Origin: Puniceicoccaceae bacterium K14
GTDB lineage: Bacteria > Verrucomicrobiota > Verrucomicrobiia > Opitutales > Opitutaceae
Direction: 5' to 3'
Assembly: GCA_022538095.1 (NCBI GenBank)
Contig: JAKYXN010000004.1
Coordinates: 1-64,000 of the forward strand
Length of the DNA: 64,000 nucleotides
Program-made: the position numbers and the translations under genes
Shown: one piece after another, positions 1 through 64,000 of the stretch
Layout: every line of letters begins with the position of its first letter
Position numbering within the stretch: position 1 is the stretch's first letter
The notes under the pieces: model-generated
Databases searched by the model: none
Told to the model about the DNA's origin: nothing
The model's input: the letters and a program-made list of their open reading frames with translations, nothing else

Positions 1-96
1 TTCACTCTCTCAGACTCGCTCGGAGACTACCGCTACTTCCGAAACGGATTTCACGAAATGGCCATGGAAGCATGGTACAACGATATCTCAAAATAA
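1..96 (+). CDS. C-terminal end of an unidentified protein (5' partial)
   Basis: The first 31 codons read open from base 1 to a TAA at 94-96, so this is the tail of a gene that begins outside the window. The peptide ends in an aromatic, acidic stretch (EAWYNDISK). Too little is present to assign a family. It is followed directly by a decayed transposase fragment. Confidence 0.5.
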   Translation, partial: FTLSDSLGDYRYFRNGFHEMAMEAWYNDISK

Positions 97-142
97 TGGA
101 CGATGCGTACATGGCTCACTAACATAGGTCACAATTTTCCAA

Positions 143-522
143 AGGTCGCAACGATACAGCATAAAGTTCAAGAAAGAAGCCGTCAGGGTTATGGTTATCG
201 AGGGGCGGCCCACGTCCGAACTTACAGAAAAGCTGGGAATCCAGCGTAACCTGCTTTACCGCTGGAAGAGCGAGCATGTGGACTCCCTCCGAAGCAGGAC
301 AACCCAGCCCCAAGAAGATGGCTACAGAGCTTGAGCATCTTTCATTTAGTATGATACTGAAAAGGTAGGGCGTAACGGCCCGGCACGCAGCAGAACTTAT
401 CACTAACGGTACGTCTACGTCTATTCATAAGAAAAATGCTCTAGAAGAGCTTCGCAAGAAGTTACGCAAGTCCGAGAGAATGAACGAGATTCTAAAAAAT
501 CGGTGGGTTATTTCGCGATAGA
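143..522 (+). pseudogene. Decayed IS3-family transposase OrfA remnant
   Basis: Reading from 143 in one frame gives RSQRYSIKFKKEAV, then a helix-turn-helix stretch ending TEKLGIQRNLLYRWKSE and a stop at about 333. This is the classic N-terminal half of an IS3/IS911 OrfA. From 441, in another frame, comes LEELRKKLRKSERMNEILK, the leucine-zipper end of such proteins. A further frame change is needed to read the usual VGYFA ending near 503-520. There is no in-frame start (a TAG lies at 125-127), there are internal stops and at least two frameshifts, and no OrfB follows. It is a dead fragment lying at the 3' end of menD, with no clear terminal inverted repeats seen. Confidence 0.75.
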
Positions 523-524
523 AC

Positions 525-2249
525 CTACAATTCAACTACAAGCTCTTCGATAAACTTCTTACGAGCTGAAGCGGAATTCTTTCGGCTTGTTTTGATTTCA
601 ATCAATCGTAGTCCAGCAACCGATTTAGCGATCTCGCTTTCGAACTGTTCCCAATCTGAAATAGGGCAGTAGTCAAAGCCGTAGAGTTCGGCCCATTTCT
701 CGAAATCAACTGATTGTGGCGTGCCGAAGTAGGTTTCGAACTCTGGTCCACAATTGGACACGGGTAGCATCTCGAAAATCCCTCCACCATCGTTGTTCAC
801 AACAACTACGGTTAGATCGATAGCGGCTCCCTTGCCTATCAAACCACCATTACTATCGTGCAATAAGGCTAAGTCCCCTGTTAGCAAATACGTATTTTTT
901 CGGTCCTTTGCCACACCTAAGGCAGTTGACAGAATTCCATCGATTCCATTGGCCCCGCGCGATGAAAAGACTTCTATTTCGGATTGGCGTGGGGTCGCAA
1001 AAAATTCCAAGTCACGTGGAACCATGCTATTGGAAACGCAGAGGGTCGCATTTGTAGGTAGACTCCGACACATGGACCAGGCTACGCGATGTTCTTCTAG
1101 GTCTGAAATGCTTTGCTGCTCCGAATCGATACAGTCCCGCATCGCTGCATCAATATTCAACCAAGCCTTCTTATACTCTCCATCGCCGCGTTCCGACAAT
1201 AGAGTGAGCGCTCCTGTCCCAAAATCATGATACAGATTCTTGCTTCGGGCTGCGACTGGATCTCCATGGCGATTCATTTTCGACACTATGAGAAGCTCTG
1301 GCTCCACTTCAGATAGCCATTGCCGCAACACTTTGCTCGTTGGCATATCGCCAATAACAATCACTGCCTCAGGCACTTCAGGACGACTTGAACTGCGGCA
1401 CACCAAATCATAGGTGCCTACCAACCCAGGAAAGGAAACGCGACTCAAGCGGACTGGCGACAAGGCATCCGCCATCACGGGCCAATTCAATTGCGTGCAA
1501 AAAGCGGATACATTTTCAATCCAGGTAGCTCGTTCGTTACTCGCAAGGTTGCATGGGCCGATCAACACTATGCCTTTCTTAGCGGCAAACGCCCCTTCCA
1601 AGTCTAAAGTCGTCGAAGCTGCCTCTAATTTGGCTGCCGGCAATTTCGTAAAACTCGCCAAATCACTTCTTGCTAAAACAGGTATGAAATCTTTTTCAGC
1701 AATCGGGGGCAATGGATCGCGAAACGGCAAATTCAAATGAACGGGCCCAGGATTGCTGCCCAATGTCTGATCATAGGCGAAAGCAATTTGCTGCCGCACG
1801 GAACGCAGCAAGGACAAGTCGTTTTCTGGCACCGGTAGCTCATGGAAATGCCTCACATAACTCCCGTAGATTTTTACTTGATCAATCGTTTGTCCCGCAG
1901 AGCAATTCCGGAGCTCTGAAGGACGATCGGCTGTCAAGAGCAACAAGGGTGTTCCTGACTCGGACGCTTCGATCACCGCTGGCAGAAAATTTGCGACCGC
2001 CGTTCCAGAGGTACAAACCAAGGCCACCGGCTTCCCGGAAGTCCGAGCCATCCCGAGTGCGAAAAACGCCGCAGAACGTTCGTCTAAGACCGAGGTAGCT
2101 TCCACGGAGCTTTCTCGCGCAAACCCATAGACTAAGGGAGTGCTGCGTGATCCTGGGCAAATCACCGCTTCCTCCAAGCCGCATTTCTCTAGCGTTTTGG
2201 CGATAACGCTACACCAGAGGTAATTCGTATTGGGGACTTCGCTCGACAT
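525..2249 (-). CDS. menD: SEPHCHC synthase MenD (menaquinone biosynthesis)
   Basis: This thiamine-diphosphate enzyme condenses 2-oxoglutarate with isochorismate to give SEPHCHC, the committed step of menaquinone synthesis in the cytoplasm. At 574 residues it has the family's usual length. Visible motifs are PGSRS (32-36), the DERSA segment with the conserved Glu57 that activates ThDP, CTSGTA, TADRP followed by AGQTIDQ, and in the C-terminal third SRGANGIDG plus the GD...NN metal/ThDP-binding motif (LLTGDLALLHD...VVNNDGGGIF). The ATG at 2249 lies 7 bases after the menF stop, so the two are almost certainly cotranscribed in pathway order. No good Shine-Dalgarno precedes it; coupling to menF translation is likely. 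Confidence 0.96.
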   Translation of the reverse strand: MSSEVPNTNYLWCSVIAKTLEKCGLEEAVICPGSRSTPLVYGFARESSVEATSVLDERSAAFFALGMARTSGKPVALVCTSGTAVANFLPAVIEASESGTPLLLLTADRPSELRNCSAGQTIDQVKIYGSYVRHFHELPVPENDLSLLRSVRQQIAFAYDQTLGSNPGPVHLNLPFRDPLPPIAEKDFIPVLARSDLASFTKLPAAKLEAASTTLDLEGAFAAKKGIVLIGPCNLASNERATWIENVSAFCTQLNWPVMADALSPVRLSRVSFPGLVGTYDLVCRSSSRPEVPEAVIVIGDMPTSKVLRQWLSEVEPELLIVSKMNRHGDPVAARSKNLYHDFGTGALTLLSERGDGEYKKAWLNIDAAMRDCIDSEQQSISDLEEHRVAWSMCRSLPTNATLCVSNSMVPRDLEFFATPRQSEIEVFSSRGANGIDGILSTALGVAKDRKNTYLLTGDLALLHDSNGGLIGKGAAIDLTVVVVNNDGGGIFEMLPVSNCGPEFETYFGTPQSVDFEKWAELYGFDYCPISDWEQFESEIAKSVAGLRLIEIKTSRKNSASARKKFIEELVVEL

Positions 2250-2256
2250 TGTTTTC

Positions 2257-3690
2257 TTAGAGTAAGTTCTCCTTAAGCGCCTGAAATTTCAAGTCGGTTT
2301 CCTGCTTTTCCTTATCCGGGTCTGATCCATTCACAATCCCGACTCCGGCATAAAGCCGAGCCCTATCGCCTTCGATCAAAGCCGAGCGGATGCTAACGGA
2401 AAACTCTCCTTCGCCCTTTGAATTGACCCAGCCAATCGCTCCCGCATAGAGGCCGCGATCAAAGGACTCAAGCTTCTTGATCCATGATCCCGCTGCTTCC
2501 CGAGGCGTGCCTCCAACCGCTGGGGTTGGATGCAAGGCTTCGAGTAGTCCAAAAATGCCTACATCATTTTCCAGCTTGGCCTTTATCGGCGTATGCAGGT
2601 GCTGCACGTTTTGCAGGCGCTTCAATCTTGGCTTAAGGGGATACTGTGGTTCGACCCCGAGAGCTTCAAATCGCCTGCATATGGATTGTAAGACCAACGC
2701 TTGCTCGTGTTTATCTTTTTCGCTGCGCAACAAACCGTTACCGAGAGCTGAATCTTCGGCCGCAGTTGCGCCTCGTCGAGCCGATCCGGCCAAGGCTTCC
2801 GTAAGCACCTCTCCCTCACGCACTCGAAGCAAACGCTCTGGGCTCGCACCGATGAAGCTTTGCCCTTCCCCATTTGCCACCGAGAATGAATAACAATCCG
2901 GGTAACGTTCGCGGATCGTATTCAAAATTTCAAGCGGGTGAAATTCTTGGTTTGCCTTAATATCCAAGGCTCGAGCCAAGACGACTTTCTCCACTTTCGA
3001 TTCAGCGATCGCTTGCAAGCCTTGTTCGACGACCGACTCGAATTTGTCGGCCTCTTTCGCCTCGGATTCCTGTAAAATTTCCCAGGGTTGACGATCTTGC
3101 TGTTCCGGCAGTTCATCGACAGAAGAATAGTCAATCGATTGAAATTTGGTATTGGCATTCCAAATGCGCTGAGCAATGGCTTCAACATCGCTATCCGCCT
3201 CTACGAGAGCATTGGCGATCGCAACACACTGATTTTCGCTAGCGCACACTTGCCAACTTGGTACAAAAAGCCGAGCTGCTGGAAACGGGCTGCTAGGTTC
3301 TTCATCTGCAAAAAAACCAAAAGCGCAAAAGAAATGTGGGCCGAAAAACTCCAAGTCCTCATCACCCACTGCAATGGTGTTTTCCAAGGTCTCTTCAACA
3401 AACGCCTTACTCTGTGCGAAGCGGTCTTCTCCTTGAGAGGAAAAACTCAAAGCGCACTCAGCTCCCGCTATTGCAAGCCCTTCCCCACGTCGCTCCACAT
3501 AAAAGTGCAGCTCCTCGGGCTCATAAATGGATTCCAGAACTGCCAGCGGATCGAGATGGTCCGCTGGCATGGTAATACTAATCAATTGAGCATGCTCCTG
3601 CTCCTCTGCCTCATCTCGAACGCTCTCAAGAAACAGTTGAAGTATCTCAAGCGTCGGTGTTTCAGAGTAATCTAGCGGAAGCGTTTTCAA
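2257..3690 (-). CDS. menF: Isochorismate synthase (MenF/EntC type)
   Basis: It converts chorismate to isochorismate, the substrate of MenD encoded just downstream. The C-terminal chorismate-binding domain (about 215-475) shows VVLARALDI, FIGASPERLL, the EALAGSARRG segment, HxHTPI (HLHTPIKA), LHPTPAVGGTP and YAGAIGWV, which together mark isochorismate/anthranilate/salicylate synthases of the MST group. The frame opens with a TTG at 3690, preceded in frame by a stop (TAG), so no upstream ATG is possible; the first internal ATG would cost 40 residues. The gene starts 12 bases after the metG stop, giving a metG-menF-menD unit. Its role in menaquinone rather than siderophore synthesis is inferred from the menD neighbour. 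Confidence 0.93.
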   Translation of the reverse strand: MKTLPLDYSETPTLEILQLFLESVRDEAEEQEHAQLISITMPADHLDPLAVLESIYEPEELHFYVERRGEGLAIAGAECALSFSSQGEDRFAQSKAFVEETLENTIAVGDEDLEFFGPHFFCAFGFFADEEPSSPFPAARLFVPSWQVCASENQCVAIANALVEADSDVEAIAQRIWNANTKFQSIDYSSVDELPEQQDRQPWEILQESEAKEADKFESVVEQGLQAIAESKVEKVVLARALDIKANQEFHPLEILNTIRERYPDCYSFSVANGEGQSFIGASPERLLRVREGEVLTEALAGSARRGATAAEDSALGNGLLRSEKDKHEQALVLQSICRRFEALGVEPQYPLKPRLKRLQNVQHLHTPIKAKLENDVGIFGLLEALHPTPAVGGTPREAAGSWIKKLESFDRGLYAGAIGWVNSKGEGEFSVSIRSALIEGDRARLYAGVGIVNGSDPDKEKQETDLKFQALKENLL

Positions 3691-3702
3691 CGGATGCTAA
3701 AC

Positions 3703-5241
3703 TTACTTGCCTTCAGCCTGGGGCTTCGGAAACAGAATCGTTTTTTCGCCGACTGACCGACCGGTCAAGGCATCCGAACGTTGCAGACGCTCTTTCCACG
3801 TTTGACTGGATTCGTAACCGAGAAGCGCGTATACTTTCTCAGTCACACCCGGAGTCACTGGCTCAAGCAGACCAACCGCAAGACGTAAGGCTTCTGCCAT
3901 TACATAAAGTGACGTACGCAATTTCTTTTGATCGTCCTCCGCTTCTGACTTAGCGAGTTTCCATGGAGCGGTCTGCTCTACGTATCGATTAATCGAGCTA
4001 ATAAAAGCAAAGGTTTTGTCCAAGCCTGTATGAAACTGGAAATCCTCGTACAAGCCGATCACCTTGTCTCCAGTATTCTCCCACAGTGTCCAGAGTTCTT
4101 TCTCGAGATCGCCTTCGGTTTCGCAAGCAGGAATCTGACCTTCAGTGTATCGAGCGGTCATGTTCAAGATACGATTCAAGAGGTTGCCCAAGTCGTTTGC
4201 CAAATCGCTGTTGTAGCGTGACATAAACAGTTCGAAAGAAAAGTTACTGTCTTGCCCTACATTCATCTCGCGTATCACGAAGTAGCGGAATGCGTCCGTG
4301 CCAAATTGATCGATCATATCGAGCGGATTGATCGCAGTCCCAGTACTCTTAGACATTTTTTCTCCCGAGCTCAACCACCAGCCGTGAACCAAGAGGCTTT
4401 TAGGCAATGCAATGCCGCAAGCCTTTAGCATAATTGGCCAATACACAGAGTGCGGTGGTAGCAAAATATCTTTTCCAATCACATGGTAGTCGACTGGCCA
4501 ATACTTATCGAATTCTTCGGTTCCATAGCCAACGCCGGAAATATAGTTAATCAGAGCGTCGAACCAAACATAAGCGACAAAGTCCTCATCAAACGGCAAT
4601 GGGATGCCCCACTCCAAACGCTCTTTCGGTCGGGAGATACAAAGGTCGTTGATTGGCTCCTTGAGGAATTCCATCACTTGCTTCGCACGGAAACGCGGAA
4701 AGATGAAATCATCATGCGTTTTGATGTGCTCGATCAACCAATCTTGATACTTACTAAGTTTGAAGAAGTAGTTGCTCTCCGTGATCTCAGTAACTTCGCC
4801 AAAGATCTCAGGCCACTCGCCATCGACCTTATCCTTTTCCTGCAAAAATTGCTCGGCACGGGCACTGTAGTAGCCTTTGTACTCAGATTTGTAAATCTCG
4901 CCTTCGTCGTAGAGTTTTTGCAGGAGAGTGCGGACCACATCTTTGTGGCGTTCCTCGGTTGTACGAATGAAGTCATCGTTGGAAATATCCAAGCTCTGGC
5001 AAAGCCCCTTAAAGGCTTCCGCTGCTTCGTCGCAGAGCTCGATTGGCTCGATACCGCGTTTTTGAGCAGATTGCTGCACCTTTTGTCCGTGCTCGTCCAA
5101 GCCTGTTAAGAAGTACACATCGTCACCCATTAAACGTCGGAATCGTGCGACGACGTCTGTCAGCACCTTTTCGTAGGCATGTCCGACGTGCGGAGAACCA
5201 TTGGCGTAATCGATAGCGGTTGTGATGTAGAAGCTCTTCAT
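3703..5241 (-). CDS. metG: Methionyl-tRNA synthetase (short form, no zinc knuckle)
   Basis: It charges tRNA-Met with methionine. The HIGH-type signature is at 15-21 (GSPHVGH) and KMSKS at 295-299, with the class I Rossmann core and the helical anticodon-binding domain after about 350. At 512 residues it is a compact form without the C-terminal EMAP-like tRNA-binding domain. The region that carries zinc-binding cysteines in many bacterial enzymes (about 121-155, YKGYYSARAEQF through FGEVTEI) has none, so this is a metal-free knuckle variant. It heads the metG-menF-menD gene string. The start ATG at 5241 follows an AT-rich stretch with no clear ribosome binding site. Confidence 0.95.
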   Translation of the reverse strand: MKSFYITTAIDYANGSPHVGHAYEKVLTDVVARFRRLMGDDVYFLTGLDEHGQKVQQSAQKRGIEPIELCDEAAEAFKGLCQSLDISNDDFIRTTEERHKDVVRTLLQKLYDEGEIYKSEYKGYYSARAEQFLQEKDKVDGEWPEIFGEVTEITESNYFFKLSKYQDWLIEHIKTHDDFIFPRFRAKQVMEFLKEPINDLCISRPKERLEWGIPLPFDEDFVAYVWFDALINYISGVGYGTEEFDKYWPVDYHVIGKDILLPPHSVYWPIMLKACGIALPKSLLVHGWWLSSGEKMSKSTGTAINPLDMIDQFGTDAFRYFVIREMNVGQDSNFSFELFMSRYNSDLANDLGNLLNRILNMTARYTEGQIPACETEGDLEKELWTLWENTGDKVIGLYEDFQFHTGLDKTFAFISSINRYVEQTAPWKLAKSEAEDDQKKLRTSLYVMAEALRLAVGLLEPVTPGVTEKVYALLGYESSQTWKERLQRSDALTGRSVGEKTILFPKPQAEGK

Positions 5242-5318
5242 TTTCTGTAAAGGATGAGACGCATACAGAGGCGATTCCTAGCGGGCAACCTAAATATTCG
5301 AACAGCAACCACTTGCCC

Positions 5319-5343
5319 AATAGCCTCTAACTTAAAGGCTATT
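5319..5343 (-). other. Perfect 8-bp stem-loop at the 3' end of the sugar dehydrogenase-like gene
   Basis: AATAGCCT (5319-5326) and AGGCTATT (5336-5343) are exact reverse complements separated by nine bases, overlapping the TAG stop of the upstream minus-strand gene. No U-run follows on the minus strand, so it is not a textbook intrinsic terminator; it may protect or process the 3' end of the transcript. Confidence 0.4.
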
Positions 5344-7417
5344 CAACGGCCTCTTCCTTGTAGAATTCAAAATCGTCTATCAGGAATTCATAGTTTGCTC
5401 CAGGCCGTAAACGTACTCCAATTTCCTTCAAAATTGAAGGGTCGAGCGGGCCATCGTTCGGGTAACTGCTTTGAGTGAATTGAGTAAATGGCAAAGTCAG
5501 CAGGTTCCAGCCATCTTTCAGAGTAACTCTGGCCGTATAGAAATTTTCGCATTCATAATTCACTCCATCGCATAATCCACCTCGATCGCTTGAAACGGTA
5601 TAAACGGTAGAAGCGATGGGTCTTAAGAAATCGCGGTGGGTGTACTTTACCCAAAATCGGACTCCATCAAATTTTGAAGCATCGCAATGCAAGGCCGACG
5701 CATCTTCAGAAAGCAGTGTAAGTGGCAAAATCACCCGTGAGCCCTCCTCCTCCCAACCAGTTCCGGCTATCCGCAACACCTTGTCTCCATTTCCAGGAGC
5801 ATCTTCGACGCTCACGACTTCGATTTTGACAGAACCCGGCTCATCACTGACAAAACGCTGCCATTTTCCTTTTCCACCGCCCAAGTCTTCCCCGAGAATA
5901 TCTCCATCTTCAAAATCATCGATCATCGAACGTGCAGGAACACCCCGCTCCGGGTCCGCCTTTATCGCATGCTCGTTCAATTGTAGATCGAGCCCAGATT
6001 TTGCCAATGCACCGGAATCATCTGTCGAACTCGAAGAGACTACTTTGTATATTCGACCAAAGCCTTTTTCGAAGAGAAAAAGCTCCCCATCTGCATCGCA
6101 TCCAAATCTCAGATCAACTCGTCCTCCACCTGATAAACGGGCCATCGAAGAACTCTCCCCGTCTACCCGAACGAAAAATTCACTAATTGGGGCCAATGAG
6201 CCAAACTGCAGCTCTTTCTCATCCGCGAAGAAAATTCGACCGTTCACGATGTCTCCAAAAATGTATTTGCCATACAAGTGCGGTAATTTTGATCCTCGGT
6301 AAACATATCCACCTGATATGGCATAGCCCTCTCTATGGTCATATTGAGCGACTGGATACGTTAACTCCGTATCATTTGCGATCGCTTCATCGTCTAGGGC
6401 AAAAACTTGAAAACGGAGGCCATGCGGATCGAAGCGGAACATTCCTTCCCGAATTGGCCAACCATAGTCTCGACCAGCCTCTGCAATATTGATCTCTTCC
6501 GCACGCATTTCCCCAATATCTCCAAAGAACATGCGTCCCGTACCCTCAGGGTCCCATGAAAGGCGATGCGGATTTCGCGTTCCGTAACACCAAATTTCCC
6601 CCAGAGTACTCTCATCATCGTCATTTGCCCAGGGGTTCCCTGCTGGGATTCCATAGTCACCAAAATTTCCTCCTGTGCCGCTTGGATCAATTCTCAAAAT
6701 ACAACCCAAAGGCGAGTCTAACCTTCTCAAATAATTGCTGCGTTGAGTTTGCAAGGAACCAGACTCGCCCAAACAAATATAGAGAAGTCCGAAATCTGGG
6801 TCTTCTTGAGTCGCATACGGATTGAACGCGATCTGCTGAATTCCGTGAACCGGTGTTGGAATAATCACACGAAAGATATCTCTGTGGGTTCCGGTGAAGG
6901 TATCGTCATGGGGATTCGTATCGACCCACTCTGTAATCACCGCAGTTCGAAAGCGTCGTCTCAACAGATCTGGAATTTCCTCCGTTAGTATAGTCTCATC
7001 CAGTTTAGCGTAGGATGATGTGTAGAACAGTCCGTTCTCAGCGAAATTTGGGTGAAATTCAAGTGAAGCCAAGCCCTCACCCAAGCCATTTTTGTAAGTA
7101 AAATCCGGAATTTTTTCGAGAAAGTCCAAATACAACTTCGCTTTCCCACTAGATATCTCATAAATTTTACCATTGAGATCAGTTAAATAGAGGCGATCCG
7201 ATCCATCCCGCAATGCTACCATTTGATTAATTCGGGTTCTAAGTGGAGCGTTGCCGGTTGATGGCATTTCGGCAAACAACTCAAGATCAATCACTATATT
7301 GCTCGGCTCGATTTTTTCTGCAATGCGTTCAGCAAATGGCAATGGTTCATCAGACACTTTGGCCAAAGCGAAGCTACTTAAAAAAGGGACACAACAAAAG
7401 AAAACGAAGAAACGCAT
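5339..7417 (-). CDS. Secreted glucose/sorbosone dehydrogenase-like propeller protein with a C-terminal CBM11/CIA30-like domain
   Basis: A signal peptide (1-19, cleavage after FALA) is followed by a beta-propeller resembling soluble aldose/sorbosone dehydrogenases: GLGEGLASLEFHPNF, a GLLYICLGESG segment, the GTRNPHRLSWDP motif, GEMRAEEINIAEAG and GYVYRGSKLPHLYGKYIFGD. Family members bind PQQ and oxidise sugars in the periplasm, but many homologues lack proven activity. The last 190 or so residues (from DDFEDGDILGED) look like a jelly-roll carbohydrate-binding fold of the CBM11/CIA30 kind, ending FLIDDFEFYKEEA. The arrangement suggests an exported enzyme directed to polysaccharide. It is transcribed alone, divergent from the S41 peptidase gene. 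PQQ dependence is not shown by the sequence. Confidence 0.75.
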   Translation of the reverse strand: MRFFVFFCCVPFLSSFALAKVSDEPLPFAERIAEKIEPSNIVIDLELFAEMPSTGNAPLRTRINQMVALRDGSDRLYLTDLNGKIYEISSGKAKLYLDFLEKIPDFTYKNGLGEGLASLEFHPNFAENGLFYTSSYAKLDETILTEEIPDLLRRRFRTAVITEWVDTNPHDDTFTGTHRDIFRVIIPTPVHGIQQIAFNPYATQEDPDFGLLYICLGESGSLQTQRSNYLRRLDSPLGCILRIDPSGTGGNFGDYGIPAGNPWANDDDESTLGEIWCYGTRNPHRLSWDPEGTGRMFFGDIGEMRAEEINIAEAGRDYGWPIREGMFRFDPHGLRFQVFALDDEAIANDTELTYPVAQYDHREGYAISGGYVYRGSKLPHLYGKYIFGDIVNGRIFFADEKELQFGSLAPISEFFVRVDGESSSMARLSGGGRVDLRFGCDADGELFLFEKGFGRIYKVVSSSSTDDSGALAKSGLDLQLNEHAIKADPERGVPARSMIDDFEDGDILGEDLGGGKGKWQRFVSDEPGSVKIEVVSVEDAPGNGDKVLRIAGTGWEEEGSRVILPLTLLSEDASALHCDASKFDGVRFWVKYTHRDFLRPIASTVYTVSSDRGGLCDGVNYECENFYTARVTLKDGWNLLTLPFTQFTQSSYPNDGPLDPSILKEIGVRLRPGANYEFLIDDFEFYKEEAVE

Positions 7418-7477
7418 TTGAAAAAGAATTAGGAGCCACTATCAATTTGCAATATCCAATAATGTCATTGGTTTCGA

Positions 7478-7507
7478 TTTATAATTTCTTTTATAGATGG
7501 CGTTCAA
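7478..7507 (-). promoter_or_regulatory. Candidate sigma-70 promoter for the propeller protein gene
   Basis: On the minus strand TTGAAC (7507-7502) and TATAAA (7483-7478) are separated by 18 bases, about 60 bases upstream of the ATG at 7417. The spacing is acceptable and the -10 matches five of six positions. This is by-eye matching only in an AT-rich divergent intergenic region. Confidence 0.3.
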
Positions 7508-7543
7508 TAATTTGACACATTTTTCTCAATACAACGTAATTTT

Positions 7544-8806
7544 ATGCCATCACTCTCAAAGCGAATTAGGATTACTTTTCTTCTCTCCCTGCTTGCAACG
7601 TTAATACTCCCCATTTTTCTTCAAGCGAATCCAACTTCGGCGCTCACTTCGGAGAAAAAGGACAGAATTCTAGAATCTATTGATAATATCCTCAACAAAA
7701 GAGCGTTTGCTCTCGAGGCAGATTTTTCTGAATGGAACACGCATATCGAAACACATCGCACCCCCATAGCCGAAGCTCAAACTCCTGAGGCTTTCGCCAA
7801 GGCCGTTCGCAAAGCGCTTTCCGAATTCGGAGTGTCTCACACAAACGTAAGTCCACCTGTCCAAACTCAAGCACGGAGACAAGCCAAACAAGTTGGCCTA
7901 ATCGGGATCTACATGTCTGAACATGAAGAAGAGTATATTGTAAACAAAATCGCACGCTCTTCTCCAGCATATGCTGCCGGAATCCGTAAACTCGATACAA
8001 TAGTTAAGATAGACGGTCACCCTCCCAAAGAAGCGCACAAATATTACAAGCCGGATGCCACCACAAGAAAACTCAAGTGGATACGAAACGGAATTTCTTA
8101 CGAAAAATCTGTTTCCATTTATCCATTTACTCCCAATGACCCTCCTTCCCTTCGATGGATAGGCGAAGATATTGCGGTTATCGAAATCATGTCGTTTGCC
8201 AGTAAGCAATACCATCGAAAACAAACAAGCAGGCTCCTAAAGAAAGTAAAAAATGCAAAAGGTGTCATTCTCGATTTACGAGGAAATTTCGGAGGGCTAA
8301 CATATAATTATCGCCATCTCGCTTCCCGTTTCATTTCAAATGGAAAAACATTCAACTACCGTATTGACAAACCCACACAAAGAAGATCTCAAAAAAAGTT
8401 AAACACAGCTAATCCGAGCTGGGATGAGATGCTTCCGTTTGCCAAAAAAATTGGTTTTTGGAGACAAGGGTTTGTTTATCAAGGACCAATAGTTGTTTTA
8501 ATCGACGAATACTGCGCGAGCGGAGGTGATCTTTTTCCGGCCGTTCTAAAGGAACAGTCTGGAGCTACGCTAATTGGAAGAAAAACCGAAGGAGCCCTAA
8601 TCGCCTCCAGAACTAAAGCGCTTCCTTTTGGGTATTCGCTCCAACACCCGATCTATGAAATCGCAACACCCGAAGGTAGGCGATTAGAGGGGAATGGACA
8701 AAAACCCGATATAGCGCTCTCAGTCAGAGAGACCGCAGACGACGAATACATCTTCAAGTTGGCTGTAGACGAAATCGAGAGGAAACTAAGACGCGAACAA
8801 AAATAG
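7544..8806 (+). CDS. Secreted S41-family peptidase with PDZ domain
   Basis: A basic N-terminus and a hydrophobic stretch (about 10-28) give a signal peptide or anchor. A PDZ-like domain spans about 117-195 (VNKIARSSPAYAAGIRKLDTIVKIDG). The S41 core shows VILDLRGNFGG (241-251) and the nucleophile loop CASGGD with Ser326. In processing proteases of the CtpA type the general-base lysine sits in a TxGKG motif; here the matching segment reads RKTEGAL (346-352), without that GKG, so it belongs to the tricorn/retinoid-binding-like branch of S41 or may be weakly active. It probably cleaves or binds peptides in the cell envelope. The gene lies 42 bases before an S33-type hydrolase on the same strand. 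Confidence 0.8.
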   Translation: MPSLSKRIRITFLLSLLATLILPIFLQANPTSALTSEKKDRILESIDNILNKRAFALEADFSEWNTHIETHRTPIAEAQTPEAFAKAVRKALSEFGVSHTNVSPPVQTQARRQAKQVGLIGIYMSEHEEEYIVNKIARSSPAYAAGIRKLDTIVKIDGHPPKEAHKYYKPDATTRKLKWIRNGISYEKSVSIYPFTPNDPPSLRWIGEDIAVIEIMSFASKQYHRKQTSRLLKKVKNAKGVILDLRGNFGGLTYNYRHLASRFISNGKTFNYRIDKPTQRRSQKKLNTANPSWDEMLPFAKKIGFWRQGFVYQGPIVVLIDEYCASGGDLFPAVLKEQSGATLIGRKTEGALIASRTKALPFGYSLQHPIYEIATPEGRRLEGNGQKPDIALSVRETADDEYIFKLAVDEIERKLRREQK

Positions 8807-8848
8807 CAACTGCCTAAAAAACGATTATCAAACCTCGCAAATCACGTT

Positions 8849-9688
8849 ATGCAGAAAAGAAATCAAAAAATTGACGATCTCGATATAGTAGAATTTGGCG
8901 CCCTCCAGAATGGACCGAGAGTAATTTTTCTTCACGGTGGCCCTGGAGCGTATGGATACATGGAAACTTTTTGTCATTCGTTTTCCAGCTACTGCAATGC
9001 TGTATACTACGAACAGAGAGGTTCCAAACAAGGAGATTATAATATAGGGGTTGAAGATCATATCAGGGATTTGGGGCGCGTCGTAGATCACTATTCCCAA
9101 GAATCAAAACCAATCATCGTGGGTCACTCCTGGGGATCTATGTTAGCTGTTCTTTTCGCAGGCCGTCGCTCGGAATCTCTTAAAAAAGTGATTCTTACTG
9201 GCTGTGGGCCTCTAAACAAAACCCAAGGGGACGAATTCCTCCAGACACTTAACGTACGCTTTGGTGATAAAAAAGATTACTACGACAGGCTTTGGGATGC
9301 AATCGACGAGGAAAAAGACGAGCTGAAGCAACAGAGCTTAGCGAACAAGTACATCGACAACATTATGGAGATTTACCAAATGGATCCCAACTCCGGATTA
9401 GAAATTCAACCACGGCACTGGGACTACAAAGGGTCATATAGGACAATGTGTGAGTCTGACGAATATGTATCCAAAAACGAACACGGAAAAGCCCTAGAAA
9501 AAATTGAAACTTCTCTAACCGTCATTCACGGGACATACGATGTTCTTAGCCCCGAATCCCTTTTCAGACTTGTTCGGAAGCATGTTTCTCATGTAAAGAC
9601 CTATGCTTTAGAAAGAGCAGGTCATTACCCGTGGGCTGGGCCTCGCAGCGACGAATTTCTTAAAATTCTAAAACAGGAAGTAACTTAG
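8849..9688 (+). CDS. Alpha/beta hydrolase of the proline iminopeptidase (S33) type
   Basis: HGGPG (29-33) forms the oxyanion hole, YEQRG follows at about 54-58, the nucleophile elbow is GHSWGS with Ser94, and the catalytic His is His259 in AGHYPW. This set is typical of proline iminopeptidases and related S33 hydrolases, which remove N-terminal proline or act on small amides and esters. There is no signal peptide, so it is cytoplasmic. The 279-residue length is slightly shorter than classic Pip enzymes. It follows the S41 peptidase by 42 bases and may be cotranscribed, which would suit peptide breakdown, but substrate cannot be read from the sequence. Confidence 0.8.
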   Translation: MQKRNQKIDDLDIVEFGALQNGPRVIFLHGGPGAYGYMETFCHSFSSYCNAVYYEQRGSKQGDYNIGVEDHIRDLGRVVDHYSQESKPIIVGHSWGSMLAVLFAGRRSESLKKVILTGCGPLNKTQGDEFLQTLNVRFGDKKDYYDRLWDAIDEEKDELKQQSLANKYIDNIMEIYQMDPNSGLEIQPRHWDYKGSYRTMCESDEYVSKNEHGKALEKIETSLTVIHGTYDVLSPESLFRLVRKHVSHVKTYALERAGHYPWAGPRSDEFLKILKQEVT

Positions 9689-9745
9689 TACAGTAGCGAT
9701 CTATACCCCAAAATGCCACTTCTACTTTGAAAAACATCTGCCCAA

Positions 9746-12322
9746 CTAAGAATTCAGTTCCTTCGGTCGTGAAGACACTGCCATCGTAAGCTCTGCAGTC
9801 GCTCTTGGAAGTTTAAATCCTCCAGGACTAGCGATATACATGGGCGACCATTCAGGATTGAACCGCTCCTTGTAAGTTCGCAATCCACGGAAATTGTAGA
9901 AACGTTCTCCGTGATTAAAGAGCAAGTCGAATAGCTTATTCCAGACGGGTGCGGATTGACCGGCGTCTATGCCCGAAAGTGGAGCAATCCTCATATCGAA
10001 ATATTCGTAGCCTTCCTCTTTGGCCCATTTAATAATCTCTACAAACAAATACTCCATAGTGCTGGGTGGGGCTTCTGCAGTATAGCGCATCAAGTCTATG
10101 GATATCTCACTATGCCCGTAAGTTTCCCAGAGATTGGCAAAAGCCACGATTTCGCCTTCCTTACGCACTACGGCAAAGCGGAAATGGGACAAGTAACGCT
10201 CATCAAAATACCCAAGCGAGAATCCTTTTTCTTTCGATTTTTTTGCAGCTAACCATTCGTCCGATATTTCGCGTAAACGCCCCATCGAAAGCAACGCTTC
10301 CTTTTGATCTAATATTTCGAATGAACATCCTTTTTTGGATACACGTTTCAGTCGAGAACGCATGCTCTGCCGCTTCGAACCTTCCAAAGTAAAATCTTCC
10401 AATCTCACCCGAGCGAGCTCCCCTACCTTCACAGGACGCAAGCCCAAATCCACGTAATTGTGTAGATACTCTTTACTTGTTTGGTAGAAAACTGGGATTC
10501 CGCTGTATTCATCACACAGCTCCTTAAACTCTTTAACCAAGTCTGCACATGCATCGGGGTTGCCTACAGGGTCTCCCATAGCAACCCAGGTACGGCCTTT
10601 TATGGTAAACATAATAAAAGCTGAATCGTCTTTGCTAAACACAAAGCGCTTGTCACCCATTAATGCTAAGTTTGCCCAAGCGAGAGATGTCCCTTTTAGC
10701 ACCTTTTCAACACGGTCTTCACACTCCTCATGCTTCAAGCCGATTTCAACCTGCGGGGCTCGAATTAGCTTCAAGCCAGCCAGTAGTCCAGAAAGCAATG
10801 CAATGGCCACGGATACTCTCTGAAAACGCGGCTTGTCCGCATCGAAGCCAAATTCCCACCAAGACATAGAAGTCCCGCTTCCCTCGTATTGAAATGCAAT
10901 AAGCCCGACATAGATAGTGCTGATCACAGTCAACATGATCGCCAACAATGAGCCTTGGTTCATCGGCAAATTCAATATCGATGACTTTCGATAGAAAAAG
11001 CGTCTACACGGAGCGAATACGGCCCCAATTATAATGAGAGCCATAAAAGTGAAGAAACCATCACCCCGCAAAACAGATATTGGAACAGCCATGCCTACGG
11101 CGCCCAAAGTAAGGTAATACGCAGTGTCCAAACGTTTTTTGATAGCAAACGCCAGGAACAATAATCCTAATCCGAGTACACTTCCCATAAAGTGGGAAAT
11201 CTCCACAACGGGCAAAGGAAAGACTTCTTGTATCCAATTTTTATGTCCCGCTGCAGCTGGCAATGAACCTGTGATAAGCAGAATGGAACCACAAACGAAA
11301 ACAAGTGCGGACAACACTCGGGGAGCGATCGCTGTCAAACAAGCCTGAGCTGTGGACATCTTCCCGGAAAGTTTTCCTAGCAGGTCTTTTCCTTCCAAAA
11401 CAGCAAACAACACACATGCTGCCAACAAGGGCAATAGAAAGTAGATCGCTCGATATACGACGAGGCAAGCGAGCAATTCACTTGAGGATACTTGAGTTGG
11501 TAGAAATAGAACAAAGACTGTTTCGAATACGCCGATCCCCCCAGGGGCGTTGCTGAGCAAGCCCCCAAAAAAGGCCAGACAATATACGCTCAAGAATGCG
11601 AGAAAACCTAAACTTGGGTCTGGAACAAGAACAAACAATGCGATTGCGGCAAATAGCAAATCTGCTCCAGCAAGTAACAACTGAGCGATTCCAGATCTCA
11701 GCGTAGGAAATGAGAATTTTCTTTTGAAAAGTGTAACTTCGCCTTGGCTACGGTAGCACGCAATTAAGTATGCGATTGTCGCAACAAAGATAGCCAAGCC
11801 AACTGGCTTCATAAGATAATCGGGGATAGGATACGCCCCTTGTAGCGAGAGGTTACTAAACAAGAGAGCCACACCGGAGAGAGCTGCCAAGCCAATCCAA
11901 AAGCTTGCAGATGCGAAGGCAATTAACTTCCCAATCTGACCAGGCTCATATCCCCAGCTTTGATACATCCGATAACGAACAGCGGATCCACTAAGCCAAG
12001 AAACACCGACATTCAAACTGAGCGCATAGCTATAAAATGAAACGAGAACGGTTTTGAGAAATGAAACCTTTTTCCCAACATAACGCTGTCCCAGCCAATC
12101 GTAACCTGACATGACCGCATAACTCAAAATTGTAAATACAATCGCAAGAGCAGATGCGTACAACGGAATCTCTCTCATTTTTTGGACAACATCTTTGTAG
12201 TTAAAATTCGATATCTTATCGAATGCGATGTATAGAAGAAAAACAAACACAGGGATAGCGAGGAAACTGATCCATTTAGTCCATTTCTTGGGTTGCGACT
12301 TTGTGGTAGAGGTGGCGGTCAT
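9746..12322 (-). CDS. mprF: MprF-type phosphatidylglycerol aminoacyltransferase/flippase
   Basis: The 858-residue protein has a long multi-spanning N-terminal region (about 15-500) of the lysylphosphatidylglycerol flippase type, including FGGLLSNAPGGIGVFE, and a cytoplasmic C-terminal GNAT-like DUF2156 domain (about 530-845). In that domain GDPVGNPDA, YQTS, SIDLMRY, MRIAPLSG, GERFYNFRGLRTYKERF and PMYIAS match the aminoacyl-PG synthase core. Such enzymes transfer lysine, alanine or arginine from aminoacyl-tRNA to phosphatidylglycerol and move the product outward, lowering surface charge and giving resistance to cationic peptides. The amino acid used cannot be told by eye. It starts 16 bases after an alpha/beta hydrolase gene in the same direction. 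Confidence 0.9.
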   Translation of the reverse strand: MTATSTTKSQPKKWTKWISFLAIPVFVFLLYIAFDKISNFNYKDVVQKMREIPLYASALAIVFTILSYAVMSGYDWLGQRYVGKKVSFLKTVLVSFYSYALSLNVGVSWLSGSAVRYRMYQSWGYEPGQIGKLIAFASASFWIGLAALSGVALLFSNLSLQGAYPIPDYLMKPVGLAIFVATIAYLIACYRSQGEVTLFKRKFSFPTLRSGIAQLLLAGADLLFAAIALFVLVPDPSLGFLAFLSVYCLAFFGGLLSNAPGGIGVFETVFVLFLPTQVSSSELLACLVVYRAIYFLLPLLAACVLFAVLEGKDLLGKLSGKMSTAQACLTAIAPRVLSALVFVCGSILLITGSLPAAAGHKNWIQEVFPLPVVEISHFMGSVLGLGLLFLAFAIKKRLDTAYYLTLGAVGMAVPISVLRGDGFFTFMALIIIGAVFAPCRRFFYRKSSILNLPMNQGSLLAIMLTVISTIYVGLIAFQYEGSGTSMSWWEFGFDADKPRFQRVSVAIALLSGLLAGLKLIRAPQVEIGLKHEECEDRVEKVLKGTSLAWANLALMGDKRFVFSKDDSAFIMFTIKGRTWVAMGDPVGNPDACADLVKEFKELCDEYSGIPVFYQTSKEYLHNYVDLGLRPVKVGELARVRLEDFTLEGSKRQSMRSRLKRVSKKGCSFEILDQKEALLSMGRLREISDEWLAAKKSKEKGFSLGYFDERYLSHFRFAVVRKEGEIVAFANLWETYGHSEISIDLMRYTAEAPPSTMEYLFVEIIKWAKEEGYEYFDMRIAPLSGIDAGQSAPVWNKLFDLLFNHGERFYNFRGLRTYKERFNPEWSPMYIASPGGFKLPRATAELTMAVSSRPKELNS

Positions 12323-12338
12323 TTTGGTCTGAAATCTT

Positions 12339-13103
12339 TTAGTCTACCGATGCAGCTTGTATGGTCGCGTGACTCGCAATGGAATCAATGGCATCGATAA
12401 CGGTCTGAGGAGACTTGTGAGGAAGACGGTGTCCTATTTTTTCGATTTTCTTAAAGTGTACGACTCTTTCGGCTGCTCTTTCATTGATTGCTTCCGAATT
12501 TTCAAAAGGAATGAGGCGGTCGTCCTGGCAATGAGCTAACGCAATCGGGCACGGGAAACGTTCCCATTCACCGAGAAGCTTTACTAAAGACGGCCTCACA
12601 TAAAACATCTCCGAGGATGCCTTTATGTACCGATCGGGAACCAAAGAACGAATTAGGCTCTTCAAGCTGTAGCGGTGGTACCAACGCGGGTGATTTTTCC
12701 AGGCAGCGAGCACGCCAGAGAGGAAAACAGCCCCGAGGGCTTGATCTGACTTCGCCAGGTGTTGAGCTACGTAAGCGGCTAATGGAGCTCCATAGGAGTG
12801 CCCTACAACAATGATAGGACTCATTTCATTATTGGCTATATGCGAAGCCAATGAACAAAGCTCGATCATTTGAGGTTCGAAACGGGACTCGAATTTGCCT
12901 TTGGCTGACTCCCCATACCCCTGTCGATCGACCGCATACAAGTGATATTTCTGCTGAGCATCTCGATCTAAAACAACCGATTCCCAATCTCGCCAACTCC
13001 CGGGAGCACCGTGAATAAGGAGGACAGGAACTCCGTCGGAAGCACCGAATTTACGGAAAGACAACCTGCCAAACTGCAAACGTTCGCCGAGATCAAGATT
13101 CAT
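12339..13103 (-). CDS. Alpha/beta hydrolase encoded with mprF
   Basis: A 254-residue cytoplasmic alpha/beta hydrolase: HGAPGSWRDW (31-40) supplies the oxyanion hole, VDRQGYGES follows, the nucleophile elbow is GHSYGA with Ser103, a likely acid is in HCQDDRLIP and the catalytic His in IGHRLPHKSP. It has no signal peptide. The stop lies only 16 bases before the mprF ATG, so the two form an operon. In some Gram-negatives a hydrolase next to an aminoacyl-PG synthase removes the amino acid from the lipid (Pseudomonas aeruginosa PA0919, Agrobacterium AcvB); those are periplasmic and differently built, so a similar job here is only a hypothesis. Confidence 0.8.
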   Translation of the reverse strand: MNLDLGERLQFGRLSFRKFGASDGVPVLLIHGAPGSWRDWESVVLDRDAQQKYHLYAVDRQGYGESAKGKFESRFEPQMIELCSLASHIANNEMSPIIVVGHSYGAPLAAYVAQHLAKSDQALGAVFLSGVLAAWKNHPRWYHRYSLKSLIRSLVPDRYIKASSEMFYVRPSLVKLLGEWERFPCPIALAHCQDDRLIPFENSEAINERAAERVVHFKKIEKIGHRLPHKSPQTVIDAIDSIASHATIQAASVD

Positions 13104-13299
13104 ACCTGCGTGACTAACACCCCTCCTTCTGACGTTGAGACATAGCCATTCGCCCTGTAACTAGGTGAGATTGTTGGTCATTGAGTATCACTACGATGTA
13201 ATCGGCAGTTTACTCTATCGCTTTGCTTCTGATTGCGCCTACCCCGGAGCTTTCAATCAATATTTACAAAGGGCGAAACAGTTCCCCTCGGCAAAGGGT

Positions 13300-14019
13300 T
13301 CACGGCAAGGTTTCGATCAACGCCTCAACACGGATTTTCAATGAATCTAAACGAGCTGGCGGCTTTAAAATAAACAGAGTTCCACGCTTTAAATCGGACT
13401 GCCTTCTCGTCGCGTAAACACGCTTCCACTTGTCCTTTACTTTGGCAGCAAATTGAAAGCCAATGGGATTTCGGTCTTCGACATCAAAATGAAATACCGG
13501 GGAAAAGCCCGTTTCTAAAACCGACTCTTCGTTGCCTATTTTTGCCAACAATTGAGTGCCAGTTAGATTCAAGAATCGGAAGTCTCCCGCTGTGAACGCT
13601 GAGTCGCCCTCTTCTACTCCGATAACTCGAAAGGGTAATTCTGCTTCGTTTGTGTAATTCGGAAAAAAAACCAGTAAGCCCCTGTCCGATAGTTTACTTC
13701 TATCGAAACGAGCCAAGGGCGACAAAATGGATTCTCCCTTGTGATTGATTCTCTCGCTCACGAACTCAATCACTCGATCCTTTTCATCTATTCGATAGGA
13801 TCGCGATCGACCATATGGATTGAAGTCCAACTCCTCCAATTCGTCATCTACATTGACGAATTTGATCCCTTTGAACGAACGGTCACCAAAGGCCATGGCA
13901 GTGAATAAGAACCCCTCTTCTTTACCCTCATTTCGGGCGACACCTTCCTCGCCAAGAGTCGACGGAGCAGCCAGAAGCAGCGCACAAAATGCGTTAAACA
14001 ATACAAAGAAGAGATTCAC
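13300..14019 (-). CDS. Secreted protein of unknown function at the end of the prepilin cassette operon
   Basis: The frame begins with GTG at 14019, two bases after the stop of the cassette A gene, and encodes 239 residues with a signal peptide (hydrophobic 2-18, cleavage probably near 22-26). The rest is a predicted mostly beta protein with charged stretches and an LDSLKIRVEALIETLP ending. I do not recognise a family. Its tight linkage to the four prepilin-like genes suggests that it is exported and works with the structure they build. The GTG start is chosen because it places the signal peptide at the very N-terminus and fits the operon spacing. Confidence 0.75.
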   Translation of the reverse strand: MNLFFVLFNAFCALLLAAPSTLGEEGVARNEGKEEGFLFTAMAFGDRSFKGIKFVNVDDELEELDFNPYGRSRSYRIDEKDRVIEFVSERINHKGESILSPLARFDRSKLSDRGLLVFFPNYTNEAELPFRVIGVEEGDSAFTAGDFRFLNLTGTQLLAKIGNEESVLETGFSPVFHFDVEDRNPIGFQFAAKVKDKWKRVYATRRQSDLKRGTLFILKPPARLDSLKIRVEALIETLP

Positions 14020-14021
14020 GG

Positions 14022-16850
14022 CTAGATCTCCTCAGGCAACATCCAGCGAAATGCAATAATTTTAAACTGACGACCAAACCCGCCCGACGTAGCACTCATT
14101 GGGTCAGAGTCAGTCTCAGTTGGGTGCTTCTCTGGAAACCGCTGTACGATCGCCTCACAGTAAGCTTCTGCCCAGATGTCATTGGGGTCATTTGGGTTAA
14201 GTGCATTTCCATAAGCCCGGATCAAAAAAGTATCGCTTCGTACCGTTAGGTAAGGGGCTATCGCAGCTAAAATATCCGTTTGAGTAAGATAGGCGGGCTC
14301 CTCAACAGTATAAGCCGTACCGTTTACGTTAGCGCTTTGAAGCGCAGCATTAACAATCCCTGAGTTCAGAAACTCTTCGATTGTCCTAAAAGGTACTGTT
14401 CGAAGCGAAATCGCATTAACTATATGCTGAGCAAGTGTGTCGATCTTTGCTGAATCGATAAAGCGAACTCCTTCCCGGTAAGCTTTAGCATGGGAAGCAT
14501 GAGCCTTATTGTCTGCTACAAACTGACCAATTGCGGTCTGTGGGTAGCGAACATAAAACGCTGAGGTCGAGCCAGCGGTTATGCTCAACTGAACACTCGG
14601 ACTAAAATCTTCCTTCCTAATCGATTTTAATAGCGATGCCCATGCCTTCGCCGAGAGGGAATTTATATTAAAAGCCCCCTTTAGGAGCATTTTGCTAGCT
14701 GCATCTCCCGCCTCAGCGGTCGTATTTGTTATGTCCTCAATTATCTCAATTTTAGTATTCGCTAGCTGGTCTCCGCGTTTCCAAAGGACTGATGCCGCCG
14801 AAGCTGGATCGGTTTTCACGATCGGTAGGCTCGACAAAAAATATTCATCCAAAAACTGATTGAAATTACTATTGGGTTCACCAATTGGCGGAGTTGGCGT
14901 GTCCAAACTAGCATGACGAAAGTTCAATAACGAAAGCTGCTCCTGAAATGGCAATTCAAATAGAGGCATCTCATTCGCAAGATTTAAAGCTTCGTCCCCA
15001 AGGGAACCAGAAGAATCAACATGATAAACGAAATAGTTCTGAGAACCGGGCTCCGAAAATCCAGTATTATCTAATGCATTCGGATTTGAATTATCAACGA
15101 CCAGTAAACTATTCGCTTCCGAATAAATTCTCGGATCCTTTCTTGCCAACCATAAAGACGGATCAGATAAATCCCAAGTGTATCCAAATTTTGCCGCCCC
15201 ACTTACTCCTGATGCTGAAACTAAATCGATTGAAAAACCAGAAAAGCTTAAATTCGGAGACGATTCGAATAAAATTTCGCCGGTGGCGTTCAATAATTTA
15301 ACAGTTGGCGACACGGAATCACCAGAGAGAACTAACTCTCGATCCTCGCCAGAACTTCCTTTAGCCGGACCGTCCAAATTCGGAATAAGTAGCTGAGTGA
15401 ACTCAGCTACATATCCACCACTTTTCTTCATTACTTTATTTCCAGAAAACGAAATAATACGCCCGCCTTTAATATTCTCATAATCTGTGCCATTTAACCA
15501 AAGAGAATCTTTAGGAAGCGAGAAAGCTGATTGATTGCTTTCGACATTTAGCTCTGTAGACAAGAGCGTACTCTTAAGTTCTACGGGAGCACCTCCACTG
15601 ACATCTAGTAATTTCAATTCGGGAAGATTATCGATTCTCAAATACAAGTCCTGCACAAGTAGTGGGTTTGTGTATGGATTCCACAGTTCAACGTACCCGC
15701 TATAAGTTATTGAGAATTTTCCTAAATCATCGATCGATGGATCAAAAACAATGTTAAAACCTGTGATAACTGGGCTTATATTTGGAATAAGCGCTAAGTC
15801 TCCGGTGCCTAAATCAATTTCTTTAGAAATTGTCATATTGTAGGCAACATTTCCCGAACTCCTGTCTAGAATTCCTTGATTCTCTAGTACATCAATATTG
15901 TGATACCTCTCCAATTCTTTTGAGGTCGATTTCCTTGTATCCAAGAAACCCTTCACCGAACTCGCATCGCTTTTTAACCCTCCCCCGACGTTCCTATCCT
16001 CGAGGACACCTCGAGTCATCAATGTTAAATCATGAAAACCATCCTTGATATCGTTTTCAGTCAACCCGTTGGGAATAGAGCTAGAGCGGTATTGGAGGTC
16101 TGACAAACTATTGCCTAACAACACTGGATTATTTGTCGTAGTATCATTAGGATTGAAGTTCGTTATGCGAATCGTTTGCCCAAGAATTTGAGGGATTAGC
16201 TCATTATCATAGATTCCCGAATAGTTGCCGTATCCAACCCCGCCAGTTTCATCCCAGAATCCAAAGGATGCTTTGACTCCTTGATCCCCAACCCAATACG
16301 CATATTGCCCTAATGCTGGGTCTAACGATGAGCTACCGCGGACAGGACCCGCCTTTACGTCTTCTAAAGGAACATAGACAAAATTGGCCGCATCAATATC
16401 CGTAGTAACAGGCGCTCCAGACGAGTCTACAGCACTGCCAGCAGTACCAGAACCCACAATTTTCAACCACGTGGCATCTCGTGTATCCGGTATTGCGGTA
16501 AAGCTTCCCGACATCGGACGAGTCGCTAACCATGATGTTGAAGTACTATTAAAATCATATACCCCAGTCCAATATTGTTCATCATTAGCTGCTCCATAAA
16601 ACCTCGATTGCGCCGTAGAAAGCGAATCTTGACCACCCACCTTTTGCAAATCGCCCAAAGCCATATTTAACGCGAGCCGAGCATTCGCTCGAGCAGTCCG
16701 AAGCCTTTGGTCATATGCCATCGCACCACTTTCGATCTGAACAAAGGTCAACAAAGAAGCCCCTAAAAGCAATACCATCGCGGCCAAGCCAATCATAACA
16801 ATGATTGCGAACCCATGCTTGCTTTCCTGATTTCCGTTAATTGACTTCAT
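14022..16850 (-). CDS. Verru_Chthon cassette protein A-like large prepilin-type protein
   Basis: A 942-residue protein whose N-terminus (NQESKHGFAIIVMIGLAAMVLLLGASLLTFVQIE) has a single hydrophobic helix after a short basic leader, followed by a LALNMALGDLQKVGGQD stretch typical of GspK/PilX-like and of the Verrucomicrobia cassette A family. The glycine at 13 before the helix resembles a prepilin leader, but the Glu at +5 is missing, as in GspK-type tip pilins. The remainder is a long, Ser/Asn/Asp-rich exported domain with no motif I recognise. It is the fourth of four adjacent prepilin-like genes, 7 bases after protein C. The large size suggests a tip or surface-exposed subunit. Confidence 0.8.
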   Translation of the reverse strand: MKSINGNQESKHGFAIIVMIGLAAMVLLLGASLLTFVQIESGAMAYDQRLRTARANARLALNMALGDLQKVGGQDSLSTAQSRFYGAANDEQYWTGVYDFNSTSTSWLATRPMSGSFTAIPDTRDATWLKIVGSGTAGSAVDSSGAPVTTDIDAANFVYVPLEDVKAGPVRGSSSLDPALGQYAYWVGDQGVKASFGFWDETGGVGYGNYSGIYDNELIPQILGQTIRITNFNPNDTTTNNPVLLGNSLSDLQYRSSSIPNGLTENDIKDGFHDLTLMTRGVLEDRNVGGGLKSDASSVKGFLDTRKSTSKELERYHNIDVLENQGILDRSSGNVAYNMTISKEIDLGTGDLALIPNISPVITGFNIVFDPSIDDLGKFSITYSGYVELWNPYTNPLLVQDLYLRIDNLPELKLLDVSGGAPVELKSTLLSTELNVESNQSAFSLPKDSLWLNGTDYENIKGGRIISFSGNKVMKKSGGYVAEFTQLLIPNLDGPAKGSSGEDRELVLSGDSVSPTVKLLNATGEILFESSPNLSFSGFSIDLVSASGVSGAAKFGYTWDLSDPSLWLARKDPRIYSEANSLLVVDNSNPNALDNTGFSEPGSQNYFVYHVDSSGSLGDEALNLANEMPLFELPFQEQLSLLNFRHASLDTPTPPIGEPNSNFNQFLDEYFLSSLPIVKTDPASAASVLWKRGDQLANTKIEIIEDITNTTAEAGDAASKMLLKGAFNINSLSAKAWASLLKSIRKEDFSPSVQLSITAGSTSAFYVRYPQTAIGQFVADNKAHASHAKAYREGVRFIDSAKIDTLAQHIVNAISLRTVPFRTIEEFLNSGIVNAALQSANVNGTAYTVEEPAYLTQTDILAAIAPYLTVRSDTFLIRAYGNALNPNDPNDIWAEAYCEAIVQRFPEKHPTETDSDPMSATSGGFGRQFKIIAFRWMLPEEI

Positions 16851-16857
16851 TTCCTAA

Positions 16858-17817
16858 TTAAAAGGCCTGTGAGGGTATCCGAATAAATTTGGTGAACAGC
16901 TTAGAGTGTTCCTCAACAACTGAATACCAAGCAGAATTGTTGGGGCCATTCTGTTCAATCTCCCTCAATTTTTCTGCTCCAAGTGGATTAATTACCCTGA
17001 TGTAAACTTCAACCGCATCTGGGTAATCAGCTGAAACAGAGTTAAAAATCGGAGCGATATGACTTGTATCCGTAGAATCCAATACTCCATTACTATCTGA
17101 AGGAAATACAAGCCTCATACCTGTGGGAGTGTAAACATCAATAGCAGCACTGGGAGTGAAAGCGTCGTCGTATACAAACAAACGAACACCAAAATCGATA
17201 ACATTCTCTGCTAAAATGCTCTGGTAGGTATCCGGGGATTTAATTGCTCCTGGATGTACTTCGCTTTGTGGATTCGGCAATTCATACGAATTTGCGTCTT
17301 TAATATTATAACCGCTCTCCATGGTAAATCTATTACTCACAGCCGTCCTGAACAAGGAATATCTTGGCTCATTAATTCCAGATTCAGGCTTTGCTCTAAT
17401 TATCTGGTAAGAAACAGCGTTCAAAGTTGGGGATGCACAAAAAAATCGAACCCAGCAACCCGCCCAGCCATAACGGTTGTCCGCAGGATCAAAGTGAGTG
17501 GGATTACTAGCAGGTTTGCCAAAATTGTAGTTAGTTGAATCCCAGTTTCCTGAATTCAAATCGTCTTTTAACACATCCACAGCAAACATTGGACCATTGT
17601 CTTTTTTGAAAACTACTGACTCGAGATCTCTGCCAATTTGTTCGAGAGCGAATTGCGCTTCCGACTCAACTGAAATATTCTCATCTGCAATTTTCCAAAC
17701 TGAAACGATCCCATCGAGCATTTGAAAGGCTACGAGTGACAATAAGGCCGTGATGCTCACTGCAATTATTAACTCCAACAGAGTGAATCCCGCCTTTGTT
17801 TTTTTTAATTTCATCAT
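16858..17817 (-). CDS. Verru_Chthon cassette protein C-like prepilin
   Basis: The N-terminus KKTKAGFTLLELIIAVSITALLSLVAFQML is a type IV prepilin signal: basic leader, G|FTLLE with Glu at +5, then a long hydrophobic helix. At 319 residues it is longer than major pilins and resembles GspJ-like minor pseudopilins in having a large C-terminal domain. The ATG overlaps the end of protein B by four bases (ATGA at 17814-17817), indicating coupled translation. It would be processed by a prepilin peptidase (not in this window) and assembled at the inner membrane. Function in this phylum is unknown. Confidence 0.82.
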   Translation of the reverse strand: MMKLKKTKAGFTLLELIIAVSITALLSLVAFQMLDGIVSVWKIADENISVESEAQFALEQIGRDLESVVFKKDNGPMFAVDVLKDDLNSGNWDSTNYNFGKPASNPTHFDPADNRYGWAGCWVRFFCASPTLNAVSYQIIRAKPESGINEPRYSLFRTAVSNRFTMESGYNIKDANSYELPNPQSEVHPGAIKSPDTYQSILAENVIDFGVRLFVYDDAFTPSAAIDVYTPTGMRLVFPSDSNGVLDSTDTSHIAPIFNSVSADYPDAVEVYIRVINPLGAEKLREIEQNGPNNSAWYSVVEEHSKLFTKFIRIPSQAF

Positions 17818-18314
17818 CGAACCAATACCACCGACGGGCTCACGAGTTCCTCCAAATTAGCTGGGGTGCTCTCATTGCTAGCATAATTTCCGCCTCCTGA
17901 CTCAACAAAGGCAGGCCAAATAACCTTGTAGACAAATATTCGATACGCATCTCCTTGGGAATATGAATATCCGGTTGGTTCCGTAACCTTTATTCTATAA
18001 TACTTCTCCGAATTCTGAAACCCTACACCGTTAAAGGCAAATTTGTCCAAAAATTCGCTGGCATACAGAGTTAGCGGAGTTGTTTCCAAATCTTGTCCAT
18101 TGTTGATTCCTCCACTTCTGAAAGAAGCTGTAACTTCTGCATCAATAAGAGCTATGAGTTCAGATGCCTTCCCGACTCCCAAACGAGCATCTGATTTTCT
18201 CGCTGTCATTGTCATTAACGCAATCGTCGGAATAGAAATTAATGCAAATAATGCCATCGCAACAACCACCTCTAGCAGAGTAAACCCTGATACTCTAAAT
18301 CGATTTCCAGTCAT
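17814..18314 (-). CDS. Verru_Chthon cassette protein B-like prepilin
   Basis: A 166-residue prepilin-like protein with the leader VSGFTLLEVVVAMALFALISIPTIALM: cleavage after Gly, Glu at +5, hydrophobic helix. Size and position resemble GspI-type minor pseudopilins. Both ends overlap the neighbouring cassette genes by four bases (18311-18314 and 17814-17817), so D, B and C are translationally coupled. The soluble part contains a GYSYSQGDAYRIFVYKVIW stretch consistent with a pilin beta-sheet. The cassette role is not known. Confidence 0.82.
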   Translation of the reverse strand: MTGNRFRVSGFTLLEVVVAMALFALISIPTIALMTMTARKSDARLGVGKASELIALIDAEVTASFRSGGINNGQDLETTPLTLYASEFLDKFAFNGVGFQNSEKYYRIKVTEPTGYSYSQGDAYRIFVYKVIWPAFVESGGGNYASNESTPANLEELVSPSVVLVR

Positions 18315-19033
18315 AACACACTCACCTCATCAACTGCATAGGTATGACCGTTTCTTTTAAACTTTATGCCCTTCACGGAAAAATTGTCTGAGAATACTAT
18401 TTTTCCTGCATTATCTTTCTTCCCTGCCGCGATTACAATGTGGTTAGAAAATGGAGGGATACCGCCTCCGCTTCCATTTATAACTGCATAATCCAATTCT
18501 CCATTAGGAGCGAACTGGTAACAAATCCACTCCGGGTCACCAGCTTGATCTGCTTTCAAGGCTCCAATTTCCGGATAAGGCAATTTCATCACCGCATCAC
18601 TCGTCGTACTCCCATTCGTGCTCCGATACTCACTCAATTGGTCACCAGGCGAGATGGAAGACCATGAAGAATCAAAACCGACCTTGTTACCTTGCGGAAC
18701 AAAATAAATGCCTTGAGGAAGGAATGCCCCTTTCGAAACCGCTTCCCACATAGTCGAATCATCTTTATCTTGTATTACAATTCCAACAAACCTTAGAAAT
18801 TTATCCTGATCAGAGTTGTCAAAATTTATAATAAGCCGGGCATCGGTTCCATTAAGTATTGCCTGCCCACGAGCGGCACGAAGCATTGCGTTTAGTTGTG
18901 AGCTCGCACTTGCCAACGCTTGTTTTTCCACGCCAACATTAAAACTAAACACAGTCACCGTACTAACAATGGCTATAACGCTTATGCTAACGAGCATTTC
19001 GAATAGAGTAAAACCGACTTTTGAGGGAATCAT
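18311..19033 (-). CDS. Verru_Chthon cassette protein D-like prepilin
   Basis: The N-terminus MIPSKVGFTLFEMLVSISVIAIVSTVTVFSF is a prepilin signal with G|FTLFE and Glu at +5. The 240-residue protein resembles GspH-type minor pseudopilins in size and in the LNAMLRAARGQAILNGTDARLII stretch that follows the helix, which is typical of that group. It is the first of the four cassette genes, starting 55 bases after the GspG-like pilin stop, and its end overlaps protein B by four bases. Confidence 0.82.
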   Translation of the reverse strand: MIPSKVGFTLFEMLVSISVIAIVSTVTVFSFNVGVEKQALASASSQLNAMLRAARGQAILNGTDARLIINFDNSDQDKFLRFVGIVIQDKDDSTMWEAVSKGAFLPQGIYFVPQGNKVGFDSSWSSISPGDQLSEYRSTNGSTTSDAVMKLPYPEIGALKADQAGDPEWICYQFAPNGELDYAVINGSGGGIPPFSNHIVIAAGKKDNAGKIVFSDNFSVKGIKFKRNGHTYAVDEVSVL

Positions 19034-19088
19034 CAGGTGTATTTTTTATCTTTAGCGAAATATTTGGATACAATCAGTTTAAACTTAA

Positions 19089-19667
19089 CTAAAAGGCGAA
19101 AACATTATCGAGGTTTTGTGGAGAAACCAGGTCCTTGTGTCCATCCGAGGTCAAGCCTGCATCCAGACCATCCGGCCCCATCGAATAGAGAACATAACCA
19201 AAGTTCTTCCATGGACCGCTATTAGCGGCATTCTTCGGATCGTATCGATAAACGTAAGCAGCACCCCAGGGGTCTATTATATAATTGGATACAGCCGTGG
19301 CGCTTGCAGGATTCGGCAACAAACCATTGGACTTCAATTCCAGTGCAATATTATTTAGGAATGGCTTATCAGCAACGGACGTTCCGTCAGGCATGAATTT
19401 GCCATTAAGCGCATTGAATAAAAATTCTTGAATGTTTAAAACCCCAGAGTACGTCGCCTGTTCTTGTGGGTAATCGCCAAACCTCATTTTGTATTCTTCT
19501 AACGCTGTTTGAATGATTACCAAATCAGCTTCAGCACGTTTAAGCTTGTTCGAATCAAATACCCCAACTGTTACGCTAAACCCTATATAGCTAAGAATAA
19601 CCATAATCGCTACGACCACCATAATTTCGATGAGAGTGTGTCCTTTCGGAGAAAAGTGCATTGGCAA
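19089..19667 (-). CDS. GspG-like major pseudopilin
   Basis: The leader MPMHFSPKGHTLIEIMVVVAIMVIL has a prepilin cleavage site G|HTLIE with Glu at +5. The C-terminal part shows LEEYKMRFGDYP, DPWGAAYVYRYDP and LYSMGPDGLD, which are hallmarks of GspG (the type II secretion major pseudopilin, calcium-binding loop). Length is 192 residues, a little longer than classical GspG because of an insertion in the middle. It lies directly upstream of the four cassette genes and probably forms the filament core that they decorate. No GspD, GspE or GspF gene is in the window, so the assembly machine is encoded elsewhere. Confidence 0.88.
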   Translation of the reverse strand: MPMHFSPKGHTLIEIMVVVAIMVILSYIGFSVTVGVFDSNKLKRAEADLVIIQTALEEYKMRFGDYPQEQATYSGVLNIQEFLFNALNGKFMPDGTSVADKPFLNNIALELKSNGLLPNPASATAVSNYIIDPWGAAYVYRYDPKNAANSGPWKNFGYVLYSMGPDGLDAGLTSDGHKDLVSPQNLDNVFAF

Positions 19668-19696
19668 GGGGAAGTAAGAAATTTGCTAATTGAGCT

Positions 19697-19745
19697 TAAA
19701 CTCTACGATCAAGCATATCGATTTACAACCGTAAACTCTACGATC
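19697..19745. repeat. 14-bp direct repeat between the glycosyltransferase and the pilin genes
   Basis: TAAACTCTACGATC occurs at 19697-19710 and again, unchanged, at 19732-19745, 35 bases apart start to start (a little over three helical turns). Both copies lie in the 81-base gap between the TagA-family gene stop and the pilin ATG, so they are placed as paired operator sites or promoter-proximal elements would be. Confidence 0.55.
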
Positions 19746-19748
19746 CAA

Positions 19749-20528
19749 CTACGCCTTATTTCCCGCCAACCACTCTCGCAAATTATAAATAATAAACATC
19801 GGGACGATGTGAACGTAACGCTTCCACAAGCGCTTGGGTTCTACACACAGGCGGAATAGCCATTCTAAACCGTTTTTCTGCATAAAGCTCGGCGCTTGTT
19901 TCACTCCGCCGATATGAAAGTCAAAAGCTGCTCCTACCGTGACGAGGAAATGAACGTTGGCGTATTTAGCTAATCGCAGAGCGAATTTTTCTTGCTTCGG
20001 CGTACTGATACCAACCCAAATTATATCAGTTCCGAGATCGCTGATTTCTTTGCCCAAACCTCTCATCTCATCATCCGACAACTCGCGAAACGGCGGGCTC
20101 AAAGTGCCAACGACGTTTCGGTTATTAAATTTATCCTCGCATGCCTGCTTTAGCTTTTCGGGCACACCTTCTTTTCCGCCACAAAAATAGTGCTTGATGC
20201 CTCCTTCTGCTGTGTGCCGTAGGATGTATTCAAAAAAATCGGGTCCGTAACAGCGCTCAATCCGCTTAGCCCCTTTTTTTCGAGCAACCCAGACCCCTGG
20301 CATGCCATCTGGCAAATTCATAAAAAAGGACTGAAGGACGGACTTGAAACCCTCATCAGATTTGCTTGTGACTAGACCATGAGCCCCAGTTGCGCTTACG
20401 CAGCGATTAAGACGTTGGCCACCGGCTACCTCAGATTTCACTATCTCGCAGGCATCTGGTATATTCCCATCAAACATGGGAATATCGAGGACTTTGATTG
20501 TGGGTGGCATTGGATTCCGATCAGACAT
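19749..20528 (-). CDS. WecG/TagA/CpsF family glycosyltransferase
   Basis: Family members transfer a sugar (ManNAcA or ManNAc in known cases) to an undecaprenyl-diphosphate-linked acceptor in polysaccharide or teichoic acid synthesis. The 259 residues show the family signatures: NLPDGMPGVWVARKKG, ERCYGPDFFEYIL, YFCGGKEGVPEKL, IIWVGISTPKQEKFA and a GAAFDFHIGGVKQAPSFMQKNGLEWLFRL ending with LWKRY. It is probably the GT26 transferase that adds the second sugar in the adjacent exopolysaccharide pathway, although it faces away from it and precedes the pilin genes. The ATG at 20528 overlaps a possible seven-codon leader frame. Confidence 0.88.
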   Translation of the reverse strand: MSDRNPMPPTIKVLDIPMFDGNIPDACEIVKSEVAGGQRLNRCVSATGAHGLVTSKSDEGFKSVLQSFFMNLPDGMPGVWVARKKGAKRIERCYGPDFFEYILRHTAEGGIKHYFCGGKEGVPEKLKQACEDKFNNRNVVGTLSPPFRELSDDEMRGLGKEISDLGTDIIWVGISTPKQEKFALRLAKYANVHFLVTVGAAFDFHIGGVKQAPSFMQKNGLEWLFRLCVEPKRLWKRYVHIVPMFIIYNLREWLAGNKA

Positions 20529-20532
20529 TTTT

Positions 20533-20559
20533 AAGCAAGGACATCAATTGTCCTTACTT
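20533..20559 (-). promoter_or_regulatory. Stem-loop and seven-codon leader frame at the start of the TagA-family gene
   Basis: AAGCAAGGACA and TGTCCTTACTT pair at ten of eleven positions around a five-base loop. On the minus strand the 5' arm contains AAGGA, six bases before an ATG that reads MSLLKNV and then stops in TGA, overlapping the glycosyltransferase ATG. The stem would hide both the Shine-Dalgarno and the mini-frame. This is a candidate translational control element. Confidence 0.4.
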
Positions 20560-20606
20560 AGATCACGAATCCAGCGAACCGACTCAAGCTAAAGAGTCTC
20601 TTGCTC

Positions 20607-20996
20607 TTAATTTCTTACGCTGAAAAGCTCTTTGGCAAATCGACTGAAATCCGGTTGAGGCAAACAATAAGGCTCTTTCTGCTCCAATTCGCTACCTGCG
20701 TCCATGGCATGTGAAGTCAGTGCCTTAGTCATTTCAACATACTCCGCAAACGGAACAGTCACGAAATCAGACAAACGGACTTCCATCAGCGTTTCATCTA
20801 AACCCAAGCCTTCAATTGGAAGGCCATCAGTTCCACATACGCTGGTTTTACAGCCTGTGCTTGGGTTAGAAAAATTCAAGGTGATGTAACCAGATTTTTC
20901 GACCTGATCCTCCTCGTAGGTAAAAAGCCATGTTTCTACCTTATCATCGTTCTCAGATTCAGCTGAAACGGTAAGCTGTATTCTAGGATAAAACAT
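20607..20996 (-). CDS. Hypothetical protein, 129 residues
   Basis: No signal peptide, membrane helix or known motif is visible. The N-terminal half is acidic and likely beta-rich (IQLTVSAESENDDKVETWLFTYEED), with two cysteines (CKTSVCGTD) in the middle and a C-terminal tail ending LFSVRN. The composition is protein-like and the frame has an ATG start, with the next gene 78 bases downstream on the same strand, so it is probably real and may be cotranscribed with the TagA-family gene. I cannot assign a function. Confidence 0.6.
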   Translation of the reverse strand: MFYPRIQLTVSAESENDDKVETWLFTYEEDQVEKSGYITLNFSNPSTGCKTSVCGTDGLPIEGLGLDETLMEVRLSDFVTVPFAEYVEMTKALTSHAMDAGSELEQKEPYCLPQPDFSRFAKELFSVRN

Positions 20997-21607
20997 ATAA
21001 TTCTGAAGGGGTTGCAGATGAGCATCTCGAATTATCAGATCATCTGCTTAACAATTTAATGGGGCAATCTTCTATAAGACGTTATTTCTAGCTTCTGTCA
21101 ACCAGTAGAGAGAACTCCCCTCACATTTTCATGGTGGTTTTACAGCAAATTTTTCCCACGCCACTGACCTCCGATTCCCTATGACTCGCTACTCCGACAT
21201 CATTGAGCAATTGATCTTACATTTGTCACAGCCCCGATATGGCTCCAAATGCATTTGATAGGTGTTCCTTGCGCAGATATATCAGGATTTCCTTAGTGTC
21301 AGCGCACATCACTAAAGGCAAACTGCTTTGCACTAAACAACACTTACTCATAAGCAATTTATTGTTAAGTGATTAGCGAAACTTCTAAGCACCTGCAGAG
21401 CGTGTGTGTAGCTACGCTAAGAAGTGACAACCAGCTCCATCACCTAGCATTGCGATTGATCTAACTCCGACCGCGAATACTTCCTAGTACGAGAATTTCC
21501 AATTTTGCAAAGAATGCCTCAATATGCGTTCAGGTGCATTAAGCTTACCTTTTCTTTGACATATTTTTTAAAGATGCAAAGAGTCAGGATCCAACTTTTA
21601 GTATACC
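20997..21607. other. 611-base intergenic region upstream of the exopolysaccharide genes
   Basis: This divergent gap separates the pilin/TagA side from the polysaccharide locus. It holds a perfect 7-bp inverted repeat (GCAGATG at 21014-21020, CATCTGC at 21041-21047) just upstream of the 129-residue gene, a weaker pair CACTTA/TAAGTG near 21340-21370, and a TTGACA at 21556-21561 without a matching -10. I see no coding region or RNA gene. It probably contains promoters for both directions. Confidence 0.5.
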
Positions 21608-23035
21608 ATGACGAATACGCGAAAAGAAGGCTTAGCAGCCATACAAAGCATTATTCTAGCGATCACGACTTGCTTCGTTTTTCTAGCGTGGGCGTTTGTT
21701 TACTCTTCATTCACCGACTTGATCGTTTTTAGCGAAGTTCCCTTTGTCGTATGTTTTACAGCTATACTAACCGCGTCCTACTTTTGCTACAGGCGCCTAA
21801 AGAAAGAGCTCCCGTCTGTTAGCCAATTCATCTGGGGTCGCTCGCTCATCATAGCTATTAATCAATCTCTCATTACCGTTGGTACGTTAGGAGTCTTCCT
21901 ATTCGCATTTGATCAGGACTCCTTGAGCCGGTCCTTTATCTTGATTTTCGTTGCCATCATTTGCGTGGTACTAACGCCCGCAAATTACGCCCTTCCCGGT
22001 TTGCTTCTGAAGTTGAGTATTTCAAAAGACCTCAAACGTCGCTACCTTTTGATTGGCTCTGAAAAGTCGTTGGAAGTATTTAGCGAGTGGATAGAGCAAG
22101 AACGCAAACTCTCAGCTGAAGTCAGTTGCCATCTCAGCATCAAATCCACAGGCAAAGATTTCGACAATATTCCTTACGCTGGCAATATAACGAAACTGAC
22201 AGAGGCTATCGAGAAGTTCAACGTTAGCCACATCGTCTTGTTGGAATCAATTAATTCCAACTCATGGTTTCGTCACATCACTCGAATAGCAGAAGCCAAC
22301 GGCTGCCGTTTAGTCATCAAAAACCCATTGGAAAACATGGTCGGGCGGAAACTGAGGTATTTCTCCGAAGCCGAGCACCAATTTTTTACTCTGCAAAAGG
22401 AGCCACTGGAAAACCCGGCAAATCGTTTGTTCAAACGCTTCTTTGATGTCGTAGTTTCTTTTCCGGTTGTTCTATTCGTACTTCCTCCACTTTGCCTATT
22501 CGTATGGTTTCGTCAGAGACGTGAATCACCCGGACCTCTTCTATTCAAGCAAAGACGCTATGGTCGAAACCAGGAGCCTTTCTATATTTGGAAATTCCGC
22601 ACGATGCATCACGACTTTGACGATTCTCCTGAGGCGGAGGCTCGAAGAGCCTTGCAGCAAGCCACCGAAGGAGACCCAAGAATCTACGCGACTGGAGCCT
22701 TCCTTCGCAAAACGAGCTTGGATGAGTTTCCTCAGTTCGTAAACGCGCTTTTAGGTCAGATGTCCGTAGTAGGCCCTCGCCCACATCCACTTAAGCTAGA
22801 CGACTCATATTCTACAAAAATCGATTCCTATACGTCTCGCCACTATGTTAAACCAGGCATAACAGGACTGGCTCAGTGCAAAGGATTCCGAGGAGAAACC
22901 GCAGAGAAAGAATTGATGGAGCAGCGAATCAAGCACGACATCATCTACTTAGAAAACTGGAATGTCTTCGTCGATATTACGTTAACTCTAAAAACCGTGA
23001 AACAGGTTTTTAGACCGCTTAAATCATCTTACTAA
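21608..23035 (+). CDS. Polyprenyl-phosphate sugar-1-phosphate transferase starting exopolysaccharide synthesis
   Basis: It loads the first sugar phosphate onto undecaprenyl phosphate at the inner membrane. Four or so N-terminal membrane helices (about 10-135) and a CoA-binding-like Rossmann segment (YLLIGSEKSLEVFSEW) precede a membrane hairpin (about 280-305) and the catalytic domain: FDVVVSFPVV, GPLLFKQRRYGRNQ, FYIWKFRTM, LRKTSLDEFPQF, GQMSVVGPRPH, YVKPGITGLAQ. This is the WcaJ/WbaP (PNPT) architecture; 475 residues is the usual length. It opens the plus-strand half of the polysaccharide locus. The sugar (glucose or galactose in studied members) is not predictable here. Confidence 0.93.
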   Translation: MTNTRKEGLAAIQSIILAITTCFVFLAWAFVYSSFTDLIVFSEVPFVVCFTAILTASYFCYRRLKKELPSVSQFIWGRSLIIAINQSLITVGTLGVFLFAFDQDSLSRSFILIFVAIICVVLTPANYALPGLLLKLSISKDLKRRYLLIGSEKSLEVFSEWIEQERKLSAEVSCHLSIKSTGKDFDNIPYAGNITKLTEAIEKFNVSHIVLLESINSNSWFRHITRIAEANGCRLVIKNPLENMVGRKLRYFSEAEHQFFTLQKEPLENPANRLFKRFFDVVVSFPVVLFVLPPLCLFVWFRQRRESPGPLLFKQRRYGRNQEPFYIWKFRTMHHDFDDSPEAEARRALQQATEGDPRIYATGAFLRKTSLDEFPQFVNALLGQMSVVGPRPHPLKLDDSYSTKIDSYTSRHYVKPGITGLAQCKGFRGETAEKELMEQRIKHDIIYLENWNVFVDITLTLKTVKQVFRPLKSSY

Positions 23036-23047
23036 TTGCGTTTAATC

Positions 23048-23141
23048 TTCCAACATGAGAATCGTTGGAACAATTAAGCGAGTTCGTAACCTTATTGATT
23101 TTTTGAACATCAATAAGAAATGCCGTAAAAATACGACATTT
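23048..23141 (+). promoter_or_regulatory. Three consecutive hairpins in the leader of the flippase gene
   Basis: TTCCAAC/GTTGGAA (23048-23070), CTTATTGAT/ATCAATAAG (23091-23117) and an imperfect stem AAATGCCGT/ACGACATTT (23118-23141, one mismatch) follow each other in the 121-base gap before the flippase ATG at 23157. The first two stems are perfect. None is followed by a clean U-run, so they are more like RNA structure or processing sites than a simple terminator. Confidence 0.5.
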
Positions 23142-23156
23142 ACTCAATAAGATAAG

Positions 23157-24401
23157 ATGTCAGCCAAGCCAAACTACAACCTGAAAAAGAAGCTGTTTAG
23201 CGCAATTCCAGCGCTCGAACAGTATTCGATTTCTGGTATCAATTTTCTCTACAGCTTACTGCTCCCCTTTATTATATCACTGGAGGACTTTGGAAAATTC
23301 ACCTATTTCCTATCAATATATTATTTTTTCCTATCCACATGGGAATCAACTGTACTCGATCCTTGGGTACTGTTGAAAAACAAAGAAAAAGACCAGGCTG
23401 AGCAAAAACCGGTAATCCCGCCGTTCGTCCTTTATTCATTGTTTCTTTCCCTAGTGTTCGTAGGCGTGTTGTCCATTTTCAACCCAATAACCTGGCAAGA
23501 AACTCCATTACTAATCACGCTCTGCGCTATAAGTTTGTGGCGAGTCTTTTCGCGTAGAATAAGGTATCAAAATGGTGACTACGGGTTTCTGTTTTCCATC
23601 TCAATTGCAAGCATCGTCACTAGACTCTCGATGATGTTTATATTTAGAGATTACCTAAACGGCTACACTGCTCTTATTTTCTACTTCGCATCAGATATAC
23701 CAGCAATTATCTTTGATATGCCGTTTATGCGTTTAGCATTGGCCAATATCCGCAAAGGCGCGCCACACAAGTACTTCATTGAACAACGGTCCCTTATCGT
23801 AAATTTATTCTATCAGCAAATTACGACCTGGTTTTACCCTTTCACAATAAGTTCACTCACAGTCGTTTTATTCTCGTTCCAAATCAACGGGCTATTGAAA
23901 ATGATCATCAATCTATCTATGCCCTTGAAACTCTTGAGTCGGAATTTATTGCACCTGTTTTTAAAGAGCTATTCCGGAAACCCTAAGGACTACAGAGCCG
24001 GTTTTTGCCACTACATCAATGTAGCTAAGCCTTACACTTTTGCATCACTTGCCGTTGCCATTCTCTTAGGGCCCGTCTATTTGTTTAAGTCGACTGATCT
24101 CTCGATAAACGAGTGTGCTTTTGTGATAACATTAGCGTCGTTGAATATAATTTTCTACACCCTTACAAACGGGCTCAAAGCTTCCTTTTCTAAAGATTTG
24201 AACCTGAAGGAGCTTTCAAAACTCAATACTTATGCAATTCCATTCGGGTTGGGACTCTTCTTCATATTGTACGCGCTCCAAGTAGAATTCGCCCCAATCG
24301 TAGCTGAAATGGCTACTCCATTCATAGAAACAGTCTTTTTTGCCACCGTATTTAAGAATTATTTTAAGAGCCAAGAACCGTTGACGAAACAAAATACTTA
24401 A
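23157..24401 (+). CDS. Wzx-type polysaccharide flippase (MOP superfamily)
   Basis: A 414-residue, strongly hydrophobic protein with about twelve predicted membrane helices, no soluble domain, and the N-terminal pattern of lipid-linked oligosaccharide flippases (ISGINFLYSLLLPFIISLEDFGKFTYFL). It would move the undecaprenyl-linked repeat unit to the periplasmic side. Its position between the initiating transferase and the polymerase supports the role. Sequence conservation in this family is low, so the call rests on topology and context. AT content is higher than in the housekeeping genes, as usual for such loci. Confidence 0.8.
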   Translation: MSAKPNYNLKKKLFSAIPALEQYSISGINFLYSLLLPFIISLEDFGKFTYFLSIYYFFLSTWESTVLDPWVLLKNKEKDQAEQKPVIPPFVLYSLFLSLVFVGVLSIFNPITWQETPLLITLCAISLWRVFSRRIRYQNGDYGFLFSISIASIVTRLSMMFIFRDYLNGYTALIFYFASDIPAIIFDMPFMRLALANIRKGAPHKYFIEQRSLIVNLFYQQITTWFYPFTISSLTVVLFSFQINGLLKMIINLSMPLKLLSRNLLHLFLKSYSGNPKDYRAGFCHYINVAKPYTFASLAVAILLGPVYLFKSTDLSINECAFVITLASLNIIFYTLTNGLKASFSKDLNLKELSKLNTYAIPFGLGLFFILYALQVEFAPIVAEMATPFIETVFFATVFKNYFKSQEPLTKQNT

Positions 24402-24411
24402 CTGGTAAGCA

Positions 24412-25728
24412 ATGAATTCGGAGAGTGGACAAATGCAAATCAAGCGAGACGACGCCGTTTATTGGGTGATTGTGGGCTACACCCTACTCAATGCCATACC
24501 ACTAAAGTCAGCAAACGCCTTGGTGACACTGCTGCTTGTAATCGCCTACTGTGTAATATTTCCCAAAACGCTCTTAACAAAAAGAGTGATTCTCTCAGGA
24601 GTACTTCTAGTAATAAACTTAGCTCACATATTTTACCTTAAGAGCGAAGCTTATACAGTTAACATTCCCGGGTACGTTTGGGGCTTTCTAACACACGCTC
24701 CATTTGCCCTTCTTCTGTTTAAAAATCCTCTTACAAAATTTAGCGACGACCTCAGGTTTAGGGTAAATAAATTCTTCTCAATCTATATCATCGTCCAATT
24801 CGTTCTTGGAGTAATTCAATTCGTACTATCAGGGAACGTTGACTGTGTTTGCGGAACCTTTGGCTTACTGGACTTTAGAACCGGCAACATTACGATATCT
24901 CAAGTTTGGTTTACCTTTAACATACTTGGCATTTGCTTTTATCTCATCTCGCAAAAGGACCTCAATAAACTCGGCTTCGTATCAGTTCTAATTGGTTTCA
25001 TAACTGTTGTATTAGCCCAATCGGGACACCAGCTGATCTTTTTGTGCCTGCCGATGGCGATACTGCTTTCTCGATATCTAACAAATATTAAGCTTCTATT
25101 CGTTAGCATCGCAGCGGGAACGATTGTTGTCGTATCCGCAATCATACTTGTTCCAGAAACCTATTCTGTGGGGGTCTCTTGGTTTGAACGCATTGTGCAA
25201 AACGACAATTCGCCCAAGAAAGCATCAGTCCAGAAAACACTTGATTGGCACACAGCAGAGCCAACTGCAGTCGTTTTTGGATTAGGGTTTGGCCAATACC
25301 TAACTCGTGCCTCTATGATAGCGAGTAACGTGATGAACTCGAAAAGAAAACTTCCCGCTTCCATTAGTGGGCATTCGACATTTGCGAGAGACTTCGAAGT
25401 ACCAATGAAAAAAATGCTAGAACGAGGCGAAGGGAGTGCGATGTCTAAACCCTACTTTTCCCTATTAAACCTCTATTCAGAATTTGGGGTGCTTGGGGTG
25501 CTCTCTCTCATCGGATATTTGATATATGTAGGGATAAAAGGAATACTCAATAAAAACCCATTCACAACCTTCCATCTATCAACAATCGCGTTTTTGATAG
25601 CGTGTTCCGCGATTGAAAACTATTTCGAATTTACGCAAGCGCTTATAATTCCGTTTTTGTTAATCACTCTAACATCGAATAACACAATTCCTATAAGTAA
25701 GGACCGCAAAAGCGAAGTCGCAAAATAG
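24412..25728 (+). CDS. Wzy-type polysaccharide polymerase / O-antigen ligase family protein
   Basis: A 438-residue membrane protein with about ten to twelve helices and a large periplasmic loop around residues 250-350 (FERIVQNDNSPKKAS to SGHSTFARDFEVPM), the arrangement of Wzy polymerases and WaaL-type ligases. It lies 10 bases after the flippase gene and 19 bases before the double glycosyltransferase gene, so it is in the same operon. In a Wzx/Wzy pathway it would link repeat units in the periplasm. Ligase and polymerase cannot be separated by eye; the context favours polymerase. Confidence 0.78.
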   Translation: MNSESGQMQIKRDDAVYWVIVGYTLLNAIPLKSANALVTLLLVIAYCVIFPKTLLTKRVILSGVLLVINLAHIFYLKSEAYTVNIPGYVWGFLTHAPFALLLFKNPLTKFSDDLRFRVNKFFSIYIIVQFVLGVIQFVLSGNVDCVCGTFGLLDFRTGNITISQVWFTFNILGICFYLISQKDLNKLGFVSVLIGFITVVLAQSGHQLIFLCLPMAILLSRYLTNIKLLFVSIAAGTIVVVSAIILVPETYSVGVSWFERIVQNDNSPKKASVQKTLDWHTAEPTAVVFGLGFGQYLTRASMIASNVMNSKRKLPASISGHSTFARDFEVPMKKMLERGEGSAMSKPYFSLLNLYSEFGVLGVLSLIGYLIYVGIKGILNKNPFTTFHLSTIAFLIACSAIENYFEFTQALIIPFLLITLTSNNTIPISKDRKSEVAK

Positions 25729-25747
25729 TGGTTCGCTGCTTACAAAC

Positions 25748-27979
25748 ATGGAAAACGTCTCTACAAAAACAAAAATACTTGTAGTTGGTCAAACCCCTCC
25801 TCCCTATCACGGTCAGGCAATCATGATTGAGACCATGCTCAAGGGGCACTACGAAAACCTGGAGCTCATTCATGTCAGGATGGATTTCTCTGAGAATATC
25901 GACGAAGTCGGGAGCTTCCAAATCAAGAAGATCTTTAAACTCTTCACTTTAATCTTCGACATTCTAAAAACTCGCTTTTCAAGCAAGGCAAAGATTCTTT
26001 ACTATCCACCCGCAGGGGACGCCACCGTGCCCATTCTTCGGGATATAGCAATACTTTGTACAATACGCCCATTTTTTAAGAAAACGGTTTTTCACTTTCA
26101 CGCAGCAGGTCTCCTCGACGGCTACAACAAGATTCCCAGAATCCTACGCCCCCTTTTCCATCTAGCCTATAAAAAACCAGACAACTGTCTTAACATTTCA
26201 GAAAAGCTTCCGCCGATTTCCCATTTCCTAAAGAGCAAGCAGCATACAGTACTCCCACATGGCATCGATGATCCAGCTATAGGCTTTAAGCGATCAAGTT
26301 CGAATGATATTCGCCAAATATTATTCGTTGGCGCGGTTAGAGAATCCAAGGGAGTAATGGTTCTCCTCAAAGCAGCAAGGATCTTGCTAGATAAAAACCT
26401 CGCCTTCAAACTGAATATAGTAGGAGAATTTGCCACTAGAGATTTTGAAAAAGAAGCTCGTTCATTTGTATCCAAAAACCATTTAGGTGACAAAGTCATA
26501 TTCCATGGATTGTGCAAAGGAGAGGAAAAATGGGAACAATATAGAGTAAACGATATCTTCTGTTTTCCCACATTCTACGAAAACGAATCATTTGGGATTG
26601 TACTCGTTGAAGCGCTTGCATTTGGACTGCCGGTAGTCTCATCTGATTGGAGAGCAAGCACAGATATCATCTCCGAGCCCGAAAACGGCTACAATAGCAA
26701 ATCGAAAGATAGCGCAGATTTAGCAGTAAAGTTAGAAGCCTTATTGCAGGAACCTGATCTTTCCCCATACTGGGAAACCAACCGAAAGCGATTTACAGAT
26801 CGTTATACTACCGACAAATTCGTAAAACGTATCGACTCGGAAATGACGGGAAATGATCGGAACCTCCGAAAGTCGAATATGAAAAAACTTATAGTGGTGG
26901 GACAAACGCCTCCACCTTATCATGGTCAAGCAATCATGATAGAAACTATGCTTAAAGGCGATTACGCCAATGCAGACCTGGTCCATGTTCGAATGGATTT
27001 TTCTGAAAAAATCAATGAAGTTGGCACCTTCTCCGTAGCAAAAATTTTTAAACTAGGAAGTCTCATTGTCAGAATTATCCATGCCCGCATTAAGCACAAG
27101 GCCACATCTTTGTACTACCCACCAGCAGGTGGAACAGTCATACCCATTTGCAGAGACATCATAATCCTCCTCTGCACACGAATTTTCTTTAAACAGGTTT
27201 TGTTTCACTTTCACGCATCTGGGTTAATAGATGGATACAACAAACTCCCATCGCTTTTAAAGCCACTATTCAAGTTAGCCTATCATTCACCAGATTTGGC
27301 TGTGACGCTTTCCCAAAGCCAACCTCAGCTTGCTGAGTTTTTAGATAGCAAAGAAAAGATGATAATACCCAATGGTATTTTTGATAACGCAAGCGGGTTC
27401 GAAAGGCTAAGTTTCCCTGCGGAAAAGCGGATACTTTTTATGGGAGCGGTCATCGAGTCAAAAGGGGTAACGAACATTTTGGAAGCCGCTGTAATTCTTA
27501 AGGAAAAAGGCCTCCGTTTCTCAGTAGATATCGCTGGCGAGTTCGCCGAAGAAACATACGAGGTTTTCTCCAAAAAATTTGTCGCTGACAACAATTTGGA
27601 AGGCATTGTGAGTTTTCTAGGGCTAATTAGAGGCGACGATAAATGGGAGCGTTTTAAAAACTGTCATATATTCTGTTTTCCGACATTCTACGAAAACGAA
27701 GCTTTTCCAGTTGTACTCCTAGAAGCCTTATCGTTTTCCATGCCAATCGTAGTTACAGATTGGAGGGGTTGCCCCGATATCGTCACGGAAGAAAACGGAT
27801 TCATAGTTAAGACTCAAAACCCTTCTCTAATTGCCGATGCTTTGATTAAACTAATGAGCAACAATGAAAAATTGAGCCAATTTGCCCAAAACAACCGACA
27901 GCGTTTTTTGGAATTTTACACAACTGAACGCTACTACGAAAACATAGATAACGCACTACACTACATACACTCTAAATAG
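25748..27979 (+). CDS. Tandem double GT4 glycosyltransferase (in-frame duplication fusion)
   Basis: The 743 residues consist of two similar GT4 enzymes end to end. Residues 6-377 begin KILVVGQTPPPYHGQAIMIE and residues 378-743 begin again with MKKLIVVGQTPPPYHGQAIM; each half then has HVRMDFSE.I.EVG, LYYPPAG, FHFHA.GL.DGYNK and the GT4 donor-site pattern FCFPTFYENE with a downstream EAL. The second half starts with its own ATG (26879) but no stop separates it from the first. Each half would transfer one sugar to the lipid-linked intermediate in the cytoplasm. Both halves keep the conserved elements, so both may be active. Confidence 0.88.
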   Translation: MENVSTKTKILVVGQTPPPYHGQAIMIETMLKGHYENLELIHVRMDFSENIDEVGSFQIKKIFKLFTLIFDILKTRFSSKAKILYYPPAGDATVPILRDIAILCTIRPFFKKTVFHFHAAGLLDGYNKIPRILRPLFHLAYKKPDNCLNISEKLPPISHFLKSKQHTVLPHGIDDPAIGFKRSSSNDIRQILFVGAVRESKGVMVLLKAARILLDKNLAFKLNIVGEFATRDFEKEARSFVSKNHLGDKVIFHGLCKGEEKWEQYRVNDIFCFPTFYENESFGIVLVEALAFGLPVVSSDWRASTDIISEPENGYNSKSKDSADLAVKLEALLQEPDLSPYWETNRKRFTDRYTTDKFVKRIDSEMTGNDRNLRKSNMKKLIVVGQTPPPYHGQAIMIETMLKGDYANADLVHVRMDFSEKINEVGTFSVAKIFKLGSLIVRIIHARIKHKATSLYYPPAGGTVIPICRDIIILLCTRIFFKQVLFHFHASGLIDGYNKLPSLLKPLFKLAYHSPDLAVTLSQSQPQLAEFLDSKEKMIIPNGIFDNASGFERLSFPAEKRILFMGAVIESKGVTNILEAAVILKEKGLRFSVDIAGEFAEETYEVFSKKFVADNNLEGIVSFLGLIRGDDKWERFKNCHIFCFPTFYENEAFPVVLLEALSFSMPIVVTDWRGCPDIVTEENGFIVKTQNPSLIADALIKLMSNNEKLSQFAQNNRQRFLEFYTTERYYENIDNALHYIHSK

Positions 27980-28004
27980 TTTTCACCTCCTATCTCCCTC
28001 CAAG

Positions 28005-29243
28005 ATGCGTCGAAAAAAAATCCTCCTTTTAGCCTATGCTTGCCATCCAACAAACGGCTCGGAACCTTTTTTGGGTTGGAATGCCGTTCAGCAACTCTCT
28101 CGCTTTTTTTCCGTCACTTGCCTTGTCACAGGAAATGTAGAAGGGCAAAGAGCAGCCTTAGAAAAAATAACTATTCCCAATGTCCAATTTGAATTTGCCG
28201 AGCTTCCGCAGTTTTTAGAAAAACGAATAGATACCAATTCCCACGACATTCGCTATTATCTAACGCAATATTTTTGGAGAAAAACGGTAAAAGCACTTCA
28301 CAAAAAGCATTCGTTCGACGCTGCGATTCACGCGACTTACGGTCGCTACTGGATGCCTTCAGCTTTGGCCGAGATTGATATCCCAAAAATTTTCGGTCCC
28401 GTAGGAGGAGGCGAAAAATGCCCAAGCGGTTTGCTGAAAAACTATGCCTTTAAAAATCAACTATCAGAGGTCCTTCGATATGTAATACCTGAGGTGATAC
28501 GGTTTGACCCATTCTTCAACTACAACAAAGACACATGGGACTACGCTCTTGGAACTACTCACGAATCCAGCAAAGAGCTTAGAAAACTCGGCTTTACCAA
28601 CGTACTCACCCGCGAAAACATAGGTCTCGACTTAAGCGAATTCTCCAGACTACCTCCAAAGCCTAGTCGGTCTGAAGTTAAATTCGTCAGCATCGCACGT
28701 TTCATCTACTGGAAAGGAATTCAATATGCACTAAAAGCCATGGCAAAAATGGATCCAGCAGGTTGGTCATATGATATTGCAGGAGATGGACCTTATGTTG
28801 AAGAGCTGAAAAAAATCGCAGCTGAGCACAAAATGACCAACGTAAACTTCATTGGTCGAATTCCCAGAGCTAAAGCCATGCAGATGGTAAATGAAGCGGA
28901 TGCATTAATCCACCCCAGCCTTCACGACTCAGGGTCTTTTATCGTACAAGAAGCAATGGCAATGAACACCTTCGCCATTTACTTACAATGCGGAGGCCCT
29001 CACCACCTTTGTTCCGGAAAATTCGGATACGGTGTAAGGGTTGAAAACCAAACTGCATTACTCAATGACCTCAGGTCAATTCTCGAAAAAATCGTAGCAG
29101 CGCCTGATCATTTCCGAAAGGCTTCTAAACATGGATCTGAAATAGTAGCCACTCACTACACATGGGATCGCTACGGTACAGATATGAAAGATTTGATAGA
29201 TCGCGCGATTGAAAAAAGAAAACCCTCGAACTTAATAATTTAG
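28005..29243 (+). CDS. GT4-family glycosyltransferase
   Basis: A GT-B enzyme of 412 residues: acceptor domain starting KKILLLAYACHPTNGSEPFLGWN, then the donor domain with VKFVSIARFIYWKGIQYALKAM, YDIAGDGPYVEELK, VNFIGRIPRAKAMQMVNEADALIHPSLHDSGSFIVQEAMA. The E in SFIVQEAMA is the second Glu of the E-x7-E motif. It is the last plus-strand gene of the polysaccharide locus, 25 bases after the double glycosyltransferase, and faces the aminotransferase gene with only 18 bases between stops. Sugar specificity is unknown. Confidence 0.88.
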   Translation: MRRKKILLLAYACHPTNGSEPFLGWNAVQQLSRFFSVTCLVTGNVEGQRAALEKITIPNVQFEFAELPQFLEKRIDTNSHDIRYYLTQYFWRKTVKALHKKHSFDAAIHATYGRYWMPSALAEIDIPKIFGPVGGGEKCPSGLLKNYAFKNQLSEVLRYVIPEVIRFDPFFNYNKDTWDYALGTTHESSKELRKLGFTNVLTRENIGLDLSEFSRLPPKPSRSEVKFVSIARFIYWKGIQYALKAMAKMDPAGWSYDIAGDGPYVEELKKIAAEHKMTNVNFIGRIPRAKAMQMVNEADALIHPSLHDSGSFIVQEAMAMNTFAIYLQCGGPHHLCSGKFGYGVRVENQTALLNDLRSILEKIVAAPDHFRKASKHGSEIVATHYTWDRYGTDMKDLIDRAIEKRKPSNLII

Positions 29244-29261
29244 CTCGAGAGTCTCTTGTAA

Positions 29262-30386
29262 TCAAAATCCCATGGCGGTTGTTACCGGCAATCGAAGCGT
29301 ATTTTCTAGACGCTCTACTACTCGATCAACCTGCCATTCTCGCATACCTATCCACAATGGCAATCCCAGGACAGATTTCACCAACCCCTCTGTAACCTTA
29401 AGATCTTCGCGTGGGCATTCATGAAATGCTTCAAAATAGTGACACCCTTGGCGCCACCATCTACGAGTATCCACACCCTCCGCTGACATCATTCGAGCCA
29501 CTTCAAATGTATTTTCCTGCTCAACTTTGATACTAATCGTAGGAGATATCCATTTATCTGATGCAAAATATTCAACACCGACCCGGCCCAATTTCTCACG
29601 ATACATTGCACCGAGTTCGGCGAATTTTGATCTTTTAGATTCCCACGAATCTAGCTCAGCGTGCCCAACCGCAGCAGAATACTCGCTCAACTTGCTATTT
29701 CCACCTCCAGTTATCGCATCTTCGCCGATAAAGCCAAAGTTGGACATACTCTTGAATCTCGAAATCAACTCCTTGTTTTTACAAACAATCATACCACCTT
29801 CGCCACAGGCGAAAGCCTTGGTTGCATGCAAACTAAGAACAACCGGAATCTCAGATATTCTGAAGTCCTTCTGCTGAGAAAAAGAATCAAAGCAAGATGC
29901 TGCATCCACGACGACAGGTATCCCTGTCGAATTCGAGAAATTTTCCCATTCTTCAATCTTTATCGCTGAGCCGAAGGGAGCCACTGGAACGACTGCCGAT
30001 ATTTTGTTTTTGATCGGTAATACATCCGCTGGATTAATGGCCCACGAGTCCGGATCCACATCAACGAAGTGAGGAGTCAGCTCAGCATTACGCGCTGCAG
30101 CCGCTGTGGCTATAAAAGTCCACGAAGGCATTGCGCAACTGGAATTGCTTTTACAACCGAGCGCCTGAAGCGCCATAGTGAGGCCAGAGGTCGCACTAGA
30201 TACGAGGGCAACGGTTCCCCGCTCTAAGCCCATATACTCTTCTAATCGTTCTTCTAATGAAACAACAAGCGGTCCGAAATTCGAGTACCACCGATTGTTA
30301 TCAATTTCCGATAGATAGGGAGCAATTTTGTCTACCGTTGGGAGTAACGGCTTCATGACAGGAATGTGATTATACTTGGAGGTCAT
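29262..30386 (-). CDS. DegT/DnrJ/EryC1/StrS-family sugar aminotransferase
   Basis: PLP-dependent enzymes of this family convert a keto sugar nucleotide to an amino sugar, here probably a component of the exopolysaccharide. The 374 residues include SSATSGLTMALQAL near the PLP phosphate site, PSWTFIATAAAA, VDPDSWAINP, VVVDAAS with the PLP-contacting Asp, and the SLHATKAFACGEGG motif with the Schiff-base lysine. Near the C-terminus DTRRWWRQGCH and LPLWIGM match the family. It follows wzc by 34 bases and is the last gene of the minus-strand half of the locus. No other nucleotide-sugar gene lies in the window, so its substrate must be made elsewhere. Confidence 0.88.
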   Translation of the reverse strand: MTSKYNHIPVMKPLLPTVDKIAPYLSEIDNNRWYSNFGPLVVSLEERLEEYMGLERGTVALVSSATSGLTMALQALGCKSNSSCAMPSWTFIATAAAARNAELTPHFVDVDPDSWAINPADVLPIKNKISAVVPVAPFGSAIKIEEWENFSNSTGIPVVVDAASCFDSFSQQKDFRISEIPVVLSLHATKAFACGEGGMIVCKNKELISRFKSMSNFGFIGEDAITGGGNSKLSEYSAAVGHAELDSWESKRSKFAELGAMYREKLGRVGVEYFASDKWISPTISIKVEQENTFEVARMMSAEGVDTRRWWRQGCHYFEAFHECPREDLKVTEGLVKSVLGLPLWIGMREWQVDRVVERLENTLRLPVTTAMGF

Positions 30387-30420
30387 TAATCAATTCTTCC
30401 TTGTTTATGTTTTTAGTTTT

Positions 30421-32793
30421 TTAAACCCGAGAACCTTCAACACTTGCGTTTGAATATCCATAGTCCGAATCCTTTCGGTAATACCCCATTGTCGCGAGTT
30501 GTTTCTTGGTCATCGAGTTAAGAATAAATCCAGACAGCTTGGCATGGCCAGTTTGAAGAAGTTCAACAGTATGCACTAATTCCTTCTTACGCGCAGCGCC
30601 ATACTTAACGACACAGAAAACCTCGTCACTTATCGTTGTTAAGAGTAGTGTGTCAGAAAATACGCCAGCTGGAGGACTATCCAGGAGAATCATATCATAT
30701 TCAGATTTCAGTCCTTCAACCAACACAGAAAATTCTTTCGACAAAATCAAATTAGCGGGTTCTCGATTCGTGCTCCCAGCTTTGATAAAGCTCAATCCAC
30801 TTGATGTTTTACTGTCAAATATTGATGGTTTAATCGAATTCTCATTGGTTTTAAGGTGTGAATACCATTCACATAACCCGATCGATTCGTTGAGTTCTTT
30901 TTCATCTTCTTCTGATGATACAAACGCTCTGTGCAATGATGGCCTTCTGAAATCACAATCGATAACCAAAGTCCTCTTGCCACTCTTGGCCAACTCTTGT
31001 CCCAAATTGTAGACGATCGAACTTTTCCCTTCATTCGGACTTGTACTTGTAAATAGCAGCACGTTCGACCCATGAGAAATTGAATTCAAGTGAACTCTTG
31101 AATGAAGGCTCTTCAACGATTCTTTTGCTGCCGCGTCATCAGAATTTTCAATATCAATAACCCCGTCGTTGGCTGCCTTAAAAATCGGCAAACGAGCAAA
31201 AGCAGACCTCTTTGAGTCCAGAATCACTAAATCCTTTTTTCTAAAACCTGGTAGATTTTTCAGTGATGAATCTCCGATTCTAAGGAGGAGTTTATCACCA
31301 TTCTTAACCCAAGGAACCATCCCAAATAAGACGCCTTCAGTACGGTACGCTTTAAGATTTCGAGCCCCTAGTCTCGGCAATGTACCCCAAACACTGACAT
31401 TGAAAATCTCCTCTAGATTATCCCAATTCTTTAATCGTTTATTGGCTAGGCTAAGCAAAGGTGGAATCGGAATGAATACACATAAAAACAATGCAAATCC
31501 TGCCACTAGCGTAAATATTTTATTAGGGAAAGATGGTTTGTCAGGAGTAATAGCGCGATCAGAAGCAGTCACAGTTGTTGTTCCAGTCTTACTCGTCACT
31601 TCGGTTACAAGCAACCGGTTGAGAATCTGGTTGTAAGCGCTACGCTTAACCTCAGCTCTTCGTTTGAGAATATTATACTCAACGGCTTTGTCGGCTAGCT
31701 CCATAGTATCGTTCTCTAAGATTTTCATTTCGGCTTCTAAGCCTTTCTCAAAATCTCTCGCAACATTGTATTGGTTTCTAAACCGAAGAACTGCTTGATC
31801 TACTTCGGCTTCTAGCTGAACTCGATTAGTCTTTGTAGCTTCTTGAATTTCCCGAATCTTAGGGTGGTTCTTTTGATAGGTTTCTGAGAGAACATTAAGT
31901 GAACTCAAGAGAGTATCTCGTTCGCTCATCAATGAACGAATCGTTGGAATCGAATAGACCATTTCCAGTGAAATAAGGCCTTCAATGCCTCCCTCTTCCG
32001 CAGCAGAAACTTGCTTAATAGTATTCTCTATCTGTATACGCCCTAGCCTAGCTTGGGTGTAACTGTTGCTTACTAATTTCAAACGTTCTGATAGAATGTC
32101 TTGGTTTCCCTCGAGCGATACGAGCTCAGACTCCCTGCGGTATGCCTGCAATTCTAACTCAGATTTTTCTAAATTTTGGCGGAGTTGCTCTGTTTGCGCT
32201 CTTAAAAAACGAACTGCACTATTATTCCACTCGTCCCTGTAGACTAGATTGAAGTCAATATAACTCTTTGCTATATCGTCTGCAATGAATTTGGCTAGAA
32301 CTGGGTTCCGGTGAGACGCTTTGATGTCTACGAAGAGTGAAAAACCGCTTCGTTCAACCTTGAGCCACTTTCTTAACAATTCTACCCCATCATCAGGATT
32401 GTCAGCATCCATAACATACGAACGAGATACACGTTCACGCATCTTTGGATTCATTCCATCCCAAGCAAACTTCAAGAAATCATTCCCTTTGATTGTCTCG
32501 ACATGTGTTACCATGATTTGGTCAATCAACTGACTATCCAGGGTCTCGTCCACAACCTCTTGGACATCCATCATCCGCTTTTCCGTGTTTTCCACAACGA
32601 TTCTTGAAGTCGCTGTGTACTCGTTCGGCAAAGACAGAACGGCCAAAACAAATGCGATTGAGACAACTAGCCCAAGTCCAAGAGCCCACCACAAATAGGT
32701 CCGGTATAGTTGAATAATCGTACTTATGCTTGGTATTTCGAGCAACTCGTCTTTCTGACGTTCGTTACTCCCTTCGTTTTCGTTAGAAATCAT
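30421..32793 (-). CDS. Wzc-like polysaccharide co-polymerase and tyrosine autokinase
   Basis: The protein has two membrane helices framing a long periplasmic coiled-coil region (Wzz domain; IIQLYRTYLWWALGLGLVV at the start, FTLVAGFALFLCVFIP after about residue 420) and a C-terminal BY-kinase domain: Walker A STSPNEGKSS (about 583-592), Walker A' VIDCDFRRPS, Walker B MILLDSPP, then a tyrosine-rich tail with YY, Y and Y in the last twenty residues. It would control chain length and export by cycling phosphorylation. Start: ATG at 32793 is preceded by AAAAAGG seven bases upstream and is preferred (790 residues); a TTG at 32847 overlaps the upstream stop and would add 18 residues. Confidence 0.9.
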   Translation of the reverse strand: MISNENEGSNERQKDELLEIPSISTIIQLYRTYLWWALGLGLVVSIAFVLAVLSLPNEYTATSRIVVENTEKRMMDVQEVVDETLDSQLIDQIMVTHVETIKGNDFLKFAWDGMNPKMRERVSRSYVMDADNPDDGVELLRKWLKVERSGFSLFVDIKASHRNPVLAKFIADDIAKSYIDFNLVYRDEWNNSAVRFLRAQTEQLRQNLEKSELELQAYRRESELVSLEGNQDILSERLKLVSNSYTQARLGRIQIENTIKQVSAAEEGGIEGLISLEMVYSIPTIRSLMSERDTLLSSLNVLSETYQKNHPKIREIQEATKTNRVQLEAEVDQAVLRFRNQYNVARDFEKGLEAEMKILENDTMELADKAVEYNILKRRAEVKRSAYNQILNRLLVTEVTSKTGTTTVTASDRAITPDKPSFPNKIFTLVAGFALFLCVFIPIPPLLSLANKRLKNWDNLEEIFNVSVWGTLPRLGARNLKAYRTEGVLFGMVPWVKNGDKLLLRIGDSSLKNLPGFRKKDLVILDSKRSAFARLPIFKAANDGVIDIENSDDAAAKESLKSLHSRVHLNSISHGSNVLLFTSTSPNEGKSSIVYNLGQELAKSGKRTLVIDCDFRRPSLHRAFVSSEEDEKELNESIGLCEWYSHLKTNENSIKPSIFDSKTSSGLSFIKAGSTNREPANLILSKEFSVLVEGLKSEYDMILLDSPPAGVFSDTLLLTTISDEVFCVVKYGAARKKELVHTVELLQTGHAKLSGFILNSMTKKQLATMGYYRKDSDYGYSNASVEGSRV

Positions 32794-32843
32794 AGCAAAC
32801 CTTTTTAGGTTAAATTCTGAGTTTGGATTCTGTGTATGTGGGA

Positions 32844-35800
32844 TCAAAAGAAGCGTTCTGCGACCAATATCGTATCACCAGGTACAATACGTCTTCTATA
32901 GTCATCTCTCGAAATTTTACCCTTGCGAACATCTGAGATGTCCAACGTGAAAATTGTTTCCTTGCCGTCAACGTAGCGTGTCACTTGAACACGATCTTCT
33001 TTGGCAAACTTGGAGAATCCTCCCGCTCGAGCAATAACTTCAAGAATGTCCATTGACTGCTTGTCCAGCCCCATGTCAATCACTCCAGGATTCCCAACTT
33101 GTCCAATGATCGCGACTTCACGCGGCGCGTACTCCATTACCGCTACTGAGACTTGAGGATCCTTAAAATATTCGTTCTGAATATAAAGGTGGCGGATCGT
33201 CTGTTCCGCGGATCGAAAACTCAAACCGGAAACATTTACACTCCCCAAGAATGGAAGACTAATCGCCCCATTACGGTCAATTCTCTGCTTAACCGACAAA
33301 TCTGGTTCGTTATAGATGGAAACCTCAACCAAGTCGCTTACAGACAATCGGTACGCGTACTCAGAATCATTGTATGAAGGAGCATTGTTTGCGTATCGAT
33401 ACGAAGGTGTCTCATTGTTTGAATACGAAGATCCGCTAGATATTTTTTCATCAGCAAAGGCTCTATTCCCAGGATAATTTGGTTCAAACGAACCTGAGGT
33501 ATTTGCGACACTTGAATTTGAACCTTGCCTAAACTCTTTATAGGCCAACATCGCTTGAGCATAGTTAGACTTTGCTTTTTCGACCAATTCACCTTGTCGA
33601 GCATAGTTGCTTTTCGCTTCCTCAACTGAGCGAGAAGCAACTTCGTAGGCTTTTTGGGCCTTCACTACACTAATTCCGGATTGCTCGTAAATTGATCTAG
33701 ATTCTTCGAATGATGCCTGATCGCCAGCGAAATTATTCTCGCCTTTGTCTACAGCGCCATTTTCACGATCCAACGCTTTCTCAGCCGATGCTACTGTATT
33801 GACCGCAGCTTTCTGCTTGCTCTTCGAATCTTCTAAGTAGGCCAACTGCTTGCGGTATTCGTTTTTCACTGAGTTAAGGGCTTGTTCCTTACTCACAACA
33901 GCATTTTGAGTTTGCTGAACATAACGTTCTGACTCACGAACCTTTTCTTCAGCTTGCTTGAATACAGATTCGGCTTTAGCCAATTCCATTTTAGAATCTT
34001 CCACCTTCAGACCAGCCTTAGATTGGTTTGCCCGAGCTGTCTCAAGTTCAATTCCGCTTTTCGCAAGTACCGATTTTGCGTTCTCTACTTTAATGCCCAA
34101 ATCGTAATGCTTAGATTTCGCTTTTTCCAACATAGACTCCTGTTGAGAGTACTTTGACTTGGCCATATCAAAAACACCTTTAGCTTTTGCAAATGACGAC
34201 TCCGCACTTCTTAAGTAAGATTTCGCCTGCTCCGCTTGAGCTCTTGTCGCTCTGTGGGTATCTTTCTTTTGCTTAACTGCACTCGCCAGTTTCGCGTAAT
34301 CCGTCTCTGCGTTCTTGATATCGACTGCTAGCTTTGAGTAACTACTTTCTGCATCATTTACAGCCTCTTTAGATACGTCGTATTTGGCTTTTGCAGCCGC
34401 AACATTCGCTTTCCTTGTATCCAAATTTCCTTTCGATTCAGACACTTCTCCAAGAGCTTTCGCTACTTTGTTCTGAGCCTGCTCTACCGCCATACCTGCT
34501 TGCGCAAAATTCGAGTTTGCATTGCGATAACGAACTTTCGCGTCTTCCAAGACTTTTTCTGCTGTCTTGTACGCAGACTCAGCCTCTTTTAATTCAACCG
34601 TCGCTTTTGCGAGTTCGAATTGAGCCGAGTCTAAAAGAGACGCATCCTTGGAGTGACTGGACTTAGCAGATCTAATGGCAGATTCCGCTCTACCAAACCG
34701 TGCTTTTGCCCCTTTTACCAAACTACCCGCTTTAATGAACTCGCTCTCCGCAGTCTTTTCAGCAATCGCTGCTTGCTCAACTTCCACGGTTTTAATCGCG
34801 TAGTCTTGTTTCACTGACTCAAGTGCCTTCGCATCTTGGTCAAACTTCATCTTAGAGCGCTGAAATTGTTTTGTAGCTGAACTGTACGCTTCCTTCACAC
34901 TTTCGAGTTCAAGCCCCGCAGCAATATGCGTTGATTTAGCGATCTCCACAGATTGTCCCGCTTTTTCGTATGCGACCTTGATATTGCTTACCAACAACCC
35001 AGCCTTTACATACGCTGACTCAGCTCCCTCGACAGCGTATTCAGCCTTTGTTAAACTTGATTTAGTTTCGCCAAGCTTACGTTCGGCAGATGTCTTTGCT
35101 TTTTCGGCACTCTCTAGAACACTCTTGGACTGTTCGAGTTCAGCTGTAATCTCACTAACCCGTGCTTCAGCTGTATTTACATCGAGAGTTGCTCGGTTAA
35201 GGGCGTGTCCCGCATTGCTAAGAGCTTCTTCTGAATCGTTGAGCTTTTGCTCATAAACGTCCCTACGAAGCTTCATTTTTTCAAAATCGTCTTGGGCAGC
35301 TTCAAACACCTTTTCAGCTGCGTCAAACGCCTCACTCTCTTTAGAATGATTTAATTTGGCAGCCTGAACAACCTCGCCAGCACGATTTAGCTCTGCCTTA
35401 ACATTCTCGAATGCTGATCCTGCTCTTTCGTAGGCAGATTTCGCTTCTTCGTATTCAAAAGCAGCGTTGGCAAAAGCGACCTCCGGCGTGTTCGCAGCCG
35501 TACGAGTTGCTTGGTAGGCAGACTCATCAACTCGAGATGTTGGGAGAGCTGCGAGTAATTGAGGTTCATCGGAAACCGCTAAAAGCGTATTGTCGATTTC
35601 AATACTCTCCTCGTTGCTAACCGCTGCATACAGATTGGACTCTTCGCGCTCAAGCGAATTCAACAAATCGGCAGCTTCGGCCAAAAGCAAATCGTCGCTC
35701 TCGTTCTCCCTTACCGCTTCAATGTATTCCGCACTTGATTCGATTTCTTCTATTTCAGTTTGAACTGATAGGTCAGTTTGTTCTGTCGAACATGAGGCTA

Positions 35801-35897
35801 GAAGAACTAGGCCTATGCTAGAACAAACGCTTCGTGTATATGCTCGCATATACTTCACGTACTGTGCCTTTTTCATGTCGTTCGTTTGATTTAACAT
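32844..35897 (-). CDS. Wza/OPX-type export lipoprotein with a ~650-residue coiled-coil insertion
   Basis: The C-terminal 169 residues (849-1017) are an outer-membrane polysaccharide export domain: YRLSVSDLVEVSIYNEPDLS, DRNGAISLPFLGSVNVSGLS, YFKDPQVSVAV, then SLBB-like VAIIGQVGNPGVI and an IVPGDTILVAERFF ending. The N-terminus has a lipobox LASC with Cys36. Between them, residues about 139-791 are almost wholly alanine/lysine/glutamate-rich helix with a 14-residue pattern of the type A-x-x-x-Y-x-x-A-G-x-x-V-E-x, followed by a Ser/Asn/Tyr-rich linker (792-848). Wza-type proteins are normally about 180-400 residues, so this is extreme. It is the first gene of the wza-wzc-aminotransferase operon. 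It probably forms the outer-membrane channel, with the helix reaching across the periplasm or outward. Confidence 0.88.
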   Translation of the reverse strand: MLNQTNDMKKAQYVKYMRAYTRSVCSSIGLVLLASCSTEQTDLSVQTEIEEIESSAEYIEAVRENESDDLLLAEAADLLNSLEREESNLYAAVSNEESIEIDNTLLAVSDEPQLLAALPTSRVDESAYQATRTAANTPEVAFANAAFEYEEAKSAYERAGSAFENVKAELNRAGEVVQAAKLNHSKESEAFDAAEKVFEAAQDDFEKMKLRRDVYEQKLNDSEEALSNAGHALNRATLDVNTAEARVSEITAELEQSKSVLESAEKAKTSAERKLGETKSSLTKAEYAVEGAESAYVKAGLLVSNIKVAYEKAGQSVEIAKSTHIAAGLELESVKEAYSSATKQFQRSKMKFDQDAKALESVKQDYAIKTVEVEQAAIAEKTAESEFIKAGSLVKGAKARFGRAESAIRSAKSSHSKDASLLDSAQFELAKATVELKEAESAYKTAEKVLEDAKVRYRNANSNFAQAGMAVEQAQNKVAKALGEVSESKGNLDTRKANVAAAKAKYDVSKEAVNDAESSYSKLAVDIKNAETDYAKLASAVKQKKDTHRATRAQAEQAKSYLRSAESSFAKAKGVFDMAKSKYSQQESMLEKAKSKHYDLGIKVENAKSVLAKSGIELETARANQSKAGLKVEDSKMELAKAESVFKQAEEKVRESERYVQQTQNAVVSKEQALNSVKNEYRKQLAYLEDSKSKQKAAVNTVASAEKALDRENGAVDKGENNFAGDQASFEESRSIYEQSGISVVKAQKAYEVASRSVEEAKSNYARQGELVEKAKSNYAQAMLAYKEFRQGSNSSVANTSGSFEPNYPGNRAFADEKISSGSSYSNNETPSYRYANNAPSYNDSEYAYRLSVSDLVEVSIYNEPDLSVKQRIDRNGAISLPFLGSVNVSGLSFRSAEQTIRHLYIQNEYFKDPQVSVAVMEYAPREVAIIGQVGNPGVIDMGLDKQSMDILEVIARAGGFSKFAKEDRVQVTRYVDGKETIFTLDISDVRKGKISRDDYRRRIVPGDTILVAERFF
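33525..35483 (-). repeat. Coding region for about 45 fourteen-residue coiled-coil repeats
   Basis: Within the OPX protein gene, codons 139-791 encode degenerate 14-residue units such as SVEEAKSNYARQGE and LVEKAKSNYAQAML. Two heptads per unit, with Ala, Tyr and Val at the core positions and Lys/Glu outside, indicate a continuous or folded-back helical coiled coil. The unit count is an estimate from length. Confidence 0.75.
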
Positions 35898-35904
35898 ACC
35901 TCTG

Positions 35905-35921
35905 AGATGCCACTAGCATCT
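35905..35921 (-). other. Small hairpin just upstream of the OPX gene start
   Basis: AGATGC (35905-35910) and GCATCT (35916-35921) pair perfectly around CACTA, ending eight bases before the start codon on the minus strand. It would sit in the ribosome-binding region of the message and could limit translation. Confidence 0.35.
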
Positions 35922-35923
35922 TT

Positions 35924-36274
35924 AAAACAAAAGTTAAAAACTCATTTTTTGTAAAAAACGCGTCAAAATCAAACTTTTAGTCCGATACACTACACCACTT
36001 TTAGAGAACCCCCAGTGTAGAATTACTTATTTGAGACTACTGAGCCCTCAAACGGTAAAAATCAAAGTCCAAAACCGCCATTTTTGTCCGTTTTTCCCGA
36101 TCAATCGCCAATTTTAATTAGCAAGAAATCCTAACGGTAAGCACTCCTACCCAAGCCAAAAACCTATTTCTAATGTATTGCCTGATAAGGTGTTCTCGGC
36201 TTCATCGAAATCTAAGCAACTGCCCCTAATCTTATCACTTAAAATCGACTCATTAGACGCCCATGCTCCATTCT
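35924..36274. other. AT-rich intergenic region upstream of the polysaccharide export operon
   Basis: About 350 bases separate the OPX gene start from the exonuclease gene stop on the same strand. A loose inverted repeat (CTACAC at 35990-35995, GTGTAG at 36015-36020) is present. No coding frame, RNA gene or convincing promoter hexamers were recognised, although the export operon promoter must lie here. Confidence 0.4.
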
Positions 36275-37126
36275 TCAGCACTCGCCAATGAGTTTCTGCA
36301 AACGATCCCATTCTTCTATATACCTTGCAAAATGAGATTTCCCATTGGCAATCTCCGATAACATCAACTCGCGAACAGATTCCTGCTCCAATGCATATTC
36401 CACTTCATTTAGGAGTCCTCCGAAATGTGCGATCCTTGCCCAGAGCAAATGAGTCGTCATTGCATCAAACTCATTATAGTCTACAATTTCCTTAAGCTTT
36501 CCTTGCAGCCAAAGATTAGGAACACTCCCTCCATCTGTATCTACTTTCCCCGGAATTCCTGAAAGGGTTGCAATTTCGTGCAACTTCGGAGTCATGGCAT
36601 ACTTCCCAAGAATTGGCGCCATATCTACGTTGTAATCACTTGATTGGCTAAAGTAATCAACTCCCTCCCAGGGTTTATCTGGCCGCTCAGCCATTCCTTG
36701 ACTCAAAAGCCCGTTAACAATCGCTCGCTGCACAATTATAGGTACATCGGCGTTATGAGAATTGTATCCTACCAATTGTGGTTTTCGCGTTCCAATCGCT
36801 TTGAGCAAATTCGAAAGGATAGACTTCTCTTTCGCTTTTTCCTCATCGAAAGGATCATTTGGCAGCGAAACGAGCTTAAGTTTCGGCTTTCCATCAACGA
36901 CTTCACGGAAAATGCCGCCAACGGATACGATCCGACACAATACCGTCTTTAAGTACGGTTGAGGCAATTCCTCAGTCGCTCCAGCTTCTCGCCAAAGCCT
37001 TTTCATGGCCTCCTCGTCCGAGCGGGCATCTCCTATTTCTACCCCATGAAGAATCTTTGCGGACAAAGGATCCGGGATCCACTCAAGATCAAAAGAAAAG
37101 AGACACGGGGCGATGCTTTTAAACAT
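36275..37126 (-). CDS. Predicted 3'-5' exonuclease related to PolB exonuclease domain
   Basis: A 283-residue DEDD-type nuclease. Exo I is FSFDLEWIPD (Asp13, Glu15), Exo II is LVGYNSHNADVPIIVQRAI with the N-x-x-x-D pattern, and the Exo III region is IVDYNEFDAMTTHLLW (Y-N-x-x-D-A-x-x-T), the form found in the group of stand-alone PolB-like exonucleases. It may act in DNA repair or trimming. It is transcribed alone, divergent from the bisphosphate nucleotidase gene 88 bases away. Cellular role is unknown. Confidence 0.82.
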   Translation of the reverse strand: MFKSIAPCLFSFDLEWIPDPLSAKILHGVEIGDARSDEEAMKRLWREAGATEELPQPYLKTVLCRIVSVGGIFREVVDGKPKLKLVSLPNDPFDEEKAKEKSILSNLLKAIGTRKPQLVGYNSHNADVPIIVQRAIVNGLLSQGMAERPDKPWEGVDYFSQSSDYNVDMAPILGKYAMTPKLHEIATLSGIPGKVDTDGGSVPNLWLQGKLKEIVDYNEFDAMTTHLLWARIAHFGGLLNEVEYALEQESVRELMLSEIANGKSHFARYIEEWDRLQKLIGEC

Positions 37127-37214
37127 TAGAGTCTAATAAGAGTAATTAATTTGAGCATGTTAAGCTTTTACTAAGGCTTGCCTGAAAATATTTGGTTGTG
37201 TAACAAGCTCTTCG

Positions 37215-38201
37215 ATGAATTTAGAATCCGAACTCTCAATCGCTCGTTCCGCAGTTGAAAAAGCATGTCAGCTTTGCGCTGCTGCTCAAAAAGGTCTCGT
37301 GCCACAGGAAAAACACGACAAGGCCGACAAATCTCCAGTCACAGTAGCTGACTACGGGGCTCAAGCAGTTATCTTCGACGCGATATTTAAACAATTCCCG
37401 AACGATAAAGCAGTAGGCGAAGAAGACTCGGGCGATCTTAACAAACCGGAAAATAAAGCTCTCTTGCAAAAGATTGTTGAATACGTCGTTTCCGTAACCC
37501 CCGATCTAGATGAAAGCAAAATCCTTTCAATCATAGACCGCGGAAATTATGAAGGCGGCACTGCCGAACGTTTTTGGACGCTTGACCCAATCGATGGCAC
37601 TAAAGGCTTTCTTCGCGGAGAACAATACGCAGTCGCGCTTGCGCTCATTGAAAATGGCGAGGTTATTTTGGGAGTTCTTGGCTGCCCGAACCTTCCTGTA
37701 AATCCAGAAAATCCAGATGGCGAGAAAGGATGTATTCAATACGCAATTAAAGGAAAAGGAGCTTTTCAATACGCACTCTCATCGCCAAGCAACGTAACCA
37801 ACATTTCTACAGACGATGTCGCAGATCCCGCACTTGCTTCTTTTTGCGAATCTGTTGAGTCAGGCCACACGTCTCATGACCGCTCTAGCGTTATTACAAA
37901 ACAGCTAGGAACCACCGCAACTCCAGTCAGGATCGACAGTCAGTGCAAATACGCCGCCGTCGCACGCGGACAAGCCTCCATCTACCTCCGCCTTCCAACT
38001 CGTCCCGGTTACCAAGAAAAAATCTGGGATCACGCAGCCGGCCATATCATATTACAAGAAGCTGGCGGCAAAATTTCAGATACAAATGGAGCGCCGCTCG
38101 ACTTTTCACAAGGACGCACACTTTGTAATAATTTAGGAGTAGTAGCCACTTCTGCGAAGGTTCACGACGCCACCATAAAGGCGGTTATCGCATCAGCGTA
38201 G
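37215..38201 (+). CDS. 3'(2'),5'-bisphosphate nucleotidase (HAL2/CysQ-like)
   Basis: A lithium-sensitive inositol monophosphatase-superfamily enzyme, expected to remove the 3'-phosphate of PAP formed in sulfate assimilation. The metal-binding motifs are VGEEDSGDL (first Glu), WTLDPIDGTKGFLRGEQYAVALALI (DPIDGT core) and IWDHAAGHIILQEAGGKISD (WDxAAG). The 328-residue length and the insert between the first two motifs match the plant/yeast HAL2 type more than short E. coli CysQ. It begins at ATG 37215 with no visible Shine-Dalgarno and is followed by a strong terminator-like hairpin. Confidence 0.9.
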   Translation: MNLESELSIARSAVEKACQLCAAAQKGLVPQEKHDKADKSPVTVADYGAQAVIFDAIFKQFPNDKAVGEEDSGDLNKPENKALLQKIVEYVVSVTPDLDESKILSIIDRGNYEGGTAERFWTLDPIDGTKGFLRGEQYAVALALIENGEVILGVLGCPNLPVNPENPDGEKGCIQYAIKGKGAFQYALSSPSNVTNISTDDVADPALASFCESVESGHTSHDRSSVITKQLGTTATPVRIDSQCKYAAVARGQASIYLRLPTRPGYQEKIWDHAAGHIILQEAGGKISDTNGAPLDFSQGRTLCNNLGVVATSAKVHDATIKAVIASA

Positions 38202-38213
38202 TGATAACAACAA

Positions 38214-38262
38214 AGCCTAAGTATCATTCACCAAATGCTCATTAAATGAATGTATTTAGGCT
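38214..38262 (+). terminator. Long imperfect stem-loop after the bisphosphate nucleotidase gene
   Basis: AGCCTAAGTATCATTCA (38214-38230) pairs with TGAATGTATTTAGGCT (38247-38262) with one bulge and one wobble around a 16-base loop. It starts 13 bases after the stop codon and a T-run (TTTTTT) lies about 15 bases later, so it probably ends or stabilises this transcript before the secretion operon. Confidence 0.55.
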
Positions 38263-38332
38263 ACTTTCTTTGACCGTTTTTTAGCGAAACCTTTTACTCT
38301 ACAGTAATAGTACACCTCAAGTTCCGAGGATA

Positions 38333-39706
38333 ATGAGCGATATTCTCTATACATCGCGAATTATTTTGATCCAAGGAACTACGCTGAAAACAACCAAACA
38401 GAAAATCTCCTCTAACTGGGGGCTGGTTCTCAGAACATTGTTCTGTACCCTTCTTATTGCTAACAATGCCATGCAAATGCATGGACAAACCTTAGCAGAA
38501 GCCTTTGCAGACCTCTTAGAATACAATCCCCAAATCCACTCTGCGGAGACGAATGCTTTATCTAGCGAGTCGGCCATAGGTAGCGAAAAATCGTCCAGGC
38601 GTCCATCAGTTAGGCTCAGTCTTAGCAGCGGATACGAACGCTACGAAGATTCAATCAGTGATGATTTCTCAGATGGGCCCTCCAACACAGCCACGTTATC
38701 TGCAGATCAACTTATTTACGACGGAGGAGAAAGCCGCAACCGCGTCCTTGCTGCAAAGCAACAGTATGTAAGCAGTAAACTCCAGCTATATGAAGTTAAC
38801 GAAACAAGCGCATTTCAGTTAACGACTACTTACCTGGACGTTATTCGTTATCGCCAGCTCATACTGCTCTCAGAAGCGAACATCGAAACCTACCAAATCG
38901 CTCTCGATAAAATTCGGGAAAAATTTGAAAGTGGAGCAACGCCAGAAGCAGACGTGCTCTTGCTCGAAGCACGCAAATCAAATGCAGAAGCGACGCTGGA
39001 AAGCCGACACCTTCAATTGAAGTCCGCTGAGACCCAATTCCAAAACCTAACCGGTAAAGCCCCCGGAACATTCTCCCAGCCTGACTTCCCAACAGAGAAG
39101 ATTTTAACTAATCTCAATATCGAAGACTTCGCAGACAACCCATCGATACAAGTCGCCAAATCCAACGAGAGCCTAGCTGAAATTCAGCGAAATCAACTTA
39201 AAGGAAAGTTCCGTCCCAGCATTAGCCTTTCGCTTCAATCGACATACCGAGACTCATCACGGGCTTCGAGCGTCGGTGAAGAAAATTCAGCGTTCATCAG
39301 CCTCTCCTACGATATCTTCGACAGTGGTCGCCGTCGAAACGATACCCAAAAAGCGAATTACGAAATACAAAGAGCTAGCTACGATCGATACAATATAGAG
39401 TTAGATACATACCGAGAGTACCAAGACGCTCTCAATTCCCTTAAAATATCAGAAGGACGTATAGCTCAACTATCGAAATACAAAGCGAATATCGAAAAAG
39501 TAGTATCTGCGTATAAAGAACAATTTAACCTAGGGCAGCGTGCTTTAATTAATGTGCTCGATGTAGAAAACGAACTTTTCAACGCAAGTTCTTCACTCGC
39601 GGAAGAAGAAATAGTACGACTGCAATCTGCGTACAGAGTCATGAGAACTATAGGCAGCTTGAAAACCCATCTCGCTCAAAACTTCGAATCCAAATCCATA
39701 AAATGA
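38333..39706 (+). CDS. TolC-like outer membrane channel of a type I secretion system
   Basis: A 457-residue outer membrane efflux protein with the duplicated TolC pattern: LAEAFADLLEYNPQIHSAETNA at the N-terminus, VRLSLSSGYERYED and SISLSLQSTYRDSS for the beta-strands, LEARKSNAEATLESR and a YKEQFNLGQRALINVLDVENELFNA for the long helices, the last being the family hallmark. A hydrophobic stretch at about 30-45 (WGLVLRTLFCTLLIAN) is the signal peptide, so the true start may lie downstream of the ATG at 38333, although GAGG precedes that ATG. It is the first gene of the secretion operon; its stop overlaps the response regulator ATG by four bases. Confidence 0.9.
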   Translation: MSDILYTSRIILIQGTTLKTTKQKISSNWGLVLRTLFCTLLIANNAMQMHGQTLAEAFADLLEYNPQIHSAETNALSSESAIGSEKSSRRPSVRLSLSSGYERYEDSISDDFSDGPSNTATLSADQLIYDGGESRNRVLAAKQQYVSSKLQLYEVNETSAFQLTTTYLDVIRYRQLILLSEANIETYQIALDKIREKFESGATPEADVLLLEARKSNAEATLESRHLQLKSAETQFQNLTGKAPGTFSQPDFPTEKILTNLNIEDFADNPSIQVAKSNESLAEIQRNQLKGKFRPSISLSLQSTYRDSSRASSVGEENSAFISLSYDIFDSGRRRNDTQKANYEIQRASYDRYNIELDTYREYQDALNSLKISEGRIAQLSKYKANIEKVVSAYKEQFNLGQRALINVLDVENELFNASSSLAEEEIVRLQSAYRVMRTIGSLKTHLAQNFESKSIK

Positions 39707-40584
39707 ATACCCATCAAGAAAACAGTGTCCAAACTCCAGAAAACGAATTAAAAGTCCTCATCGTAGAAGACTCGAAGATCGAAGCAAAATTCACAGCTAA
39801 TCTACTTAAGAAAAATGGATACGCTGTAGTTAGCGAACGAGTCGAGACTGCGGTGGAGATGAACGAAGCCCTTAATAACCGCAAATGGGACATAATTATT
39901 TCGGATTATCAAATGCCGGACTTCTGTGGAATGGAAGCCTTGAAGATTTTCATGGAGCGCGAAATCGATATCCCATTCATTTTGGTTTCGGGAAAAATTG
40001 GTGAAGAAACCGCAGTAGATCTTATGAAAATGGGAGCCCATGATTACATCATGAAAGGCAATACGGCTCGCCTCATCCCAGCTATTAAAAGCCACCTTAA
40101 GCAGGCAGCTAGCCGTCGAGATAAAAAACGCTTAGAAAACGCACTACGCGAAAGCGAAGCTCAATACCGAGGATTTTTCGAGAATGCTGCAATTGGAATT
40201 TTCCGATGCACCGAACAAGGCACTCTTACCGACGCAAACTTAAACCTCGCTCAATCTATGGGGTACGAAGGCGTTCAAGATTTCATAAGATCCGCCATTA
40301 CTCTAGTCCCAGAAATTCATAATCCGGATACGCGAGAGGCTCATACAGTGAGCATCCGTGAACAAGCTGAGGTCAAAGGAAATTTCGAAGGTATCTTCCA
40401 TCGCAAGGACGGTTCAATCATGGAGGCCAACATCAATGTGTGGGCTTTGCGAGACGAGAGTGGGAGTATTTCCTATTTAGAAGGTACCATTGAGGACATT
40501 ACAGAACGCAAGCAAATCGAACGCAAACTTCGAGAAATGGAGCAGCTCCATGAATCGATAATCGACCTAACGAGTAATTTATAA
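39703..40584 (+). CDS. Response regulator receiver fused to a PAS domain, inside the secretion operon
   Basis: Residues about 15-140 are a receiver domain (VLIVEDSKIEAKF acidic patch, phosphoacceptor in IIISDYQMPD, ILVSGK near the conserved Lys, ending HDYIMKG). Residues about 155-285 are a PAS/PAC domain (RGFFENAAIGIFRCTEQG to YLEGTIEDITERKQIE). No DNA-binding, kinase, GGDEF or EAL domain follows; the protein stops after a short helix. It could be an adaptor that reports a signal to the secretion machine. ATGA overlap with the TolC-like gene and TAATG overlap with the ABC gene show tight coupling. Confidence 0.88.
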   Translation: MNTHQENSVQTPENELKVLIVEDSKIEAKFTANLLKKNGYAVVSERVETAVEMNEALNNRKWDIIISDYQMPDFCGMEALKIFMEREIDIPFILVSGKIGEETAVDLMKMGAHDYIMKGNTARLIPAIKSHLKQAASRRDKKRLENALRESEAQYRGFFENAAIGIFRCTEQGTLTDANLNLAQSMGYEGVQDFIRSAITLVPEIHNPDTREAHTVSIREQAEVKGNFEGIFHRKDGSIMEANINVWALRDESGSISYLEGTIEDITERKQIERKLREMEQLHESIIDLTSNL

Positions 40585-42797
40585 TGGCATTAAGCGAAAC
40601 AGAAAAGCCAACGCCAAAGGCAGAAAATCGTATTCCAAAAGAATGCGATGAATCATTCGATAACGAAAGGTCGGGCAGACTTGAAGATCCCCTGCTAGAT
40701 TGTTTGATCATCATCGGAAAAATGCATGATCGCCAATTAAGCGAAGACATGCTTACTGCAGGGCTGCCTTTAGTTGATAACAGACTAACTCCTCGCCTTC
40801 TAGTCCGAACTGCCGCAACCGCTGGCTTTTCTTCTCGAATCGTTCGACGCTCTCTCAATGACATACCTACCCTTGTATGCCCGTGCATCTTGCTTCTTAA
40901 GGACAATCAAGCAGCACTGCTAGTAGGGAAATCCCACGACAAAAAATACCGTGTAATCGTTCCAGAGACAGGCACCGGAGAATCAGAAATTGAGGAATCA
41001 GAACTCAAAGAAGCCTACACTGGGAATTGTATTTTCATTAAGCCTGATTATCAATTCGATCAAGCAGCTGCCGAAAGCGCGGAAGAGAGCCTAAACTCAA
41101 AAAATTGGTTTTGGGGCACACTTTGGAAGTATAAGAAGATTTACGCAAACGTTGGTCTAGCAGCACTCTTCATCAACATTTTTGCAATTGCAGGTACTCT
41201 ATTCGTTATGAATGTATACGATCGAGTAATACCAAATAACGCGACAGATACACTTTGGGTACTCGTAGTCGGTGTCACCATCGTTTATGCCTTTGATTTT
41301 ATGCTCAAATCCCTCCGAGGGATGTTGATTGATAAAGCAGGAAAAAATGCAGACGTGATTATGTCTAGCTTCATCTTCCAACGCGTTCTCGGTATTCGCA
41401 TGGAAAATAAACCGGGATCCGCGGGCAGCTTCGCCAATCAAGTTAAAGGATACGAGAGCTTACGAGAATTTTTTACCTCCGCTTCACTTACAACGATCAT
41501 CGATATTCCATTCGTACTTCTATTCCTATGTTTCATGGGAATGATCGGGGGATGGGTAGCATTTATTCCTGCCATAGGGATCGCCTTGATACTCGGAGTT
41601 GGCGCATTCATGCACATACCTCTCAAGCGAGCAGCGGAGAAAGCGCACGGAGCAGGAGCTCAGAAGCATGCTCTTTTGGTAGAAGCAATCAATGGATTTG
41701 AGGCAATCCGCGGACTCTCAGCAGCTGGGTATTTCCAGAGAAAAATGGAAGAATGTCTCGGCAAAACGGCACGTAGTGAAGTTAAAAGCCGCCGCTATTC
41801 AACTTTTGCTAGCAACTTCACTATGTTGGTAACACAGATGGCATCCGTTGCAATCGTGGCAGTTTCCGTATATCGTATCCAAGCTGGCGATATGAGTATG
41901 GGCGCGCTTATCGGCTGTACAATCCTTTCCGGTAGAGCGATGGCCCCGATCAGTCAAGTGGCCGCCCTACTCTCTCGCTTGCAGCAATCAATCGTCTCCC
42001 TCAAAGGCCTCAACGAAATGATTGATCTTCCTCAGGAACGGGATGAAAGCAGAAATTACATTCGAAAAGACAATTTCGAGCCAAGCATATCTTTTAAAGA
42101 CGTGAACTTCACGTACACGGAAAACGCCCCTCCGGCAGTCAAAAACGCGACATTCGACATTAAGGCAGGGGAAAAAGTAGCAATCCTCGGACGAGTTGGC
42201 TCCGGTAAGAGTACGTTACTTCGCTTGCTGATGGGGTTTTACCAGCCCACCAATGGAATGGCTCTCCTCAATGAGACCGACCTACGACAACTAGATCCTG
42301 CGGAAGTGCGCCGGCGTATTGGATACATTTCTCAAGACAATTTACTTTTTAATGGCTCTCTTAAGGCAAACATTATGATTGGCGCTCCTTGGTCGGACGA
42401 GGAAGATATGCTCACAGCTTCTCGCTTATCAGGCGTAGAACGCTTTGTGTCCAAACACCCAATGGGCTACGACCTCGAAGTCGGCGAACGTGGTCAAAAC
42501 CTCTCCGGCGGTCAAAAACAAGCGGTAAATATCGCTAGAGCACTTCTATATAAGCCAGAGCTCTTAGTCATGGACGAACCAACGAGTGCCATGGACGCGA
42601 ACGCTGAACGCGAGTTCATCAAAAGTATGGAAATTTACGCCAAAGGTGGAAAAAGAACGCTCATCATCTCCACTCACAAACCATCTATGCTAAAGCTAGC
42701 GGACAGAATAATAGTTATGGACCAAGGACGCATTGCAGCCGACGGGCCAAAGACAGAAGTCCTCAGACAACTTTCAAGCGGTGCGGGTAAAAACTAG
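40584..42797 (+). CDS. Type I secretion ABC transporter (LapB/LssB type, degenerate C39 domain)
   Basis: The N-terminal 150 residues are a C39-like domain starting DPLLDCLIIIGKMHDRQLS, which matches LapB-type transporters; the peptidase's usual catalytic Cys motif is not evident, so it should bind rather than cut its substrate. Six membrane helices follow (about 190-460), then the ATPase: Walker A GRVGSGKST (about 533-541), signature LSGGQKQAVNIARALL, Walker B LLVMDEPTSAMD (about 655-666) and H-loop STHK. In known systems this type exports large RTX adhesins. The gene overlaps the regulator gene by one base and is followed by the membrane fusion gene 24 bases on. Confidence 0.93.
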   Translation: MALSETEKPTPKAENRIPKECDESFDNERSGRLEDPLLDCLIIIGKMHDRQLSEDMLTAGLPLVDNRLTPRLLVRTAATAGFSSRIVRRSLNDIPTLVCPCILLLKDNQAALLVGKSHDKKYRVIVPETGTGESEIEESELKEAYTGNCIFIKPDYQFDQAAAESAEESLNSKNWFWGTLWKYKKIYANVGLAALFINIFAIAGTLFVMNVYDRVIPNNATDTLWVLVVGVTIVYAFDFMLKSLRGMLIDKAGKNADVIMSSFIFQRVLGIRMENKPGSAGSFANQVKGYESLREFFTSASLTTIIDIPFVLLFLCFMGMIGGWVAFIPAIGIALILGVGAFMHIPLKRAAEKAHGAGAQKHALLVEAINGFEAIRGLSAAGYFQRKMEECLGKTARSEVKSRRYSTFASNFTMLVTQMASVAIVAVSVYRIQAGDMSMGALIGCTILSGRAMAPISQVAALLSRLQQSIVSLKGLNEMIDLPQERDESRNYIRKDNFEPSISFKDVNFTYTENAPPAVKNATFDIKAGEKVAILGRVGSGKSTLLRLLMGFYQPTNGMALLNETDLRQLDPAEVRRRIGYISQDNLLFNGSLKANIMIGAPWSDEEDMLTASRLSGVERFVSKHPMGYDLEVGERGQNLSGGQKQAVNIARALLYKPELLVMDEPTSAMDANAEREFIKSMEIYAKGGKRTLIISTHKPSMLKLADRIIVMDQGRIAADGPKTEVLRQLSSGAGKN

Positions 42798-42821
42798 ATA
42801 TCGTATTAACGAACTAAAGAC

Positions 42822-44045
42822 ATGAGTGATTCATCAGCTACTACTCCGGAAAAAATTCAACCTGACGATCTTGATTTCGTTTCTGACTGCCGCGCAGCCT
42901 TTCTCGAAGAAAAGATGTCCTACGCAAACCTAGCGATTTTGACTATCATCGTCTTCATCATCGCGTTTGTAGCTTGGGCAAGTGTTGCAGAAGTAAACGA
43001 AATAACCCGTGGTCAAGGTACTATAATTCCAGTCGGTTCGACACAAACCGTACAGAATCTCGAAGGTGGTATTATATCAGAGTTTAGAGTACAAGAAGGA
43101 CAAACAGTCGCCAAGGGAGATATCCTTCTCCAAATTGACGACACTGCCTACCGAGCCGCTCTGACAGAGCAAGCATTGCAACGGCAATCTCTTCTTGCAA
43201 TAGAGGCTCGCCTAAACGCTGAAATCAAAGGCTTAGAAACGATCGCTTTCCCTAGTGAGATTTCAGAGCAAAGACCAGACCTCGTTGCGGAACAAATCGC
43301 TCTCTTTGAAGCCCGAGCGTTAAGCAGAACGACAAATTTAGATAACTTAAACTCCTCGCTAGAATTACGTAGCAAGGAATTGGAAATCACCAAACCTTTG
43401 GCAGACAAAGGAATCGTGTCACAAATTGAACTTCTTAGGCTCCAAACCTCTGTTAGCGAAACGACGGGACAAATCACCCAATTTAAAAACGATTTCTTGA
43501 CTGAATCAATCGAAACGAGAAATGAGACGAGCACGCAAATCGCTCAGCTGGAGGAAAGCCTCAAATCTATTCAAAATAAGATTACTCGAGCAACGGTTCA
43601 GTCACCGATTGATGGAATTGTGAATACGATTCACAGCAAAAATATTGGAGCGGTCATTCGCTCAGCCGAACCTATTCTTGAGATAGTGCCACAGCACGGC
43701 AATCTTGTCGTTGAGGCGGACGTAACTCCACAAAACATCGCTTTCATTCATCCCGGCCAAGAAGTGACTGTAAAGGTAACGGCATACGATTTCTCAATCT
43801 ATGGCGGACTTAAAGGCAAAGTCGACCACATAGCTTCAAATACATATACCAACGAGAAAGGCGAAAGCTTCTACAAAATCCATGTATCAACAAGCGACCG
43901 GTCCTTACAAAACGCGGATACAACGCTACCTATAATTCCGGGGATGGTCGTTGAAGTTGACATACTTACAGGTAAGAAAACGGTTCTTGGATACCTAATG
44001 AAACCACTCCTTAGAGCCAAGATGAACGCCTTAAGCGAACGATAA
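42822..44045 (+). CDS. HlyD-family membrane fusion protein (LapC-like)
   Basis: The periplasmic adaptor that joins the ABC transporter to the TolC-like channel. One membrane helix (about 36-58, ANLAILTIIVFIIAFVAWASV) is followed by GTIIPVGSTQTVQNLEGGIISEFRVQEGQTVAKGDILLQIDDT, the lipoyl-type hallmark of type I secretion adaptors, then coiled-coil hairpins (about 120-245) and the second lipoyl half ATVQSPIDGIVNTI. The C-terminal beta-barrel ends in GMVVEVDILTGKKTVLGYLMKPL, another family signature. It closes the operon and is followed by a terminator shared with the convergent oxidase genes. Confidence 0.93.
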   Translation: MSDSSATTPEKIQPDDLDFVSDCRAAFLEEKMSYANLAILTIIVFIIAFVAWASVAEVNEITRGQGTIIPVGSTQTVQNLEGGIISEFRVQEGQTVAKGDILLQIDDTAYRAALTEQALQRQSLLAIEARLNAEIKGLETIAFPSEISEQRPDLVAEQIALFEARALSRTTNLDNLNSSLELRSKELEITKPLADKGIVSQIELLRLQTSVSETTGQITQFKNDFLTESIETRNETSTQIAQLEESLKSIQNKITRATVQSPIDGIVNTIHSKNIGAVIRSAEPILEIVPQHGNLVVEADVTPQNIAFIHPGQEVTVKVTAYDFSIYGGLKGKVDHIASNTYTNEKGESFYKIHVSTSDRSLQNADTTLPIIPGMVVEVDILTGKKTVLGYLMKPLLRAKMNALSER

Positions 44046-44073
44046 ACAATTTACACACACCTCTAAAACAAAA

Positions 44074-44099
44074 AAGCTCCTGCAGAAATGCCGGAACTT
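44074..44099. terminator. Bidirectional terminator between the secretion and oxidase operons
   Basis: A 26-base stem-loop (AAGCTCCTGCA / TGCCGGAACTT, nine of eleven pairs, GAAA tetraloop) is preceded by an A-run (AACAAAAAAG) and followed by TTAGTTTT. It lies between the convergent HlyD-like and 64-residue genes, so it can stop transcription from both sides. Confidence 0.7.
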
Positions 44100-44123
44100 C
44101 TTAGTTTTAAAATAAGAACAGGC

Positions 44124-44318
44124 TTAGCGATTGCTGTTTTTAGCAATATAGTAAACAAGCCCACCAATTAACGCCAGGGGCAAGAAGCTTAACAGAACAG
44201 TCGTCGCATAATAGGCGTATCGCGAAGCCTCTGTCGTAACAAAACACACCGAGCACGCCTTAGCGGGAACCGCCATGAGGCTAAGCAGAAATAAAGTGAT
44301 CGTGGTCCTAATGCTCAT
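44124..44318 (-). CDS. Small CxxC membrane protein at the end of the oxidase cluster
   Basis: A 64-residue protein with a signal-like first helix (about 5-20), then ACSVCFV (CxxC at 22-25) and one further membrane helix (about 38-58) ending in KNSNR. Small proteins of this look occur at the end of cytochrome oxidase clusters, but I cannot name a family. The CxxC would face the periplasm if the first helix is a cleaved signal peptide, which would suit copper or redox handling. It starts seven bases after the second subunit III gene, so it is cotranscribed. Confidence 0.7.
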   Translation of the reverse strand: MSIRTTITLFLLSLMAVPAKACSVCFVTTEASRYAYYATTVLLSFLPLALIGGLVYYIAKNSNR

Positions 44319-44325
44319 AGCTACC

Positions 44326-44940
44326 TTACAAATAAACTAAAACGTATAGCACTGGCCAAACCCCAACTACGAAGTACCAAAAAAGTGAATGAGCCGTAAA
44401 AGATTCCGTAGTTACTTTCTTCTTCTGAAACATGAAGAACAATCGTAGTAACGCCAATATTGCTCCCACTGCGTGTATAGCATGAGCCCCAATTATCAGA
44501 TAGAAAAAGCCGCCGTACACGCTAGAATTAATTGTAAGGCCATGTGAGATCAAACCTGCCCACTCGCTTCCTTGTAAGCCAACAAAAAGGCTACCTAAAG
44601 CGATACTCAATACAAGCAGGTTTCGGCTCTTCTTGCTGAATGGCTCTACCTTAAAGGCCTTCCACGCAAAGAAAATGACCAAGCCACTTGCAAGAAGAAA
44701 CAGCGAATTTAACGCCGTCGCTTCGATCGGCAGTCTCGGCTGATCTGCTGGCGGCCAGTCTACTACGCTATTCGAGATGACGCTGTGGGCACTTACAAGG
44801 CCTGCAAAAAACATCATCTCAGTTGCGATGAAGATGATCACACCAAGCACGCTGCTTGATATTGCGTTCTTAGGACGCTCACTTGAGAATCCTGCATTAC
44901 CAATGGGTGTTGCGCTAGGTGTGTTCATAGCCGACTTCAA
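44326..44940 (-). CDS. Second heme-copper oxidase subunit III-like protein
   Basis: A 204-residue membrane protein with five helices in the subunit III fold: SSVLGVIIFIATEMMFFAGLVSAHSVI at the start (cf. the SE/E segment of CoxC), a middle LLVLSIALGSLFVGLQGSEW, and HAIHAVGAILALLRLFF with HSLFWYFVVGVWPVLYVLVYL at the end, the last matching the conserved FWxFVxxVW motif. It is a distinct paralogue of the subunit III gene upstream in the same operon. Whether both sit in one oxidase or serve two is unknown. Confidence 0.85.
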   Translation of the reverse strand: MKSAMNTPSATPIGNAGFSSERPKNAISSSVLGVIIFIATEMMFFAGLVSAHSVISNSVVDWPPADQPRLPIEATALNSLFLLASGLVIFFAWKAFKVEPFSKKSRNLLVLSIALGSLFVGLQGSEWAGLISHGLTINSSVYGGFFYLIIGAHAIHAVGAILALLRLFFMFQKKKVTTESFTAHSLFWYFVVGVWPVLYVLVYL

Positions 44941-44952
44941 CTAATGAAATTA

Positions 44953-45357
44953 TTAATGGTGGTCGTGATCTCCATGGTCACCATGAGCATCCCCATGGTC
45001 GCCATGGCCATGTGATTCCTTAGGCTCCGGTTCAACGTACTCTTTTGTCCAATTATGACCATCAGCTTTCATTACATCTGTCGCTGTTCCGAAGAAGAAA
45101 ACGAAGATCATAGCCAAGCAAGATGCCAAAATGTACGGAGCATAAACCTTCTCCACCTTCAGGTGCATGAAATGGGCCGCCACCATATAGGCCTTAACTA
45201 AGGCGATACCAAATGCGGTGCTCAATACAAGCGCCATTCGAATAGCGCCTTCCAAATGGAGAATCTCTGCTAATTCCGGTCCTAAAACACTGATTACGAA
45301 GAGAACCAAAAGAGTGATGTATATCTTTCTATATTTTTCTGTAGAATGTCCTGCCAT
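44953..45357 (-). CDS. Cytochrome c oxidase subunit IV-family protein with a His-rich tail
   Basis: A 134-residue protein with three membrane helices (about 9-30, 36-58, 74-95) matching the small subunit IV of caa3-type oxidases (FGIALVKAYMVAAHFMHLKVE is characteristic). The last 30 residues are almost entirely Gly, Asp and His, with eight His in the final 20 residues, suggesting metal binding. A good Shine-Dalgarno (GAGAGGA) lies about nine bases before the ATG, one of the few clear ones in the window. It sits between the two subunit III genes. Confidence 0.85.
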   Translation of the reverse strand: MAGHSTEKYRKIYITLLVLFVISVLGPELAEILHLEGAIRMALVLSTAFGIALVKAYMVAAHFMHLKVEKVYAPYILASCLAMIFVFFFGTATDVMKADGHNWTKEYVEPEPKESHGHGDHGDAHGDHGDHDHH

Positions 45358-45378
45358 TGTAAGTGTCCTCTCTTAAAA

Positions 45379-45957
45379 TTACTTAGCGATATAAAGAAGT
45401 GGGAATAGGAAAATCCATACCACGTCTACAAAGTGCCAGTACAAGCCGATGTTTTCCACACGGTGCCAATTTCGCTCCTTCTTAACGTCGTTCTCAGCAA
45501 TAATTCCCATTATAACCATTCCACAGACAACGTGGAATCCGTGGAGCCCTGTCGCTACGTAATAGAAACTCCAGAAATTATTCGTGAATAGCGTCTTTCC
45601 GTGAGAAATTTCGATATAGTATTCATAGCTCTTAAAAACCATAAAACAACCGCCGAGCGCGATCGTCCACCATATCCACTTACGGGTTTCTTTAGCATCT
45701 CTTCTCTCAGCAGCTGCGTGAGCGAGTACCACAAAGTAGCTAGAAGTGAGTAGCCAAAATGTATTGATACCTCCAATAAGAGTATTCGTTAGGGCCGCTT
45801 CTTCAGCCCAAGAACCGTGTAGAAAACGATTCATGAGGTAAGCAGCAATCAAGCCTCCAAAGATTACGATTTCAGAACCGATCACCCACCAGACTGCTAA
45901 ACGTCCAGTTGGAATGCCTGTTGCGCTACGACCTGTTGCGTATATTCCGTGTCCCAT
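45379..45957 (-). CDS. ctaE: Cytochrome c oxidase subunit III
   Basis: A 192-residue five-helix subunit III: GRLAVWWVIGSEIVIFGGLIAAYLM, NTFWLLTSSYFVVLAHAAAERRD, FWSFYYVATGLHGFHVVCGMVIMGI and the C-terminal ENIGLYWHFVDVVWIFLFPLLYI, the family hallmark. It stabilises the proton-pumping core and helps oxygen entry. The gene begins 15 bases after the subunit I stop and is followed 21 bases later by subunit IV, placing it inside the operon. Confidence 0.92.
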   Translation of the reverse strand: MGHGIYATGRSATGIPTGRLAVWWVIGSEIVIFGGLIAAYLMNRFLHGSWAEEAALTNTLIGGINTFWLLTSSYFVVLAHAAAERRDAKETRKWIWWTIALGGCFMVFKSYEYYIEISHGKTLFTNNFWSFYYVATGLHGFHVVCGMVIMGIIAENDVKKERNWHRVENIGLYWHFVDVVWIFLFPLLYIAK

Positions 45958-45972
45958 TTTTGAGTAATGCGT

Positions 45973-47703
45973 TTAGTTGGTTTCTTTTGCAGTCGTGTCA
46001 TCCGGCTCATTTTGTGGCCAGAAGTCCTTGCTGTGATCAGGGTGAGAGAACTCATAAGGCCCTCGATAAACCATCGGTGGATTTGCCCCAAAGTTTCCAT
46101 GAGGTGACGGAGATGGCGCAACCCATTCGAGCGTATTCGCTTTCCAAGGATTTCGGCCTACCTTTTCGCCGCTACGGATGCTGACGAGCAAATTCACAAT
46201 GAAGATGATTTGGAAAATCAGCATGATAATCAAAGAGATCGTAGCAAATACTCGAAGGTCTTGAAGATTCTGCGTCGCTAGATCTGGAAAATGCTGGTAG
46301 TTGTAGATTCTGCGATGCTGACCTGCAGAACCGAGAACGAAGAGCGGAAGGAAAATCCCGTTGAAGCCGATTATCGTACCCCAAAAGTGAATTTTACCCC
46401 AGAATTCGTTCATCTTACGCCCGAACATCTTCGGGAACCAGTAATATATCGCTGCGAATGTCGCAATGATCGCAATCGGTACAAACGTATAATGGAAGTG
46501 AGCTAAAACGAAATAGGTATCATGAAGGAAAATATCCGTACCGCTCGACCCGAGCCAGATTCCCGTAACACCTCCAAGTAAGAACTCAGCGATAAACGCG
46601 AGGGCAAAGAGCATCGCCGTTGTAAATCGAATCTGTCCGCCGTAAAGGGTTCCAATAAATGCAAACAACATGATCGCAACCGGAATAGAGATGAGAAGCG
46701 TGGTCGTCGTGAATACGTAACTCATTCGAGGATCAACGCCGGAAATAAACTGGTGGTGAGCCCAAACAAAGAATGATAGGATGCCAAGGCCGATTGAGCT
46801 ATAAAGAATCATCTTATAGCCAAAGAGCTTCTTTCTCGCGAAAGTACAAATGATCTCCGCTACGATACCCATCGCTGGTAAAAGAACCACATAAACTTCC
46901 GGGTGACCAAAGAACCAGAACAAGTGCTGCCAGAGAACAGGATCCCCTCCAGCTGTCGGGTCAAAGAATGTAGTACCCATCGTCTGATCAAAGAATAGCA
47001 TCACTGCTCCCGCGATCAAAGGTCCGACCGAAGCCATGAAAAGAATACTAGCAATAACGATCATCCAAACAATCATAGGGATGTCATGCATCTTCATGCC
47101 GCGAGCTCGGGCATTCATAACTGTGGTGATAAAATTAATACCTCCGATCAAGAAAGCCACAATTTCCAGCGTGACGGCCAGCAGCCACATGGGTGCTCCA
47201 AATTCCGTCGCGTTATACTTAGCTTCAGCAGATAAAGGCGGGTAAGCGGTCCATGCTCCCCCAAAACCACCACCTGGTACAAAGAAAGAAGCGATTAGTA
47301 CAATCGCACTAATCAAGAAAATTTGATACGAAAGGCGGTTCAGCCGAGGAAACACCATATCGTCACAACCAATCATGAGCGGTATTAGGAAATTCCCCAT
47401 AGCAGCGATCAAAACTGGCATCGCTACCCAGAAGATCATAATTGTACCGTGATTGGTAACCAATGAATTGTAAGCTGCTGGCGATACGATCCCGAAGAAT
47501 GGCACGCTAGAACCTGGGAAAGCCAATTGCATACGAAAAACGTATGCGAAAAACCCGCCGATCAAAGCCATCGCCATTCCAGTAAACAAGTACTGAAAGC
47601 CGATTATCTTATGATCCGTTGAGAAAACGTATTTACTCCAAAAGGAATCTTCGTGGTGATCTTCTTCACCATGAAGAGCGGTTGCTTGAGCTGTATCAGC
47701 CAT
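45973..47703 (-). CDS. ctaD: Cytochrome c oxidase subunit I (heme-copper, A-type)
   Basis: The catalytic subunit that reduces oxygen at the heme a3-CuB centre and pumps protons. Twelve helices are visible. Ligands: His in TNHGTIMIFW (heme a), FWFFGHPEVYV (CuB His, cross-linked Tyr, and Glu of the D-channel), VWAHHQFISG (two CuB His), and HDTYFVLAHFHYT (heme a3 and heme a His). The GHPEVY form points to an A1-type oxidase. A strong AGGAGG (47713-47718) nine bases before the ATG lies inside the end of subunit II, which it overlaps by eight bases. At 576 residues it has the usual length. Confidence 0.97.
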   Translation of the reverse strand: MADTAQATALHGEEDHHEDSFWSKYVFSTDHKIIGFQYLFTGMAMALIGGFFAYVFRMQLAFPGSSVPFFGIVSPAAYNSLVTNHGTIMIFWVAMPVLIAAMGNFLIPLMIGCDDMVFPRLNRLSYQIFLISAIVLIASFFVPGGGFGGAWTAYPPLSAEAKYNATEFGAPMWLLAVTLEIVAFLIGGINFITTVMNARARGMKMHDIPMIVWMIVIASILFMASVGPLIAGAVMLFFDQTMGTTFFDPTAGGDPVLWQHLFWFFGHPEVYVVLLPAMGIVAEIICTFARKKLFGYKMILYSSIGLGILSFFVWAHHQFISGVDPRMSYVFTTTTLLISIPVAIMLFAFIGTLYGGQIRFTTAMLFALAFIAEFLLGGVTGIWLGSSGTDIFLHDTYFVLAHFHYTFVPIAIIATFAAIYYWFPKMFGRKMNEFWGKIHFWGTIIGFNGIFLPLFVLGSAGQHRRIYNYQHFPDLATQNLQDLRVFATISLIIMLIFQIIFIVNLLVSIRSGEKVGRNPWKANTLEWVAPSPSPHGNFGANPPMVYRGPYEFSHPDHSKDFWPQNEPDDTTAKETN

Positions 47704-48433
47704 TGTTCTTATCCTCCTTTTCCTGAAGGTCTTTCGCCTCGTTTTTCGCTACCCAGTTAACTGAAGGAAGCTCGGATACCGAAGCCATCCATTCATTATG
47801 TTCTTCTTCTGTTTCAATAAAAATTCGCGCACCCATAATGCCGTGAGCGACACCGCACATTTCAGCGCATTGAATGTCCCACTCACCTGTCTTTGTCGGT
47901 TGGAACCAACCTTCAATGATACGGCCAGGAATTGCATCTTGCTTCAAACGGAATACAGGAACCGAAAAACTGTGCATTACATCCGTGGCTTCTAGATAGA
48001 ATCGGTACGTTACGTCTTTCTTCACGTGCAGTTCATTAACCATCGGGATGTCGTCGTCGTTACCGAGAACTCCATCAGGTCCCGCATGGTAGAACGACCA
48101 GGCCCACTGCTGAGCAACGATCCTAATTTCTTCATCAACCTCAGGCTTATCGATCTTAACCTTATGCCAAACGATAAAAGTTAATATGATGATCGCTGCA
48201 TCACATACGAGGATAAGATAGTGTGGCACTTCGACAGCCATCTTTTGCTTGTGCGTTTCACCCGTGATGTATTCAGCCTTTTGGCCGTCTTTTGCACGGT
48301 AACGGAAAACAAGATAGAAGAAGTAACCGAGTGTCAGTATGAACCAAAACCCGACGAGATAGGTGATCACGTCAAAGAGTCGGTCAATGTCACCCGCGTA
48401 GGAGGATGCTCTTGGTATTAGATATTCTAACAT
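47696..48433 (-). CDS. ctaC: Cytochrome c oxidase subunit II with CuA site
   Basis: It takes electrons from cytochrome c through the binuclear CuA centre. Two membrane helices (about 22-45 and 73-95) precede the periplasmic cupredoxin domain with IVAQQWAWSFYHAG (aromatic electron entry), HSFSVPVFRLKQDAIPG and the CuA motif CAEMCGVAHGIM. No cytochrome c domain is fused at the C-terminus, unlike caa3 enzymes, so the separate diheme cytochrome upstream is the likely donor. There is no lipobox. The stop overlaps the subunit I start. Confidence 0.95.
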   Translation of the reverse strand: MLEYLIPRASSYAGDIDRLFDVITYLVGFWFILTLGYFFYLVFRYRAKDGQKAEYITGETHKQKMAVEVPHYLILVCDAAIIILTFIVWHKVKIDKPEVDEEIRIVAQQWAWSFYHAGPDGVLGNDDDIPMVNELHVKKDVTYRFYLEATDVMHSFSVPVFRLKQDAIPGRIIEGWFQPTKTGEWDIQCAEMCGVAHGIMGARIFIETEEEHNEWMASVSELPSVNWVAKNEAKDLQEKEDKNNG

Positions 48434-48490
48434 GGTTTTAGAATTCGGCGTTGTAGGAATTTGAAAACTGAAAGGTGCTCAATCTTGTGG

Positions 48491-48625
48491 TCAGAGCATG
48501 AAGATAAGCACTGCGCCACAGAAAACAACAGTGCCAATGGCTGTAATTACAAATAACTTACGTGTAATTTTGTAAGCCTTTTCTTCGGCTTCCTTGTCGT
48601 AAACAGGATCGCTGCTAGTGCTCAT
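48491..48625 (-). CDS. 44-residue single-helix membrane protein between cytochrome c and subunit II
   Basis: The frame ATG (48625) to TGA (48491) encodes MSTSSDPVYDKEAEEKAYK followed by a hydrophobic helix (about 20-42) and ends FML. It fills most of the gap between the cytochrome and subunit II genes, runs in the same direction, and has an acidic-then-basic cytoplasmic head and one membrane span, like the tiny accessory subunits of bacterial oxidases. I infer it is an oxidase subunit or assembly peptide. No family is recognised. Confidence 0.65.
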   Translation of the reverse strand: MSTSSDPVYDKEAEEKAYKITRKLFVITAIGTVVFCGAVLIFML

Positions 48626-48683
48626 AGTCTTTATCTTTTAGTTGAGAGGGTTGGTAAAAAATGCGTTGTGATTAGTACTGAAA

Positions 48684-49331
48684 CTATTCAGAGAGAGACT
48701 CGATATAAGCAATGACGTCTTTAATAGCTTGCTCATCTGTCAACATCATAGCCATCGGGCGCATTTGAGCACCTGAAATATCTTGCGGATTAGCACCGCG
48801 GATACCTTCCTTGAAGTGCTTCAACTGACTCGCGAGATACCAGTCGTGTTGGCCCTGCAACGAAGGAGAATTCATAAGATCGTTGCCTTCCGCGGATTGC
48901 CCATGGCATGCAGCACAGGTTGTATACAAAATTTTACCCTTTTCTGGATCGCCCCCTTCGAGCGTCTTTTCCTGCTTTTTCACAGGCAAAGATGCCACAT
49001 ACTTCGCAACTGCTGTCTTATCTTCCTCTGTTGGTACGGTCATCGCCATAGGACGCATTTGCAATCCAGCGGCATCACGCACATCTCCACCACGGATTCC
49101 ATCATGGAACTTTTGTAGTTGGTTAACGATATACTTCTCAGACAAACCAGCAATAGCGGGCGCGTTGAGCAATTGATTCCCGTAGCCATCAGGTCCGTGG
49201 CAAGCTAAGCAATTTGTATACAGTTGCTTACCTCTTGCATCTTCAGCGCTTGCTACCGCAGTCGCAGACACTGCAACTGCGAGAGTTGCCAAGAATTTAA
49301 TGGTCTTTTTGGATATTATTTTCGGAAGCAT
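48684..49331 (-). CDS. Diheme cytochrome c (c4-like), probable electron donor to the oxidase
   Basis: A signal peptide (about 1-29, ending VASA) is followed by two class I cytochrome c domains with CLACH (41-45) and CAACH (139-143) heme-binding motifs. Each half has the distal Met in QMRPMAM. The two halves are internally similar, the c4 pattern of gene duplication. It would be periplasmic and pass electrons to the CuA site of the subunit II encoded 250 bases downstream. It is the first gene of the respiratory cluster. Confidence 0.92.
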   Translation of the reverse strand: MLPKIISKKTIKFLATLAVAVSATAVASAEDARGKQLYTNCLACHGPDGYGNQLLNAPAIAGLSEKYIVNQLQKFHDGIRGGDVRDAAGLQMRPMAMTVPTEEDKTAVAKYVASLPVKKQEKTLEGGDPEKGKILYTTCAACHGQSAEGNDLMNSPSLQGQHDWYLASQLKHFKEGIRGANPQDISGAQMRPMAMMLTDEQAIKDVIAYIESLSE

Positions 49332-49506
49332 AGGATTTATTCGTTTATTTCAAGTTCCTATTTGTGTGATTCGGCCGGGAATATACTAGATAAATACGTA
49401 TTAAATTAACTTATACAGACCAGTAGCAGAACTAAGCGTGCAATTGAACCAAAATAGAGGTCAAAAAATACAGAATCAGGCCTATTACTGAGCGTTATAA
49501 ACGCCG

Positions 49507-49537
49507 TTTAATACCTTTCTCAACTACCCTATTGTCA
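49507..49537 (-). promoter_or_regulatory. Candidate promoter of the cytochrome oxidase cluster
   Basis: On the minus strand TTGACA (49537-49532) is followed after 19 bases by TATTAA (49512-49507), about 175 bases before the cytochrome ATG. The -35 is perfect and the -10 is four of six, but the spacing is long. A small hairpin (AGGCTA/TAGCCT, 49537-49550) abuts the -35. Confidence 0.3.
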
Positions 49538-49620
49538 AGGCTAAATAGCCTGTTTCTAAGAACTTGCGCAGATGCTGAAGCATGAGCTACTTAAGAAAGG
49601 CCAGAAGAAGATCCCTCCCC

Positions 49621-50919
49621 CTATTTTGCTAAGCCAAAACGACTTGTAAAAGGATAGTAAATCAAGAACGGTTTACCGATCACATCGCCTTCAGGCACAA
49701 AGCCCCAATTTCTTCCATCCTTACTGTTGTTACTATTATCCCCAAGGGCATAATACGAATCCTCGGGAATTTCGAGCGTGCGACCGGAAGCCAAGTTTCC
49801 ACTATTAACATACCCTCTGTAGGGATCAGCTTGAGTCGCATTCAAATCAAATGCAATGGACCCTTCCGCAGGTTTTCCGTTAACTATTAGACCTCCTTCT
49901 TCGATCTGTAAAACATCTCCAGGCAAACCCGCCAAACGCTTGATATAAAATTTATCCCCCTCGCCTTTTAGGCGTGGGATATTGCCAGTACGGAATACGA
50001 ATCCATCACCCGTCTTCGGCGATACAAAATGGTAAGACATCCGGTCCACAAAAAGCTGATCACCTGTTAAGATATCAAAAGCAAAAACGAGATCACCTTT
50101 TTTGTAAGTCCTACCGGTTCCAAAATACACGGCCTCTATATTTCGAGTAGAACCATCTTGTCCGCGAACTTGCTCAAATCGACGGTCTACAACCGATAAG
50201 CCATTTAGAGCAGAATTCAAATCCGGAGCATCAGGAAAAAAGGCAGGAAGCAAGACCTGGCTATCTAGCTGAAAATCCAAGGGCACGGTCACCGATCCGA
50301 CTTCTCCGCCAACAGCAAACGTATGACGCCATCCTTTTCCAGGTATCACAAAATACTTCCGCTTAGTAACGACCTCTGGCCTTCTTGAAAGCCCGTTTCC
50401 GGCTTCTCGATAAACAGGGATCGTAAATTCCCCATCCGCTGGAGCACGAAACTCATAACGAACCGCCCCAAACGCAGCTAAACGGGCTAAGCGAGCCGGA
50501 GCTGACGGAGTCTCCTCGTCATCCGTCCAAACTTCAGCCGTCATACCGTGATAGGTCGGCCACATGGAATTCGTCGGAATCTTAAACGGTTTCACGAAGA
50601 ACGCGGTGAAGCCCAAATATATAATCAGGGCCATAAAGAAAAAATCGACATTCTCTCCCATTGAAGTTCTTGGGAAAAACGAACCTCCGACCTCACGCAT
50701 AATGCTTTCCATCTTATCGATGGCTGCCTTCATCTTCGAATTATCAGAACCCTTTGAAGAAAGTTGCACTTTCAACTGCTCGATACTCGAAGAGAGCTCG
50801 CTCAGTTCGGAATCATTCAATTCGTCTTTGCGAAAATTATAGACCTTCTTTCCCAAATACAACCACTGCTTAGCGCCTTGGCGTAACTTGCTTTTTTCCG
50901 ACTGAAGAAAACTGAACAT
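49621..50919 (-). CDS. lepB: Signal peptidase I with long N-terminal extension and insertion
   Basis: It cleaves signal peptides of secreted proteins at the outer face of the inner membrane. The nucleophile is Ser118 in KIPTNSMWPTYHG, right after a membrane helix (about 92-112), and the general base is Lys327 in FYIKRLAGLPGD; box E is ALGDNSNNSKDGRNWG. At 432 residues it is much longer than usual: a soluble, partly coiled-coil N-terminus (1-90) and about 200 extra residues between Ser and Lys (usual spacing is about 50). It lies downstream of lepA in the same direction, the classic lepA-lepB pairing, with a 99-base gap. Confidence 0.92.
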   Translation of the reverse strand: MFSFLQSEKSKLRQGAKQWLYLGKKVYNFRKDELNDSELSELSSSIEQLKVQLSSKGSDNSKMKAAIDKMESIMREVGGSFFPRTSMGENVDFFFMALIIYLGFTAFFVKPFKIPTNSMWPTYHGMTAEVWTDDEETPSAPARLARLAAFGAVRYEFRAPADGEFTIPVYREAGNGLSRRPEVVTKRKYFVIPGKGWRHTFAVGGEVGSVTVPLDFQLDSQVLLPAFFPDAPDLNSALNGLSVVDRRFEQVRGQDGSTRNIEAVYFGTGRTYKKGDLVFAFDILTGDQLFVDRMSYHFVSPKTGDGFVFRTGNIPRLKGEGDKFYIKRLAGLPGDVLQIEEGGLIVNGKPAEGSIAFDLNATQADPYRGYVNSGNLASGRTLEIPEDSYYALGDNSNNSKDGRNWGFVPEGDVIGKPFLIYYPFTSRFGLAK

Positions 50920-51018
50920 ATTTTATGAGGTAGCTTGATATGCAAACGTCTAGGCCCAGGGGTCAAAGAGAAAAGTCACCTTCAAACTAATAATCCTGTC
51001 ATTCAAACGGCTTGATTC

Positions 51019-52815
51019 CTAATCACTCTTCAAAACCTTGATAAACGCGTCAGGCGGAATCGACACATTCCCGATATTCTTCATCTTGCGCTTACCTTCT
51101 TTTTGCTTCTCCAAAAGTTTCCGCTTTCGAGAAATGTCACCACCATAACACTTCGCCGTAACATCTTTGCGCATAGCACTCACGTTAGCTCGAGCTATTA
51201 TGTTTCCACCAATCGCCGCCTGAACCGCTATTTTAAAGAGATGGGATGGAATGATCTCAGCCAAACGCTCGCAAAGCTCCTTGCCTCGAGCCCTAGCTTT
51301 ATCCGTATGAACAATACAGGAAAACGCGTCCACAGAATCTCCATTCACCATAATATCCATACGCACAAGTTTCGCTTCTACGTAATCGCCCAGTTCGTAA
51401 TCCATGGACCCATAACCACGAGTGATGCTCTTTAAGCGATCATTGAAATCGATCAAAATCTCATTCAACGGCACGACGCACTCCAACATCAACCGCGAGC
51501 CATCAAGCGTCTCTGTGTTGTGGCAAACACCACGCTTATCCATTATCAAATTCAAGATATCACCCACATACTCGTTCGGAATATGAATGGTGGCCCTAAT
51601 CGTAGGCTCAAGAATGCGCTCTATATGCGAGGGGTCTGGAAGGTTTATCGGATTATCGACTTCAATAGTTTCTCGATCCGCTTTTTCGACTCGATAAACA
51701 ACGCTTGGATACGTTGAGATAATCTCAACATCGTACTCACGGCGAATACGTTCCTGGATAATCTCCATGTGCAACAATCCCAAAAAACCACAGCGAAAGC
51801 CAAAACCAAGTGCGATCGAGCTCTCGCTCTGATAGCTAAAAGCGGCATCATTAAGCTGAAGTTTGCCTAAACCGGCTTTCAGCTTTTCATAGTCTGAACT
51901 CTCTACAGGGTAAATTCCGCTAAATACCATCGGCCGCACTTCCTGATACCCAGGAAGCATTTCAGTCGCGGGCTTCATCGCATTGGTTATCGTGTCGCCA
52001 ATCTTGATTTCGGAAACATTCTTTATGTTGCAAACCAAGTACCCCACATCTCCCGCTCGTAGGGACTTCGTCTTAACCATGTGCGGAGAGAAAACACCCA
52101 CTTCCTTGACCTCTGCTCGCGTGTGGTCGCTCATCATCAAAATACCGTCGCCTGGCTTAATTTCACCCGAGAAACAGCGAATATATATAATAGCTCCGCG
52201 GTAGGCATCATACACCGAATCGAATATTAAGACGCGCGTTTGCTCGCAATCATTCCAACGCGGCTTAGAGACGCGACTCACCACCGCCTCCAGAATATCT
52301 TCGATACCAATACCGCTTTTTCCACTCGCAAGGATAGCATCTTCCGCAGGAATCGCCAAAATGTCTTCTAGCTGCTTCAGGCACAATTCCAAGTTCGCGC
52401 TCGGCAAATCAATCTTATTAATCACCGGAATGATATCAAGATCCTGACTCACTGCCAATGCAGCGTTCGCCACTGTTTGAGCTTCCACCCCTTGCGCTGC
52501 ATCGATCAAAAGAACCGCCCCTTCGCACGCTGCCAAACTACGTGACACCTCGTACGAAAAGTCTACGTGCCCCGGCGTATCCATTAGATTCAACTGAACG
52601 ACAGTGCCCGACTTGCACTTGTAATTCATAGTCACTGGGTGACTTTTGATGGTGATTCCACGCTCACGCTCAAGATCCATGGAGTCCAAATGCTGAGATG
52701 TCAGAACACGCGTGTCTACCGTTTGGGTGTGCTCGAGCAAACGATCTGACAAGGTTGTTTTGCCATGATCGACGTGGGCTATGATGCTGAAATTACGTTT
52801 ATTCTCGGTCTCCAT
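51019..52815 (-). CDS. lepA: Translation factor LepA (EF4)
   Basis: A ribosome-binding GTPase that helps translation under stress or initiation. The G1 motif is [14 protein letters not shown] (13-26), switch II [13 protein letters not shown], G4 NKIDLPSA, then EF-G-like domains II, III and V and the LepA-specific C-terminal domain with [27 protein letters not shown]-like motif (here [20 protein letters not shown]). Its 598 residues are the standard length. The ATG at 52815 lacks a Shine-Dalgarno. It heads the lepA-lepB pair. Confidence 0.97.
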   Translation of the reverse strand: [598 protein letters not shown]

Positions 52816-52985
52816 GTGTTTGTAAGATCAAGGAATCGCAACGCTCCTCCAAGATAAAGGGCGCAAACTTGATCACACATTCTCTACGTTTCAAGTCGCG
52901 ATTCGAGAGCAGGTCACTTTTTGCAAAGCTCACCTCTTCTTGCAGGGGCCACAGCCTACAGTCTGGTCAAGGCGTATAGTTAACG

Positions 52986-53011
52986 CCTGCCAACCAACAT
53001 TGCTTGGCAGG
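52986..53011. terminator. Perfect 8-bp stem-loop between the serine hydrolase and lepA
   Basis: CCTGCCAA (52986-52993) and TTGGCAGG (53004-53011) pair exactly around ten bases, about 40 bases after the hydrolase stop. No U-run follows on the minus strand, so it is at best an atypical terminator or 3'-end stabiliser. Confidence 0.4.
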
Positions 53012-53051
53012 ATAGAAGCCAAAAGAACAAAGAAAGATAAGCTTGAGAGAT

Positions 53052-53933
53052 CTAATAGTCTCTCAAAATTACTAATGATGCCTCTTTTAGAGCTGCCTCC
53101 CCAGAATCCGACAACTCCAAATCCGCGATTTTTCCTGCAAACGCCCTAATTCGATGCCAGTACGCAACACCTTCGCGAGCGACCAAATCGTTGTGCCCGG
53201 CCGACTCGACCCAATAGGTTTCAAGCATTGAGGTCTCAATCGCCTCTTCCAGACCTTTTGCGTGACTAAACGGCACAACCTCGTCTTGCATTCCATGGAT
53301 CAGCAAAATCGGTAAGCTCAGTTTAGCGATTTTTTTCTCATTGCGAAATTTATCACCAGGGATCCAATGCATGGGCAGTGACAATTTGTGAGCGCTTCGA
53401 AAGGTCGACTCTGCAACAAGTGCCCCCACCTCACGATTATCTGCTACGTGTATTGCAGGAGCTCCACCCAAAGAGCGCCCGTGCAAGATGACTGATTTTG
53501 GGTCTACCCCTAATTCACTCGTCAAATAGTCGAACGCCGTAAGAGCATCTTGATAAAGATTGTATTCAGCAGGATCGCCTGGAGTTAGCCCATAGCCACG
53601 ATAGTCAAAACTGAAAACATTAAACCCGTTTAAGCGATAGGTATTCAAAAACCCGCGAATATGCCCGAGGTCTTCCGCATTCCCATGAAAGTAAAAGACC
53701 GTCTGCTTCGCCCCCGGAGCCTCGCCCCAAAACGCAGCAATCGTTTCACCGTCTTCTCTAGGAAGAAAAATAACGCCATCTGTTTCACCGTAAGAAGCTT
53801 CAGGCGGCTGGAAAAGCAGACTTACAGTCAACTGCTCCGCCAACATAATGATAAAGACCACGCACACGAACATGATCGCAATCATGTTAAACATGGCTCC
53901 TTTCGGGTGGCGGTCTTTTCGTTCCAATGCCAT
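53052..53933 (-). CDS. Membrane-anchored alpha/beta hydrolase (BEM46/YqiK-like fold)
   Basis: A 293-residue protein with one N-terminal membrane helix (about 17-38) and an alpha/beta hydrolase domain: YFHGNAEDLGH (oxyanion region), FSFDYRGYGLTPG, the nucleophile elbow LHGRSLGGAP, an acid in IHGMQDEVVPF and the catalytic His in SAGHNDL. This is the BEM46/ABHD13-like pattern; substrates are unknown but are probably esters or amides at the membrane. It begins four bases after the hisS stop, so it is cotranscribed with hisS. Confidence 0.85.
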   Translation of the reverse strand: MALERKDRHPKGAMFNMIAIMFVCVVFIIMLAEQLTVSLLFQPPEASYGETDGVIFLPREDGETIAAFWGEAPGAKQTVFYFHGNAEDLGHIRGFLNTYRLNGFNVFSFDYRGYGLTPGDPAEYNLYQDALTAFDYLTSELGVDPKSVILHGRSLGGAPAIHVADNREVGALVAESTFRSAHKLSLPMHWIPGDKFRNEKKIAKLSLPILLIHGMQDEVVPFSHAKGLEEAIETSMLETYWVESAGHNDLVAREGVAYWHRIRAFAGKIADLELSDSGEAALKEASLVILRDY

Positions 53934-53937
53934 TTAC

Positions 53938-55260
53938 TTATAGTAGGGACCGAACTGCTTCCGCCAAGTGACTTCGAGGCACTTCCTCTTCCGACCGATC
54001 GCTCATATTACGAATTTTCACGACGCCTTTTTCCAATTCCTCGGATCCGTAAATCACGGCCAAGCGAGCACCAGCCGCACTCGCCGCCTTAAATTGTTTG
54101 CCAAAATTCTGGTTCTTAAATGCATAATCTACGCTATACCCTGCCTGGCGCAAAGAGCCAATATCTGCCAAAGCGGCCTTGCGCTCTTCCTCTCCTCCGA
54201 TAACGGCATACACATCTACTGTATCCACAAATTGCGGCATGCAGCCGCGATCAGCCAAAAGCTCGCCCAATACAACATCACCCATACCAAACCCAACCGC
54301 AGGCATATCGGGACCGCCCATTTTCTTAACAAGCGTGTCATAGCGACCACCCCCTGCAAGAGCGCGAAACTCTCCTTTTCGATCAAAGGCTTCAAATACA
54401 AACCCTGTATAGTAGGCTAAGCCGCGAACGATGCTAAGGTCTAACTGTAAAAACTCTTTGTAGCCCATTAACTCAAGCCCACCCAACAATGCACTCCAAT
54501 CGTCTAAGCGAGCTTGAAGTCTTTCAGCCGACTCCCCTTCGACATTTAAACCATCGAAAATTTTTCGAAGAGCCGGCAACGAATCGATTTTGATAAAGGC
54601 ATCAATCGCTTCCCATAAAGAACGTCCTTTGTCTCCGACGATTCCAGTCAACTTTTCCCGAACCGCGTCTTCAGGCAAGCGCTCCCACTTATCCACGATG
54701 CCAAGAATCTGCGTTACCTGAGCCTCGTCATTTCCCAAGGCTTCTAAATATAGAAACCACATGTTCCGATCACTCAATCGAATATAGAAATCTTCATGTG
54801 TCAGCCCAAACGAAGTTAGCATATCGATAAGAAGGCTGATCAACTCAATATCCGCCGAAGGACCTGCTTCGCCGAGGATATCAACATTCAACTGACTGAA
54901 GCACCGCAAACGCCCACGCTGCTGTTTCTCGTAGCGAAAATTGTCTCCCAAGCAAAACCACTTGATCGGACGTTTCAATGCATTGGCCTTTGCACCCACC
55001 ATTCGGGCTAGCGTCGGAGTCATTTCCGGGCGAAGCGACACCTCGCGCCCCCCCTTGTCGGTGAAGCAAAACAACTGCGATTCGATCTCGTCTCCCGACT
55101 TCGCCTTGAACAACTCCAAAGATTCTAGTACCGGGCCGTCAAACTCCTGAAAACCAAAGCGACGGGCAACCTGTCTCCAAATTTGAAAGATATGTTTTCG
55201 CTTCGCGTAGTCCTCTGGATAGAATTCGCGAAACCCGGGCAGTGTTTTAAAGTTGGCCAT
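53938..55260 (-). CDS. hisS: Histidyl-tRNA synthetase
   Basis: A class II synthetase charging tRNA-His. Motif 2 is FRYEKQQRGRLRCFSQLNVDILG, the histidine-specific GLAYYTGFVFEAFD is present, motif 3 is AVGFGMGDVVL, and an anticodon-binding domain occupies the last 90 residues. The 440-residue length is normal. The ATG at 55260 lies only about ten bases after the U-run of a strong hairpin terminator, so its transcription start must be very close to the ATG or the terminator must be read through. Confidence 0.96.
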   Translation of the reverse strand: MANFKTLPGFREFYPEDYAKRKHIFQIWRQVARRFGFQEFDGPVLESLELFKAKSGDEIESQLFCFTDKGGREVSLRPEMTPTLARMVGAKANALKRPIKWFCLGDNFRYEKQQRGRLRCFSQLNVDILGEAGPSADIELISLLIDMLTSFGLTHEDFYIRLSDRNMWFLYLEALGNDEAQVTQILGIVDKWERLPEDAVREKLTGIVGDKGRSLWEAIDAFIKIDSLPALRKIFDGLNVEGESAERLQARLDDWSALLGGLELMGYKEFLQLDLSIVRGLAYYTGFVFEAFDRKGEFRALAGGGRYDTLVKKMGGPDMPAVGFGMGDVVLGELLADRGCMPQFVDTVDVYAVIGGEEERKAALADIGSLRQAGYSVDYAFKNQNFGKQFKAASAAGARLAVIYGSEELEKGVVKIRNMSDRSEEEVPRSHLAEAVRSLL

Positions 55261-55270
55261 TGTATCTAAA

Positions 55271-55298
55271 AATAAAAAAAGGCGGCATAAGCCGCCTT
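55271..55298 (-). terminator. Strong intrinsic terminator of the HU-like gene, directly upstream of hisS
   Basis: AAGGCGGC and GCCGCCTT form a perfect 8-bp GC-rich stem (55279-55298) with a four-base loop. On the minus strand it is followed by a run of seven T, then A and five more T. It ends about ten bases before the hisS start codon. A second hairpin (CTCGAT/ATCGAG, 55315-55330) overlaps the end of the upstream gene. Confidence 0.85.
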
Positions 55299-55321
55299 AT
55301 AAAAGTGTCAAGTTCTCGATC

Positions 55322-55636
55322 CTAATCGAGTTCGTCTAATTCGATATCCTTGATTCGAGCTTTCAGAACCTTCCCCGCCTTAAACTTCACCACCGCCCTC
55401 GTTGGAATTACGACGTCCGTTTCTGGCTTATTAGGATTACGGCCAACACGGGCCTTACGTTTTTGGACTTCAAACACACCAAAATTTCTAAGCTCTACGT
55501 TGCGCCCTTCCGCCAAGGCATCGAGTATGATGTCTAGCGTCATTTGCACCGTATCTTGAATTTTGCTTTGTGGAACATCTTTGGTTTTCTCAAAGATCTT
55601 CAGTACGATATCGCGCTTGGTTAGATTGTTGGACAT
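55322..55636 (-). CDS. HU/IHF-family DNA-binding protein
   Basis: A 104-residue histone-like protein: LTKRDIVLKIFEKTKDVPQSKIQDTVQMTLDIILDALAEGRNVELRNFGVFEVQKRKARVGRNPNKPE, with the GFGxF-type turn (RNFGVFE), the arginine-rich arm and the ARVGRNPNKP motif carrying the intercalating proline. It bends and organises DNA. The C-terminus has an acidic extension (IKDIELDELD). The ATG at 55636 has no Shine-Dalgarno and lies ten bases after a perfect -10 hexamer, so the message may be leaderless. Confidence 0.95.
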   Translation of the reverse strand: MSNNLTKRDIVLKIFEKTKDVPQSKIQDTVQMTLDIILDALAEGRNVELRNFGVFEVQKRKARVGRNPNKPETDVVIPTRAVVKFKAGKVLKARIKDIELDELD

Positions 55637-55643
55637 GAGCAGT

Positions 55644-55655
55644 TGGATTATACCA
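55644..55655 (-). promoter_or_regulatory. Extended -10 promoter element of the HU-like gene
   Basis: On the minus strand TGGTATAAT (55655-55647) is a perfect TATAAT with the TGn extension. The 5' untranslated region predicted from a start 6-8 bases downstream would be only three or four bases. The -35 region is poor, as expected when an extended -10 is used. Confidence 0.6.
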
Positions 55656-55737
55656 GCAAGTTTTCTTCAGTTTCTACATCTAAATTACTTTTACAGTTTA
55701 GGTTGCGTCAATCTCAAACCCATGCAATTTGGCGCCG

Positions 55738-57360
55738 ATGAGCGACGAAAAGGATCCTAAAAACCCAATCGAAGAGCTACAAAAGAACTTGCAGGACATT
55801 TTAAAGCAAGGGAAAGGCTTCATGCCGTTCCCAGGTGGAGGCCTCGGAAACATGGGAGCAGCGGCTCCGACAGGCAACGAACCCGCCATAGAAAAGCCAG
55901 AAGAGGATGATCCTGAAAGGGACGAAATCTTGCAACGCATCCGGGACTTTAATTTTAAGCCAAAGGAAATTCGCGATTACCTCGATCGTTTCGTAATCCA
56001 ACAAAAAGAGGCTAAAAAAGTCATATCCGTAGCCATTTGCGACCATTACAACCACGTACGCAGCTGCTTAAAGAATCCTGAGATACAGAAAAAGGATTAC
56101 GCCAAGCAAAACACCATTTTACTAGGTCCTACCGGAGTCGGTAAGACCTATCTGATGCGAAACGTGGCCAAACTCATTGGCGTGCCTTTTGTTAAAGCCG
56201 ATGCCACCAAATTTTCTGAAACCGGTTACGTAGGCGGCGATGTGGAAGATCTCGTTCGTGATTTGGTAAAAGCGGCCAATGGCGATGTCGAGCTCGCTCA
56301 ATACGGAATAATCTACATCGATGAAATCGACAAGGTAGCCAACAGTAGCAATCAATCAGGAGGACGTGACGTTTCCGGTCGAGGCGTGCAAATCAACCTC
56401 CTAAAACTAATGGAGGAAACGGACGTAAACCTCCAAAGTCAGACCGACATCATGGGCCAAATGCAAGCCATGATGAATATGGGGTCCGGCTCGAAAAAAC
56501 AACAACCCAAGTCTATCAACACCCGCCACATGCTTTTCATTGTCAGCGGAGCTTTCGTCACAATGGAAGATGCCATAAAAAAACGCATCAAGAACACATC
56601 CCTTGGCTTTGGACAATCGCCCGAGGATATGGAAGATCGCGATAGCTACCTCAATGAAGCCGAAACCAAAGACTTTATCGACTACGGATTCGAGCCAGAA
56701 TTTGTCGGACGCCTCCCTGTTCGCGTCGCCTGCAATCCTCTACAATCAAGCGACCTTCTAGAAATCCTAAAAACCTCCGAAGGCAGTATTCTCAACCAAT
56801 ACATATCCGATTTTTCTGGATACGAAATTGATTTGAATATAAGCGAAGACTCGCTTCACGAAATCGCGGCAAAAGCATACAAAGAAAAAACTGGAGCTCG
56901 CGGACTCCTCACTGTACTCGAACGCGTATTCAGAAATTACAAATTCGAACTACCTTCGACGAGTATCAAGAAGCTGGACATCGAAAAAGAAGCAGTGCTC
57001 GACCCGGATACTTCGTTAAAAAGATTGCTCAAAGAAAACATGACGGACCAGCGCGGCGTCCTTCAAGCGGAGATTAGAGCATTCACTCAACGATTTGCTG
57101 AAAAATATTCCTTTACCCTAAAATTCACCTACGACGCAGTCGAAACGCTAATCGACGAGAGCATCGATACAGACAAAACCATACGAGCTCTCTGCGAAAA
57201 GAAATTTCGCGATTTTCACCACGGTCTCACACTCATATCCAGAAACACAGGACAAATTGAGTTCGAAATAAACAAGACAGTCGTACAAAATTCCGAAAAA
57301 GAGCTCTCCTCCTGGGTCGTCGCCAGCTACCGTGGTACGGATAACACGACCAGCCAATAG
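55738..57360 (+). CDS. ClpX-like AAA+ ATPase without zinc domain, with C-terminal extension
   Basis: The AAA+ core matches ClpX: Walker A GPTGVGKT (130-137), pore loop SETGYVGGDVEDL, Walker B IIYIDEIDK, sensor and LGF loop (NTSLGFGQ, the ClpP-binding type), EFVGRLPV and TGARGLLTVLE. It differs from ClpX in three ways: the N-terminal Cys4 zinc domain is replaced by a low-complexity Gly/Pro stretch (about 22-50), the GGRKHP loop is replaced by a Gln/Met-rich insert, and about 125 residues follow the usual end. It may unfold proteins, with or without ClpP. The ATG at 55738 is preferred; an in-frame TTG lies nine bases upstream. No clpP is nearby. Confidence 0.85.
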   Translation: MSDEKDPKNPIEELQKNLQDILKQGKGFMPFPGGGLGNMGAAAPTGNEPAIEKPEEDDPERDEILQRIRDFNFKPKEIRDYLDRFVIQQKEAKKVISVAICDHYNHVRSCLKNPEIQKKDYAKQNTILLGPTGVGKTYLMRNVAKLIGVPFVKADATKFSETGYVGGDVEDLVRDLVKAANGDVELAQYGIIYIDEIDKVANSSNQSGGRDVSGRGVQINLLKLMEETDVNLQSQTDIMGQMQAMMNMGSGSKKQQPKSINTRHMLFIVSGAFVTMEDAIKKRIKNTSLGFGQSPEDMEDRDSYLNEAETKDFIDYGFEPEFVGRLPVRVACNPLQSSDLLEILKTSEGSILNQYISDFSGYEIDLNISEDSLHEIAAKAYKEKTGARGLLTVLERVFRNYKFELPSTSIKKLDIEKEAVLDPDTSLKRLLKENMTDQRGVLQAEIRAFTQRFAEKYSFTLKFTYDAVETLIDESIDTDKTIRALCEKKFRDFHHGLTLISRNTGQIEFEINKTVVQNSEKELSSWVVASYRGTDNTTSQ

Positions 57361-57401
57361 AGCCGTCTAAATTTCAACTACTCACTTTTCATCATTCACC
57401 A

Positions 57402-58094
57402 ATGCCAGAAGCTTCGAAAGTTAATAGCATGTTTGGTCGTATTGCCGAAAAATACGATCTAGCCAATCGAGTACTCAGTTTTGGAATCGATCGCCAATGG
57501 CGACGCGAACTCGTCGCGGAAGCCCAAGACGCTCAACCCAAAACCGTGGTTGATCTCGCCACCGGCAGTGGCGACGTCGCTTTCGCTTTGGAAAAAGCAC
57601 TCCCTCCAGAAACGGAAATTATCGGCATGGACTTTTGCCTGCCTATGCTAGAAGAAGCCGAAAAGAAAAAAACCGGTTTCGAAAGTAAAATAGCGTTCAA
57701 ACATGGCGACGCTCTCGACCTTCCACTTAAGGACAACAGCGTAGACTTAGTCACAATTTCCTTCGGCTTCAGAAATTTTGAAGATCGGGCTCAAGGCCTA
57801 CGCGAAATTCAGCGCGTTCTAAAAAAGGGAACTGGTCGACTCTTGATCCTCGAGTTTTCCCAGCCACATCCTTTGTATCGGCCATTCTACTACTTTTACT
57901 TAAAGAATCTACTTCCAATGATAGCAGGTTTCTGCACTGGCGACAAAGCGGCCTATAACTATTTAAGTGATTCAATTGAGGCCTTTCCCGACCGCCAAGG
58001 TATTTCTAAAGAAATGAAAACCCAAGGCTTCAAAGTTCTAGATGCAATACCTATGACTCTTGGATCTGTAGCTCTCCACGTCGGCCAGGCTTAA
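57402..58094 (+). CDS. menG: Demethylmenaquinone methyltransferase (MenG/UbiE)
   Basis: It performs the last step of menaquinone synthesis, C-methylation using SAM. The 230 residues contain MFGRIAEKYDLANRVLSFGIDRQWRR (family signature), the SAM-binding motif VVDLATGSGDVAF, GMDFCLPML, GDALDLPLKDNSVDLVTISFGFRNFED (UbiE signature 2) and LLILEFSQP. With menF and menD in the same window it supports a menaquinone-based respiratory chain. It follows the ClpX-like gene by 41 bases. Confidence 0.95.
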   Translation: MPEASKVNSMFGRIAEKYDLANRVLSFGIDRQWRRELVAEAQDAQPKTVVDLATGSGDVAFALEKALPPETEIIGMDFCLPMLEEAEKKKTGFESKIAFKHGDALDLPLKDNSVDLVTISFGFRNFEDRAQGLREIQRVLKKGTGRLLILEFSQPHPLYRPFYYFYLKNLLPMIAGFCTGDKAAYNYLSDSIEAFPDRQGISKEMKTQGFKVLDAIPMTLGSVALHVGQA

Positions 58095-58217
58095 ACGATA
58101 GCCGAAGCCCAAAGTGCAAGACCATCAAAAGAAATCCGTCTCGGGGTCTTAAAAATCCGTTTCGGAGCAGAGTTGTCGATTCTATTCAGCTACATTGGAA
58201 AGCGACCAATCTTTCCC

Positions 58218-58388
58218 ATGAAACTCAAGATCAAGACTCTTTGCGGGCTTAAAAAAACATCGCTCAAGGACAACCTTATGGAAGTGCAACGCTTCGTTTC
58301 GAATCCGAGGTATATCTGTTGCAAATGCGCACGTGTCGCCAACGACAGTGGAAACCTTTGCAAGCCCAAGAAAATGGGCATTTCTTAA
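58218..58388 (+). CDS. Small Cys-rich protein, 56 residues
   Basis: From the ATG at 58218 the frame gives a short basic protein with a Cys cluster near its end: RYICCKCARVANDSGNLCKP, that is C-C-x-C followed by a fourth Cys 11 residues later, a plausible zinc-binding knuckle. A TTG 45 bases upstream would add 15 residues. It stands alone between menG and the convergent A-type carrier gene. I believe such proteins recur in related genomes but cannot confirm it here. Confidence 0.6.
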   Translation: MKLKIKTLCGLKKTSLKDNLMEVQRFVSNPRYICCKCARVANDSGNLCKPKKMGIS

Positions 58389-58402
58389 AGTACTCGCCCT
58401 AA

Positions 58403-58717
58403 CTAGCTAAACGACTTACCGCAGCCACAAGTACTTTCCGCGTTCGGGTTTTGAATATCAAAGCCCTTACCTTGGAGGCCATCGTCAAAATCAATGGTGC
58501 TGCCATTCATATAAGCCAAGCTAGCTTCATCTGTCAAAAAGCTAACCCCTTCGCTTTCAAGCACTTGGTCTTCATTCTTCTTTTCTTCGAAAGACATTCC
58601 GTATTGAAATCCGGAGCACCCCCCTGATTCGACAAAAACTCGCAATAACTTGCCCTCACCCGCTTCCGACTGGAGAGCGGTTATTTTTTGTGCTGCAGCT
58701 GGAGTAAGCGTAATCAT
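58403..58717 (-). CDS. HesB/IscA/ErpA-family iron-sulfur carrier
   Basis: A 104-residue A-type carrier that passes Fe-S clusters to apoproteins. The three conserved cysteines are Cys34 (SGGCSGFQYG) and Cys97 and Cys99 (STCGCGKSF). Strong family features are LLRVFVESGGCSG and DFDDGLQGKGFDIQNPNAESTCGCG. It is monocistronic, facing the small Cys-rich gene. Confidence 0.93.
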   Translation of the reverse strand: MITLTPAAAQKITALQSEAGEGKLLRVFVESGGCSGFQYGMSFEEKKNEDQVLESEGVSFLTDEASLAYMNGSTIDFDDGLQGKGFDIQNPNAESTCGCGKSFS

Positions 58718-58957
58718 ATCTCTAGAAACAACAAAACTGACTGAGAAAAGTCAACTAGCGGAAGTCTTCCAATTTAAAATAATATGTAATTCGAAGGGGA
58801 ATAATTGATATAGAGCATAAATCGCGCTAATTATCCTCAAGCAGCTTGCAATTTCAAAAAAAAGCTAGATAACGTCGATTTCAACTTTAGCAAAACCGCC
58901 GAAACCGCAAGGCTTCGAATCATCACTTCAGACTTATTTTATTTTCACTAATTCATA

Positions 58958-60418
58958 ATGTGCGCACAAGGATTTAGCCAAGAGCTCAGGCAAAAGCAAA
59001 CGCAGTCACTCGTACTCGCCCCTCAGCTCCGGCATTCCCTAAAGATACTTCAAGTCGCTGCCCTCGACTTGCGTACGACGATCCAAGAAGAGCTTCAAAC
59101 AAACCCTTCCATAGAAGAACTCCCTGTCGACACCAAGAGCCTCGATGAAGCTCCCCCGGAGTCAAAGTCAGAAGATAATTCGCAGGAATCGAGCAGCAAT
59201 GAAGAAATTGAGTTCGACGACAACAGTTTTGAAATCCTGAACAAGCTCGACGAAGACTGGCGAACTTTTATGTCAGAAGCCGGTGGTGTTCAATCTTACA
59301 CAAGTGAGGACGCAGAACGCAGAGAACATTTTTTCAATTCCCTCGTAACCGAAACATCCTTACAGGAACACCTTCTCGATCAAGCTTCCCTCGCAGATAT
59401 CTCTATCCACCAACGCAACGCAATCGAGTTTCTTGTTGGCAGCATAGACAACAGCGGTTTCCTAACCAGCTCACTTTCTGACTTAGCGCTCATATCTGAG
59501 CTCCCTCTATCCGAAGTTCAACAGGCTCACGCTATTCTTAAAAGCTTTGACCCTCCCGGAATCGCTGCCTTCGATCTTCAAGACTCGCTGCTTACGCAAC
59601 TCGAACTAAAGTACAAACGCAACACCGATGCGTACGATATCGTTCAAGATCATTTCAAGTTGCTCACTCGCCGGCGCATTCCAGATATTGCTCGTAAAAT
59701 GAGTATTACAGTCGAAGAGGTTCAAGACGCGATCAAAGATATAGCCCTCCTTGACCCAGCCCCTGGACGTCGCTTTTCTGAAGATAACAATCGATCAATC
59801 TTGCCCGATCTCACCATCGTAAAGGTCGATGACAAGTGGAAGGTAACGCTTAATAGTGATTACATACCACGACTTCGTATTAGCCCTACCTATAAGGAAA
59901 TGATCGCCAAAGGGCACCTCTCAAAACAGGAAAAAGAATACATCCAAGAAAAGATGCGCTCCGGACGCTTCCTCATCAGTTCGATCGAACAGAGGCAGCA
60001 AACTATTGAAAAAATTGCCAACGAAATAATTCGCCTCCAATCCGACTTTTTGGAAGAAGGCGTTTCCAAACTACGTCCTTGCACTATGACGCAAGTAGCT
60101 GAAGCCGTTGGTGTTCATGAAACTACCGTAAGTCGAGCAATAGCAAACAAGTACGCTGAAACACCGCACGGCATTTTCGATCTAAAGTTCTTTTTTACCC
60201 CCGGCTACAAGGGAGGAGATGGTGAGTCCATTTCCAATACCAGCGTAAAAGATATGATCCAAAATCTAATTACAGCCGAAGACACTTCGAAGCCGCTAAG
60301 TGACCAAGAAATAGTACATCGCCTCAAGGAAAAAGAAATTAAGATTGCCCGACGCACCGTAGCTAAATACCGCGAAGAGCTCGGAATTCTGCCAAGCAAC
60401 CTAAGGCGACAGTACTAA
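58958..60418 (+). CDS. rpoN: RNA polymerase sigma-54 factor (RpoN)
   Basis: It directs RNA polymerase to -24/-12 promoters activated by enhancer-binding ATPases. Region I is at the N-terminus (QSLVLAPQLRHSLKILQVAALDLRTTIQEELQTNPSIEE), an acidic linker follows (about 60-95), then the core-binding domain and a DNA-binding HTH (STVAEAVGVHETTVSRAIANKY-like: here QVAEAVGVHETTVSRAIANKYAETPHG). The RpoN box ARRTVAKYRE is near 466-475. The 486 residues are a standard length. It is transcribed alone; no enhancer-binding activator lies in the window. Confidence 0.96.
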   Translation: MCAQGFSQELRQKQTQSLVLAPQLRHSLKILQVAALDLRTTIQEELQTNPSIEELPVDTKSLDEAPPESKSEDNSQESSSNEEIEFDDNSFEILNKLDEDWRTFMSEAGGVQSYTSEDAERREHFFNSLVTETSLQEHLLDQASLADISIHQRNAIEFLVGSIDNSGFLTSSLSDLALISELPLSEVQQAHAILKSFDPPGIAAFDLQDSLLTQLELKYKRNTDAYDIVQDHFKLLTRRRIPDIARKMSITVEEVQDAIKDIALLDPAPGRRFSEDNNRSILPDLTIVKVDDKWKVTLNSDYIPRLRISPTYKEMIAKGHLSKQEKEYIQEKMRSGRFLISSIEQRQQTIEKIANEIIRLQSDFLEEGVSKLRPCTMTQVAEAVGVHETTVSRAIANKYAETPHGIFDLKFFFTPGYKGGDGESISNTSVKDMIQNLITAEDTSKPLSDQEIVHRLKEKEIKIARRTVAKYREELGILPSNLRRQY

Positions 60419-60449
60419 CTAAAAGGAATCTCTCGCGAAAAATAGAATG

Positions 60450-60989
60450 CTAGATCGCGGCGAATTTCAGTGAGCCGCCTCCCGCTCGCCAGTCCTCCGC
60501 AAGCATTGACCAGCGTTCGTGGTCTTTCCATTCGCCACCGATGCAAAGGTACTTACGCGACACGCCTTCGAATTCCATTCCAAGACGCTTAACAAGAGCA
60601 ATTGACTTTGTATTTGGCGGCTGAACACAGGCCTCAATCCTGTGAAGCGACAAAATATTAAAAGCATAATCCAAAACAAGCGACACGCCTTCCGTCAAAT
60701 ACCCCATTCCTTCACATCCAGATACCCCCCAATAACCGATCATAGCAGAGAGCATGCAACCTTCGGTTATTTCATTCAATGAGACTAGGCCAACCATTAC
60801 TCCATCGCTCACGCGACAAACTAAGAAAGCTCGAAAACGCTCCTTTTGGCTAAATTCCAAAAACTTCCGATACCCAATTTCGGAAGACACCGGAAAAACC
60901 CAAGGCCTGTGCATGGCATGACTCCTCTTGGTTTTCGCAATAAACTCTTCACAATCACCTTCCTCGGGCTTCCGAATATAAACATTCAT
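60450..60989 (-). CDS. GNAT-family N-acetyltransferase (RimJ/RimL-like)
   Basis: A 179-residue acetyltransferase: VYIRKPEEGDCEEFIA at the N-terminus, MVGLVSLNEIT and MIGYWGVSGCEGMGYLTEGVSLVLDYAF for the acetyl-CoA-binding segment, then LHRIEACVQPPNTKSIALVKRLGMEFEGVSRKYL, the RimJ/RimL signature, near the end. It may acetylate a ribosomal protein or small amine. It is convergent with rpoN, with 31 bases between stops. Confidence 0.88.
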   Translation of the reverse strand: MNVYIRKPEEGDCEEFIAKTKRSHAMHRPWVFPVSSEIGYRKFLEFSQKERFRAFLVCRVSDGVMVGLVSLNEITEGCMLSAMIGYWGVSGCEGMGYLTEGVSLVLDYAFNILSLHRIEACVQPPNTKSIALVKRLGMEFEGVSRKYLCIGGEWKDHERWSMLAEDWRAGGGSLKFAAI

Positions 60990-61085
60990 AATATTGAAAA
61001 TTACTGAACTTGTTAAACCAACAACCTGCTGAAAGAGAACCTTGATCCTTCCTCAAATTAGGACTTAGTAAGCCAATAGCTAACT

Positions 61086-62087
61086 ATGAATTTTCCGATC
61101 GTATCCCAAGCCCTAATCTACAAATCCTACGGAAAGCCGCACGATGTCCTGGAACTAGGGTCCAATACCATCGAAGAACTCGCGCCAAACGAAGTCCTCC
61201 TAAAAACCCTAGCCGCTCCTATTAATCCGGCAGACATGGGAAAACTCGGAGGAAGCTATGGCAGTCTCGAAGAACTCCCAGCTGTCGGCGGCCTTGAAGG
61301 CGTCGCCGAAATAGTCGCCGTTGGCAGCTACTGCAAAAGTTGGAAAATCGGTGATCGCGTATTTATACCTGACGGCTTGGGCTCCTGGCAAAGCTACGCT
61401 GCAGTTCACTCATCTAAGCTTTTCAAGGCCCCGCAAGACTTATCTCTAGAACAAGCCGCAATGGCTTGGGTCAACCCAGCAACCGCATGGAAACTCCTGC
61501 ACGACTTCGCCGATCTCAAACCAGGTGATTGGATCATCCAAAATGCCGCAACATCAGCCGTTGGAAAACTGGTCATACAAATTGCGAAAGCCAAAGAGAT
61601 AAAAACCATCAACCTAATTCGCGACGCAAAGAGGAGTGAACAATTAAAATCCCTCGGGGCGGACATCGTGTTAGAGGACAACAAGGATGCGGCAAAAGAA
61701 GTACTAGCTCAGCTCGGATCTCCCATTGCAAAACTTGCGCTCAATTCAGTCGGAGCAGTTAGTTCGTACAGTATGATAAAGGCGCTCGCAGATCATAGCA
61801 GTTTAGTAACCTTTGGAGCCATGGATCGCGAATTAGCGCCCTTCCCAACTCGTTATCTTATTTTTAACGACATCCGTCTTCGGGGCTTCTGGGTAAGCAA
61901 GTTCTACAAGGAAACCTCGCGAGAAACAATCGAAGAGCTTCACGATAAACTCTACTCATTTATGAGTGAGCATAAAATCTCAGTGGAGGTCGGCCAATCG
62001 TATTCACTTTCGCAATTCAGAGACGCTATCGCCCACGCCAACAAAACAGGGAAGACAGGAAAAGTTCTCTTTAAACCCAATTTGTGA
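61086..62087 (+). CDS. MDR-family NADPH enoyl/quinone reductase (ETR/MECR-like)
   Basis: A medium-chain dehydrogenase/reductase of 333 residues without zinc ligands. Visible are NPADMGKLGGSYG, GGLEGVAEIVAVG, VNPATAWKLLHDFADLKPGDWIIQNAATSAVGKLVIQIAK and LALNSVGA, the pattern of trans-2-enoyl-CoA/ACP reductases (ETR/MECR), which use NADPH in fatty acid synthesis. The quinone oxidoreductase group is close, so function is not settled. It is convergent with the ion channel gene, 12 bases apart. Confidence 0.85.
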   Translation: MNFPIVSQALIYKSYGKPHDVLELGSNTIEELAPNEVLLKTLAAPINPADMGKLGGSYGSLEELPAVGGLEGVAEIVAVGSYCKSWKIGDRVFIPDGLGSWQSYAAVHSSKLFKAPQDLSLEQAAMAWVNPATAWKLLHDFADLKPGDWIIQNAATSAVGKLVIQIAKAKEIKTINLIRDAKRSEQLKSLGADIVLEDNKDAAKEVLAQLGSPIAKLALNSVGAVSSYSMIKALADHSSLVTFGAMDRELAPFPTRYLIFNDIRLRGFWVSKFYKETSRETIEELHDKLYSFMSEHKISVEVGQSYSLSQFRDAIAHANKTGKTGKVLFKPNL

Positions 62088-62099
62088 CTTAAGAGAAAA

Positions 62100-62903
62100 T
62101 CACAAAGAAAGATCATCTTTTTCGATCTTCTTCTGACAATGCGGACACGTCAACCCATGCTCCTGGTCTATTCGTATCCGGCGCAAAAACGCCGCTCCCA
62201 ATATCCCGCTTGGCAAAGCGAACATGCCAATCCCGATTAAGGATACAAACGAAGCGACAATCTTGCCCAATGCAGTCACCGGATAAGCATCTCCATATCC
62301 TACCGTTGTCATCGTCATCACCGCCCACCACATTGCTGCCGGTATGCTCGAAAACACTTCAGGCTGAGCTTCATGCTCCACAAAATACATAGCGCCTGAG
62401 CCTACGACCAACAATAAAAGCATAGTCAGAAATGTTAGCATCATCTCCGACCGCGTATCTACCGCAACTTCGGAAAATTTACGCAAAGTATTACTATATC
62501 TCCCAATTTTGAATACACGCAACAAGCGGAACAGACGAGCAATCCTTAAAAATCTCAGATCTACAAATCCCATCGAAAGCACAAACGGCAAAATAGAAAA
62601 AAGATCAATCAAGGCGAGTGGTGAAAAAACGTACCTCAACCTTCCCCAAGCCCCACGGTATTTTTCCCCGGCATTAATCGCCCAGATTCTCACAAGGTAC
62701 TCAATTCCAAAAATAACGACGGAAAAGAGCTCAAAATAATAAAATGACTGGCTATATCGATCGTTGATCGATTCCACGCTCTGCAATACAACGAAAAACA
62801 CGTTGAGCAAAATCAAGGTTAACAACACAATGCGAATCCACCGCCCCGCGGCCAATTCCTCACCTTGCTCTTCCAAAGCATTGTAAACCGTCTTCTTATT
62901 CAT
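62100..62903 (-). CDS. Voltage-gated-like potassium channel with a CxxC tail
   Basis: A six-helix ion channel subunit of 267 residues. The S4 segment has regularly spaced arginines (LRFLRIARLFRLLRVFKIGR), the pore carries TMTTVGYGD (the potassium filter), and S6 ends FALPSGILGAAFLRR. The cytoplasmic C-terminus has one CPHC pair and a basic/acidic end (KKIEKDDLSL), perhaps a zinc-binding oligomer contact. Such channels set membrane potential or respond to voltage. The gene is monocistronic. Confidence 0.9.
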   Translation of the reverse strand: MNKKTVYNALEEQGEELAAGRWIRIVLLTLILLNVFFVVLQSVESINDRYSQSFYYFELFSVVIFGIEYLVRIWAINAGEKYRGAWGRLRYVFSPLALIDLFSILPFVLSMGFVDLRFLRIARLFRLLRVFKIGRYSNTLRKFSEVAVDTRSEMMLTFLTMLLLLVVGSGAMYFVEHEAQPEVFSSIPAAMWWAVMTMTTVGYGDAYPVTALGKIVASFVSLIGIGMFALPSGILGAAFLRRIRIDQEHGLTCPHCQKKIEKDDLSL

Positions 62904-63089
62904 TTAATCTACACACTAGATGAGAAAAGCGCTCACAATCCATCCTCAAATTTTTCATAAACAAGACGAGACTCAGGAATGCACCAAAGACGATTGGAAA
63001 ACTAGCGAAATATAATAGTTTGATATCCACCTCATCCAACGCTTTGAATTAAACAGGTACCCAATTAAAATATTCCTCCTCCCTCTTGC

Positions 63090-64000
63090 ATGAAGTATTT
63101 AAAGTCCCTCAGCAGCCTCTCATCCTTTCAAAGCGTTCGCCAAACTAGCATCGTTACCTCAGGTTGGCTTTGTACAGTTGGTGGACTGGTAGCCGACGTT
63201 TTACAGCCGCTCGCTCCCTTCGCTTTTTACGTTTTCCTCCTATCTCTAGTAACAACCGCGACTCTTAGCTTTCTGTGCTTCAAAGGCAGGAAGGGACTCG
63301 TTGGAGCCCTCGTTTTATCTGCTATTGCCTGCTTAGTCATGGGATTTTTCACGCTTTTACAACAAGGCGACGAATCTGAAGAGCGTGGCATTGTAGCGAC
63401 AACGATTCCCACAATCGCCACCTTGCAAGATAAGCTTGGCCTGATCGAAGAAAAGATCGATGCCATCAAAGAAGATACTGAAACGATCAAAGATACAACT
63501 TCCCGAATTGAATCAAAGTCCGATCAAGTGATCGAGTCACTCGATACGATTAAAGAAACAATCGCTAGTTTCAAAACAGACGGTATAATCAACACCCCAA
63601 GCTCGCCTGAAGAACACTACCACAACGCCCGTATTCATGAACTTGGGGGCGATTACAGCGCGGCCCGTCGATCTTACCTCGAGTATTTCAAGAGCGACCT
63701 CCCGAAGCTCGATCCTCATCTCAGGTTCATCACCTTCTTAAAAGTGCAAGAGGGAACCGCAGGAGCGCGCGAGACTTACAACGCCATCGCTACCCGCAGT
63801 CCAAGCAAAATGGCTCCCTACGCAAAAATCCTGCTTTTGCCTACCGAAAGCCGGAAACAAAACCTCAAAGACTACTTCGACGAAAATCCAAGCTTCGCAC
63901 CGGCTGCATACCACCTGAGTCTCGAATTCTCCGAGCTTCGACTAGGAAGCCAGACCATCGCCAACAAACGCGACGAACTCCGCTACATCTCGGCTTTCCA
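63090..64000 (+). CDS. Membrane protein with coiled-coil and TPR-like region (3' partial)
   Basis: An open frame from ATG 63090 runs off the window end (303 codons seen). Three hydrophobic segments (about 20-42, 44-62 and 68-88) are followed by a coiled-coil stretch with repeated KIDAIKEDTETIKDTTSRIESKSDQVIESLDTIKETI (about 110-155) and then a TPR-like region starting HYHNARIHELGGDYSAARRSYLEYF. I do not recognise the family. The head resembles membrane-anchored sensors or scaffold proteins with tetratricopeptide domains. Confidence 0.7.
   Translation, partial: MKYLKSLSSLSSFQSVRQTSIVTSGWLCTVGGLVADVLQPLAPFAFYVFLLSLVTTATLSFLCFKGRKGLVGALVLSAIACLVMGFFTLLQQGDESEERGIVATTIPTIATLQDKLGLIEEKIDAIKEDTETIKDTTSRIESKSDQVIESLDTIKETIASFKTDGIINTPSSPEEHYHNARIHELGGDYSAARRSYLEYFKSDLPKLDPHLRFITFLKVQEGTAGARETYNAIATRSPSKMAPYAKILLLPTESRKQNLKDYFDENPSFAPAAYHLSLEFSELRLGSQTIANKRDELRYISAF

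Follow-up and report, generated by a model that had tools for sequence, protein, structure and literature searches.

The window analysed here, a stretch of 64,000 nucleotides from Puniceicoccaceae bacterium K14, carries on its minus strand a gene (32844..35897) for a predicted outer-membrane polysaccharide export (OPX) lipoprotein of 1017 aa with a long coiled coil. The gene is real and intact. The original prediction had placed the open reading frame at these positions without stating its strand; the frame was confirmed, Pfam finds Poly_export and SLBB domains in its product, and a full-length homologue is encoded in a second genome, designated G018. The chain begins with a signal peptide and lipobox read by eye (residues 8-36, 35790..35876; L33-A34-S35-C36), so that the protein is predicted to be a lipoprotein with its lipobox ending at Cys36; the homologue has L-T-G-C, likewise read by eye. 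An acidic linker with a net charge of -21 follows (residues 37-138, 35484..35789), then a coiled coil of 93 heptads in a single register (residues 139-791, 33525..35483), a Ser/Asn/Tyr-rich linker that is non-helical in the full-length model (residues 792-844, 33366..33524), the D1 or Poly_export (PES) domain (residues 845-920, 33138..33365), and the D2 or SLBB domain (residues 927-1017, 32847..33119), which by Pfam and structure alignment reaches the protein end. The originally proposed layout of an export domain and a lipobox at Cys36 separated by a long helix was thus borne out by Pfam, sequence reading and periodicity. Scanning for promoters and terminators upstream of the gene gave nothing exceeding shuffled sequences, and an Rfam search of the window returned zero matches.

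Two further genes on the minus strand follow. A Wzc-type polysaccharide co-polymerase (PCP) and tyrosine autokinase (30421..32847) overlaps the end of the OPX gene by 4 nt as called from a TTG start, with an ATG downstream, and a DegT/DnrJ/EryC1/StrS sugar aminotransferase (29262..30386), 57.5% identical to its G018 counterpart, is the third gene of the conserved trio. The remaining exopolysaccharide cluster lies on the plus strand (21608..29243) and comprises, by Pfam, a Bac_transf initiating transferase, glycosyltransferases and two membrane proteins; the latter lack a Pfam match and by the look of their sequences are likely Wzx and Wzy. The Wzc of the window has two hydrophobic transmembrane segments and a 370-aa loop, and the periplasmic loops of PCPs at OPX loci lacking the coil measure 371-406 aa in 15 of 16 cases. 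It therefore looks like a complete co-polymerase, and the suggestion that the coil is a built-in co-polymerase partner is not supported. Apart from a TolC-like protein belonging to a group of type I secretion genes, no beta-barrel gene was found among the cluster genes scanned, and the only BBP2_2 match of the genome lies on contig C316, unlinked to the cluster. Matches to Verru_Chthon pseudopilin models were also seen; they are weak (3e-6 to 1e-3) and far below the cut-off.

The export part is of the short D1D2 (Class 3) OPX kind, consisting of Poly_export and one SLBB. PF02563 scored 74.1 bits (cut-off 28, E 1e-20) over residues 845-920, SLBB_2 matched residues 927-996 at 27.7 bits, barely above its cut-off of 27, and PF10531 SLBB reached 25.3 bits, barely below its cut-off of 27. 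The domain aligned up to the final residue of the 186-residue chain 9n9a_A, while its alignment with Wza (2j58) was confined to chain residues 61-217. Neither Pfam nor the Wza alignment revealed a second SLBB, a Wza_C helix or a GfcC domain after the single SLBB, where the protein ends. Hence, of the "Wza-type" export domain originally proposed, the OPX domain is present, but the Wza membrane helix is absent and the type is short D1D2. PF02563, at least one SLBB behind it and a polysaccharide gene context with a PCP mark the protein as an OPX protein. The D1D2 part alone is ~173 aa long; at 1017 aa the whole protein lies above the limit of 280 aa that the excerpts of PMC9601211 give for the short Class 3 (D1D2) proteins.

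The regularity of the coil is far beyond chance. The hydrophobicity spectrum of residues 139-791 peaks at a period of 3.50 with a power of 35.7 (maximum of 50 shuffles, 7.7). Residues of the VLIFYM group occupy position a in 82 of the 93 heptads (best of 2000 shuffles, 36), Ala occupies position d in 54, and proline is absent throughout. Ala at d combined with large residues at a is the tight-packing pattern of Alacoils. Identity autocorrelation over lags to 80 is highest at lag 14 (z 9.6), with peaks at every other multiple of 7 up to 77; the 14-residue period noted earlier is therefore real as a lag-14 peak, but the basic period is 7, of which 14 is a harmonic. No tandem repeats were found in the DNA, and three two-copy families of 24-28 nt (71-78% identity) were taken as chance or old. 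The sole Pfam match within the coil is DUF745 at residues 541-613 (37.1 bits, cut-off 33.3), and NCBIfam SMC models match it far under their cut-offs; we read both as reflecting long-coil composition. The OPX protein gave no match to an MFP family in Pfam at E <= 0.001. Searches for relatives of the coil returned no paralogue elsewhere in the genome at E <= 1 (78 of 78 candidates scored) and no solved structure at 1e-6.

The G018 protein belongs to a second genus and shows the same architecture of coil and OPX domain in 1075 aa, with the same OPX-Wzc-DegT gene order. Overall identity is 29%, and its coil, with bounds set by eye, is ~683 aa long compared with 653 aa in the window protein. Used alone as a BLASTP query, the coil did not have the G018 protein among its listed matches at 1e-6. 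The OPX domains of the two proteins are sisters with support of 99/99 in a tree of 25 rows from fetched loci; left out of this tree were G000_C110 (no tblastn hit at 1e-5), C298, C305, L064 and the unfetched OPX rows, and the placement of the long G000_C165 row (2.1) is unsure. At E <= 1e-60 among 120 family genomes the Wzc of the window matched only itself and that of G018, in line with this pairing; on the other side, direct BLASTP gave the latter a modest lead (384 bits versus 311 for the next of 18).

The architecture is rare. Coil carriers numbered two in 200 family genomes and two in 372 order genomes (the samples overlap), and the remaining listed matches in both samples span only the OPX end; within the genus of G018, one genome in eight has the coil. 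In 57 genomes, its own included, there were 114 Poly_export matches, seven of them in open frames longer than 800 aa. Two of the seven are the coil proteins, and the other five lack a heptad peak at 3.5. Of these five, two encode multi-SLBB proteins (828 and 906 aa), and three have Poly_export and SLBB behind ~700-900 residues without a Pfam match, the frames probably being drawn too far upstream in high-GC sequence. The one frame of 450-658 aa that was read, G207 (575 aa), has its OPX part starting far inside.

A draft genome of 358 contigs could in principle have fused a coil gene to an OPX gene through an error of assembly or gene calling, and the original prediction named separately encoded homologues as the sign of this. 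The homologues show the opposite, since G018 carries the same fusion in an assembly of 10 contigs and 20 other fetched OPX loci had no ORF of more than 150 aa above the heptad threshold used. As the window gene is also a single open frame without stops, such an artefact has a negligible probability; the G018 homologue refutes it, provided that the two assemblies do not contain one common error.

AlphaFold2 predicted residues 250-600 alone as one antiparallel hairpin (pLDDT 92.6) with its turn at residues 414-418 (34644..34658), the candidate tip. The same turn recurs in the full-length model, which is of low quality (pLDDT 55.7); the turn lies near the midpoint (425) of the 250-600 segment, a place at which any long helix modelled alone may be bent back. 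A charge-complementarity scan put the tip at 417-418 (z -3.3 in one scan and -3.1 in another), a weak signal that falls short of significance across the entire scan (p 0.19) and whose local p of 0.004 was computed after the turn was known. The aligned G018 site gave no charge signal for a tip (p 0.36), volume complementarity across the hairpin was absent (correlation 0.09), and scans of charge periodicity and stagger showed nothing clear. The low-confidence full-length model has nine breaks, one at 722-727. This one falls in a Gly/Asn-rich low-helix stretch (residues 712-727, 33717..33764), a candidate second break, and helix propensity within the coil reaches its minimum in the scanning frame centred on residue 721. 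A many-turn helical bundle was nevertheless set aside as the main model: of the six breaks within 250-600, five are gone from the segment model, and one register spans all of the breaks. A fold search with the predicted hairpin segment matched many unrelated long coils, including SMC segments, the MukB elbow, chemoreceptor coils and PrgA.

We prefer a hairpin with arms of ~41 and ~56 nm to a straight 97 nm rod. The gene, its domains, the regular coil, the gene trio common to both genomes and the sister relation of the two OPX domains are established; the helix, the hairpin and the lipidation are predicted, and the octameric ring, the separate pore and the strut function are inferred. On our reading, the exopolysaccharide cluster is of the Wzx/Wzy type and its outer-membrane export lipoprotein is a D1D2 (Class 3) OPX, with a long Ala-core coiled coil inserted between lipid anchor and export domain. 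The coil would fold back once, leaving the lipidated end and the D1D2 ring, presumably octameric and served by a separate beta-barrel pore, both at the outer membrane. The hairpin would extend through the periplasm toward the inner-membrane Wzc and might act as a strut or spacer, setting or guiding the distance between Wzc and OPX. According to the excerpts of PMC9601211, the lipid holds D1D2 OPX proteins at the outer membrane and an extended PCP is thought to span the periplasm; the same source estimates Wzc-OPX heights of 16-24 nm, which the arms exceed, and the Wzc loop is of unchanged length beside the coil OPX. Both points count against this reading, as do the lack of a beta-barrel gene among the cluster genes scanned and the small number of known coil-OPX sequences (two); the reading as a whole is tentative, although we find it quite possible. 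A bolder version appears rather unlikely: eight hairpins (or rods) arranged around a single D1D2 ring would build a cage or ruler of tens of nm, linking the exporter to Wzc through a periplasm far wider than in E. coli, and the protein would represent a new class of OPX that brings its own scaffold across the periplasm.

The original prediction reasoned that an unbroken helix of 97 nm must fold back, form a bundle or project from the cell, and the fold-back is the likely outcome by the hairpin prediction. A continuous rod of this length would be a parallel oligomer, either with its lipid anchor and OPX end on opposite membranes of an unusually wide periplasm or lying along the envelope. The unbroken, proline-free register of 93 heptads suits it, such an oligomer is invisible to monomer AlphaFold, Wza is an octamer and EpsY was modelled as one (excerpts of PMC9601211), and the Deinococcus periplasm measures 121 nm with an SlpA coil of 28 nm (excerpts of PMC9388160). 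We still consider the rod doubtful, if the most serious competitor: residues 250-600 are predicted as a hairpin whose model resembles chemoreceptor coils, the g-e' charge pairing of a parallel in-register coil is no better than permuted (-3 versus -0.5, sd 4.3), and in G018 the coil register shifts and a proline (Pro644) occurs. Chemoreceptor hairpins, too, normally keep an unbroken heptad count.

That the coil is a neutral or near-neutral repeat expansion in a protein working as an ordinary short OPX would fit its scarcity (two carriers in 200 and in 372 genomes, one in eight in the genus of G018), the absence of the G018 protein from the coil-only BLASTP matches at 1e-6, and the position of most other listed OPX matches in frames without room for such a coil. 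However, the DNA shows no tandem repeat, and the retention of the register (82 of 93 a positions) and of similar coil lengths (653 and ~683 aa) at 29% identity points to selection on fold and length, which makes this reading improbable. Slightly less probable still is a fibre at the cell surface, tethering the exported polysaccharide or adhering. Surface proteins with long coiled-coil stalks do exist, an NCBIfam PgrA surface-exclusion domain matched at 2.7e-7, far below its cut-off, and PrgA was among the fold-search matches; yet PgrA and SMC matches are typical of long coils generally, Pfam shows no surface or sugar-binding domain, and, with D1D2 domains lying in the periplasm wherever such systems are known, the chain would have to cross the outer membrane twice. 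The analysis gave no evidence for the polysaccharide tether or surface projection proposed at the outset.

The exporter itself is ordinary, and the coil is a rare variant of it. With short OPX proteins of the EpsY type it shares Poly_export and one SLBB without Wza_C, a lipobox, an adjoining PCP and an exopolysaccharide cluster. Those named in the excerpts of PMC9601211 and PMC9603273 are 190-217 aa long, whereas here a 653-residue coil and two linkers stand between the lipid and D1; and in contrast to the EpsY-type composite OPX/beta-barrel translocons, no barrel gene was found among the genes scanned in the present cluster. Wza of E. coli (Class 1 OPX) is a lipoprotein, as is predicted here, and its D1 and first D2/SLBB align, but the present protein lacks the second SLBB and the membrane-spanning helix and has a large coil added. 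The claim that no such OPX class had been described holds only in part: a paper of 2010 (PMC2850547) already described long alpha-helical regions acquired by alpha-proteobacterial OPX (OMA) proteins, relatives of ExoF, which are of ordinary size. In these the helix is central and homologous to MFP coils, and the proteins, at 350-500 aa, are put at roughly the size of an MFP (PMC2850547); here the helix is N-terminal to D1, 653 aa long and without an MFP family match. SlpA of Deinococcus (excerpts of PMC9388160) and Omp-alpha of Thermotoga also have a long periplasmic coiled coil tied to the outer membrane, but SlpA has a trimeric 28 nm coil with an SLH domain and a beta-barrel, while Pfam finds neither domain here and the coil carries an export domain. 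The likeness to PrgA of Enterococcus, chemoreceptor and SMC coils is one of coil geometry only, and we claim no functional or sequence relation. The D1D2 papers leave open by what means short OPX proteins and co-polymerases span the periplasm. As a natural case of a very long, regular coil built into the OPX protein itself, the present one would allow ruler-set OPX-PCP spacing to be tested directly, and it is relevant to the fit between export machines and cell envelopes in the verrucomicrobia.

The gene for the predicted polysaccharide export lipoprotein with the long coil (coil OPX; 35897 to 32844, minus strand) encodes 1017 residues. Its N-terminus reads as a predicted signal peptide followed by the lipobox LASC (Cys36), identified by eye. 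The hydrophobicity of the coil, residues 139-791, was sharply periodic at 3.50 (power 35.7; maximum of 50 shuffles 7.7), and its identity autocorrelation, scanned up to lag 80, peaked at lag 14 (z 9.6) and also at each other multiple of 7 to 77. Position a was V, L, I, F, Y or M in 82 of the 93 heptads in a single register end to end, compared with a top register score of 36 hits in 2000 shuffles, and it was unchanged in 44/44 sliding windows. The other 11 heptads carried five His, two Gln and one each of Arg, Lys, Glu and Ala, while position d was Ala in 54/93 and Ala, Ser, Gly or Thr in 69/93. Residues 139-791 contained no proline, and no DNA tandem repeat was found under the coil. The 14-mer coiled coil of the original prediction is therefore a long regular coiled coil, but its repeat unit is the heptad, with 14 as the two-heptad harmonic. 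The sole Pfam match of the coil, DUF745 (residues 541-613, 37.1 bits, cut-off 33.3), and the NCBIfam models SMC and PgrA, matching far under their cut-offs, were set aside as family identities, being the usual echo of long coils.

The Pfam analysis of the C-terminal part showed Poly_export (domain D1) at residues 845-920 (74.1 bits) and SLBB_2 (domain D2) at 927-996 (27.7 bits, barely above the cut-off). In a comparison with solved structures, the last 226 residues matched 9n9a_A, a polysaccharide export protein of 186 residues, to its last residue (1.2e-22), and aligned to Wza (2j58) at chain residues 61-217 of 359 only. The export part is therefore made of D1 and one D2, without the membrane helix present in Wza. 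This is the type called D1D2 in PMC9601211 and Class 3 in PMC9603273. The export domain is ordinary; the points of interest are the regularity and rarity of the protein.

The family, order, phylum and class genome samples overlap, with few candidates per genome scored in each; among the matches listed, a whole-gene search gave a coil-spanning match in two of 200 family genomes (the window's own and G018, of a different genus), and a two-row profile search gave the architecture in 2/372 order genomes. Among 387 phylum and 384 class genomes sampled, the window's own genome alone had a coil-spanning match (E <= 1e-40), G018 being absent from both match lists. One of the eight genomes of the G018 genus, G018 itself, carried the coil OPX. 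The G018 homologue (1075 aa, lipobox LTGC, same OPX domain) was 29% identical over query residues 126-1012, with one register shift in its coil close to Pro644. The genes that follow it encode Wzc (31% identity) and an aminotransferase of the DegT type (57.5%), the same order as in the window, and a tree built from 25 selected OPX domains placed the two as sisters (support 99/99). No ORF >150 aa exceeded the heptad threshold (power above 9, periods 3.42 to 3.6; the G018 coil OPX scores 13.3) in 20 comparison loci, each with an OPX match. On these comparisons the fusion fits a single origin, and its formation from two separate genes through assembly or annotation, which had been considered earlier, is ruled out by the fused G018 homologue with the same neighbours and by the lack of a separate coil ORF in the comparison loci.

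The window's own genome has five further OPX genes (contigs C289, C165, C110, C298 and C305; loci L013, L014, L015, L011 and L012), and two of them encode long proteins with several SLBB domains (828 and 906 aa). Contig C7 of G018 holds three OPX-Wzc pairs (L068, L007 and L069) inside about 37 kb; an exosortase gene and TPR-like genes separate the coil OPX from the third pair.

AlphaFold2 predicted helix across nearly all of 125-792 from the full-length single sequence (pLDDT 55.7, nine breaks). Modelled alone, residues 250-600 formed a pair of helices with a single turn, at 414-418 (pLDDT 92.6); of the six full-length breaks in this segment, five were gone and that turn was kept. A turn near the segment middle (425) is also expected of any lone helix folding back. 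Of 340 residues scanned for antiparallel e-e' and g-g' charge complementarity, 417-418 gave the best tip (z -3.3 from 40 permutations, -3.1 from 3000); this was not significant over the whole scan (p 0.19), and the local p value, 0.004, was obtained with the turn position already known. The aligned G018 site near 447 had no charge-complementarity signal (p 0.36) and other G018 tips scored better; residue 445 is the second weakest helix window of that coil. In-register parallel g-e' pairing showed no excess over permuted sequence, and the hairpin arms lacked a-d volume complementarity. Structure-library matches of the predicted coil (SMC, MukB, chemoreceptor and PrgA, plus numerous unrelated coils, SH3BP5 and dynein among them) fit a hairpin coil and show no more. 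We somewhat prefer the antiparallel hairpin to other arrangements.

As called, the Wzc gene overlaps the coil OPX gene by 4 nt, and DegT comes next. The coil had been proposed as a built-in co-polymerase partner for this Wzc. The latter, with two hydrophobic segments and a 370-aa loop, looks like an ordinary polysaccharide co-polymerase (PCP): by the same measure, in which a few values are inflated by split segments and one locus (L046) gave one segment only, PCP loops in other OPX loci were 371-406 aa in 15/16, with 371 aa measured for G018 and 376 aa for contig C289 of the window's own genome. The coil is therefore no substitute for the PCP, and the PCP is not shortened either. A glycosyltransferase/Bac_transf cluster adjoins on the opposite strand, and two of its membrane proteins are likely Wzx/Wzy. 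Among the cluster genes scanned, Pfam showed no beta-barrel gene except that for the TolC-like protein of the neighbouring type I secretion set. The one BBP2_2 match in the genome (contig C316) shares 32% identity with a G018 barrel that lies near a short OPX.

The type I secretion set (38333-44045, plus strand) comprises the TolC-like protein, a PAS-domain response regulator, a C39-domain ABC transporter and an HlyD-type adaptor. A 743-aa ORF (25748-27979, plus strand) is a fused internal duplication of Glycos_transf_1, the second tandem copy starting at residue 378 (52% mutual identity over 359 aligned residues). The gene row at 14022-19667 (minus strand) has pseudopilin-like matches in 4/5 genes, two of these with weak Verru_Chthon cassette matches. 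About 1.1 kb (20529-21607) lacks an ORF of at least 150 aa; its minus strand carries an open stop-to-stop frame of 146 aa.

The claim that no OPX class of this design has been described holds in part. No coil of such length N-terminal to D1 was found in the open-licence papers covered, which included OPX classifications, and the available text of PMC4594306 mentions a coiled coil in a reference title only; however, an OPX with a long MFP-like helix, as distinct from a long coil N-terminal to D1, is reported from alpha-proteobacteria in the accessible part of PMC2850547. The coil OPX appears new in the length of this coil, whereas its D1D2 export part was already known.

According to the available sections of PMC9601211, in D1D2 systems the ring is kept at the outer membrane by its lipid, and the OPX-PCP pair has an estimated height of 16-24 nm. 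If the tip lies near 416, the two hairpin arms run to about 276 and 374 residues. With a rise of 0.15 nm per residue they measure about 41 and 56 nm and would exceed this height, except with a wide periplasm, bent arms or a tip that passes through the peptidoglycan. We take this modelled excess as arguing, by analogy, for a possible role of the coil as a spacer, strut or ruler. The available text of PMC9603273 describes OPX length and periplasm thickness as uncorrelated across the species compared, and this counts against a general length rule. As a working analogue, the coil may be likened to SlpA of Deinococcus, whose 28 nm coil is paired with a 121 nm periplasm in the portion of PMC9388160 that describes it.
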